Assembly: GCA_028819575.1 (NCBI GenBank)
Contig: JAPPLB010000166.1
Location: 1 to 37,667 of the forward strand
DNA length: 37,667 nucleotides
DNA from: Bryobacterales bacterium
Lineage (GTDB): Bacteria > Acidobacteriota > Terriglobia > Bryobacterales > UBA6623
Reading direction: 5' to 3'
Shown piece after piece: positions 1 to 37,667 of this stretch. The stretch's first letter is position 1. Each line of letters begins with the position of its first letter. The notes beneath the pieces are model-generated. The model saw only the letters and a program-made list of their open reading frames with translations, was not told the origin of the DNA and did not search any database. Made by a program: the position numbers and the translations under genes.

Positions 1-85
1 CCTGCGCGCGCCAAGCGGCTCGCGCCTCGTCCTGACGGCCCTCTCACGCACTTCGTCTCGCCATGTGGTGAGATATGCAGGCTAG
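1..85. repeat. Right half of palindromic repeat element, cut by window start
   Basis: These bases match the right half of the complete copy at 22691-22867. Base 1 corresponds to 22787, with only a few differences (for example AGATATGCAGG instead of AGAAATGCAGG at the tip). The copy ends in the terminal inverted repeat followed by CTAG at 82-85. The left half lies outside the window, so the sequence begins in the middle of an element. Confidence 0.9.
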
Positions 86-166
86 ACGGGGATCGATCCG
101 GTGGCCCAACCTGAGCATCCGGATGCGATGTGCGGCCTGAACGAGATGAGCCGGAAGCGCAAAAAG

Positions 167-195
167 GTGACTGGATTGCTTCCATCGATTACAAT
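167..195 (+). promoter_or_regulatory. Candidate sigma70-type promoter of the DSD1-like gene
   Basis: GTGACT at 167-172 (4/6 to TTGACA) and TACAAT at 190-195 (5/6 to TATAAT) are separated by the optimal 17 bases. Transcription would start near 202. A GGAGG at 213-217 lies 7 nt before the ATG at 225. The call rests on motif matching only. Confidence 0.4.
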
Positions 196-224
196 CAAGC
201 CAACTTACCCACGGAGGTTCCTCT

Positions 225-1481
225 ATGCATTCCCGACGATCCTTTCTTGCCGCAGCGGCAGCGGGCAGCACACTCGCCGGTTCGCGGCCCTTTGCGCCAT
301 TGATGAGCGCGGCGCGCACGAAGTCCTACTCCCACGCGGAACTGGAAGCGAAAGTCAAGCGCCGCGACTTCTCGGGGCTCACCAAGCGTGATCTGCCTAC
401 GCCGAACCTTGTCCTCGACAAGGATGTCTTCGACAAGAATCTCAAGACGATGGCCAAGCACTGCAAGCAGAACGACTTCGATTTGCGGTCGCACGTGAAG
501 GTGCATCGCAGCCCGGAGATCGGCATGCTGCAAATCAAGTCGGGGGCGCTGGGGTTGTGCTGCGCGACGATCTCGGAGTGCGAGGTGATGATGGATGCCG
601 GCGCACCGGGGATTCTGTGGACGTGCCAGCCGGTCGGCCCCAACAAGTTCAGCCGCATCGTGGCTCTGACGAAGAAAGACCCGACCTTCATGTTCGTCGT
701 CGAAGACCCGATGATCGTGGATCAGCTCGAAGAACTCGCCGCCGCCGAGAAAGTGACGTTCAACGTAGTCGTCGACATCGACGTGGGAATCGGCCGGCAG
801 GGGGTGATGCCCGGCGAGGAAGGCCTGGAACTGAGCCAGCGCGTGATGAAGGCCAAGAACCTGAAGCTGACCGGACTGATGGGGTATTCCGGAGCTGCCT
901 CGCATGCCAAAGGCTGGAAGCACCGCTGGGACGTGTCGAACCATGAGGTCGACAAGCTGATGGAGTCAGTTCACCTGTGCCGCAAAGCGGGCATTCCCGT
1001 GGGCATCGTAACCGGGGGCAGCACCGGCAGCTACAACATCGACAGCCAACGCAAAGACGGCTTGACGGAGTTGCAGGCCGGTTCATACGCCCTGATGGAT
1101 TCCAACTACAGCCGCATCGGCAGCAAGGACGGCGACGAGACGTACGATGACTTCGGGCTGGCGTTGACCGTGCTTACCACCGTTATCAGCAAGCACTATC
1201 CGAAGAAGGTCGCCGTTGACGCCGGCAACAAGTCGATGACGCAGCCGACGGACATGGTCAAGGGCCGGCCCGAGTTGCGCGTGCAACGGGCCGGCGCCGA
1301 ATACGGCCGTATCGAATGGGACGAGACTGATCGGGAGCCCAAGCTGGGCGATCAACTCGAGATCGTGATGTCGAACCTCGACATGAGCGTCAACTGCTTC
1401 GACCGCATGTTCGTCTGCAAGGGCGATCAGGTGGTCGATGTGTATTCGGTGCTGGGCCGGTCGGGGCCGTCGCAACGCTAG
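225..1481 (+). CDS. Tat-exported DSD1-type PLP enzyme (D-threonine aldolase / D-serine dehydratase-like)
   Basis: The 418-aa product starts with a twin-arginine leader (SRRSFLAAAAAG, residues 3-14) and should be exported folded. The rest matches the fold-III PLP family of alanine-racemase-like D-threonine aldolases and D-serine dehydratases. It has a TPNLVLD entry strand at about residue 59, the PLP-lysine segment HVKVH with K92, a GLCCATISE segment near 110-118, and the family tail FDRMFV...VVDVYSVLGR. A GGAGG 7 nt upstream fixes the ATG. Known members use zinc ligands in a C-terminal H-x-C motif before the VN-DR tail; here the aligned stretch is S-N-L-D-M-S-V-N (383-390), so both expected ligands look replaced. 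The family is well supported; substrate and activity are unknown. It stands alone and is convergent with the aldo/keto reductase. Confidence 0.85.
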   Translation: MHSRRSFLAAAAAGSTLAGSRPFAPLMSAARTKSYSHAELEAKVKRRDFSGLTKRDLPTPNLVLDKDVFDKNLKTMAKHCKQNDFDLRSHVKVHRSPEIGMLQIKSGALGLCCATISECEVMMDAGAPGILWTCQPVGPNKFSRIVALTKKDPTFMFVVEDPMIVDQLEELAAAEKVTFNVVVDIDVGIGRQGVMPGEEGLELSQRVMKAKNLKLTGLMGYSGAASHAKGWKHRWDVSNHEVDKLMESVHLCRKAGIPVGIVTGGSTGSYNIDSQRKDGLTELQAGSYALMDSNYSRIGSKDGDETYDDFGLALTVLTTVISKHYPKKVAVDAGNKSMTQPTDMVKGRPELRVQRAGAEYGRIEWDETDREPKLGDQLEIVMSNLDMSVNCFDRMFVCKGDQVVDVYSVLGRSGPSQR

Positions 1482-1557
1482 GGGTCAAGCGTTGCGACCA
1501 CCGCTTCCTGGAAATCGCCGCGGCACGACTTGTTCCCGAATCCGATGGCGTCTCCCT

Positions 1558-1590
1558 CAAGACGTTCCCGTACGGAACAAGTACGTCTTG
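1558..1590. terminator. Hairpin between convergent genes, possible bidirectional terminator
   Basis: CAAGAC (1558-1563) pairs with GTCTTG (1585-1590), and GTTCC (1564-1568) pairs with GGAAC (1574-1578), giving a long stem with a small bulge. It lies between the DSD1-like stop (1481) and the reductase stop (1669). No T-tract follows on either strand, so termination is uncertain. Confidence 0.35.
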
Positions 1591-1668
1591 CGGTGCCGTG
1601 ATTCGACTCCCCGACCATGCAATGGTCTTGCCGCTCCTTGTTGACGCCGCAAAGGAGACGGCTGATCC

Positions 1669-2640
1669 TCAACGGTTATAGAACGGGGTCGGTCCACGCA
1701 ACTTCCGCCAGACCCGGTCACAAGCCGCAAGCTGCTCCGGAGTCAAGGCTTCGGTTTCCAGCGCCGCCAGATTCTGCTCGAGTTGATCCAGCCGCGACGC
1801 TCCCACGATAATGCAATGCGCTTGCTTTTGCCGTAAGAGCCAGGCGAAGGCAAGCTGCACCATGCTGATTCCGCCTTCTTTCGCTATCTCCTCCCATTCG
1901 GAGACAGCTTCGAAGTAGGGATCGTGCCAGTAGCGTTTCAAATACATCTCATTACCGTCGAAGCGCGTACCTGGCAGCGGAGCCTCCCCTTTCCTATGCT
2001 TACCCGTCAACAGCCCCCCACCCAGCGGGTTGTAGCAGACATTACTGATTCCCACTTTGTCGGTAAAGGGCAGATATTCCTGCTCGATACCCCGCGCCGC
2101 CAGGTTATACATGGGTTGCGCAATCCAGGGCTTCTCGTAACCCCTCTTTTCGCATATCCCATGCATTTCGCAGAGTTGCCAAGCGCTGTAGTTTGACGTA
2201 GCCGGATAACGAATCTTGCCTTCTCGCCGAAGTTCCTCCATTGCATCCAGAGTGTCTTCTATAGGCGTATCGTAGTCGGGCTGATGCAGGTAGTAGATGT
2301 CGAGATAGTCCGTATTCAACCTGCGCAGGGATGCTTCAACACCTTTGCGAATCGCCTCACGAGATAGACCAACGTATTGCGGCGGCTTCCCCATCGCTCC
2401 CCGGACCTTACTTGCCAGTACGATATCCTTGCGCCGGGCACCGAGAATGCGGCCTAACATCTCCTCTGAGAGCCCCTGGTTATATATGTTGGCCGTATCG
2501 AAGAAATTGACCCCCGCATCCAAGCAGCGGTCCACGATTCGAGCCGACTCATCCAGGTCGGCCTGGGAGCCGAAAGTCATCGTTCCCATACATACACGTG
2601 ATACTTCCAGGCCGGTATGGGCGATCTTCTGTTTGTCCAT
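1669..2640 (-). CDS. Aldo/keto reductase
   Basis: This 323-aa NAD(P)H-dependent oxidoreductase has an (alpha/beta)8 barrel. The full AKR tetrad is visible: D48 and Y53 in FFDTANIY, K78 in LASKV and H119 in YYLHQPD. GASRLDQLEQNLAALE near the C terminus is the cofactor-binding end typical of the family. The ATG at 2640 is preferred over a TTG three codons upstream, because the minus-strand ribosome site AAGGAG sits 11 nt before the ATG but only about 3 nt from the TTG. An A-rich tract (T-rich on plus, 2655-2669) lies just upstream. The substrate cannot be told. It shares its 5' region with the divergent AT-hook gene. Confidence 0.93.
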   Translation of the reverse strand: MDKQKIAHTGLEVSRVCMGTMTFGSQADLDESARIVDRCLDAGVNFFDTANIYNQGLSEEMLGRILGARRKDIVLASKVRGAMGKPPQYVGLSREAIRKGVEASLRRLNTDYLDIYYLHQPDYDTPIEDTLDAMEELRREGKIRYPATSNYSAWQLCEMHGICEKRGYEKPWIAQPMYNLAARGIEQEYLPFTDKVGISNVCYNPLGGGLLTGKHRKGEAPLPGTRFDGNEMYLKRYWHDPYFEAVSEWEEIAKEGGISMVQLAFAWLLRQKQAHCIIVGASRLDQLEQNLAALETEALTPEQLAACDRVWRKLRGPTPFYNR

Positions 2641-2690
2641 CGAGTCCAAAACTCCTTTTTTATTTTTTTGTGGTTGTAAGGAGGGATTTC

Positions 2691-2717
2691 ATGTTAGCAT
2701 TGGTATGTTATGTCTGA
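2691..2717 (+). promoter_or_regulatory. Eight-codon leader ORF (MLALVCYV) with strong Shine-Dalgarno
   Basis: The best ribosome site here, AAGGAGGG at 2678-2685, is 5 nt upstream of an ATG at 2691 that encodes only MLALVCYV. Its TGA (2715-2717) lies within the first codons of the AT-hook gene, whose ATG is at 2710. The AT-hook ATG has no close ribosome site of its own, so translational coupling is plausible. Confidence 0.4.
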
Positions 2718-2952
2718 TGCACTTGCGATATTGATCGCTGAAAGAGATCGCTTGAACCGTGCGATCGAAATTCTTCAGGGTGAATCCACACCCACACCCA
2801 AACGAGGACCCGGCCGCCCACCGGGCACGAAAAACAAAGAGACAAAGAAGCGCGTCCGGAAGCCGATGAGCGCCGCCAAACGGCAAGAGGTCTCCGAACG
2901 AATGAAGCAGTATTGGGCTGAACGCCGCAAGACACAAGCGACCGAAGAATAG
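2710..2952 (+). CDS. AT-hook-like small basic DNA-binding protein
   Basis: The 80-aa, strongly basic product has three parts. Residues 1-24 are likely helical and coiled (ALAILIAERDRLNRAIEIL). An AT-hook-like core GPGRPPG follows at 33-39, flanked by lysines and arginines. A C-terminal basic helix resembles the MSAAKRQEVSERMKQYWAERR pattern found in small nucleoid- or transcription-associated proteins. AT-hooks insert an R-G-R-P core into the minor groove of AT-rich DNA; here the core is P-G-R-P, so the match is imperfect. No upstream in-frame start exists because of a TAG at 2695-2697. It is convergent with the DUF3604 gene, whose stop is 38 nt away. The specific role is unknown. Confidence 0.75.
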   Translation: MSDALAILIAERDRLNRAIEILQGESTPTPKRGPGRPPGTKNKETKKRVRKPMSAAKRQEVSERMKQYWAERRKTQATEE

Positions 2953-2990
2953 AAAGGCTTCCCAAGGCCCCTCCATCCAACCGGTCAGTG

Positions 2991-5252
2991 CTAACCAGTT
3001 GATCGATGCACCCAGATCGGGCTTGACCAAGCCTGGTGACCGTCGTCTTGCGTCACAACGACATAGATCGGGTTATCTCGACCTGTCGCAAGTGCGACCG
3101 TGCTCTCGAACCGGCACGTTCGATAAGGATTGGTCTCGGGCATCCGAAAGGCCCGGACACGCCGGCCCAGCTTACCTGCCTCATAAGCGCGGTCTTCCAC
3201 GCCGACTTCCCGCAGCGGTATGTCAAACTCGACGAGTTCCGTCCGGAACCGCAGATTCCCGCACTGAGGATCAGCCACCACGGCGTCGAAGCCGGCGAAG
3301 TTACCCGTAGTGCCGGACCGCCATCGCAAACCGTCCCTGCCGACCCGATCCAGTGACTTGTCCGGGTTGAAGAAGTTAATGGGCCGGGCGGCGACGATTC
3401 GGTTGTCCTCAAACCGCGCTTCTCCATCCCAAACGGTCTGCCGGAACCGTCCTCGATACTCGGCGCCTTCCCAAATTACGCGGATGCAGCTTCCTTGGGC
3501 CGCTTCCCGAGCCGCCGGCCGCACCACTTCCACCGGCCGCATTCCATTGCGGACCTCGATCCGCTCGATCGGCGCCGAGGCAACCACATCCACGTGCATC
3601 CGCGCTGCCTCGAGCGATGTTTCAACGATATCGCCCATCATGGCGCTCGTCTCGTGTCGACGATCTGCCGGGCCAAGGCTCGGATCATCATCGAAGACCG
3701 TCACCGGCCCACTAAAAGACGCCCGCAGAGAAAGAATCATCCGCGCGCCGGTCGTGCCATAGTGCCGGCGTTTCCGCAGGCAGTCGAACCAGGCCTGGCG
3801 GCTCAACTCGGGCATCAAGTAACAGGTCAGCCCTCCATAGGCCCCAAACCACGACGCTCCCGGGTAACTGGCTCCGGGCCGGCCCTTGTGACCGTCGCTG
3901 TGGCAAACAATCCCGACCCGGTAGCCCTTTTCGATGGCGTCCGCCAACAGCCACTCGAAGGTGCCCCAGGCCGAGTGGATTTCCACGGCCCGCTCGATAC
4001 GCCCGTCGTGGGCCATTCTGATGTCGGCGTAGCGTCCCCCGACGTGTGCGATGACGGCGCAATCTTCAGCGCCCGCGGTCAGCGCCTCGAACAAATCGGC
4101 GGCCGTAAGGCAATCGTCGTCGGCGTCGGACAGGTCGTCGAGAAGCGCATGGGAGGATCGTCGGATCGTCTCGCCCTCATGCAGAAAAAAAACGTTCCGG
4201 TCCCCGCCGAGGGCCGTATTTCCCGACCACTCGTAGCCCGGCACCGCCACGAAGCGACCCGGCTCATCGAACTCTCGCGTCGCATCGTTGAGATCTTTCC
4301 AGAAGGCGTTCGTGATCTGGAAGTCGTTCCCCTGATGCCCGCAGATATCCAGAAACGCCCGGTCGCGTGCAAAGGCGAAATATTCCCGAACCGAGTTCGT
4401 GCCGATCGTTTCTTCCGTCTGTCCGTGAAGATCGCCCCAATACGGCAGCAACCCGGCTGACTCCACGATGCGCAGCGGATTCGACTCGGCCAAAACTTCG
4501 CCCGTTTCATCCAGGACCTCGACCGTGAGATCACCCGTTTCATCCGTTCTGAGATCGTCCATAGAAACCGAAAACCGGCCGTGTTCGAAGGAAACCTCGG
4601 AAGGCAGGTTCGTGACCGGGAGAGTCGAACGCAACCGGACCTTCGCGCCGACTTGATCCGTGGGGTTCCCCCAGCGGTCTTCCGCCTTGAGTCCCAGGCG
4701 AAAGGGTTGGCCTACCCGCCGCATCGTCGGGAGAACCGCTTTCCAAGCCACCGCCGGACCCGGCACAATCGCGATCGTGGGCGATTTCGGCAACTGCACG
4801 TAGTTGTATGTCGCTATGGCGTCAACGAGCACGCGGAATTCGAACGTCGACTCGCAAAAGGTCTGCAGCCGCAAGCCGGGCGAACCCTCGCGAGGATCGC
4901 CGAAGCGCACCACAATCCGGTCCCCTTGCTTCATGAAACCCTTGAGGACCTTGATGTAGAGCGCCTTATCCCAGGGGCGGATATTGCCCTTCGGGTCATA
5001 GCGTGTTTCGAGCACTGCGTTGTTGCTCGCCTCGACGGTGACGTAGTTGGCGGCCTGTGGATCATCAAACTGCAGGCGGCCCATATCGGCGGCGAAGCGG
5101 AACACGATCTTCAGGCTGGCGGTGTCGTCCATCCCGAAGCGGCCTGCGGTGTAGGTCAACGTGAATGACTGGCAGGAGCCCGCTTCAAACGAGCCGGCCG
5201 GTGTAATCTCAGCGGCGCCCATTTCCTCGGGCAGGTAGCGGGAATGAGGCAT
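2991..5252 (-). CDS. DUF3604 family protein (PHP-like metal-dependent hydrolase fold)
   Basis: The product has 753 aa. Residues 1-265 look like beta-sandwich modules. From about 269 a DUF3604 domain begins with LPYWGDLHGQ; the D-x-H pair resembles the first metal-binding motif of PHP-type phosphoesterases. Later motifs fit the same fold: GHQGNDF, PGYEWSG, AHVGG, EIHSAWGTFEWLL, and HSDGHKGRPG followed by GASWFGAYGGLT. The C-terminal part is again beta-rich. No signal peptide is obvious from MPHSRYLPEE, so it is probably cytoplasmic unless the true start differs. DUF3604 members lack a settled biochemical function. The gene appears to be a single transcription unit; the next gene on the same strand upstream ends 219 nt away. 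Confidence 0.85.
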   Translation of the reverse strand: MPHSRYLPEEMGAAEITPAGSFEAGSCQSFTLTYTAGRFGMDDTASLKIVFRFAADMGRLQFDDPQAANYVTVEASNNAVLETRYDPKGNIRPWDKALYIKVLKGFMKQGDRIVVRFGDPREGSPGLRLQTFCESTFEFRVLVDAIATYNYVQLPKSPTIAIVPGPAVAWKAVLPTMRRVGQPFRLGLKAEDRWGNPTDQVGAKVRLRSTLPVTNLPSEVSFEHGRFSVSMDDLRTDETGDLTVEVLDETGEVLAESNPLRIVESAGLLPYWGDLHGQTEETIGTNSVREYFAFARDRAFLDICGHQGNDFQITNAFWKDLNDATREFDEPGRFVAVPGYEWSGNTALGGDRNVFFLHEGETIRRSSHALLDDLSDADDDCLTAADLFEALTAGAEDCAVIAHVGGRYADIRMAHDGRIERAVEIHSAWGTFEWLLADAIEKGYRVGIVCHSDGHKGRPGASYPGASWFGAYGGLTCYLMPELSRQAWFDCLRKRRHYGTTGARMILSLRASFSGPVTVFDDDPSLGPADRRHETSAMMGDIVETSLEAARMHVDVVASAPIERIEVRNGMRPVEVVRPAAREAAQGSCIRVIWEGAEYRGRFRQTVWDGEARFEDNRIVAARPINFFNPDKSLDRVGRDGLRWRSGTTGNFAGFDAVVADPQCGNLRFRTELVEFDIPLREVGVEDRAYEAGKLGRRVRAFRMPETNPYRTCRFESTVALATGRDNPIYVVVTQDDGHQAWSSPIWVHRSTG

Positions 5253-5272
5253 GACAGCCTGGAGAATCGTCT

Positions 5273-5301
5273 ATTCTAACGAGCCCGGCTCACGCCGACA
5301 C
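5273..5301 (-). promoter_or_regulatory. Weak candidate promoter of the DUF3604 gene
   Basis: On the minus strand TAGAAT (5278-5273) matches the -10 hexamer 5/6 and is 20 nt from the ATG at 5252. The -35 position at 17-bp spacing reads GTGTCG, a poor match. The remaining 5302-5471 shows no gene. Confidence 0.22.
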
Positions 5302-5471
5302 GGGGGCAGAGTTGAGATCTGACCACCGAAACGATCCGCAGCCGGCATCACCGCGGCGTCTCGCCGGGATCCAAAGTTGTTATCCCCACGACCCGTCCCC
5401 GTCACGGACGAGTTGCCCGGAGCGATGTGCAATGCCCCCAGTACTACGACGAATGCGAGTTCTTGAACGCC

Positions 5472-6518
5472 CTACAGTGTGGCCATGTCGACGTTGTCAA
5501 AGTTTCGCTGGTAATACCGGACATAGTCGACTTTTCGCTGCAAGGCGTCGACGACGCCTTGCGTGAAACGGACTTTTTCAAAACGTTGCGCACTACCCAG
5601 CCCTCCCGGGCTAAAGACGTTGATCTCCATGAGCTTGTCGCCGACGATGTCGAGACCGACCAGGAACATCCCGTCCTGCACGAGCTTGGGCCGAACCACC
5701 TCCGCAACCCTCAGGTGAACGTCCGTGATTTCAACCTCCCGCAACTTACCCCCGGCATGGATGTTGCTTCTCATATCATCTCCCGTCCGAACACGCCGAA
5801 ATGCGGCATACTTGCCGCGGTAGCGAAACGGCGTGCCATTCATGACGAACAGCCGCGTGTCACCCTCCGCGGCAGCCGGCAAGTACTCCTGGGCGATGAT
5901 GAAGCCGTCGCGGCTGAGGGCCTCGATCATCTGATTCACATTCGATCCTCCACCCGGCTGGACGAGAAAGACACCGGAACCGCCCGAGCCCTGGAGCGGC
6001 TTCAGGACGGCCCGGCCCCCTTCGGCCTTGATGAATCTCTTGATCTCGTTCTTATCGCGACTGATGAGGGTACGCGGGCGAACCGATTCGGGGAAAAGCT
6101 GGAAGTACATCTTGTTGGTGGCTTTCGCCAGGCCATTCGGATCATTCAGGACAATCACCCCATGCCGCATCGCCACGCGGCCGAATACGATCCCGGCGTT
6201 CTGTGCCCAAGCCCGTTCGCCCTGCTCGGTGGAGGGATCGCTTCGCAACAACAGGACGTCGAGATCGTCGACCGTAATCCTCTCGACACGCGCTTTCGAA
6301 CCCTGGACATCCCTCAAGAAAGTTTCACCGCTGCTGTAAGACTTCCTCGGTCCCGTGCGAGCGATGGCATGCACCTTCTCGTCCGTGTCATAGATGAAGT
6401 CTCCAGCTCCGATGAGCCACGCCTCGTGACCGGAATTCAGGAGTTGCACGGCCAAGCGGGTTGTCGTGTACCCAGCCTGCTCCGTGCGAATATCGTTGAC
6501 CATCAATCCAACTCTCAT
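5472..6518 (-). CDS. GshB-like ATP-grasp ligase of the DUF1704 cassette
   Basis: This 348-aa ATP-grasp enzyme is built like bacterial glutathione synthetase. It has an N-terminal Rossmann-like part (MRVGLMVNDI; DDLDVLLLRSDPS at 84-96), NDPNGLAKATNK at 125-136, the ATP-binding loop VLKPLQGSGGSGVF at 171-184, AQEYLPAAAEGDTRLFV near 209-225, and the Mg-binding end VGLDIVGDKLMEINV at 287-301. Such enzymes join a carboxylate to an amine via an acyl phosphate. In GshB the EINV is followed by TSPTCIREIE; here it is FSPGGLGSAQ, so the acceptor pocket probably differs. The start is the ATG at 6518 with AAGGAG 8 nt upstream; it overlaps the DUF1704 stop as ATGA. A longer open frame to 6905 is a shadow. 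True glutathione synthesis is unlikely to be proven from this alone, since no gshA is nearby. Confidence 0.88.
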   Translation of the reverse strand: MRVGLMVNDIRTEQAGYTTTRLAVQLLNSGHEAWLIGAGDFIYDTDEKVHAIARTGPRKSYSSGETFLRDVQGSKARVERITVDDLDVLLLRSDPSTEQGERAWAQNAGIVFGRVAMRHGVIVLNDPNGLAKATNKMYFQLFPESVRPRTLISRDKNEIKRFIKAEGGRAVLKPLQGSGGSGVFLVQPGGGSNVNQMIEALSRDGFIIAQEYLPAAAEGDTRLFVMNGTPFRYRGKYAAFRRVRTGDDMRSNIHAGGKLREVEITDVHLRVAEVVRPKLVQDGMFLVGLDIVGDKLMEINVFSPGGLGSAQRFEKVRFTQGVVDALQRKVDYVRYYQRNFDNVDMATL

Positions 6519-8449
6519 TGCTTGCTCCTTAACAGTGGTTCTTGAATCAAGAGATCGACGAGGTTCGTATTGCTTCTGGCGGCTTGCAATCGCGCTTTTG
6601 CAGCGGGGTCGTCGAAATATCGCGGGATCAGCGGAGGGGGACGCAGGATCTTCCTCCGCAACAATTCCTCCATCACGCTCAGGTCGTCCATGCCGATCTT
6701 GCCGACCAGCAAGGGTTCGATGCCGCCGCCTTCGCGCAGGTACCGCAGAACACTCACCAGCCCGCGAAGATACGTCGCGTCCTTGGTCAACCCGCCGGAG
6801 CGGTGCACGCGCGCCGTGATGCCGAACGCGGTCCGCTTGGTGAAGCCGTGATCGTTGCAAAGCGTGTTGAAGGTCTCGATGAAATCGGCGCCGCCCGTCA
6901 TGCACTTGACCGCAATCACTCGCGCCGCAAGAAGCCGCAGACGCGCTGCGCTCAAGCCACCCACGAGGTACTCGCTCAAGACCGCCAGGCCCTCTTGCAG
7001 TTCGTCATAGCCAGCCAGTCCGGCACACAGCAAGCGGAACGGCTGAGCGCGGCCGTTAATGAATGTCAGAACGTGCGTGCCGACCTCGTGCTGGACCATG
7101 GCCTCCAGGCGATCACTGGGGACATGGAGGTCCGATCCAATCAATAGAGTTCCGTGGGAAACCATGAGACCGGTCACGTCGGAAGTGATCTTGATGCCGG
7201 CCTCCGCCTGATCGTGCTGCCGCTTGAAAAAGTCGATCTCCCGCCGGGCTCGGGCCGCGAACTCGGAGGCCGTCACCTTGCGGGCATCCGGGACGGGGCC
7301 CGCAGAAGGCGGGACCCTCTCCAGCACGTTGCGGGCAACCCGCAGCAGTGACGGACCGACGTTTCCGAAAGCAAGCAAGCTGCCGTACAGGAAATCCCTG
7401 GAGTCGCGCGCGGCCAAGGCCGTGAGCTGCCAGTCGAGTTCCCGCTGTTTCTCACGGAGAATCCAGCTCAGTTCCGGGTCCTCGATTCTCTTGATCGGAG
7501 CCGAAAACAGCTCCCGCTTCATCTCAAGGGGAGCGATCAGAAGCGGCCGGTATCCAAACCTCGGCGGCCTGGCCCCGCGGTTTCTCTCGAAATCAGCCCA
7601 GGCCGCCTGCAGGTTGACCGGGGTCACCGAGAGCAAAAAGTTCATGCGCTCGGTGATGCCGGCGAGGATGCGGTCCGCCTGCCAGACGGCCTTGACGACC
7701 GAACGGCGGCCCAGCATCTGATAGTGGGAGGGACGGAGTGAGGTCCGCTCGCGGATAAATTCGACCAATGCGTGCTTGGTGCTCTGGGAAAACTCCCGGC
7801 GCAGGTCCCGCAATGCCAGCGGAAATACATTCCGATCATCGACGGACCTGTAGACAGGCCGCACTTCAAGACCAAGTTGATGGACCCCATCTATTGTGAG
7901 CATCTGCTCGGAGAGCCAGGGGCTGAGCCCGGGTGGGCGGGCGTCCCAATCGACGACCGACTCGACCTCCGATCGAACGCGCCGCAGCCGAATCTCCCGC
8001 AAGGACCGCTCGAACGCTTCCACTGTGGGAAACAAGTCCTTCGAGCCTGTGTGCAAGAGGCGGAATCCGGGTTTTCTCAAGCTCAGTCCGTCGGCTTCAG
8101 CCGGTTCCTCACAAGACGACCACACTTCGACCAGAAGGAAGGCCCCGAACTCTGCCAGCCTGGTGTGAATGATGCCTTCAACGAGCGCTCTCAAGCTTCC
8201 CGCCAAGCTTGGGTCCGCGGAAGCGAGCACATAGGATGCTTCTCCCAGGAGCAAGTTCTCCGTCCCCTCATCCAGGCGTTCGAGAGGCCTTCTGTAGAGA
8301 AACAGGAACGGCAATCGACGATCAATGTGGATCCGGCCCCAGACAGGGAGCCTCCGCCTGACCAATTGGTTTTGACGCAGCCGTTCCAAGACCTCGTTGA
8401 TGAACCGCTCTGTGATCGGAGCCGGCTTCCGAGGGGGCGTTTCAGTCAT
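6515..8449 (-). CDS. DUF1704 / QEGLA-motif protein, predicted HExxxH metallo-carboxypeptidase
   Basis: The 644-aa product belongs to the family annotated as 'flavohemoglobin expression-modulating QEGLA motif protein' (TIGR02421/DUF1704). The zinc site HEVGTH is at 453-458 by count (MVQHEVGTHVLTFING), and the name-giving QEGLA at 485-489 supplies the downstream glutamate. The eukaryotic member MATCAP (KIAA0895L) is a tubulin tyrosine carboxypeptidase with the same HExxxH architecture, so a carboxy-terminal exopeptidase activity is a reasonable prediction. The N-terminal ~400 residues are helical and family-specific. No signal peptide is visible, so it should be cytoplasmic. Start and stop overlap both neighbours (8 nt upstream, ATGA downstream), indicating coupled translation with the amidohydrolase and ligase genes. 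The physiological substrate is unknown. Confidence 0.88.
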   Translation of the reverse strand: MTETPPRKPAPITERFINEVLERLRQNQLVRRRLPVWGRIHIDRRLPFLFLYRRPLERLDEGTENLLLGEASYVLASADPSLAGSLRALVEGIIHTRLAEFGAFLLVEVWSSCEEPAEADGLSLRKPGFRLLHTGSKDLFPTVEAFERSLREIRLRRVRSEVESVVDWDARPPGLSPWLSEQMLTIDGVHQLGLEVRPVYRSVDDRNVFPLALRDLRREFSQSTKHALVEFIRERTSLRPSHYQMLGRRSVVKAVWQADRILAGITERMNFLLSVTPVNLQAAWADFERNRGARPPRFGYRPLLIAPLEMKRELFSAPIKRIEDPELSWILREKQRELDWQLTALAARDSRDFLYGSLLAFGNVGPSLLRVARNVLERVPPSAGPVPDARKVTASEFAARARREIDFFKRQHDQAEAGIKITSDVTGLMVSHGTLLIGSDLHVPSDRLEAMVQHEVGTHVLTFINGRAQPFRLLCAGLAGYDELQEGLAVLSEYLVGGLSAARLRLLAARVIAVKCMTGGADFIETFNTLCNDHGFTKRTAFGITARVHRSGGLTKDATYLRGLVSVLRYLREGGGIEPLLVGKIGMDDLSVMEELLRRKILRPPPLIPRYFDDPAAKARLQAARSNTNLVDLLIQEPLLRSKQ

Positions 8450-9242
8450 TGGCCAGTCGACCGACTTCCTCGATCACACCGGGGACGGTCGATCGCAGAG
8501 CCTCCAGGATCGCCTGATGGTCGACGGGAAAGAGCGAGCCGGACCATTCGTCCATGAAGAACTTCTTGAACTCGATGGCAAGGGCGCAACCAGAGTCCGG
8601 GAATTGCTGGTGGATCCATCGAGGAAAATGTCCGCCCCGAAATTTGACGTTTTCCCGGACGTCCAGATGGCGCCCGCGGTAATCGAACTGCCGAAGATCG
8701 GAGATAAACCGGTCCACCACGGGCGCCCATCGATCGCGGTCCATCGATGCCGTGCCGATGTTGACTTCAGGGTTCGCGGCCGGGTCCGCCGGCGAGGCGT
8801 CCGGCCCGTCACGCCTGTGGTTGTAGGAGTGCAGGTCGAAGACAACGAACATGCCATGCCGTTTTCGGACGTCCGTCAAAACGCCGTGGACATAGCTGTA
8901 AAAGGCATCGTATTCCGCCAGCGAGGTGCTGATGAGGTTTTCTCCCGGATCCGATCTCCAGACGCGAAGCCCCCAAGCGTCGGCGGGAGTCCGGTAGACC
9001 GCTTTCTCCCGAGGGCGATTCAGGTCCACCTCGAAGCGAGACCGCCGCCCGACGATTCGCGTTCCGGCGGCCACTGTCCAAGAGCCCGTATAAGGATCTT
9101 CCTCTCGAAGCCGCTCCGGCTCGGGAAGCGCCAATAGGTGCGCAACGCCGGAGCGGACTTCGTGACCGTCATGTATCGCCGTTGCGATCAAGTTGCCGTC
9201 CGCAACGACGCTGCTCCAAAGATCGCCAGACTTTTCTTCCAT
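8442..9242 (-). CDS. N-formylglutamate amidohydrolase-like protein
   Basis: The 266-aa product matches the N-formylglutamate amidohydrolase (FGase) family, zinc-dependent hydrolases of amide bonds near a free carboxylate. Visible motifs are IHDGHEVR (23-30, two histidines), FEVDLNRPR (70-78), VFDLHSYNHRRDG (134-146, the typical D-x-H-S core) and a late ALAIEFKKFFMDEWSG stretch containing an expected glutamate. The ATG at 9242 follows an AAAGGG about 10 nt away. It is the first gene of the tight three-gene cassette, 150 nt downstream of the cotransporter gene. Housekeeping FGase acts in histidine breakdown, but no hut genes are here. In this context it more likely trims a product made by the ATP-grasp ligase (inference). 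Confidence 0.85.
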   Translation of the reverse strand: MEEKSGDLWSSVVADGNLIATAIHDGHEVRSGVAHLLALPEPERLREEDPYTGSWTVAAGTRIVGRRSRFEVDLNRPREKAVYRTPADAWGLRVWRSDPGENLISTSLAEYDAFYSYVHGVLTDVRKRHGMFVVFDLHSYNHRRDGPDASPADPAANPEVNIGTASMDRDRWAPVVDRFISDLRQFDYRGRHLDVRENVKFRGGHFPRWIHQQFPDSGCALAIEFKKFFMDEWSGSLFPVDHQAILEALRSTVPGVIEEVGRLAND

Positions 9243-9392
9243 CGATTTTTATCCCTTTATCGACAAGCATCCTCACTCATGCTGAATCCGTGGAACGAAT
9301 GAGCCTTCGGACTCCTGGAACGCCGGCATTGAAAACCGGCACCGAGCCCGGTCCCCATAGTAATCGAATGGATTCTTCATGACACTGAGGAC

Positions 9393-11654
9393 TCACTCGA
9401 TCGCTACTTTCTCGCTCGCATAGACGAAAAGCACATCATTGGCCCCATCGTAGCGGCGCAAGGCCTGCTCCGCCGCTCCGGAATTCAATTCCTCCGCCTT
9501 CAGGCCCGTGATCAACAGATCCGTATCCGAGGATCTACGAATCACCTCGCTCTCCAGTGAAGACCCCGCTTTGAGGGTCACGGCAATCAAGTCCTGCCTC
9601 GAGATCGGAAGCCTCCCTTCGGTCATGAGAGCCGAAAGTTTGTCTGTCGGTTGCTCGGAGTTTCCCGAATCGATACAAGCAAAAAGCCTGATCCTGGCGT
9701 TTCTCCAGTCCGCGTGCCCGACGATGATATAGGCGAGAAGCAGCATGAGCCTGGCGTTCTCGAGATGGTCTTCAGTGACCCACAGATCGATTGACGAGCG
9801 GTAGCCGAAGCGGTAGGGCGTGGAACGAAGGACCAAGACGTTGAACATGGATTCGGCGGCCACCACGGCTCCCTGCACCGTTTCATCCATCTCTTCCGGA
9901 TGCTCCTTGTCGAATTCAAGCAGAACGCAGTTGTTGGGCAAACCGGAAATGCCCGGCAACTGGAGTGTTTGCGCCACGGCGGTACGGAACGAAGGGCATA
10001 TCAGGGAGTCCACGAAGACTTCCGCCTTGCTGTCAGCCGTCTGTTGGACGAGCTTGTTCACTTGTTTGCGCGCCTCGATTTCCGCTGCAAAGGTGTATTC
10101 ACCCGGAAAGAACTCAATGAAATGTCCGAAGCCATGCCGCTGGCTGATCCACCGCAAGAGGTCGAAATGCCCGAGCCGGCGTGCTCCGAAACGGGTTATC
10201 GCAACGACTGACGGCCTCCAGCCCCCTTCCACCGTCACGACACGATTCTGCTGCAGCTTGATCTGGAGCCGCCGTGTCAGTTGGAACATCGTTCCCTGGA
10301 AGATTGCCGTCAGGCCGCGCTCGTCTTTCCGCGTGCGCCGCAAGCCGGAGTAGATCGCCACCATCAGCAAGACCGACACGAAGGCATAGAACACGTTCAT
10401 CTGGATCATCAACACGCCGCACATTACCGCTCCGAGCAGCGACAGATACCAGCGCGAGTGGAAGGTGGGGCGATAGGACGGGTTGCCGGCGAAGTATTCG
10501 AGGAACGACACCGAGCAAAGCGCGCCGTAGGTGACCATGAAGAACATGCTGAGGATTTGGGCGATGAAGTCTACGTCTCCCAGGACGACGAAGACGACAG
10601 CGATGGCGCCCGAAACATAGGTTGCGACAGCCGGCTCGTTGCCGGGTCCGCGGCCCTGTTTCAAGATTCGATTCAGCCTCGGCACGGGGAGCACCCTGTC
10701 GCGGGCCAGCGCCTGCAGGGTCCTCGGGGCCACCAGAATCGAACCCAGCGCCGAGGACAGCGCGGCTGCCCCGAGCCCGATGTGGATTGCAGGCCCCCAC
10801 AGCGCAATTCGCGCCATAACGAACTGGTCAGCGCCCAGGGCCTCCGGCGTAGCGCTCTGGGCCAGCTTGACGGCGACCACCGCATACACGACCATTCCCG
10901 TCAGCGTCGCTCCGATGGTGCCGAGAGGAATGCTCTTCTGCGGATTCTTCAAGTCGCCGGAGAGCCCCAATCCGGCGATCATCCCGGTGAATGCAGGGAA
11001 GCACGTGGCAAAAACCAAGCCGAAGCTGTCGGCGCCCTCTATCCGAGCCGTCAGGTTGAGACCGTCAGGCCGGATCGACTCGGGTCCGTGTCCGAGCAGG
11101 AACGCGGAGATCGACGCGGCCAGCATTACGCTGACGATCCAGAGCACGCGCACGCCCAGATCCGCGCCTTTGGTGAGAATCAGGGCAACCATCAGGACCG
11201 TGGCCGGCAGGCTCACCCAGCGCGGATCCGGGTTCAAGCCGTGAGCCGCGGCGGCCCATTCGTAGACCGGCTCGAACGCTTCCGCGAACGCGACCAGGTA
11301 GAAGGCGACCGAGATCGCCTGGGACAAGTAGAGCGCAATTCCGATCGATCCCCCAATGCTGGTGCCGAACGAGCGGCTGATGATGTAGTACGCGCCTCCT
11401 CCCGCCACCCGGCGGTTTGTGGCGATCTCGGACACGGCCAGAACGGTAGGGATCGTGACGAGATGCCCGAGCACGATGATCACCAGCGTGCCCCACAGGC
11501 CGACGTGCGCCACGGCGTAGCCGAATCGCAGGAACAGGATCGCGCCCAGAATGGTGCTGATGGACGCAAGAAATACGGGAGCAGTGCCAAAGCCCAGACC
11601 TCGATCCGGGACCTTGGAAACCCTTTTGGATGGTTTGATTCCTGCAGCAGTCAT
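9393..11654 (-). CDS. SLC12-like cation-chloride cotransporter (APC superfamily)
   Basis: The 753-aa inner-membrane carrier has about 12 membrane helices in its first ~450 residues, beginning with GTAPVFLASISTILGAILFLRFG, which is close to the first helix of NKCC/KCC proteins. The C-terminal ~300 residues are cytosolic and carry the SLC12-type segment ARLMLLLAYIIVGHADWRNA and a late DLLITGLKAEE stretch. Known SLC12 proteins couple Na+, K+ and Cl-; the ion set here cannot be read off. ATG 11654 is chosen because the 35 additional residues of the longer frame do not look conserved and run through a perfect inverted repeat at 11705-11733. Its Shine-Dalgarno is weak. The neighbours are ion-transport genes, which fits ion or volume homeostasis. 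Confidence 0.87.
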   Translation of the reverse strand: MTAAGIKPSKRVSKVPDRGLGFGTAPVFLASISTILGAILFLRFGYAVAHVGLWGTLVIIVLGHLVTIPTVLAVSEIATNRRVAGGGAYYIISRSFGTSIGGSIGIALYLSQAISVAFYLVAFAEAFEPVYEWAAAAHGLNPDPRWVSLPATVLMVALILTKGADLGVRVLWIVSVMLAASISAFLLGHGPESIRPDGLNLTARIEGADSFGLVFATCFPAFTGMIAGLGLSGDLKNPQKSIPLGTIGATLTGMVVYAVVAVKLAQSATPEALGADQFVMARIALWGPAIHIGLGAAALSSALGSILVAPRTLQALARDRVLPVPRLNRILKQGRGPGNEPAVATYVSGAIAVVFVVLGDVDFIAQILSMFFMVTYGALCSVSFLEYFAGNPSYRPTFHSRWYLSLLGAVMCGVLMIQMNVFYAFVSVLLMVAIYSGLRRTRKDERGLTAIFQGTMFQLTRRLQIKLQQNRVVTVEGGWRPSVVAITRFGARRLGHFDLLRWISQRHGFGHFIEFFPGEYTFAAEIEARKQVNKLVQQTADSKAEVFVDSLICPSFRTAVAQTLQLPGISGLPNNCVLLEFDKEHPEEMDETVQGAVVAAESMFNVLVLRSTPYRFGYRSSIDLWVTEDHLENARLMLLLAYIIVGHADWRNARIRLFACIDSGNSEQPTDKLSALMTEGRLPISRQDLIAVTLKAGSSLESEVIRRSSDTDLLITGLKAEELNSGAAEQALRRYDGANDVLFVYASEKVAIE

Positions 11655-11704
11655 TGGCGTTTCTTTCTTGTTCGGGATGAAGTGGCCGCATTCGCCGCTT
11701 GAAA

Positions 11705-11733
11705 GCGAAACTCGACCAAAGAAGGAGTTTCGC
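11705..11733. promoter_or_regulatory. Perfect 9-bp inverted repeat upstream of the cotransporter gene
   Basis: GCGAAACTC (11705-11713) and GAGTTTCGC (11725-11733) are exact reverse complements with an 11-nt spacer. The repeat lies about 50 nt upstream of the cotransporter ATG, in the 168-nt gap after the TolC-like gene. It could be an operator or an RNA hairpin controlling the distal part of the operon. There is no T-tract directly after it on the minus strand. Confidence 0.55.
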
Positions 11734-11822
11734 CCAGCGACCTGCCGGGCCGGAGTCAAGCACCCGCCGCCCGACCCGCGCTTGCCATGGCAGTGAACTC
11801 GGCGTGCTGTCTTTCGACTCGG

Positions 11823-13043
11823 TTACAAGGCGATCTCTCCAAGAACCCGTTCGAGTTCAACTTCCGCTTCTTTCGCGGCGACCTGCAACTCCAGAAACCG
11901 GAATTCCGCAGCTTGAATAGCCGGCACCGAATCCAGTGCTTCCAGAGCGATCGATGCGTCATTGCGGTAGACGGCGAACGTTGACATCCGCAGTTCCTGG
12001 GCCGGAGCGAAGACCCTTCTGCGGTAGTCGTCTGCGGCAGTGCGGCGAATCCGGAACGTGTCGTGAGCAGCCTGGACTTCGGCCAGCACCCGGTTGCGAA
12101 GTGTCCGAAGCTGCTCGCGAAGATGGACATGCTCGGTGCTCGCTGCTGGTTCACCTGACGGCCGGCCGGGCCAAAGAGGCACCGGCACCGACACGGCAAC
12201 GTACGGTCCGACAACAAGGCGGTCCACCACCTCAGCCCGCTTGATTCCACCCTGCAGTTTCAGATTCGGCTTCCAGCCCGGAGTTGCGGCCGAGGCTTCG
12301 AGACGTGATGATTCCAGCTTGGCGGCCGCCGCGCGAATATCGGCACGGCCGGCCAACGCGACAGACAGCGCCTCGCGAAGCGGCATGAGATCCCGCACCG
12401 GCAGCAGTGAGCCTTTCGCTCGCAGAGTCCCGGCATTGACCTGATCGCCCAACAGGCCAGCGAGAACCGCCTTGGCCTGGGCAGCCAGGATCTCGGTGTC
12501 TGAGGAAGATACATCAAGCTCGGCGATGGACTTCTCCGCTCGGAACACGTCGAATTTCGAGGCCTCCCCCGCCGCGTGAAGAGCCTCCACGGCGCGATGG
12601 ATGTCTTCGAGTTCGACGTTGTTCGCCGCGATGACCTGCTTGCGTTGCTGGGCGTAGACGAGGCGGTAGAAGGCGGCGAGCATCCGCGCCGCCATTCGGC
12701 CCGTCTCGAAATTCGCACGAGCTTCTCGCGAGTCAGCCTCCAGCTCATCCAGCTTCCGCGCCAATCCACTCCGCCTGTTGAATACGATCTCCTGCTCGAT
12801 GAAATAGAATTCCGTTCTCCCCGCCCCCTCGAATGACGCGTTCAAGGAAGCGCCCGGCCGGGGAGGCTGCCAAGGCCTGACGGCGCGCATGGGGTCGAGG
12901 TTCTCGCGGTACTCACTGACGCTGGGGCTCTCGCGCAGGAGCCGCATCGCCTGCGCCTCCGTGAGCTCCTGAGCGGCTCCTGACGACGCAAGAAGGAGCA
13001 GCAGCAGGATGGCGTTCTTACCAGAATGAATGCTCGAAATCAT
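11823..13043 (-). CDS. TolC-family outer membrane efflux protein
   Basis: The 406-aa product has a Sec signal peptide (MISSIHSGKNAILLLLLLASSGAAQ, cleavage near residue 25). Two helix-rich OEP repeats follow; they contain LARKLDELEADSREAR, the AFYRLVYAQQRKQVIAANN helix, a second repeat starting near RDLMPLREALSVALAGRADI, and GPYVAVSVPVPLWPG, a strand turning into the beta-barrel. It is somewhat short for TolC/CzcC proteins. No inner-membrane pump or membrane-fusion protein is encoded next to it, so its partner must be elsewhere or it serves another role. A GGAAAGGAAG stands just before the ATG. It lies 127 nt after the CNNM gene and is probably in the same operon. Metal or anion export is a guess from the neighbourhood only. 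Confidence 0.85.
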   Translation of the reverse strand: MISSIHSGKNAILLLLLLASSGAAQELTEAQAMRLLRESPSVSEYRENLDPMRAVRPWQPPRPGASLNASFEGAGRTEFYFIEQEIVFNRRSGLARKLDELEADSREARANFETGRMAARMLAAFYRLVYAQQRKQVIAANNVELEDIHRAVEALHAAGEASKFDVFRAEKSIAELDVSSSDTEILAAQAKAVLAGLLGDQVNAGTLRAKGSLLPVRDLMPLREALSVALAGRADIRAAAAKLESSRLEASAATPGWKPNLKLQGGIKRAEVVDRLVVGPYVAVSVPVPLWPGRPSGEPAASTEHVHLREQLRTLRNRVLAEVQAAHDTFRIRRTAADDYRRRVFAPAQELRMSTFAVYRNDASIALEALDSVPAIQAAEFRFLELQVAAKEAEVELERVLGEIAL

Positions 13044-13170
13044 GACTTCCTTTCCCTTCGGGATTCCGAGAGCCCTCGGTCCCTTCCGGCAATGCGGCGT
13101 GTCGAGCGTGCGCTGAGGCCCCCTCCGGTTTCAGGTTCCCATGGATCACCGACACCCTCGGTCCGAGTGC

Positions 13171-14409
13171 TCATTCTTGGACTTCTGGATGGATTGTCCG
13201 AAGCCGGACCAGGTTGGCGCGACCACCTTCCGCCTCCACGACCTCAGCAGTTGCGCCGTCGAGTCGCACTCGATCGCCGACTTCCAGCAACCTCCCAACA
13301 AGGCTGACCATCAAACCAGAAAGCGTTTCGACATCCGGAGAGAAGAGGTCGAGGTTGCACTCTCGGTTAATGCGTTCGAGAGGGAGTTGACCCTTGACAA
13401 GAAAGGCGTCTGACCCTTCCGTGGTGATTTCCGGCGGCTCAAAGTCAAACTCGTCCTGCACGGCTCCGACAATCTGCTCCAAGAGGTTCTCCATCGTGGC
13501 GATACCGACGACCGAACCGTACTCGTCGTCTACCACCACCATATGCTGGTGTGTCCTCTGCATGTCTCGCAGTAGGCGGCTGATCGGCAGGGTTTCCGGG
13601 ACATGGCGGAGAGGCCGCACAATCGACTCGAGCTCGAAGCCGGCACCTTGGTCCACGACAAGAAGATCCTTGACATGGATCAGGCCAATCACGTCGTCAA
13701 GGGAGTCCCGACAGAGCGGAAACCTCGTGTGACGTGTTTGCTCCGCCATATCCAGACACTCCTTGAGCGTCCAGGACATGTCAAGGAAAACAACGTCTGT
13801 TCGAGGCACCATCACCTGACGTACGAACGTATCGTCAAAACGGAAGACGGCATGCAGGAGTTTCAGTTCTGTTGACGACAGCTCGCCCGCCTTGCGGCTC
13901 AACCGCATACTCGCTTGGATCTCGTCCTTCGTGATCAACGCGACCCCGAGACCGCCGGTTAACAAGCCGGCGAACGACTGGGTGATCTTGATGACTGGGG
14001 CAAGACACTTGGCGAGTACGGTCAAGGGCCACACAATCAAGTGCCAAAGCCTCTGCCAATGTGTTGCACCGTAGGTCTTCGGAAGGATCTCACCAGCGAA
14101 GAGAATCGCCAACGTAAGAGCTGCTGATACGATCGGCACCATACCGGGACCGAGGACTTGCGTTGCGTACATGCCGCAAAGTGTGGCACCGGCCGTATTT
14201 GCAACGGTGTTCAGAACCAAGATCGCGGACGTGGGCTCCGCGATGTTTGACTTCATGCAGATCAAACGGTCCGCCAGGGCGGAATGCTTGCCTTGCGCTC
14301 TCTCGGCCTCAAGCGCCCCCATGCGTACGGAATACAAGACGGCCTCGAAAAACGAACATGCGCTCGAAATCAGCACTGTCAGGCAGGCTGCAATCATGAG
14401 GACTGTCAT
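13171..14409 (-). CDS. CNNM/CorC (HlyC) family CBS-domain membrane protein
   Basis: The 412-aa inner-membrane protein comprises an N-terminal CNNM/DUF21 membrane domain (about residues 1-170) with a conserved FAGEILPKTYG segment. Two CBS motifs follow, the first starting at VRQVMVPRTDVVFLDM and the second containing VVVDDEYGSVVGIATMENLLEQIVG. The C-terminal CorC/HlyC domain contains DAFLVKGQLPLERIN and DVETLSGLMVSLVGRLLEVGDRV. Family members influence Mg2+ (or Co2+) export, with CBS domains sensing Mg-ATP. It lies 28 nt downstream of mgtE, which supports a shared role in Mg2+ balance: MgtE for uptake and this protein for export or regulation. The ATG at 14409 lacks a close strong ribosome site, so translation may depend on the upstream gene. 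Confidence 0.92.
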   Translation of the reverse strand: MTVLMIAACLTVLISSACSFFEAVLYSVRMGALEAERAQGKHSALADRLICMKSNIAEPTSAILVLNTVANTAGATLCGMYATQVLGPGMVPIVSAALTLAILFAGEILPKTYGATHWQRLWHLIVWPLTVLAKCLAPVIKITQSFAGLLTGGLGVALITKDEIQASMRLSRKAGELSSTELKLLHAVFRFDDTFVRQVMVPRTDVVFLDMSWTLKECLDMAEQTRHTRFPLCRDSLDDVIGLIHVKDLLVVDQGAGFELESIVRPLRHVPETLPISRLLRDMQRTHQHMVVVDDEYGSVVGIATMENLLEQIVGAVQDEFDFEPPEITTEGSDAFLVKGQLPLERINRECNLDLFSPDVETLSGLMVSLVGRLLEVGDRVRLDGATAEVVEAEGGRANLVRLRTIHPEVQE

Positions 14410-14437
14410 CGGAGGCCGTAGATCCTTTATGCGAAGG

Positions 14438-15748
14438 TCAAATCAGACTCGAGAAGACGGTGGCCAGACCCAGGAAACTCATGAATCCAAACACATCCGT
14501 CACGGTCGTCAGAATGATCGAGGAAGACTGAGCCGGATCTTGCCCGAGTGAGTCGAGGAGGATCGGAATGACGGCTCCGGCCACACCGGCTATCGCCATA
14601 GCGAGGATCATGGCCATGCCAATGACCAGCACGAGGCCCATGGAAGAACTCCAGAGATAGACACCGGCGCAGGCGACGACCGCTACTCCGACGCCATTCA
14701 GCGCACCCGCGAACAGTTCCTTCAAGGCCACTGTTGGCAACTGCCGGCGAGTGATCTCCCGCACCGCGAGTCCCCGAAGCACCACCGCGAGCGCTTGGCT
14801 GCCGGTGTTGCCTGACTGCCCGGCCACTACCGGAAGAAGGACGGCGAGCGCCGTGAACCGAGCGATCGTATCCTCGAAAAGGCCCACCACCGCGGCCGCC
14901 AGGAATGCGGTGGCCAAGTTGACCTGCAACCAAGGCAGGCGTTTTCTTACGGCGAACCCCGGCCCCGAAAGGGCGCTCTCCTCCTTGCTTGCGCCGGTCA
15001 TGCTGAGAAGGTCCGAACTGAGCTCCTTTTCCACTTCTTCGATCAATTCGTCGAGCCGAAGAACGCCGATCGGGGTGTTCTGCGGTCCGACCACTGGCAG
15101 GCTTGCGAGCCTGTGGCGTCTCATGGTCTCGACGATCTCGGACCGGGAGGCAAACGGTGAAACTGCAAGTGGAGGCTGACGGACCAGAGACAAGAGTGAA
15201 TCGCCTGGATCGGCCACAAGTGCCTCGTGCAACGGGACCGTTCCCACCAGACCGCCATCATCGTCCACGACAAAGAGGTTGAGCAGGGACCGCCCCCTGT
15301 GAACGGACTTCAGACGCGCGAGTGCGTCCGCGACCGACGTCGTGGTCCGGAAGACGGCGATTCCTGGATCTCTCAGTCGGCCGGCGCTGTCGGGTTGGTA
15401 GGTTGCCAGGACGCGAAGCTCTCGGGCGTCCGCCTGTGACATGCGTTCGAGGATCTCCTCGCGTTTCGCTTCGGTCAGGCCTTCCAGGACTGCACCGGCT
15501 CTAGCGGGCGCCAGATTCAACAGGAGAGCACCGCAAGCCAATGGCTCGGCGGACTCGAGAATATCGAGGGCCTTCGCAAGCGAGAGAGTGCGGAATGCTT
15601 TGGCGAGGACTCGGGGATCGATGGATGCCACAACATCGGCCGCTTCCTGCAGGGCCATGTCCTCAAGATGCTCCGCCACCTCGTTGGGGCGCCGCTCAAC
15701 GAAATCCTGCGCGAGGAGGGTATCGATTTCAGAGCAAGCGTCAGGCAC
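14438..15748 (-). CDS. mgtE: MgtE Mg2+ channel/transporter
   Basis: The 436-aa product has complete MgtE architecture: a cytosolic N domain with helical repeats (residues 1-125), a CBS pair (about 126-245), the plug helix region, and five membrane helices from about 273. Diagnostic motifs are PVVAGQSGNTGSQALAVVLR at 306-325 and GQDPAQSSSIILTTVTDVFG at 402-421, which contains the conserved membrane aspartate D418. MgtE admits Mg2+ and closes when cytosolic Mg2+ binds the N and CBS domains. The start is GTG at 15748, backed by GAGAGG 6 nt upstream; it overlaps the preceding stop by 8 nt. The upstream gene encodes a second, soluble copy of the regulatory half. Confidence 0.95.
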   Translation of the reverse strand: MPDACSEIDTLLAQDFVERRPNEVAEHLEDMALQEAADVVASIDPRVLAKAFRTLSLAKALDILESAEPLACGALLLNLAPARAGAVLEGLTEAKREEILERMSQADARELRVLATYQPDSAGRLRDPGIAVFRTTTSVADALARLKSVHRGRSLLNLFVVDDDGGLVGTVPLHEALVADPGDSLLSLVRQPPLAVSPFASRSEIVETMRRHRLASLPVVGPQNTPIGVLRLDELIEEVEKELSSDLLSMTGASKEESALSGPGFAVRKRLPWLQVNLATAFLAAAVVGLFEDTIARFTALAVLLPVVAGQSGNTGSQALAVVLRGLAVREITRRQLPTVALKELFAGALNGVGVAVVACAGVYLWSSSMGLVLVIGMAMILAMAIAGVAGAVIPILLDSLGQDPAQSSSIILTTVTDVFGFMSFLGLATVFSSLI

Positions 15749-16580
15749 GATTCGCCTCTCTGGTTGCCTCGGAAGTGCGCCGAACCGCGATTACGTCGCC
15801 CAGGAGCCTGCCCATGCCGCACCAGTACATCTCGCCGATCGAGGCCAGCAGATGCGTTGCGCGCTGCGGGGCTTTCGGTTTTTCCACTGTCCGAAGAGTA
15901 TCCTCGGTCAGCACACCAACGAGCTTGCCGGACGGGTCCAAGACAGCTACCGGCCCGCCTTGATAGTGCTCGTCCGATACCAGCACCAGTAAAGGAACAC
16001 CCTGCGAGACCGTCCTGGGTTTGGCCAGCTTCAACGATCCGATCGTCCAATCTCCAGGAGCAGCGAGGAGCTGGGCAGGGGTCACGGCGCCGAGAACCCT
16101 TTTCCCCCGGTTGATCACGAACAACGTCGCCGAGATCGTTTCTCCGTCGGCTCTGAGCAGGCTGACGGCCTGGTCAACGGTATTCTCTTCGTGCAGGACG
16201 AGAGCCCGGGGGTCCGCAAGCGCACCCGCGGATTCCTTCGGGAACCGGAGCACCCTGTCAATCCGCTTTCTCGTCTGAGCGGGCAGGCCCTCGAGAGTGG
16301 TTTTCCGTGAGGACTCCGGGAGGACCCGCAACAAAGCCGCGGCGACCGGGACCGGAGATGCTTGCAAGACCAGACAGCGCGCCATGACGGGCATCCGTTC
16401 AATGCAGTCACTGGCCACGACCGGCGACAGCAACGCCAAGACACGGGCCGACGTCTCGTAAGCCCCCCCGGCCAGAAGTTCGGCCACTCCGGCCGATGGG
16501 CATCGCTCGAGGATTCTCACCGCCTCGGCGGGATTGCGGTGCAGATGGAGGTGCGCGAGACTCCGTACTCCGGGACTCAT
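15741..16580 (-). CDS. Soluble MgtE-N/CBS regulatory-domain protein (no membrane domain)
   Basis: The 279-aa product resembles only the cytosolic half of MgtE. A helical N domain (about 1-135) ends in the MgtE-like linker RFPKESAGALADPRALVL (compare the family pattern Y-P-x-D-S-A-G). Two CBS-like motifs follow (for example TLFVINRGKRVLGAVTPAQL and GGPVAVLDPSGKLVGVLTED). The C-terminal tail (MYWCGMGRLLGDVIAVRR) has no hydrophobic helix bundle, so the channel part is absent. GGAGG 6 nt before the ATG at 16580 supports the start; a longer frame to 17309 is a shadow of the next gene. It overlaps mgtE by 8 nt and its upstream neighbour as ATGA. It may bind MgtE or sense Mg2+/nucleotides for the adjacent channel (inference). 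Confidence 0.75.
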   Translation of the reverse strand: MSPGVRSLAHLHLHRNPAEAVRILERCPSAGVAELLAGGAYETSARVLALLSPVVASDCIERMPVMARCLVLQASPVPVAAALLRVLPESSRKTTLEGLPAQTRKRIDRVLRFPKESAGALADPRALVLHEENTVDQAVSLLRADGETISATLFVINRGKRVLGAVTPAQLLAAPGDWTIGSLKLAKPRTVSQGVPLLVLVSDEHYQGGPVAVLDPSGKLVGVLTEDTLRTVEKPKAPQRATHLLASIGEMYWCGMGRLLGDVIAVRRTSEATREANRA

Positions 16581-17395
16581 CGGTTGCCTCCGACCACGAC
16601 ACAGGCTTCGTCGCAGTACCTTCTGGCCGGCAAGTGGACCTGGTCGTCTCCCGCATCGACCACGATCGATGTCGATGTGATCTCCCGCACAATCCCCTCG
16701 GTTTCCCCGATTCGGACCGAGTCGCCCACTCCCAATGCCCGCGAAGCGTAGTACGAGGCCATGATGTTGGTCACTACCGGACCCGATCCCAGTCCGAACG
16801 CCAGGGCCATTCCGCCCAGCGTCGAGCCGAGAACAATCGCAGTCATCGACACGAAGATGCTCCCTTCGAGCCCGACTTGCTGGACAGCCACGATCAGTGT
16901 CACCGCAAGGATACCGGCTTGGGATATCCGACCCAGAACGCCAGGATTCGAAATGCCGGCCTTGGAGGCGATATCGAAAATCCATTGATGCGCGAGGCTT
17001 GCCAGGCTGGCCCCAGCGAAGACAAGCAGCAGCGCAAACAGCACCTTTGGCAGGAAGTACGTCAGGGTTTGCAAAATGTCCGCAGCGAACGGCACCGACA
17101 GTTTCTCGATCGCGGCCATTGCAAAGTACAGGAAGATGGCCCAGTAAACTCCGCGGCCAATCACTGTTGGAGCTGCGCGCCAGAAGCCCAATCCTCTCAA
17201 GGACCCAACGCTCTCGATGCGAGCTTCGACCCGGCCGGAGAGCGCCGTCAGGAACTTCTTGACGAGCAAGCTGCAAACCCAAGCCAGAGCCCAGCCTGCC
17301 AACAGCCATGCAGCAGCCATCAGGATCTGCGGAGCGGCCTCCCTGACGCCGCCGGCTGCGGACTCGATGATCGTGGTCAAGCTCGGAAAATCCAT
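16577..17395 (-). CDS. MscS-like / TM-helix repeat channel protein
   Basis: The 272-aa inner-membrane protein has about five hydrophobic segments and repeats of the 'conserved TM helix' type seen in small MscS relatives. The helix near 178-210 (SMTAIVLGSTLGGMALAFGL, then GSGPVVTNIMASYYASR) resembles the pore helix and beta-domain entry of MscS, and is followed by GVGDSVRIGETEGIVREI and STSIVVDAGDDQVHLPARRY, a compact MscS beta domain. The large C-terminal alpha/beta cage of E. coli MscS is missing. AGGAG shortly before the ATG at 17395 supports the start. The stop overlaps the MgtE-N-like gene as ATGA. Osmotic or conductive function is likely from the family, but selectivity is unknown. Confidence 0.82.
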   Translation of the reverse strand: MDFPSLTTIIESAAGGVREAAPQILMAAAWLLAGWALAWVCSLLVKKFLTALSGRVEARIESVGSLRGLGFWRAAPTVIGRGVYWAIFLYFAMAAIEKLSVPFAADILQTLTYFLPKVLFALLLVFAGASLASLAHQWIFDIASKAGISNPGVLGRISQAGILAVTLIVAVQQVGLEGSIFVSMTAIVLGSTLGGMALAFGLGSGPVVTNIMASYYASRALGVGDSVRIGETEGIVREITSTSIVVDAGDDQVHLPARRYCDEACVVVGGNR

Positions 17396-17447
17396 GGTGT
17401 CTCCTTCTCGAATGACATTACATCGCGTCGGGCTGCAACGTCCCGGC

Positions 17448-18311
17448 TCAGTCTGCTGGAGCTCCAGCCCCCTCGCGGACCGGCGGCTCCCTCTCGACTA
17501 CGGCGTTGAGGAGCTGAGAATTGGGGACGCTCCAGTCCCTGTCCTCGGAACGGAAGAGAGTGTCCACGGGCCCGATTCTTGCAAGCGTGCCACGCCGGCC
17601 GAGCACTTCGACGGTTGCACCCTCCCGGATGCTCTTCCGCAAGTAGTAACCGGCCAAGATCGCGCTTACCACGTCGCGAGAGCCGACCGCGAACGAGAAA
17701 GCGATCGAGAACAGCACCGCGGCCAGGACTGCGATGAGCGACCACTGAAGAAGCGAGGACTTCACGCCCAGTTGCTCGACAGCAACAATGCTCACGACCG
17801 CGATCATCGAACCGCGCGCCGCGAGGCCCAGGGTATGGGAGTACGGGACTTCGGAGGCGGCCGCTCCCGAACTCACCGCGTTGCCAATGAAGCGGGCCAG
17901 AAGCAAACCGAGCATCAAGATGAGCAGCGATGCGATCACGTTCGGAAGGAAAGCGATCAACAGGTTGGTCGCCGTGGCGACAGAGGTGAGGCCCAGCGTT
18001 TCAGCGGCCGGCAGGACAAAGGTCAACAGCACGAGCCAGTACAGCAACCTGCTGATCAGGCCGGAGAGCGGACGTTGGATACCAGCTTCCTCCAGAATCT
18101 CGTTCAGGCCCAGATAGCCGCCGGCCTGATCGAGCTTCGCCCGCACAAGAAGTTTCGCGGTTGCAGCCTGGGCAATTCTAGCGATGATCCAACCGATGAG
18201 CAGGATCGTGAACATTCCCGCAATTTTTGGAGCGAAACTCGCAAACTGCGCTCCCAGATTTGCCAGCGAGTTGATAATCAGCTCGCCAAGGTTTCCGATG
18301 ATCTCAGTCAT
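17448..18311 (-). CDS. TM-helix repeat / MscS-like membrane protein
   Basis: The 287-aa polytopic protein is related in plan to its downstream neighbour. Its helices include FTILLIGWIIARIAQAAT, LLIAFLPNVIASLLILMLGL and LIAVLAAVLFSIAFSFAVGS. Near the end a short beta domain follows the pore-like helix (RDVVSAILAGYYLRKSIREG, then GRRGTLARIGPVDTLFRSED and DWSVPNSQLLNAVVE). The last motif matches the MscS-type 'xVPNSxL' signature better than the neighbour does. GGGAGAAG precedes the ATG at 18311, which overlaps the 85-aa gene by 8 nt. Two unequal MscS-like subunits in a row could form a mixed channel (inference). Confidence 0.8.
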   Translation of the reverse strand: MTEIIGNLGELIINSLANLGAQFASFAPKIAGMFTILLIGWIIARIAQAATAKLLVRAKLDQAGGYLGLNEILEEAGIQRPLSGLISRLLYWLVLLTFVLPAAETLGLTSVATATNLLIAFLPNVIASLLILMLGLLLARFIGNAVSSGAAASEVPYSHTLGLAARGSMIAVVSIVAVEQLGVKSSLLQWSLIAVLAAVLFSIAFSFAVGSRDVVSAILAGYYLRKSIREGATVEVLGRRGTLARIGPVDTLFRSEDRDWSVPNSQLLNAVVEREPPVREGAGAPAD

Positions 18312-18561
18312 GATTTGGTCTTCTCCCGTTATCGAGGCCGATTAGGGATGTCAGCGCTCCAATCGACAAACACAAATGCTCCCTCACGAGAACTGTGGTG
18401 CTGAATTCGACGATGTCGCGAACACTCATCGAAGCGTAGGCATGATTCATAACCGCTTTGGGAAGCGCCGGCTTCACTCGGGGCTCTTGAATTGTGAGCG
18501 GAGCGAGCAGACTTCGAGCTTCCCGCTCCCATGGCTCGCTGTTTCCGTTTCTGGATGTCAT
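18304..18561 (-). CDS. Small protein encoded between ECF sigma factor and channel gene; unknown
   Basis: The 85-aa product has no family that I recognise. The start is ATG 18561, overlapping the sigma factor stop as TGATG; a TTG one codon upstream is less likely. The first half is charged and proline-rich (EREARSLLAPLTIQEPRVKP, then ALPKAVMNHA). The second half contains a mildly hydrophobic stretch (EFSTTVLVREHLCLSIGALT, then SLIGL) before a short polar tail. A gene coupled directly behind an ECF sigma factor is often its anti-sigma factor. The short length and possible membrane-associated helix would allow a reduced one, but no zinc-finger H-x3-C-x2-C is present. Confidence 0.6.
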   Translation of the reverse strand: MTSRNGNSEPWEREARSLLAPLTIQEPRVKPALPKAVMNHAYASMSVRDIVEFSTTVLVREHLCLSIGALTSLIGLDNGRRPNHD

Positions 18562-19172
18562 CAAGCGTCCTCTGACAATCTTTTGCGCAGTTGCTCGAGT
18601 CCCCGGCGCACCCGCATCTTGACGGCCGATTCGCCCAGACCGAGTTGCGCAGAGATTTCGTGGTAGGTCTGCTCTTCGAGAAAACGCAGCGCAATCGCCA
18701 AGCGCGTGGTTGGATCAAGAGCGCCCATCGCTCGCTCGAGAACAGCACTTCGCCGGCTGTCGGTTGGTCCAGGGCCGGAAACCGATGCACGGAGAAAATC
18801 GCCGTATCCCGCCCGTCTTCTGGCCTCCCGGAAGCGGGTCCGGAGAAGATTGCGCGCCGAGTTCGTCGTGATTGTGAGCAGCCAGTGCTCGAGCGGCTGC
18901 TCGGGCCGAAACCGCTTGATCGATCGGAACACCCTGAGGAACACATCCTGTACGACCTCTTCGGCATCCTCGGCGGAGCCGACGAGCCGGAAGGCGCGCC
19001 GAAACACCGTGCCGGTGTATTGATCGACCAGCTCTCGGAAAGCGGCCGTCCCGTATGGGGCTTCCTCCTGGATCCGGCGTACAAGTTGCAGGGTTGGAGA
19101 TTCAGGTTCGGCATTTCCGGGATTGTCCGCTTGACCGTTTCCCACGCCTTGCTTTCGTTTCCTTCTACCCAT
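18561..19172 (-). CDS. ECF-type RNA polymerase sigma factor
   Basis: This 203-aa sigma70-family protein has sigma2 at about residues 42-110 (FRELVDQYTGTVFRRAFRLV, then GSAEDAEEVVQDVFLRVFRS) and a WLLTITTNSARNLLRTRFRE segment that melts and reads the -10. Sigma4 lies at about 145-200 (LDPTTRLAIALRFLEEQTYH, EISAQLGLGESAVKMRVRRG, LEQLRKRL), the helix-turn-helix for the -35. The N-terminal 30 residues are basic and polar. ATG 19172 is chosen over a longer frame to 19301, because the extension would run through the half-repeat ending at 19267. It is the first gene of the long minus-strand array and its stop is coupled to the 85-aa gene, so it may direct its own operon. Confidence 0.9.
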   Translation of the reverse strand: MGRRKRKQGVGNGQADNPGNAEPESPTLQLVRRIQEEAPYGTAAFRELVDQYTGTVFRRAFRLVGSAEDAEEVVQDVFLRVFRSIKRFRPEQPLEHWLLTITTNSARNLLRTRFREARRRAGYGDFLRASVSGPGPTDSRRSAVLERAMGALDPTTRLAIALRFLEEQTYHEISAQLGLGESAVKMRVRRGLEQLRKRLSEDA

Positions 19173-19266
19173 CGATAACCCCGGCACGACGTGAATCGTC
19201 ACAAGATGTGAAGAGTGAATCGAGATCCCACCGTGGGAACCGGAACTCACCACTGTGAGAAAGTAG

Positions 19267-19359
19267 CCTGCATTTCTCACCACCCGACGGTCGAAGAACA
19301 CGATACGACCGCCAGGACTTCGTTGCGCTTGCTTGCCGTGCTCGATTTACTGTTCACTA
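19267..19359. repeat. Solitary left half of the palindromic repeat element
   Basis: It begins with the terminal sequence CCTGCATTTCTCACCAC (19267-19283) and follows the left half of the copy at 22691, with small changes, to about 19359 (TTACTGTTCACTAG). No right half follows. It lies in the divergent promoter region between the sigma factor and mscS-like genes. Confidence 0.85.
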
Positions 19360-19677
19360 GACCCGAGACACGAATCTCATCCGTGACTCTACGCCAATGG
19401 ACCGTCTGTGAGTCACCGTCGCTCGCGTTAAGACACCAAGGACCCGTCAACACCTTTGCCAGCTCCGCTCGTGAGGCCAGGTGAACACCATCGGTCCATA
19501 TCGAATACAGACCGTAGCAGTGGCAAAGAAAGGCCGTGTCCCGGACAAATTCGCCGCACTGCCGATTGCCGGCCAAGCATGCCTTCGCCAGCCCCTTATT
19601 TCATGATTCAGGTGACGATTTGCCCTTTGTCAGGGTTGACTCTAAATAAGAGGTTGCGGCACGCAGTGAAGGAAACC
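19360..19677. other. Intergenic stretch without a recognisable gene
   Basis: This part of the 525-nt gap between divergent genes lies beyond the half-repeat. The short open frames in it have no recognisable protein features. A TTGCCC / TCTAAA pair (19620-19625 and 19641-19646) is too weak to call a promoter. Confidence 0.5.
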
Positions 19678-19701
19678 ATGAGGAAGAATCAAAGACCATG
19701 A
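19678..19701 (+). promoter_or_regulatory. Seven-residue leader ORF (MRKNQRP) coupled to the mscS-like gene
   Basis: ATG 19678 follows GAAGGA closely and encodes MRKNQRP. Its TGA (19699-19701) overlaps the channel ATG (19698-19700) as ATGA. This resembles the leader ORF before the AT-hook gene. It may set channel translation by coupling. Confidence 0.35.
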
Positions 19702-20675
19702 GACGCATTCCAACCCTATTGTGGCTGACAGGGCTCATGGCCCTGTTGGCAGCGGCACTTGCGGTTGCCTGGTTCAAGATTTCATGGGCGCCCACCGCAT
19801 TTCGCAGCGTCTATCAAGTATTACGGGAGATCTGGAGCCGGCCCTATTCGACCTTTGGGAACCTCGAACTAACCTTGGAACTCGGAGCCACGGTAGCGCT
19901 CTACATAGCCCTGCTATGGCTCGTTACGAGAGTCATCGCCACGGTGCTACGCACACAGGTCCTGGACAAGACCATTCTGGGAGAGGGGCACAAGTTCGCC
20001 GCACAGCGGGTTACAACCTACCTCATATTCTGCCTCGGTATCCTGACCGGATTACATGGCCTGGGCATCGACATGAGCAGTATCGCCGTATTCAGCGGAG
20101 CGCTGGGAATCGGCCTTGGTCTTGGCTTTCAGACGATTGTCAAGAACTTCGCTTCCGGGCTGATCCTGCTGATCGAGCGGCCGGTCAAGGTGGGAGACCG
20201 GGTTCAGGTCGAAGACCTGCTGGGAGACATCACCCACATCGGCTCACGCGGGACGTGGATTCGCACCAACGAGAATGTCGTGATGATCGTTCCGAATTCA
20301 GAATTCATCGAAGGAAGAGTGACGAATTGGACGGCGAACGACCGGAACGTGCGGATCAACGTCCCGCTGGGAGTCTCCTACGGCAGCGATCCGGAACATG
20401 TGAGATCCGTGCTGAAGCGGGTGGCGCGAGAACACCCGGATGTCCTGGACGAGCCTCCATCCGACGTTGTGTTCACGGGATTCGGTGACAGTTCCCTCAA
20501 TTTCGAGCTGCGCGTTTGGACCGCCAAACAGGTAACGACCCCCAAGATCATCGCTAGCGACCTCTACTTCAAGGTCTTCGCCGCCTTCAAGCAGGCAGGC
20601 ATCGAGATACCGTTCCCACAACGGGATCTGCATTTGCGATCGGTTTCCACTTCGATCCCTCATTTAGAGGGATAG
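19698..20675 (+). CDS. MscS-type small-conductance mechanosensitive channel
   Basis: The 325-aa inner-membrane protein has three or more hydrophobic helices, then the standard MscS pore and beta domain. The pore helix is glycine/alanine-rich (SGALGIGLGLGFQTIVKNFA), followed by SGLILLIERPVKVGDRVQV. The beta domain has DITHIGSRGTWIRTNENVVM, then IVPNSEFIEGRVTNWT. The C-terminal alpha/beta domain ends with AFKQAGIEIPFPQRDLHL, the classic MscS end. It opens under membrane tension to release solutes on hypo-osmotic shock. It is transcribed away from the sigma factor operon that carries two smaller MscS relatives, so three such proteins lie within about 4 kb. Confidence 0.94.
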   Translation: MRRIPTLLWLTGLMALLAAALAVAWFKISWAPTAFRSVYQVLREIWSRPYSTFGNLELTLELGATVALYIALLWLVTRVIATVLRTQVLDKTILGEGHKFAAQRVTTYLIFCLGILTGLHGLGIDMSSIAVFSGALGIGLGLGFQTIVKNFASGLILLIERPVKVGDRVQVEDLLGDITHIGSRGTWIRTNENVVMIVPNSEFIEGRVTNWTANDRNVRINVPLGVSYGSDPEHVRSVLKRVAREHPDVLDEPPSDVVFTGFGDSSLNFELRVWTAKQVTTPKIIASDLYFKVFAAFKQAGIEIPFPQRDLHLRSVSTSIPHLEG

Positions 20676-20896
20676 GCGGTCATCATTCGGGACAAGCCGC
20701 CTGCGCCGATTCGATTGCGGCTGCCCCAGTATGATCTGCTCGACGGCGCCATGGCTCCCCTTGTCTATGATGGCAACCCTCCGAAACGGTCCGCGGGCCG
20801 CATCATAGACATGCAGGCTAAATATCTGCTCCGCCGATCAGGCGTTGCCCCTCAGCGGCACTGCAAGCTCTTATCGCTTGCATATTCAGCTTGGAT

Positions 20897-20927
20897 GCTC
20901 CGAATGGAGCGGCCGGATTCGCCGGCC
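20897..20927. terminator. Two adjacent hairpins between convergent genes
   Basis: GCTCC-GAAT-GGAGC (20897-20910) and GGCCGG-ATTCG-CCGGCC (20911-20927) are back-to-back perfect stems in the 273-nt gap between the mscS-like stop and the stop of the lipoprotein gene. No T-tract follows, so they may end transcription inefficiently or need Rho. The rest of 20676-20948 shows no gene. Confidence 0.35.
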
Positions 20928-20948
20928 TTGGGGGTTGGCTCCGGTGTC

Positions 20949-22490
20949 TTATTCCAGGAACTGGAAAGCGTAGAGCTTGACGGACTTACCGGTGAAGCGC
21001 AACCGAATGCTGTGGCCGGCAAGGGACGAGAGATCGTCCTGTCCATTCCACGTCACGCGTTGATGAACATCGTTCCGGTACAAGAGGTCGGCGCTGGGTT
21101 CGTCGAATCCGGGAACGGGTTGCTGCTCACGGTCGAGAATCTCCACCTTGAGCCAGCCGCGCGAGCTGGCATCCATGTTGACCTCCAGGCTACGGCCCGT
21201 CATGACGAACGGGTGCGTCGTGAGAGTCCCTCCGCTGCCGGGCGCATCCTGTGAAACAAATCCGTCGCGGCGGATCCGTACCCGCCCGATGGCCGAACGA
21301 TAGTCCTCGATCTTCCCCTGGTCATGGAGCTGGTCGAAACCGGAGTAATACATCCACAGTTCATCGCCCATCGACAGCATGCCCCGGCCCATATAGAGCA
21401 TCCGGGAATCGAAACTGCCCTCGCGCCCGAGTCTCACGAACGGCTCCCTCCACCGCTTGAACCGAATACCATCCCGGCTCGCTCCGAGCTGAATGTCAAG
21501 CGTATCGCTGCCGTGATGAAAGGCGGCCGGAAAGATGAAATAGGCATCCTGCGCGAACGGATACTGGATCGCCGCAGAGTCATACAGGCCTCCGCCCCAC
21601 AGGTCCTCGTCCTCAGGATGGTCGAAATCGGGCTCCAGGATTTTCTCCGGTAGTGGAAAGTTCTCGAAGTCTTCGCTCTCGGACCTGGCAATGGCCCGGT
21701 AGTCGAACGAGCCCCTCAAGACCCCATCCTTGACTCGCAAGTACTCGTTCCACCGAACGTAGGCCACATACTTCCGGATCCGCTCGTCCCAGAAGGCCAC
21801 GTTCATCGTGTCGGTATACCAGGGCATGATGGATTCTTTCCCGGTGAAGGTCCAATGGATGCCGTCGGGAGAATATGCGCCACCGATACCGGAGTAGTGC
21901 CAAGTGGCCGGAGGCGGATCGAGGTATCGAAAGCGGGCGCCCCCATCGTAGGCCGAGGGATAGGCGTACTTGCCGCGGTCGCAGATCATCTTGAAGCGTC
22001 TCTCCTCGGGAGCGGATGGATCGAGGAAGACGTTGCCGATGTTCAGCAGGACGATGTTGTTCTGCTTGCTGCCGCGATATTCGAACAAACCCAGATCGGG
22101 ACGCTGCCAGTGGATGCCGTCGGTGGAGGCCGCATAGCAGAGACGGGAGGCCCGGTCCTCTCCATAGGCGCGGTACCAAAGCCGGAAAAGGCCGTCGTGG
22201 GCCAATACGCTCTCGACGTGAATACCACCTTCTTCCCAAGGCGCTTCCGGCTCGATGACAGGTCTTTCTGTCCGAACGGCCTGATTGGGCGTGACCGCAA
22301 AACCCTGTTTGGAATCCACCAACCGATCGTCGAAGAGAAGCTGGCGCCTGTTGCCCAGCTCCAAAGTCCTGACGGGCGCTGCATTCTCAGGCGGCCCCTG
22401 CCGACAGGCGGCCGTCAACCCTGCCAACAGCACCATCAGGCCGAGAGCCGTGGCGGGTCTCCAAAAGTTACAAGCTGACATGGTTTTCAT
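20949..22490 (-). CDS. Lipoprotein with five-bladed beta-propeller (GH32/43/68-like) fold
   Basis: The 513-aa product carries a lipoprotein signal with lipobox LTAAC (Cys29). Repeated propeller motifs follow: CYAASTDGIHWQRPDLGLFE, GAYSPDGIHWTFTGKES, IQLGASRDGIRFKRW and DELWMYYSGFDQLHD. The pattern 'S-x-D-G-I-H/R-W/F' is common in secreted glycosidase-like proteins of Acidobacteriota and Planctomycetota. The last ~110 residues (TLTTHPFVMTGRSLEVNMDA onward) form a beta-sandwich, perhaps carbohydrate-binding. Catalytic residues could not be fixed. It should sit on a membrane facing the periplasm or exterior. No clear ribosome site precedes ATG 22490; ATG 22481 is an alternative. It is a single gene, with the complete repeat element upstream. 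Confidence 0.75.
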   Translation of the reverse strand: MKTMSACNFWRPATALGLMVLLAGLTAACRQGPPENAAPVRTLELGNRRQLLFDDRLVDSKQGFAVTPNQAVRTERPVIEPEAPWEEGGIHVESVLAHDGLFRLWYRAYGEDRASRLCYAASTDGIHWQRPDLGLFEYRGSKQNNIVLLNIGNVFLDPSAPEERRFKMICDRGKYAYPSAYDGGARFRYLDPPPATWHYSGIGGAYSPDGIHWTFTGKESIMPWYTDTMNVAFWDERIRKYVAYVRWNEYLRVKDGVLRGSFDYRAIARSESEDFENFPLPEKILEPDFDHPEDEDLWGGGLYDSAAIQYPFAQDAYFIFPAAFHHGSDTLDIQLGASRDGIRFKRWREPFVRLGREGSFDSRMLYMGRGMLSMGDELWMYYSGFDQLHDQGKIEDYRSAIGRVRIRRDGFVSQDAPGSGGTLTTHPFVMTGRSLEVNMDASSRGWLKVEILDREQQPVPGFDEPSADLLYRNDVHQRVTWNGQDDLSSLAGHSIRLRFTGKSVKLYAFQFLE

Positions 22491-22690
22491 GGCAAGGCAC
22501 CGGTGTTATGCGAGCAAGGGGCTCGTGATCAACGACCCGGCCGCAACGCAGCCGGAACTATATTCTCTCCCAAGCCATCCCCTTCTCGTCGAGTGATTCC
22601 GAGAGAGTGGCTGAAGGTGAGAGAGTGACGGCTGGGGTTGCCGTTGGCACAGCGGCGAGCGGGGACTACTCACACCAGCGGCCAGCCTGA

Positions 22691-22867
22691 CCTGCATTTC
22701 TCACCACCCGACGGCCGAAGCACGCGGTATGACCGCCATGACTTCGTTGCGCTTGCTTGCCGTGCTCAACGTACTGTTCTAGTACACCTGCGCGCGCCAA
22801 GCGGCTCGCGCCTCGTCCTGACGGCCCTCTCACGCACTTCGCCTCGCCACGTGGTGAGAAATGCAGG
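22691..22867. repeat. Complete 177-bp palindromic repeat element
   Basis: The ends are perfect 17-bp inverted repeats, CCTGCATTTCTCACCAC (22691-22707) and its complement (22851-22867). Inside, the two arms also align over most of their length: GAAGCACGCGGTATGACCGC on one side resembles the complement of the other, and each arm ends in GTACT- or TGTACT-like sequence near the centre. The element can thus fold into one large imperfect hairpin. CTAG follows the right end. It encodes no protein, and is MITE- or REP-like in form. The 22491-22690 stretch beside it shows no gene. Confidence 0.88.
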
Positions 22868-22903
22868 CTAGCGCCCTATTCCGCCTTGCCCAGGCCTCTC
22901 CGT

Positions 22904-22919
22904 CTCTTCAGGTGAAGAG
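22904..22919 (-). terminator. Hairpin just after the E1 beta stop codon
   Basis: CTCTTC-AGGT-GAAGAG (22904-22919) is a perfect 6-bp stem, extendable to 7 bp with a 2-nt loop. It lies 5 nt past the E1 beta TGA and before the repeat element. No T-tract follows, so termination is only possible. Confidence 0.3.
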
Positions 22920-22924
22920 GCGGG

Positions 22925-23899
22925 TCAGTAACGGTGCAGCCAACGGGCCTTTTCGAGAACCCGCTCGGTGTTCGGCAGGAAGGCCTCCTCCAGAGGGGGA
23001 CTGAAGGGGACCGGAGTATCGGGCGCCGCGATCCGAACCAGCGGCCCGTCCAAATATTCGAACGCATGCTCGCTGATGATGCCCGCGAGTTCACCGGCCA
23101 AGCCGCCGGTCAGAGTGTCCTCGTGCAGCAGGATCGCCTTGTTCGTTTTCCTGACGGAAGTCAGGACCATTTCGCGGTCCATCGGCACGAGGGTCCGCAG
23201 ATCGACCACCTCGACATCGATCGCCTCGGAAGCAAGCTGCGCGGCCGCCTCGAGCGCCACGTGGACCATCCAACCGTAGGTGATGATACTGAGATCGGAA
23301 CCTTCCCGGCGCACCGCAGCCCGGCCCAAAGGAACCACATATTTGTGCTGCGGCAACTCTTCCTTGATTTTGCGATAGAGATGCTTGTGCTCGAGGTAGA
23401 TCACCGGATCGTTGTCGCGCACGGCCGACTTGATCAGCCCCTTGGCGTCGTACGCCGTAGCCGGCTGGACAACCTTGAGGCCCGGCGTATGGACGTAGGG
23501 CATCTCCGGGTTCTGCGAATGAAACGGACCGCCGTGAATCCCGCCTCCCGCCGGAGCGCGAATCACCATCGGGACGGCCGCGCCCCAGCGGTAACGACAC
23601 TTGGCGGCGAAGTTCGTGATTTGATCAAAGCCGCAAGCCATGAAATCGGAGAACTGCATCTCGATCACCGGCCGAAGCCCGTTGATCGCGGCGCCCGTTC
23701 CGGCGCCCACGATCGCCGACTCGGAGAGCGGGGTATCAATGACCCGCCGCTCCCCGAACTCTTCGATGAAACCCTTGGTGACCTTGAACGCGCCCCCGTA
23801 GACCCCGATGTCCTCGCCCATCACGAAGACCGACTCGTCGCGGCGCATCTCTTCGAGCAATCCCTCACGGATTGCCTCGACGTAGGTTGTTTCAGCCAT
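22925..23899 (-). CDS. 2-oxoacid dehydrogenase E1 component, beta subunit
   Basis: The 324-aa product matches the beta subunit of alpha2beta2 pyruvate / branched-chain 2-oxoacid / acetoin dehydrogenases. It has DESVFVMGEDIGVYGGAFKV at the N terminus, ELHD-like IEMQFSDFMACGFDQITNFA, RAPAGGGIHGGPFHSQNPEM, VIYLEHKHLYR and the C-terminal TDPPVPFSPPLEE-like PDTPVPFSPPLEEAFLPN. With the alpha subunit it forms the ThDP active site that decarboxylates a 2-oxoacid and passes the acyl group to a lipoyl E2. It follows the alpha gene after 39 nt in one operon. No E2 or E3 gene is in the window, so the acyl acceptor must be encoded elsewhere. The natural substrate is not decidable from sequence. Confidence 0.93.
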   Translation of the reverse strand: MAETTYVEAIREGLLEEMRRDESVFVMGEDIGVYGGAFKVTKGFIEEFGERRVIDTPLSESAIVGAGTGAAINGLRPVIEMQFSDFMACGFDQITNFAAKCRYRWGAAVPMVIRAPAGGGIHGGPFHSQNPEMPYVHTPGLKVVQPATAYDAKGLIKSAVRDNDPVIYLEHKHLYRKIKEELPQHKYVVPLGRAAVRREGSDLSIITYGWMVHVALEAAAQLASEAIDVEVVDLRTLVPMDREMVLTSVRKTNKAILLHEDTLTGGLAGELAGIISEHAFEYLDGPLVRIAAPDTPVPFSPPLEEAFLPNTERVLEKARWLHRY

Positions 23900-23938
23900 A
23901 GGAATCTTTCTGCTCGCAGGGCACCCGAACCGGGGGAT

Positions 23939-24937
23939 TCAGATGACTTCGTAGACGCCCTCTTCGAGAGTTGCCGGATCGGGAAACGGCTGCTCCAACG
24001 CCCAGTTGACCGCGTCGTCAATCTCTTCGAGAACGCCCTGGCGAACCTGCCTGAAATCCTGCTCCGTCGCCCAGCCCCGCTCGACCATGTCCTTTTGCAA
24101 TCGCAGGATGGGGTCTTTCTTGGACCATTCTTCGCGGACGTGCTGCGGCACGTAGTCCGCGGCATCGTGAGCCGAGTGCCCGCTGACTCGAAACGTCTTG
24201 CATTCGATCAGGTACGGCCCAAGGCCATTGCGCGCGTGGGCGACAGCACGCCGGGAAGCATCAAAAATGGCGAACACGTCATTGCCGTCCACGATCTCCG
24301 CCGGCATTCCGTACGCCGAGGCGCGGTCAGCCACGTTCTTGACCACCATCTGCTTCTCCAGAGGCGTCGAGTAGGCGTACAGATTGTTGTTGCAGAGGTA
24401 GACGATCGGCAGCTTCTGAACCGTGGCGAAGTTAAGCCCCTCGTGCCAGTCGCCGCGGCTCGTCGCTCCGTCTCCCCAATAGTTGAAGACAACGTTCGGC
24501 TCACCGCGGTACTTCATGGCGAGCGCGATACCGTTCGCCACCGGGATGCTGGCTCCGATGCTGGAGATAATCGGCAGCAGATGCCTCCGGGCGCAACCCA
24601 TGTGCATATTGCCGTCACGCCCTCCGGTCGGCCCCGTCACCCGGCCGAGGTACTGCGCAAGCACTTCGCGCGGCGTCATCCCCCGGATGAGGAACGCCGC
24701 CATATCACGGTGCGAAGGGCAAAGATAGTCGTCCGGACGAGAGAGAACAGCGCTGCCGGAGGGAATCGCTTCCTGTCCGCGGCCGGTATAGCAACCGCCG
24801 ACGATTTTTCCCTGGCGATAGAGCTTCAATTCGATGCGGTCTTCCAACTCCCGCATCATGAGCATGTAATAGAGGAGCTTGTCGGCGAGATCAGATGTGA
24901 CTTCCTGGCTGACGGACGCGATGGCTGTTGCGCTCAT
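23939..24937 (-). CDS. 2-oxoacid dehydrogenase E1 component, alpha subunit
   Basis: The 332-aa product carries the ThDP motif from GDG (155-157) to NNN (183-185): NYWGDGATSRGDWHEGLNFA, then a hydrophobic strand and LCNNNLYAYST. Also present are GRGQEAIPSGSA near 52, GPTGGRDGNMHMG near 102-114 and the regulatory/active loop RVSGHSAHDAADY (250-262). Length and order fit alpha subunits of pyruvate, branched-chain or acetoin dehydrogenases. ATG 24937 is chosen; an upstream GTG at 24964 would add nine residues, and AAGG lies about 12 nt before the ATG. A nested 36-bp dyad begins 33 nt upstream and may regulate the operon. Confidence 0.92.
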   Translation of the reverse strand: MSATAIASVSQEVTSDLADKLLYYMLMMRELEDRIELKLYRQGKIVGGCYTGRGQEAIPSGSAVLSRPDDYLCPSHRDMAAFLIRGMTPREVLAQYLGRVTGPTGGRDGNMHMGCARRHLLPIISSIGASIPVANGIALAMKYRGEPNVVFNYWGDGATSRGDWHEGLNFATVQKLPIVYLCNNNLYAYSTPLEKQMVVKNVADRASAYGMPAEIVDGNDVFAIFDASRRAVAHARNGLGPYLIECKTFRVSGHSAHDAADYVPQHVREEWSKKDPILRLQKDMVERGWATEQDFRQVRQGVLEEIDDAVNWALEQPFPDPATLEEGVYEVI

Positions 24938-24969
24938 ACCATCAAGAGACCTTACCGAACCCACAAATG

Positions 24970-25005
24970 GTTTGCAACCACCACTTTACAGTGGACAGCG
25001 CAAAC
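24970..25005. promoter_or_regulatory. Nested dyad upstream of the E1 alpha/beta operon
   Basis: GTTTGC (24970-24975) pairs with GCAAAC (25000-25005), and CCACT (24981-24985) pairs with AGTGG (24990-24994). Both share the centre 24987.5 with equal 5-nt gaps. The dyad lies 33 nt before the E1 alpha ATG, so it fits a dimeric repressor/activator site or a leader hairpin. The other side faces the 54-aa zinc-ribbon gene. Confidence 0.5.
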
Positions 25006-25135
25006 CCTCAGAAACTCAGCCCGGTGCGCACGTAACGGAAAGGGAATGAACGTAGCCCGGACCCTAGGCCTATCAGCAGAGAGAAGCTGATACAATCGAT
25101 CAAAAAACAAACCCGAGGGAGAGTGTTTCGGCCCC

Positions 25136-25300
25136 ATGGAAGACGCGAAGACTGCTACGGAAACACATCAACCTACAGCGCAGGACCATCCGGACGCGGC
25201 CTCTTATTGCCCATGCTGTTCCAAGCGCCTTACCGAGCGCCGGTGCAAATTATTGTGTGAGACCTGCGGCTACTTCATGAGCTGCGCGGACTTTTATTAG
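25136..25300 (+). CDS. 54-aa zinc-ribbon-like mini-protein
   Basis: The ATG at 25136 begins a 54-codon frame ending in TAG at 25300. The first 23 residues are polar (MEDAKTATETHQPTAQDHPD). The rest holds cysteines at 25, 27, 28, 37, 41, 44 and 50 in YCPCCSKRLTERRCKLLCET and CGYFMSCADFY, a treble-clef or zinc-ribbon pattern. The ending 'CGYFxSCxDFY' is familiar from small Acidobacteriota/Solibacter-type proteins, though its function is not known. GAGGGAGAG lies about 12 nt upstream, and TACAAT at 25091-25096 could be its -10. It is divergent from E1 alpha and convergent with the PDZ gene, 18 nt away. The codon pattern and motif make chance unlikely. Confidence 0.75.
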   Translation: MEDAKTATETHQPTAQDHPDAASYCPCCSKRLTERRCKLLCETCGYFMSCADFY

Positions 25301-25318
25301 TGACTCACCGTCCGCCGG

Positions 25319-26233
25319 CTAGAGCCGTCGCGTTTGCACCGCCCGTCCTCGCCGCCAAGCAGGCTGCCACCACCGGCCACCCGCTCGCGAGGCTTCAATC
25401 CGGAGCGTTTTCCTGGACCGGTCGCGCATCACCTCGATCGAGACGTCTTCTTCATCAGCGGATCGGATCGCGCTGTGCACCTGGCGAGGCGTTCTCACGG
25501 ATTCCCCGTCCACCGCGATGATCACGTCACCCGCTTGCAGCTCAGCACGGTCCGCCGGTGAATTCGAGGCTACCGAGCAGACCAGCGCTCCCTCTTCCAC
25601 TCCGAAGTACTCGCCAAGCTGACCCTTGACGGCCTCGAGCTGCGCTCCCAGGACCCTCGTTCGCATGACCATCTGAGGCACCTGGACATGGATGTCCAAG
25701 TCCGGCATCGAGATGAAAGCTTGACCTCGGCAGTTCTGTTCATCCTCATCCTCACAGTTCTTCAGCAGCGGCTTGACCACCACGGCGGTCGTCGGACGCT
25801 TTCCGATTCTTATCTCCAGTGCCTGCTCGGAGCCGTCCCGCCAAACGACGACCGCCACCTCACGGCCGACCGGCGTCTCTCGAACCAGCCGCATGAAGTG
25901 CTCGACTCCCGCCACCTTCTCATTCCGGAACGCCAGGATCACATCCCCTTCGACAATGCCGCCCTGATCGGCCGGGCTGCGCTCCGCCACACTGGTGATC
26001 TCGACACCGGACGGGGCGGGCATGTTCAACTCGCCGGCCCTGTCTTCGTCCACCTCGATCAGATGGACACCGAGATAGCTGCCCCCCTTCCCGAACTGCG
26101 CGGCATAGACTCCGACCCCCGACCCATACGAGCCGTAGCCGGGAAACGGCCGGGCGGGGTCGATCACCACTTGCGCGGACGCCGCCACCCAGGCAACCAG
26201 GCATCCGAGACTCAAGCGACTCAACTGTGTCAT
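25319..26233 (-). CDS. Exported protein with two PDZ domains
   Basis: The 304-aa product has a Sec signal peptide (MTQLSRLSLGCLVAWVAASA). PDZ1 (about 55-145) contains YLGVHLIEVD, GVEITSVAERSPADQGGIVE and GDVILAFRNEKVAGV. PDZ2 (about 205-285) contains LGEYFGVEEGALVCSVASNS, PADRAELQAGDVIIAVDGES and V, the classic ligand-groove pattern. No serine-protease domain is attached, so it is not a full DegP/HtrA. It probably binds C-terminal peptides of envelope proteins in the periplasm. AAGGAGAG 5 nt before ATG 26233 supports the start. It is the last gene of a sigma / anti-sigma / DUF4097 operon, 25 nt after the DUF4097 gene, which suggests an envelope-stress role (inference). Confidence 0.87.
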   Translation of the reverse strand: MTQLSRLSLGCLVAWVAASAQVVIDPARPFPGYGSYGSGVGVYAAQFGKGGSYLGVHLIEVDEDRAGELNMPAPSGVEITSVAERSPADQGGIVEGDVILAFRNEKVAGVEHFMRLVRETPVGREVAVVVWRDGSEQALEIRIGKRPTTAVVVKPLLKNCEDEDEQNCRGQAFISMPDLDIHVQVPQMVMRTRVLGAQLEAVKGQLGEYFGVEEGALVCSVASNSPADRAELQAGDVIIAVDGESVRTPRQVHSAIRSADEEDVSIEVMRDRSRKTLRIEASRAGGRWWQPAWRRGRAVQTRRL

Positions 26234-26258
26234 GGCTTCTCTCCTTCAGAAGGTTTCT

Positions 26259-27437
26259 CTATTCCAGCCGGTGGATCTTGATGTGACCGGCCGTGTTCAG
26301 GATGCGGAGGACCGGCCCTCCGCCGTTCAGAGCACCCTCCGCCGTAATCGAGCTGGGGCCGAAACGTTCCCGGTCCAGCCGGACGCGGATCGCCTCGAAA
26401 TCGCTCTGGATGCGGCGGTCGTTGTTGGTCAATTCGACGATAGCCTCGATCGTGACTTTGAGATCCGCCGGCAGCCACACGTCGATGCTGCCCACATTCG
26501 TCTCCAGAACGGAATCCTGAAGCAGACCGCCGCGCAGGAAGTAAGCCTGGATGCTTCCGGTAGCGTTGGAGGCCGTGACCGCGCCCGCGACATCACGCAG
26601 ATAGATTTTGCCGCCGGCGGTCTCGGCGCGGACTCCATGCGGCGCCGAGAGGATGTTCACTGACCCCCCGGCGGTCTCGGCGCGGACACGGCCGGCCACG
26701 TCGGTCACATTGATCGAACCGCCCGAGGTCTCGGCAACGAGACTGCGACCGACTTTCTCCGCCGTGATGCTCCCTCCGGCGGTTTCCGTCCGCAGGGTAC
26801 CGGCAACGTTGCGAGCCGTGATCGATCCGCCGCTTGTTGTGAGCGTGGCGTCCGCGCCGGCCCCATCGAGCGAGATCGCTCCGCCGGCGGTGTCACACAA
26901 AATCTCCCCCCCGATCGCGCGCAGCGTGATATTGCCTCCCGCCGTGTCGGCGCGCACCGAGCGGCCGATATCTTCGATGAGGATCGCCCCTCCTTGCGTA
27001 CTGGCATTGAGCCGGCCCTCCAGCCCTTGCGCCGTGAGCGAGCCGCCCTCCGAGTCAATCGTAGTGTGATGGGTGCGTCGAGGGGCTGACACGGCGAGAG
27101 AAGCCGAGAATCCGCAACGCCCGCAGCGAGGGCTTTGCAGAGAAATCACGGTCGTTCCGTTCTGCAGCGAGGCCGTCAGAGGCGCATCCTCGAACCATCG
27201 CTCTGCTTCCCGCTGAGTGTCGGCGCGCACTCTCCGCGTGACCTTGAACCGGACATCGTTCCCCGTGTCTCCCGTGATGGACACCGGACCAACCGATGCA
27301 ACACGCAGCCTCGTACCGGCCGGTATGGCGCCTTCCTTCTCCTCGATCCAAAAACGGCCTTCCTTCCGGATGACGCCCGCAGCCGGCAGCACAAGCCCCA
27401 AAACCAGCAGTCCGGCCGTCCAGTTGACGAGTCTCAT
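26259..27437 (-). CDS. DUF4097-type beta-helix repeat protein, exported
   Basis: The 392-aa product has a signal peptide (MRLVNWTAGLLVLGLVLPAA) followed by a right-handed parallel beta-solenoid domain. From about residue 115 to 300 nearly identical ~20-residue coils repeat, with cores such as RADTAGGNITLRAIGG, LRTETAGGSITAEKVG and VRAETAGGSVNILSAP. This matches DUF4097 proteins, whose role is unknown but which are often encoded beside anti-sigma factors. The second ATG (27437) is preferred to the one at 27443, because GGAGG directly abuts the first and lies 6 nt from the second. It is 26 nt after the anti-sigma gene. The repeats are in protein and DNA but are not exact enough for a CRISPR or satellite. 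Confidence 0.86.
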   Translation of the reverse strand: MRLVNWTAGLLVLGLVLPAAGVIRKEGRFWIEEKEGAIPAGTRLRVASVGPVSITGDTGNDVRFKVTRRVRADTQREAERWFEDAPLTASLQNGTTVISLQSPRCGRCGFSASLAVSAPRRTHHTTIDSEGGSLTAQGLEGRLNASTQGGAILIEDIGRSVRADTAGGNITLRAIGGEILCDTAGGAISLDGAGADATLTTSGGSITARNVAGTLRTETAGGSITAEKVGRSLVAETSGGSINVTDVAGRVRAETAGGSVNILSAPHGVRAETAGGKIYLRDVAGAVTASNATGSIQAYFLRGGLLQDSVLETNVGSIDVWLPADLKVTIEAIVELTNNDRRIQSDFEAIRVRLDRERFGPSSITAEGALNGGGPVLRILNTAGHIKIHRLE

Positions 27438-27463
27438 GTTCATCCTCCGTCGGTTTCCATCAT

Positions 27464-28420
27464 CTAGAAACGGTCAACCGAGGCGTTCAAGTCCTGCAGC
27501 ACCCGTCTCGACCGCAACCGGACATATTCATGGCCTTCGGTCTCGACAAGCTCTTGCAGCACGCCAACCAACTTGCGGTCGGGCTGCTCAGTGAGCAAAT
27601 CGATGGCGTAGACGCGCATGCCGGAATTCGGATCGCGGCGGAGAACGTCGATCAGGGCACGTCGGACCTCCGGGTCGTCTTTTTGCCGTCTCAACGCCTC
27701 GAGCGCTTTCAGCCTTACCCCCGGATTACGGTCCCTGACCATCGAATGCAACAACGTCCGGCGCACATCGAGCTCGTCGACCCGTCCGGTCAGGATGTCC
27801 AGCGAGTCAAGCCGGGCGCTGGAGTTCGGGGAGTTGCGGGCCGTCGAAAGGAGCAAGTCGTGGATTTGGGGGTCGTGCGGATGTCCAGCGAACCTGCGCC
27901 GGCTCACCTCCTCCACGACGATCTCGACCCGGTTCCGACGAGGGTCGAGAGCGATCGACTCGATGCCGGAGACCAGAGGTTCGGATGGGAACGAAGTCAT
28001 CGGCCCCTGCAACGACAGCTCTTCAACATCTGTAAACAGCCCCGAGTAATCAGAAGTCGTGGCACGACCAACGACGAAAGCCAACGCAAGCGATGCGACG
28101 ACCCAAGCCGGCCGCCAAGCGAATGGGTTCTCGGTCTCTCCGGAAAACCACCGTGAGAATCGGGTCCAAACCGTAGCCGGTTCCGGCGCCGTCCGATAGA
28201 CCTCGCGCATCAAATCATGGCGGCACTCGGCCACCAACGCGTGCGACGGCTCCGCCGAGGGCAGCTCGCTCATCGCGGCGAAGAACTCCCGTTCCTCTGC
28301 GAGAGCCCGGGAACAGGCGCCGCACGATTCGACGTGCGCCTCGAGCGCTTCCGTTTCGACTGAGCCAAGTTCATCGTAGAGATAGAGGCTGATTCGTGAT
28401 TGGATGGATTCGCAGCTCAT
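27464..28420 (-). CDS. Zinc-finger anti-sigma factor with C-terminal HEAT repeats
   Basis: The 318-aa product has an N-terminal ZAS domain, MSCESIQSRISLYLYDELGS followed by H29-x3-C33-x2-C36 in HVESCGACS, which binds zinc and clamps the cognate sigma factor. A membrane helix follows around 105-122 (AWVVASLALAFVVGRATT). The periplasmic part from about 180 consists of HEAT-like helix pairs: DVRRTLLHSMVRDRNPGVRL, KALEALRRQKDDPEVRRALI, DVLRRDPNSGMRVYAIDLLT. This extra-cytoplasmic HEAT tail could sense an envelope partner. The ATG overlaps the sigma stop as ATGA. HEAT-fused anti-sigma factors of this form occur in Acidobacteriota, but the signal is unknown. Confidence 0.87.
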   Translation of the reverse strand: MSCESIQSRISLYLYDELGSVETEALEAHVESCGACSRALAEEREFFAAMSELPSAEPSHALVAECRHDLMREVYRTAPEPATVWTRFSRWFSGETENPFAWRPAWVVASLALAFVVGRATTSDYSGLFTDVEELSLQGPMTSFPSEPLVSGIESIALDPRRNRVEIVVEEVSRRRFAGHPHDPQIHDLLLSTARNSPNSSARLDSLDILTGRVDELDVRRTLLHSMVRDRNPGVRLKALEALRRQKDDPEVRRALIDVLRRDPNSGMRVYAIDLLTEQPDRKLVGVLQELVETEGHEYVRLRSRRVLQDLNASVDRF

Positions 28421-29046
28421 CGTGACATGTCCTTCAATGCCGCCCTCAGTTTCCGGTGCGCCCGGAAAAGGCAGTTCTTCGCGGCTTCCTCACTGATCGC
28501 AAGCCGGTCGCCGATCACCCGCAGCCGCAGACCTTCGTAGTGCTTCAGCTCGAAGACCATGCGCTCCTTCGGCGTCAACAGTTCGAGCGCCTTGGCGATG
28601 CGTCCGGCGGTATCGCGGCAGGCGAGGATGCTGTCCGGATTGCTTGAAGCCCTCTCGTCAGACACCGTATCGAGCGGACCGAGGCCTTCGGCGCTCGTCT
28701 CTGCAGCCGTCCATCGGTCCCTGTGCGCTCTCTTGCGGCGCAGGAAGTCGAGACAGACATTCGTGGCAACCCGATAGAGCCAGGTATGGAAGCTGCACTG
28801 AAACCGGAAGCTGTTCAGACTACGATAGGTCCGCAGGAAAATCTCCTGGTAAGCGTCGCGGGCGTCTTCTTCGGACCGCAGCAGATGGAGCGCCACCCTC
28901 AGCACGCTACGGTCGTAGCGTCGAACAAGCTGCTCGAAGGCATCGTGGTCCTGCCGCTGGGCAGCCCGGATCAGAGTCTTCTCGCTGAGCGCTTCGGGCC
29001 ACGCCTGGTTCGCCACGCTGACTGTTTCCACTCTGGCTGCCTGCAA
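28417..29046 (-). CDS. ECF-type RNA polymerase sigma factor with cognate anti-sigma
   Basis: The 209-aa product has sigma2 at about 35-100 (DHDAFEQLVRRYDRSVLRVA, RSEEDARDAYQEIFLRTYRS, FHTWLYRVATNVCLDFLRRK) and sigma4 at about 150-205 (ALELLTPKERMVFELKHYEG, LRLRVIGDRLAISEEAAKNC, LFRAHRKLRAAL). It directs transcription when its ZAS partner (next gene, ATGA overlap) releases it. The start is uncertain: 29046 is TTG without a ribosome site, while in-frame GTG codons at residues 6 and 11 lie behind weak purine runs. It lies 285 nt past the S9 peptidase gene. The operon continues with DUF4097 and PDZ genes. Confidence 0.88.
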   Translation of the reverse strand: MQAARVETVSVANQAWPEALSEKTLIRAAQRQDHDAFEQLVRRYDRSVLRVALHLLRSEEDARDAYQEIFLRTYRSLNSFRFQCSFHTWLYRVATNVCLDFLRRKRAHRDRWTAAETSAEGLGPLDTVSDERASSNPDSILACRDTAGRIAKALELLTPKERMVFELKHYEGLRLRVIGDRLAISEEAAKNCLFRAHRKLRAALKDMSR

Positions 29047-29126
29047 TAACCATTAGACGCGTTCGGAAGGAAAAAGTTAGGAGCTCAACGGGCTACCTTG
29101 CCACTGCCCGATGGTGGCGGACAGGT

Positions 29127-29144
29127 GAGAAAGGGTCCTTTCTC
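29127..29144. promoter_or_regulatory. 8-bp perfect palindrome upstream of the second ECF sigma gene
   Basis: GAGAAAGG (29127-29134) and CCTTTCTC (29137-29144) are separated by GT only. The 2-nt loop fits a protein-binding operator better than an RNA hairpin. The palindrome lies about 80 nt upstream of the sigma start, between it and the S9 peptidase stop. Confidence 0.4.
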
Positions 29145-29179
29145 GCCAGGGCGGATCTCGACGCGGCCGGTGCGAACCC

Positions 29180-29320
29180 GCCCGTCGGATTGTCCAAGCT
29201 GGTGATGATCACCGCGTATCCGCTGTGCCGCACTCGATCCGTTCGCGTCAGCGCACCCGGAATGCGGTCAGCGGTGTTGCGCGGACGGCGACGGGCTACC
29301 GTTTTCAGCTTGATCTCCGT
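29180..29320 (-). pseudogene. Possible remnant of an M28-type peptidase coding region
   Basis: On the minus strand, in a frame that begins after the S9 stop (29331), the sequence reads TEIKLKTVARRRPRNTADRI, then PGALTRTDRVRHSGYAVIIT, SLDNPTGG. This weakly resembles the M28 metallopeptidase stretch 'RNTANVI-G----EYVVITAHLDHLG', but the metal-binding histidines are lost. There is no start codon or intact domain. The similarity is from memory and may be chance. Confidence 0.22.
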
Positions 29321-29330
29321 CCGTGCTCGG

Positions 29331-31325
29331 CTACCTCCGGCCGGGCCGCAAGTGCTCTTCGACCCACTCCATGTGCCTATTGGCCAAATCCAGCACGAAT
29401 TTCGGTTCGCGGGGACCGTGGGGGGTGCGCGGGTAGACGACCATCCTGGCCTTCACGCCGCGGCGGTGCAGAGCGTTGTAATACTCGTACCCCTGCGAGA
29501 TCGGCACCCGAACGTCCTGTTCGCCATGAAGCACGAGAGTCGGCGTGTTGACGTTCTGCACGTAGCTCATCGGCGAGTGCCTGCGATAGGCCTCGAAGTT
29601 CTCCCAAGGCTCGCCGTTGAAGTAACTCGGCAGGAAGTCAAGGATGTCGGAGGTGCCGGCGAAGCTCCAGAGGTTCGTTACGGCTGCTCCGACGCAGGCT
29701 GCCTTGAAGCGATCTGTCTGGCCGATCACCCAACTCGTCATGAACCCGCCGTAGCTCCAACCCATGACCGCCATACGGTCCGGGTCGACGACGCCCATCT
29801 CGATGACGTGATCGACGCCCGACATGATGTCTTCGTAGTCGCCGCCGCCCCAGTCTTCGGAGTTGGCCTTGCGGAACTCCAATCCATAGCCCGAGGAGCC
29901 GCGCGGATTCGGCCGCAGGACGGCGTAGCCATCCACCGCAAAAGAAGCGAGCGGGTAGCGGCTGCGCGCGCCGATAAATGTCTCGGTGAACACGCCCAAA
30001 GGCCCGCCGTGAATCACCAGAACGAGAGGTGCCCGTTTGCCTTCCCGGTAACCCAGCGGATACGTCAACAGGCCCTCGATCCCGCGGCCGTCTTTCGACT
30101 TCCAGCGAATGACCTCGGTGCGGGCGAAAGCGCGTGAACGCAACGAGGAATGGACATCGCTTGCTTGCGACGCCTTCCCCCCCACGGCAAGCACATAGGC
30201 CTCGACAGCTTGACCGGAGCTTTCAACGGCGGCTCCGATGTGCGTGCCCGCGGCATTGAGCCGGGCGCCCCGGCCATAGAAAGAAAGCGTGCCGTGCTCA
30301 GGGAATCCGAGTTCCCGCGGTTCGCCGTCGAAGGTGAGCGCAACCAGCACATTACGAGTTCCCCGAGTCTCGGTAAAGAACACACGATCCGAATCCGAGC
30401 CAAACCCGAGAAGATTCGAGCCGCGCCCGAACTCGTCTTGGGTCAAAGCGAGAGTGCGGTCTTGGCCGGATGAGAGGTCCTTGACGACCAGGCGCCCGTC
30501 ACTGGCCCAGTTTCTGGGCACGCTGCTTCGAACGAAGGCAAGCAGCTTGCCGTCGGGGGAGTATTTCGGAGAGCGTTCCGACAGGGCGCCAGCGGCGAGC
30601 TTCCGCACAGCCCCTCCTTCGATCTCGACTTCGGAGACGTCCGCTTGCAGCCAGTAATCGGGCTCGTTACGCGGCCAATGCTCGAAGACGATCCGCGCCG
30701 AGTCGGGCGACCACTCGAGGGCAGCAACGTGATTGTCTGCGGCCAGGATCTCGCGAGGCGCTTGCCCTTTCTTTTCGGGATCGGCGCTGACCATCCAGAG
30801 CCCATGGTTGCCAGACTTTTCGCCGACGATCCTGAAGTCAAGCTTTTGCTTCTCGGCTTTCTCGGTCTCGCGGTCTCTCCCGCGTCCACTGAAGGCGAGC
30901 CAGCGGCCATCAGGCGAGACGCGGAATCCCCCGATGGAGCCGTCCCAGTCCGTGAGCCGCTCGGCCTCGCCGCCGGCGACGGGAATGCGCCATAGATTCA
31001 CACTCCCCGAGCGGCTGGACCGAAAGTAGACGAACCGATGGTCCGGGGAGAACGCCGGAGAATCGGCGCTCTTTTCACCCGCCGTCAGCGGGAAACCCCG
31101 CGAGCCATCGCGGCGGGCGAGATGAATCTGTGTCACCATCTCACTCTTCTCTGCCTCCATCACGGCTTGCGTCCGCGTGAAGGCGACCCAACTTCCGTCG
31201 GGCGACGGCACGACCTCGCCGATCGTGTCGACGGACATGGCGTCTTGAGGAGTCCATGAACTGATGGCCTGACCCCACGAGAGCGAGAGATGTAGGAGAA
31301 CAAGAAGCAAGAGCCGGGTGAGCAT
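29331..31325 (-). CDS. S9 family serine peptidase (prolyl oligopeptidase type)
   Basis: This 664-aa exported enzyme starts with a Sec signal MLTRLLLLVLLHLSLSWGQA. A WD40/PD40-like beta-propeller runs to about 400, with coils such as PSPDGSWVAFT, AFSPDHRFVYFRSS and YSPDGKLLAFVRS. The alpha/beta-hydrolase catalytic domain carries the triad S524 in GWSYGG, D604 in HGEQDVRVP and H636 in PRTPHGP, with oxyanion motifs HGGPLG and NPRGSSGYG before it. It cleaves short peptides after or near proline, or acts as an acylaminoacyl-peptidase, in the periplasm or outside. It lies 67 nt after cysQ on the same strand. Length is normal for the family. Confidence 0.93.
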   Translation of the reverse strand: MLTRLLLLVLLHLSLSWGQAISSWTPQDAMSVDTIGEVVPSPDGSWVAFTRTQAVMEAEKSEMVTQIHLARRDGSRGFPLTAGEKSADSPAFSPDHRFVYFRSSRSGSVNLWRIPVAGGEAERLTDWDGSIGGFRVSPDGRWLAFSGRGRDRETEKAEKQKLDFRIVGEKSGNHGLWMVSADPEKKGQAPREILAADNHVAALEWSPDSARIVFEHWPRNEPDYWLQADVSEVEIEGGAVRKLAAGALSERSPKYSPDGKLLAFVRSSVPRNWASDGRLVVKDLSSGQDRTLALTQDEFGRGSNLLGFGSDSDRVFFTETRGTRNVLVALTFDGEPRELGFPEHGTLSFYGRGARLNAAGTHIGAAVESSGQAVEAYVLAVGGKASQASDVHSSLRSRAFARTEVIRWKSKDGRGIEGLLTYPLGYREGKRAPLVLVIHGGPLGVFTETFIGARSRYPLASFAVDGYAVLRPNPRGSSGYGLEFRKANSEDWGGGDYEDIMSGVDHVIEMGVVDPDRMAVMGWSYGGFMTSWVIGQTDRFKAACVGAAVTNLWSFAGTSDILDFLPSYFNGEPWENFEAYRRHSPMSYVQNVNTPTLVLHGEQDVRVPISQGYEYYNALHRRGVKARMVVYPRTPHGPREPKFVLDLANRHMEWVEEHLRPGRR

Positions 31326-31392
31326 ATGCTGTATCTTAGAAAATCCCGGCGGAACGCAAACCTGAGGGGCCCATCGGGCCGCAGGTTCGCCG

Positions 31393-32163
31393 TCAGCGGA
31401 CGATAAAACCCGGATTGTGAAGGTCCGGCTTGTTGTAGCGCAGTTCCTCTTCCGACCCCATCCGAATCACTTTGCGGCCGGCGGCGTTGGCAATGGCGTG
31501 GCCGGCGCCGCTGTCCCACTCCATTGTCGGCCCGAATCGCGGGTACAGGTCGGCTACGCCTTCCGCCACAAGGCAGAACTTCAAGGAACTGCCCATCGAC
31601 ATGAATTCGACCCGGCCGTGCCGGGAGCGCTGCTCCTCAAGGAAGACCTCCATCTCAGGCGTCGGATGGAAGCGGCTTCCGGCGATCACGACGCCGTCAC
31701 GTTTCACCACGCGAGGAACAGGAAGGGAGATCCGCACGCCACCCTCCGTCTTCCAAGCGCCCTCGCCGTCAACACCGTGATAGAGCCGGTCCTGCACCGG
31801 CGCATAGATCACGCCCAAAATGGGCCGCTCGTTCTTCACCAGGGCAATATTCACGGTGAACCCACCGTCGCGCTTCACGAAACCCTTGGTGCCGTCCAGG
31901 GGATCGACGAGCCAGAATCGAGTCCATTTCCGCCGGACGTCGTAGGGAACTTGCTCGGTGTTCTCCTCGGAGAGGATCGGGATGTCCGGATAGCGTTCGC
32001 GGAGACGATCGGTAATCACGAGATGAGCACGGAGGTCCGCCTCGGTGATCGGAGAGGCGTCACTCTTCCGCTCGACCTGAAAATCGGTCTCGTAGACTTC
32101 GAGGATGGCTCGTCCGGCCTCGCGGGCGGTTGCGATGAGATAGGGCAGATCCATAACCGGCAT
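31393..32163 (-). CDS. cysQ: 3'(2'),5'-bisphosphate nucleotidase CysQ
   Basis: The 256-aa Mg2+-dependent phosphatase of the inositol-monophosphatase superfamily recycles PAP (from sulfate assimilation) to AMP. Motifs visible: SPITEADLRAH (37-47), ILSEEN (63-68) with the metal-binding glutamate, WLVDPLDGTKGF (84-95, the core D-P-L-D-G-T), VNIALV, and the late FGPTMEWDSGAGHAIANAAG with the W-D-x-A/G-A/G-x2 signature. ATG 32163 or the in-frame ATG 32154 are both possible; AAAGG lies 2 and 11 nt before them. It lies 57 nt after recN. Inositol-phosphate specificity cannot be fully excluded. Confidence 0.9.
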   Translation of the reverse strand: MPVMDLPYLIATAREAGRAILEVYETDFQVERKSDASPITEADLRAHLVITDRLRERYPDIPILSEENTEQVPYDVRRKWTRFWLVDPLDGTKGFVKRDGGFTVNIALVKNERPILGVIYAPVQDRLYHGVDGEGAWKTEGGVRISLPVPRVVKRDGVVIAGSRFHPTPEMEVFLEEQRSRHGRVEFMSMGSSLKFCLVAEGVADLYPRFGPTMEWDSGAGHAIANAAGRKVIRMGSEEELRYNKPDLHNPGFIVR

Positions 32164-32220
32164 GGCCTTTACGGGATTTTCCTTCCGGCCTCACAGGAGG
32201 CGCGGCTCTGCGATCAAGCA

Positions 32221-33930
32221 CTAACCTGCTTGCGCCGCTTTGCGTCGTTGGGCCTTCAACATTTCCTGGGCGTGCTCGACGGCGGAAGCCGTTACATTTT
32301 CTCCGGATAACATCCGGGCCAACTCGGCGACCCGTTCCGGTTCCGACAACTCCGAGAGCGTCGCGAACGCCGCCGTCTTCCCTTCGCGCTTCTGGACATG
32401 ATAGTGGGCATCGGCAAAGCCCGCGACCTGCGGCAGGTGCGTCACACAAAGGACCTGATGGCTGCGGGCCAGATCGTGCAGACGCCGTCCGACGGATTCC
32501 GCCACGCGTCCACCGATCCCACTGTCGATCTCATCAAATACCAGCGTGCGGGGGATGGCGTTTGCTTCCACGAGAAGAGTCGGAAGAAGGCACGTCTTGA
32601 GAGCCAAAGCGATCCGTGACAGCTCTCCGCCCGAGGCCACATCGGCCAGCGGACGGGGCGGTTGACCGCGATTGGCCGAAATCAAGAAGCGCACCTTGTC
32701 GATGCCCGACGGCGACCACGGCGCGCCTTCAGGAGGCCCGAAATCCACCTGAAAAACAGCCTTCTCCATCGCCAACGAAGCCAGTTCTTTTTCGACGAGC
32801 TTGCTCAGCCGTTTGCTTGCTTGTTGCCTTTTCTTCGAGAGAGCGGCCGCTCGGGCCGCGTAACGGGTTGCCGACTCAGCTTGAGCCGCTTCGATCCGCT
32901 CGATCTGCTCGTCGCTGGATTCCAGGTCGGCGTGACGCCGCTCGACTTCTTGTCCGTAGGCGATCACTTCGGTCAGCGTCGGCCCGTACTTGCGGCACAG
33001 TCTTTCGATCAGCGCCAGCCGGTCCTCGATCTCCGCCAGCTTTCGGGGGTCCGGCTCGAGCCGGTCCCGATACGAGCGGAGATCAAGGGCCACATCGTCC
33101 ACAGAGGCGCGGGCGCTCTCCAGCGGCGACCGCCAAGCAGCCGCGTCCGTGTCGAACCGGGACAATTCTTCGACGTCACGCTGCGCCGCGGCAAGCTGCG
33201 CCGTCGCCGAGTCCTCGGCATCATAGAGGGCGTCATAGGCCCGTGCGGCGCTTTCCAGAACGCGCTCGATATTACTCAACACATCGCGTTCGCGCTCCAG
33301 CGTCTGCCTTTCGCTCGCATCCAATTTCGCTTCGGCGATCTCACGGTGCTGGAAGCGGTAGAGATCGAGCAAGCGCAGCCGCTCCTGTTGGTTGTTGCGC
33401 AACTCGCGCAGACGGTCCGCCGCCGCGCGCCACTCTCGATAGATTTCAGCGACTTCCGCCAACTGCGGGGCGGTTCCCGCAAAAGCGTCGAGCATATCGA
33501 GCTGAGCCCTTGCCGAGAAAAGCCGCTGCTGCTCGTGCTGTCCGTGGATGTCGGCCAGCGCAGCGGCAAGCTCTCGCAAAACGCCCAGAGTCACCACGCG
33601 TCCGTTCACGTAAGCGCGCGACTTGCCGTTTGCAAGAATCTCGCGCTCGACGATCAGCTCGCCGTCTTCCGGCTCAATCCCTGCCTGGGACAGTGAACCC
33701 TTCCCCGTCAAGCCGTGATCCACTTCGAACACCCCCGCGACGCGGGCCCGCCGGCTATCGGAGCGGATGACGTCGCTGGATGCGCGAGCGCCGAGCAGCA
33801 ACGACAGCGCATCGACGATGATCGATTTGCCGCTGCCCGTTTCACCCGTCAGCAGATTGAGACCGCGGTGAAAACGGACGCGCAGTTTCTCTACGACGGC
33901 GTAGTTCTCGGCGTTGAGTTCGAGCAGCAT
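32221..33930 (-). CDS. recN: DNA repair protein RecN
   Basis: The 569-aa SMC-like ATPase for double-strand-break repair begins with MLLELNAENYAVVEKLRVRF, then Walker A GETGSGKS at 29-36. Long coiled coils flank about 160-370 (rich in A-E-R-L heptads such as RRHADLESSDEQIERIEAAQ). The C-terminal ATPase lobe has FLISANRGQPPRPLADVASG, the GGELSRIALALK signature, FDEIDSGIGGRVAESVGRRL and LCVTHLPQVAGFADAHYHV. ATG 33930 matches the family start; the open frame to 34575 is a shadow. No clear ribosome site is seen. A hairpin followed by T's lies in its leader. It heads a probable recN-cysQ-S9 transcription unit. Confidence 0.96.
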   Translation of the reverse strand: MLLELNAENYAVVEKLRVRFHRGLNLLTGETGSGKSIIVDALSLLLGARASSDVIRSDSRRARVAGVFEVDHGLTGKGSLSQAGIEPEDGELIVEREILANGKSRAYVNGRVVTLGVLRELAAALADIHGQHEQQRLFSARAQLDMLDAFAGTAPQLAEVAEIYREWRAAADRLRELRNNQQERLRLLDLYRFQHREIAEAKLDASERQTLERERDVLSNIERVLESAARAYDALYDAEDSATAQLAAAQRDVEELSRFDTDAAAWRSPLESARASVDDVALDLRSYRDRLEPDPRKLAEIEDRLALIERLCRKYGPTLTEVIAYGQEVERRHADLESSDEQIERIEAAQAESATRYAARAAALSKKRQQASKRLSKLVEKELASLAMEKAVFQVDFGPPEGAPWSPSGIDKVRFLISANRGQPPRPLADVASGGELSRIALALKTCLLPTLLVEANAIPRTLVFDEIDSGIGGRVAESVGRRLHDLARSHQVLCVTHLPQVAGFADAHYHVQKREGKTAAFATLSELSEPERVAELARMLSGENVTASAVEHAQEMLKAQRRKAAQAG

Positions 33931-33986
33931 GAGAGGACGGGACGGATTCGATCCAAGTTCCGCGCGACGGCGGCTCGGACACGCCG

Positions 33987-34012
33987 AAAAAAATGTAACC
34001 GCCGGGCGGCGG
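33987..34012 (-). terminator. Hairpin plus T-tract in the recN leader (possible attenuator)
   Basis: CCGCC (33999-34003) and GGCGG (34008-34012) form a stem. Read on the minus strand it is followed after 5 nt by seven T's (33993-33987), about 57 nt before the recN ATG. This has the shape of an intrinsic terminator, yet no minus-strand gene lies upstream except recN's own leader. Leader attenuation or chance are both possible. Confidence 0.3.
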
Positions 34013-34040
34013 TCAGGCGTCCAACGAGCAACGTACGTAG

Positions 34041-34056
34041 TGTAGTATGTGGTACA
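34041..34056. promoter_or_regulatory. TGTA-N8-TACA dyad between recN and tolQ
   Basis: TGTAGTATGTGGTACA is a short interrupted dyad lying about 110 nt upstream of recN and 175 nt upstream of tolQ, beside an ACGTACGT palindrome at 34031-34038. RecN genes are often LexA-controlled, so this could be an SOS-type site. The match to a known box cannot be claimed. Confidence 0.25.
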
Positions 34057-34067
34057 TTTTGGATGTT

Positions 34068-34087
34068 GAGTCGCGTCAAAGCGACTC
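34068..34087. promoter_or_regulatory. Perfect 7-bp inverted repeat upstream of tolQ
   Basis: GAGTCGC (34068-34074) and GCGACTC (34081-34087) are exact complements around GTCAAA. The repeat lies about 145 nt before the tolQ TTG in the 301-nt divergent gap. It could be an operator or a leader hairpin. The remaining 34088-34231 shows no gene. Confidence 0.35.
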
Positions 34088-34231
34088 CGAGGCGTTCCCT
34101 GAATAGCCGCAGGTATTGAGGAGGCCGGGCTTGTGTCTTTCGACGATAAGTCCGGTTGTACCGGCGGCGACAGGCGAGCAGAGAGTCTGCCGCTACGATT
34201 TTTGGACGGCTGGACCGTCTGAGGAGACGTC

Positions 34232-35044
34232 TTGATACGACCAACCCTTGCCCTCCTACTGCAAGCTGTAGACCCGTCCGGCGCGAGCGAATTGCCGGAG
34301 GCCGCCCAGGAAATCGAGGCGGCGATGGATGCGGCCGCCCTGGAACGGAGCGGCTTTCTCGAGTTGATCCTCTCGGGCTCGCCACTCGCGATGGTGGTCC
34401 TGACGGTGCTGCTCGCTTTCTCGGTCGCTTCCTGGGCGATCGCCTTTTCCAAGCACAGCTTGCTGAAAGCATCGCGGCGCAATGACCTCAATTTCCTGAA
34501 GACCTTTCGGCGCGTCGGCAGACTCGCGGAGTTGAGCGCAGCGAGCGAACAATACCGTCCGGCGCCACTGGTCACGGTGTTCGAGTTTGGCTACGAAGAA
34601 GTGGCCCGGCAGGTCAACCACCTCGGACGGCTTCGCAACGGCGGCGCACTGGAGCGCTGCCTGCAACTCGGCATCAACGAAGAAGTAACGCATCTCCAAA
34701 AGAACATGGGATGGCTCGCTACGACGGCGTCGGCGACGCCCTTCATCGGTCTCTTCGGAACCGTGTGGGGCGTTCTCGAAGCCTTTCGAGGATTAGGCGA
34801 AGCGGGCGGAGCCACGTTGCGAGCGGTGGCCCCCGGTATCGCGGAGGCCCTGGTGGCCACGGCGTTCGGGCTGTTCGCGGCGATCCCGGCGCTGATCTTC
34901 TTCAACATGTTCTCGCAACGTATCCGCGAAATGCGCGCCCACATGGAGGACTTCGGGCTCGAGTTCTACAACCTCGCCGAGCGCAGCTACGGAGAAGCAG
35001 ATGGCGTTTTCGAACCGGAACAGACAGGAAGAGTCCATAGCTGA
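34232..35044 (+). CDS. tolQ: TolQ/ExbB-type proton channel subunit
   Basis: The 270-aa inner-membrane protein has three membrane helices: near 50-70 (SPLAMVVLTVLLAFSVASWA), about 160-185 (ATTASATPFIGLFGTVWGVL, then EAFRGLGEAGG) and about 195-225 (AVAPGIAEALVATAFGLFAA, then IPALIFFNMF). This is the MotA/TolQ/ExbB pattern. With TolR it makes a proton-driven motor that energises the TonB/TolA arm. The start is TTG at 34232, supported by GAGGAG 5 nt upstream; no ATG exists nearby until about residue 32. Order Q-R-A-B downstream favours Tol over Exb. It overlaps tolR by 44 nt, unusually long for this window. Confidence 0.92.
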   Translation: MIRPTLALLLQAVDPSGASELPEAAQEIEAAMDAAALERSGFLELILSGSPLAMVVLTVLLAFSVASWAIAFSKHSLLKASRRNDLNFLKTFRRVGRLAELSAASEQYRPAPLVTVFEFGYEEVARQVNHLGRLRNGGALERCLQLGINEEVTHLQKNMGWLATTASATPFIGLFGTVWGVLEAFRGLGEAGGATLRAVAPGIAEALVATAFGLFAAIPALIFFNMFSQRIREMRAHMEDFGLEFYNLAERSYGEADGVFEPEQTGRVHS

Positions 35045-35423
35045 CATCAACATCACGCCGTTCGTGGACGTGGTGTTGGTCCTGCTGATCATTTTCATGA
35101 TCACGGCGGGCGTGGTGGAGTTCGGCCTCGAGATCGACGTGCCGCGCACGCGCGAGGTCGCCAGCACCAGCGAGGACTATGATTTCGTCAACATCACCTC
35201 CGACGGCCAACTGTACCTGAACACCGAGCCGATCAGCGTCTACGACATTGCGCCGCGCATCAAGGAACGGCAGGGCGAGAAAGGTCCCGGCGTCTATGTG
35301 CGGGCACACAAGGAAACCCCCTGGGAAGTGGTAGCCCAGGTTGTCGCCGAATGCGGCGCCGGTAAAGTCGTGGTCAATATGGTCACCAAGCCTCTGGAGC
35401 GGAATCCGCGAAGGAAGAGATGA
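35001..35423 (+). CDS. tolR: TolR/ExbD-type motor subunit
   Basis: The 140-aa product has a short cytosolic N terminus, one membrane helix (FVDVVLVLLIIFMITAGVVE) containing the essential proton-carrying aspartate D23 in INITPFVDVVLV, and a periplasmic domain with LEIDVPRTREVA, then ITSDGQLYLNTEPI and VYVRAHKETPWEVVAQVVAE. It partners TolQ. The ATG at 35001 follows GGAGAAGCAG. The stop overlaps the next gene as ATGA. ExbD and TolR are hard to separate by sequence, but gene order supports TolR. Confidence 0.92.
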   Translation: MAFSNRNRQEESIADINITPFVDVVLVLLIIFMITAGVVEFGLEIDVPRTREVASTSEDYDFVNITSDGQLYLNTEPISVYDIAPRIKERQGEKGPGVYVRAHKETPWEVVAQVVAECGAGKVVVNMVTKPLERNPRRKR

Positions 35424-36211
35424 GCACTCGCATCGATCCTCTGGAGCAAGCCGAACCACTGCGCAAGCCGCTGATGATTTCGGCCACCTGCCACGTGGCG
35501 CTCTTCGCAACCACGATGGTCTGGTCTCTGTTCGACGCGCCTTTTTCATTGGGCGATCCCAGTGAAAACCCCGGAGGGGCCGTCGTCGTCAATCCGATCG
35601 ACGGCATCCCTCTGCCTCGGCCTCGAGCGCAGAGAGAAAATCCCGTTGCGAATCCCGTACAGCACAACGTGCCGTCGATTCCCGACCCGCCTCAACCCAG
35701 GGCGGAACCGGAGCCTGCCGAACCGGAACCCGATGCCGTGCCGATCGAGAAGGAACGCAAGCGCCGCAAACACCAGGCCGGCAACCAGCAGAAGTATCAA
35801 GAGCCGCCCCGGAAGAACCAGTTGGCGTCGTCGACGGGCGCCGCGGTCAGCTCTCCGATCTACACCGGAAGGAGACAGCAAAGCGGAGGAGGAGGCGTCG
35901 GCTTCGGCAAGGGCAGTCCGTTCGGTGCCCGATTCGGGTGGTATGCGGACGCCTTGCAGCGCCGCCTGGCCCAGGAGTGGCGCACGTCACTGGGGCAATC
36001 ACGGGGCACGAGTTCCAAACCGGTCGTGATGAGTTTCTCGATCCTGAGCAACGGCACGATTCGCGACATCCGAGTTGGCAGAACAAGCGGAAACCGCTCA
36101 CTGGACACATCAGCGTTTCGAGCGGTCATGAATACAAATCCATTCCAACCGCTACCGCGGGGGCTGCCGAGGCGTTACATCCGAGTCGAAATGTGGTTTC
36201 AAGTGCGATGA
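35420..36211 (+). CDS. TolA/TonB-like energy transducer
   Basis: The 263-aa product has a cytosolic N tail, one signal-anchor helix (MISATCHVALFATTMVWSLF near 19-38) and a proline/glutamate/lysine-rich periplasmic linker (about 80-150; runs such as PQPRAEPEPAEPEPD). A C-terminal TonB-type alpha/beta domain starts at RFGWYADALQRRLAQEW and ends VMNTNPFQPLPRGLPRRYIR and VEMWFQVR. It should link the TolQR motor to TolB/Pal at the outer membrane. It is coupled on both sides by ATGA overlaps. The C-terminal domain is of the TonB/TolA family, so TolA is assigned from context. Confidence 0.87.
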   Translation: MSTRIDPLEQAEPLRKPLMISATCHVALFATTMVWSLFDAPFSLGDPSENPGGAVVVNPIDGIPLPRPRAQRENPVANPVQHNVPSIPDPPQPRAEPEPAEPEPDAVPIEKERKRRKHQAGNQQKYQEPPRKNQLASSTGAAVSSPIYTGRRQQSGGGGVGFGKGSPFGARFGWYADALQRRLAQEWRTSLGQSRGTSSKPVVMSFSILSNGTIRDIRVGRTSGNRSLDTSAFRAVMNTNPFQPLPRGLPRRYIRVEMWFQVR

Positions 36212-37596
36212 AACAAACAAACTCCCAAATCACCGTTTTTTTTCTTTGTTCGTTATTGTCGGCCTGGGCACTGCTTGGGCAGCGGCCCCAGCGGCCCGAC
36301 CTTCGAGGCGTCATCACCGAAGATATGCAAGCGCCGCGCATCGCGGTCCCGGACATGTCGGGACCGGGCGATTTGTCCCGGGAAATCTCCGCTTTCAACA
36401 ACACGTTGTGGAACGACCTGGAAAGCTCGGCGCAATTCCAGATGGTCTCGAAGAGCCTCTATCCTCGAACTCCGCCGCGGCGTCCCGAGGACCTCAAGTC
36501 GGCCGACCAGCGCATGCCGGCCGACAAGGGGGCGCAGGGCTTCTGGCTGCGCGGCTGGTCAGACCCGCCGACAACCACGCGCTATCTGACGTTCGGTTCG
36601 CTCGACAAGAGCGGCGAGCGTCTGGTCCTTTCCGGATATCTCTACGATGCCGCCGCCGAGGAAGTGCGCAACGCGCACATCTTCGGGAAACGCTATTTCT
36701 CGAGTCTCGACATCGCCGGAGCGCGTCAGCTTGCTCACGAGTTCGCCCGTGACATCTCGCAGAACCTGGGCCTCGGAATGGGCCTGGCCGGTACGCGCAT
36801 CTACTTCGTCTCGGACCGCACCGGACACAAAGAGATCTGGGGAATGGACTACGACGGCAACAACGAGCAACAGATTACTCGATACGAGAACATCTGCATC
36901 ACTCCGGCCGTCTCGCCGGACGGCTCTCGCATCGCGTTCACCACCTACGTCGATGGGCAGCCGGCGATCTACGTGCACTCGCTCGAAACCAACCGCCGGC
37001 TGACCTTCTACAACCAGAAAGCCTCGTTGAACACTACACCGAACTTTCACCCGAACGGTCAGCAGATCGCATTCGCGTCGTCGGCCACGGGCCGCTCTCA
37101 GATCTACATGGCCGACCTCGACGGACGGAACTTTAGGCGGGTCTCGTATTCACGCGGGCGGGAAGTCGATCCGGCCATCAATCCCAAGACCGGAACGCAG
37201 GTCGCGTTCACCTCCGGCCGCTCGGGCCTCCCGCAGGTCTACGTCATGGATATGGACGGGGCGAATGTCCGCATGTTGTCTCTGGGCGGCGGCGATGCGG
37301 TGCAAGCCGTCTGGGACCCGCAGGGCGAGAATGTGGCGTTTGCCTGGACCCGCGGTTTCGAACCCGGCAACTACAACATCTTCGTGATGAACGTGGCCAC
37401 GCAGAAGCTGGTTCAACTGACGTACGGCGCAGGCCGCAACGAGAACCCCTACTTCTCTCCGAGCGGCACGCACATCGTGTTCTCTTCCAACCGTCTTGGG
37501 GATGACCAGATCTGGACCATGCGCGCCGACGGCTCCGACCTCAAACGGCTCACGACGAGGGGGCACAACGCGATGCCGGTCTGGGGCATTCGATAG
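36208..37596 (+). CDS. tolB: TolB-type periplasmic beta-propeller protein
   Basis: The 462-aa product has a signal peptide (MKQTNSQITVFFLCSLLSAW, ending ALLGQ). An N-terminal alpha/beta domain follows (IAVPDMSGPGDLSREISAFN, LWNDLESSAQFQMVSKSLYP). Then come six-bladed PD40/WD40 propeller repeats, each with 'F/Y-S-P-G/D-G-x-x-I/V-A/V-F-x-S/T': PAVSPDGSRIAFTTYVDG, NFHPNGQQIAFASSATGRSQ, AINPKTGTQVAFTSGRSGLP, YFSPSGTHIVFSSNRLGDDQ. TolB joins TolA to Pal and outer-membrane lipids during division. ATG 36208 overlaps the upstream TGA; a frame reaching back to 35938 is a shadow. A repeat-element half starts 4 nt after the stop, and no pal gene is visible. Confidence 0.93.
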   Translation: MKQTNSQITVFFLCSLLSAWALLGQRPQRPDLRGVITEDMQAPRIAVPDMSGPGDLSREISAFNNTLWNDLESSAQFQMVSKSLYPRTPPRRPEDLKSADQRMPADKGAQGFWLRGWSDPPTTTRYLTFGSLDKSGERLVLSGYLYDAAAEEVRNAHIFGKRYFSSLDIAGARQLAHEFARDISQNLGLGMGLAGTRIYFVSDRTGHKEIWGMDYDGNNEQQITRYENICITPAVSPDGSRIAFTTYVDGQPAIYVHSLETNRRLTFYNQKASLNTTPNFHPNGQQIAFASSATGRSQIYMADLDGRNFRRVSYSRGREVDPAINPKTGTQVAFTSGRSGLPQVYVMDMDGANVRMLSLGGGDAVQAVWDPQGENVAFAWTRGFEPGNYNIFVMNVATQKLVQLTYGAGRNENPYFSPSGTHIVFSSNRLGDDQIWTMRADGSDLKRLTTRGHNAMPVWGIR

Positions 37597-37600
37597 CTAG

Positions 37601-37667
37601 CCTGCATTTCTCACCACCCGACGGTCGAAGCACGCGATACGACCGCCATGACTTCGTTGCGCTTGCT
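37601..37667. repeat. Left half of palindromic repeat element, cut by window end
   Basis: It starts with the terminal CCTGCATTTCTCACCAC preceded by CTAG, and follows the left arm of the 22691 copy up to the base matching 22757. It begins 4 nt after the tolB stop. The window ends inside the element. Confidence 0.9.

Follow-up and report, generated by a model that had tools for sequence, protein, structure and literature searches.

A free-standing MgtE N/CBS protein encoded between an MscS-like protein and a divergent MgtE, a candidate regulatory subunit

The window, that is, the whole stretch of 37,667 nucleotides analysed here (contig JAPPLB010000166.1 of a Bryobacterales bacterium), carries on its minus strand, in the order of transcription, the genes for the MscS-like proteins MscA and MscB, for a free-standing half of MgtE which we call HALF, for MgtE and for a CNNM-type protein (Table 1). 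The genes of MscB and HALF share 4 nt and those of HALF and MgtE share 8 nt. The reading frame of HALF starts with an ATG at 16580 and has no internal stop. The host genome is a 5.4-Mb draft in 200 contigs. Its single MgtE membrane domain is the one encoded in the window, and three of its proteins have an MgtE_N domain, namely this MgtE, HALF and a 424-aa protein encoded on another contig before an Nramp gene. That the trio of MscS-like protein, HALF and MgtE, here called the cassette, is the only Mg2+ importer is not shown: a genome search finds CorA absent from the host, but CorA is present in three genomes of the window's family of 18 genomes (G001, G004 and G005), and G002 of the same family has neither CorA nor MgtE. 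No riboswitch family was found in the window and no Mg2+ riboswitch in 11 other loci, where the sole match was an unrelated DUF805b in L147.

Table 1. Positions of the cassette genes, of the parts of HALF and of the flanking genes in the window
Feature	Position	Strand	Description
MscA	17448..18311	-	second MscS-like protein of the same kind as MscB
MscB	16577..17395	-	MscS-like channel with PF05552 helices and beta-domain; C-terminal cage absent
HALF	15741..16580	-	free-standing MgtE_N, CBS pair and C-terminal helix; 279 aa
MgtE_N domain of HALF	16236..16535	-	residues 16-115; Pfam 37.3 bits; same stretch found by genome search
CBS pair of HALF	15879..16229	-	about residues 118-234; from AF2/DSSP, fold alignment and site mapping
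C-terminal helix of HALF	15747..15863	-	residues 240-278; aromatic motif G-E-M-Y-W in the window, commonly G/A-E-L-Y-W
Cassette-type MgtE	14438..15748	-	436 aa, GTG start; pore motifs PVVAGQSGN and PAQSSSI
CNNM/CorC-type protein	13171..14409	-	downstream of mgtE; occasional, not constant, neighbour

The preliminary description of this DNA had read the 279-aa product as the N domain and CBS pair of MgtE without membrane helices, had placed its gene in an 8-nt overlap with mgtE, and had proposed a profile search. The coordinates bear out the overlap, with mgtE reading from the GTG at 15748, and Pfam, the AF2 model and hydropathy bear out the rest. In the profile search both MgtE_N (cut-off 25.9) and CBS (28.7 bits, cut-off 24) score above their cut-offs. 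The second CBS is missed by Pfam; it is visible in the AF2 model and in the fold matches. The MgtE transmembrane family (PF01769 pore domain with P-x6-GN and P(D/A)-x4-P-x6-D) is absent from HALF by Pfam and hydropathy, Pfam finds no DNA-binding domain, and NCBIfam returns only a partial mgtE match far under its cut-off. Across 68 aligned HALFs, MgtE_N is matched in all and CBS in 65.

The AF2 model of HALF, made with 68 sequences (mean pLDDT 90.6, pTM 0.75), has a helical N domain, two CBS folds and a long C-terminal helix. Its nearest solved folds are the cytosolic domains of MgtE (Foldseek E 2.9e-13; VIA Z 15.4), the closest being that of Thermus thermophilus (2yvy, 2zy9, 5x9g), which has the same N domain, CBS pair and following helix. 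The rmsd to the MgtE cytosolic domain is 13.0 over 231 residues (VIA), so that the N and CBS domains are placed differently in the model. Taken by itself, the CBS pair (alignment over model residues 114-239) superposes on other CBS pairs at 2-3 Å and matches AMP-bound CBS structures. HALF differs from the T. thermophilus protein in being a separate gene product without membrane domain and in having lost nearly all Mg2+-site acids and most ATP contacts. No membrane helix is predicted in the window HALF: Kyte-Doolittle means over 19 residues reach at most 1.76 in the body, at a site within the folded N and CBS domains, and 0.94 in the helix at the C-terminus, as compared with a median top mean of 2.47 in the cassette MgtEs. 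A membrane anchor in the C-terminal helix is not supported, as only 13 of 68 HALFs exceed 1.6 in a 19-residue window there. This helix has conserved aromatic positions (Y/F in 55 and W in 44 of the 68) and sits where MgtE has its plug helix.

In canonical MgtE, Mg2+ bound at the interfaces of these domains holds the plug helix in place, and the pore is thereby closed (PMC9276622, PMC8104411). We mapped the sites involved in a joint alignment of 13 canonical MgtEs, 36 cassette-type MgtEs (four of them without an observed HALF) and 33 HALFs, with the caveat that identities in these alignments are about 20-30%. The residues compared are those which we take to be the Mg2+-site acids of T. thermophilus MgtE; each falls on an acid of the chain after an offset of 23. 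All 13 canonical MgtEs retain D91, D214, E216, D247, D250, E255, E258 and D259. The 36 cassette-type MgtEs retain D91 and D95 in no case, D214, D226 and E258 once each, D247 twice and D250 four times; E216 (22), E255 (23) and D259 (27) are kept in most, so that some Mg2+ response may remain. Among the 33 HALFs, E59, D95, D247, D250 and D259 are found once each, E255 and E258 twice, D91 five times and D214 nine times. A mapping with a larger set (68 HALFs, 58 MgtEs), in which D91 is unaligned in MgtE, agrees in outline. Judged from these alignments, the cassette MgtE has lost most of the canonical Mg2+-sensing acids and, having lost them, should not close by a Mg2+-fixed plug helix.

The losses in HALF go further and comprise nearly all Mg2+-site acids and most ATP contacts. 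At the ATP contacts Y170, R187, D188 and F227, taken from PMC5529423, the window HALF has T, A, Q and G, and 5, 6, 4 and 6 of the 33 HALFs retain the respective residue; F227 is a weak criterion because only three of the 13 canonical MgtEs have it. The earlier idea of a nucleotide or Mg2+ sensor thus finds no support where a sensor of the known kind is meant. The pore of the cassette MgtE is altered as well. PVVAGQSGN is present in 55 of 58 sequences, and in all 58 an I replaces the second proline of P(D/A)-x4-P-x6-D; in canonical MgtEs, P-x6-GN was found in 17 of 19 sequences, all 17 with GGN. The cassette MgtE is a distinct subclass, marked by the altered pore motifs and by the loss of most Mg2+-sensing acids. 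Since the four MgtEs without an observed HALF also have the changed pore, this change does not go with HALF alone.

The MscS-like proteins carry PF05552 in 64 of 65 and the MscS beta-domain in 46 of 65 cases. MscB shares with the MscS family the PF05552 helices and, in its model (pLDDT 84.8), a broken pore helix and the beta-domain, so that the predicted structure has the pore helix and beta-domain fold of an MscS channel. Its 35 fold matches at E <=0.001 are MscS, YnaI, YbiO, MSL and MscK, together with two entries whose titles give no more than membrane protein (3udc, 3t9n). MscB differs from the family in that it is encoded with HALF and MgtE and has no C-terminal alpha/beta cage: there is no match to PF21082 and the model ends after the beta-domain. 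MscA also shares the PF05552 helices and is 27% identical to MscB over 249 columns.

For the distribution of the cassette we searched 84,980 species genomes with the alignment of the cassette MgtE, not with HALF. Both search patterns were derived from the cassette MgtE subclass, and the sample is therefore this subclass. HALF lies upstream of MgtE in 72 of the best 80 of 108 loci. Of the eight loci without HALF, five start at or just before MgtE where the contig ends (L100, L116, L124, L126, L150), and three, L097 and L148 (both Chloroflexi) and L153 (Kiloniellales), show no HALF in more than 5 kb of upstream sequence. An MscS-like gene is present in 69 of 69 testable HALF loci, the other three of the 72 being cut inside HALF (L093, L108, L158). 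In 67 loci it has the orientation of HALF and lies immediately upstream; in two (L109, L115) it is divergent. In 48 of the 67 it overlaps HALF, and the gap never exceeds 9 nt; HALF and MgtE overlap in 60 of 69 loci. The records with HALF bear the names of a dozen phyla, mostly from metagenome bins whose labels may be wrong: Acidobacteriota, Binatota, Pseudomonadota (several classes), Myxococcota, Gemmatimonadota, Nitrospinota, Nitrospirota, Krumholzibacteriota, Omnitrophota, Bacteroidota, Actinomycetota and Desulfobulbaceae. Among the carriers in culture are Panacagrimonas perspica, Pseudomaricurvus alcaniphilus and Zooshikella harenae.

Surveys seeded with HALF scored the six best candidates per genome, and their counts are lower bounds. 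HALF is present in at least 24 of 369 gammaproteobacterial genomes; a 25th match (G684) was rejected as a canonical MgtE. MgtE follows directly in 23 of 23 testable loci, with L177 ending at the contig, and 23 of 24 loci have an adjacent MscS-like gene. G762, which seemed to have HALF without MscS, has its MscS-like gene some 2 kb further upstream, on the far side of a histone-deacetylase-like gene; a gene of the latter kind lies between the MscS-like gene and HALF in L188 and in G762:C5. In L196 the frames of MgtE and of the MscS-like protein are both broken. At least six of 396 Acidobacteriota genomes have HALF, all six as the trio. Within the 18 genomes of the window's family, HALF is found in six and MgtE in five, all five as a HALF-MgtE pair. 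The genetic linkage of HALF to MgtE is thus constant in the MgtE-seeded and in the testable gammaproteobacterial loci. Cassette-type MgtEs without a neighbouring HALF do exist (L097, L148, L153, L213, L231), which means that such an MgtE can be kept without HALF.

One genome of the window's family, G005, has the MscS-like gene and HALF, no MgtE channel in the genome and two CorA. This suggested that HALF might work without MgtE, an idea weakened by a 111-aa MgtE_N stub after HALF (L010:2333-2668, 27.7 bits to MgtE_N). Because the stub occupies the position of the MgtE start, the channel was probably lost there and not always absent. No relative of HALF was found in viral contigs, which gave nine pattern matches only. 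The 11 plasmid records that matched each cover less than 80% of HALF, and all 10 of them that were listed are annotated as MgtE. The CNNM gene was rejected as a constant part of the cassette, as it is missing from most cassettes including that of G014. Of the link to MgtE or the neighbouring channels suggested in the preliminary description, the part concerning MgtE and the MscS-like protein is strongly supported by the conserved overlapping gene order across phyla; for CNNM, an occasional neighbour, the link is weak. HALF as a trans-acting partner is well supported.

The preliminary description had also left it to a phylogeny whether HALF arose by duplication of the local mgtE. In a quick tree with midpoint root, built from 96 hand-picked rows of which three HALF rows are long, a branch (SH-aLRT 89, unstarred) separates the HALFs from all MgtEs. 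The cassette MgtEs are apart from the canonical MgtEs and the Nramp-type fragments (100, starred). Window HALF and window MgtE are only about 30% identical over 175 residues. A local duplication of mgtE as source of HALF is rejected on both grounds. Because the HALFs group apart from the MgtEs in the quick tree, HALF is an old family and not a recent copy of its neighbour.

The counts given here were made on alignments of HALF (the window and 67 of 72; three cut sequences and one each of 235 aa and 343 aa dropped), of MgtE (the window and 57 of 71) and of the MscS-like protein (the window and 64 of 70), the latter two with near duplicates removed by hand. The mean distance is larger for HALF (2.02) than for its neighbours (1.34 and 1.55), and HALF is the fastest evolving of the three. 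Close HALF pairs have dN/dS values of 0.15-0.24 in nine of ten cases and of 0.51 in one (dS 0.06). Low dN/dS and the MgtE_N and CBS matches across the aligned HALFs argue that the open reading frame is not a chance one. Over 55 loci the pairwise distances of HALF correlate with those of the MgtE cytosolic part (r = 0.66), the MscS-like protein (r = 0.56) and the MgtE membrane part (r = 0.51), values which none of 500 permutations reaches. These correlations are evidence of joint inheritance and do not in themselves imply contact.

MgtE is the textbook channel that senses its own ion. In the canonical lock, Mg2+ draws the N and CBS domains together, and the plug helix is thereby fixed and the pore closed; the cassette MgtE has lost most of the ligands of this lock. 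We suggest that the MscS-like protein and the divergent MgtE form a two-channel unit in which HALF serves as dedicated regulatory subunit. HALF would bind the cytosolic domain of MgtE in trans as a mixed N/CBS assembly, with its C-terminal helix near the plug helix or the membrane, and would supply a closing or opening lock by protein contact. The MscS-like protein would give input to HALF, and control of HALF by it is probable. The domain content, the conserved overlapping gene order, the single family, the purifying selection and the residue losses are the established parts from which we start; from these we infer physical binding, the direction of control, the ion carried and a role of membrane tension. 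As a whole, the reading of HALF as an accessory subunit which replaces the Mg2+-driven gating of the divergent MgtE, with input from the MscS-like protein, is the one we favour, tentatively and with nearly evenly divided minds. A more specific version is a widespread three-protein system in which the MscS-type protein reports membrane tension or osmotic state, through HALF as soluble adaptor, to an MgtE pore that no longer has a Mg2+ lock. Mg2+, or a different ion let through by the altered pore, would then move with turgor and not with internal Mg2+. This version seems to us possible though rather doubtful.

HALF could instead be mainly the cytosolic gate of the cage-less MscS-like channel, with MgtE as a co-expressed functional partner that it does not bind. 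The presence of the MscS-like gene in every testable locus, mostly in overlap with HALF and never more than 9 nt away on the same strand, fits such a gate, as do a model that stops after the beta-domain with MscS-family top folds and the retention of the MscS-like protein and HALF in G005 without the MgtE channel. However, HALF has the fold of MgtE and a helix in the plug-helix position, it stays with MgtE where the MscS-like gene is divergent (L109, L115) or separated (G762), and its distances correlate better with the MgtE cytosolic part than with the MscS-like protein. We therefore consider a gate of this kind unlikely. A ternary complex of HALF, MgtE and the MscS-like protein would satisfy this gate and the regulatory subunit alike, and gene order alone cannot separate the two; the conserved adjacency of the trio could also reflect shared expression only.

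Still less probable in our view is that HALF works as a free soluble sensor for Mg2+ or nucleotides, with MgtE or gene expression as its target. Many proteins bind nucleotides through a CBS pair, and that of HALF matches AMP-bound folds; yet the Mg2+-site acids and the contacts Y170, R187 and F227 are mostly missing, HALF has no DNA-binding domain and the locus no riboswitch family. To the idea that HALF is a copy of mgtE in decay, which has persisted by chance, we give next to no credence. The faster evolution of HALF and the truncated MgtE in G005, where decay does occur at such a locus, would agree with decay. Against it stand the low dN/dS in nine of ten close pairs, the branch of the tree that sets apart the HALFs of records named after a dozen phyla, and a length and C-terminal motif which are similar throughout; purifying selection and wide conservation already refute it.

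Free-standing homologues of the MgtE cytosolic part are known beside another transporter. In Shin et al. (2014, PMC4072509), MgtE-like fragment genes adjoin NrmT (Nramp-related) transporters, among others in Acidobacterium capsulatum; their role was left open there and feedback control was proposed. The partner of these fragments is an Nramp protein, whereas the neighbours of the window HALF are an MscS-like protein and MgtE. The same layout as described there is seen in the host genome itself, where the 424-aa MgtE_N-CBS protein (L001:907-2181, contig C128) is encoded directly before the Nramp gene. Compared with HALF it has about 180 extra N-terminal residues, with a PRC-barrel match under the cut-off, and keeps several of the acids, and its relatives fall in a separate clade. 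In the quick tree 14 fragments of Nramp layout, an adjacency checked by Pfam for L001 only, form a group of their own (100, starred) separate from the HALFs (89). The canonical MgtEs of Acidobacteriota have N, CBS and membrane domains homologous to those of the cassette MgtE, which differs from them by its AGQSGN-type and PAQSSS-I pore motifs and branches apart (100, starred); no HALF lies within 1.5-kb flanks of these canonical genes.

In the PMC literature, where most subscription papers are missing, we found no report of the MscS-like-HALF-MgtE trio; what PMC12903955 offers is a list of genes only. Through the trio, partner and setting become defined for one class of free-standing MgtE fragments. 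A large MgtE subclass which has been kept across phyla with most of its sensor lost and its pore altered, and which is linked by overlap to HALF and an MscS-type channel, makes two questions testable: by what means an MgtE lacking the Mg2+ lock is gated, and whether there is a physical connection between Mg2+ transport and the sensing of osmotic state.

The cassette has further neighbours in the window. Downstream of it lie SLC12/K-Cl-cotransporter-like and TolC-like genes (9393-13043, minus strand). Near it on the opposite strand lies a gene for a full MscS channel with the C-terminal domain (19698-20675, plus strand), which L087 and L088 have as well. L088 keeps the order MscS, sigma factor, MscA, MscB, HALF, MgtE, (CNNM), TolC-like, SLC12-like, and L087 keeps it without CNNM. 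The neighbourhood looks like an ion or osmotic island. The contig of L088 is labelled Dehalococcoidia and carries the full island of Bryobacterales type with an MgtE 75% identical to that of the window, a case of misbinning or transfer. Two ECF sigma factors are encoded in the window on the minus strand (18561-19301 and 28417-29046); the gene of the latter overlaps that of a zf-HC2 zinc-finger and HEAT-repeat protein, which may be its anti-sigma factor. Another overlapping row on the minus strand (5472-9242) consists of glutathione-synthetase-like ATP-grasp, MATCAP-type carboxypeptidase and N-formylglutamate-amidohydrolase-like genes.
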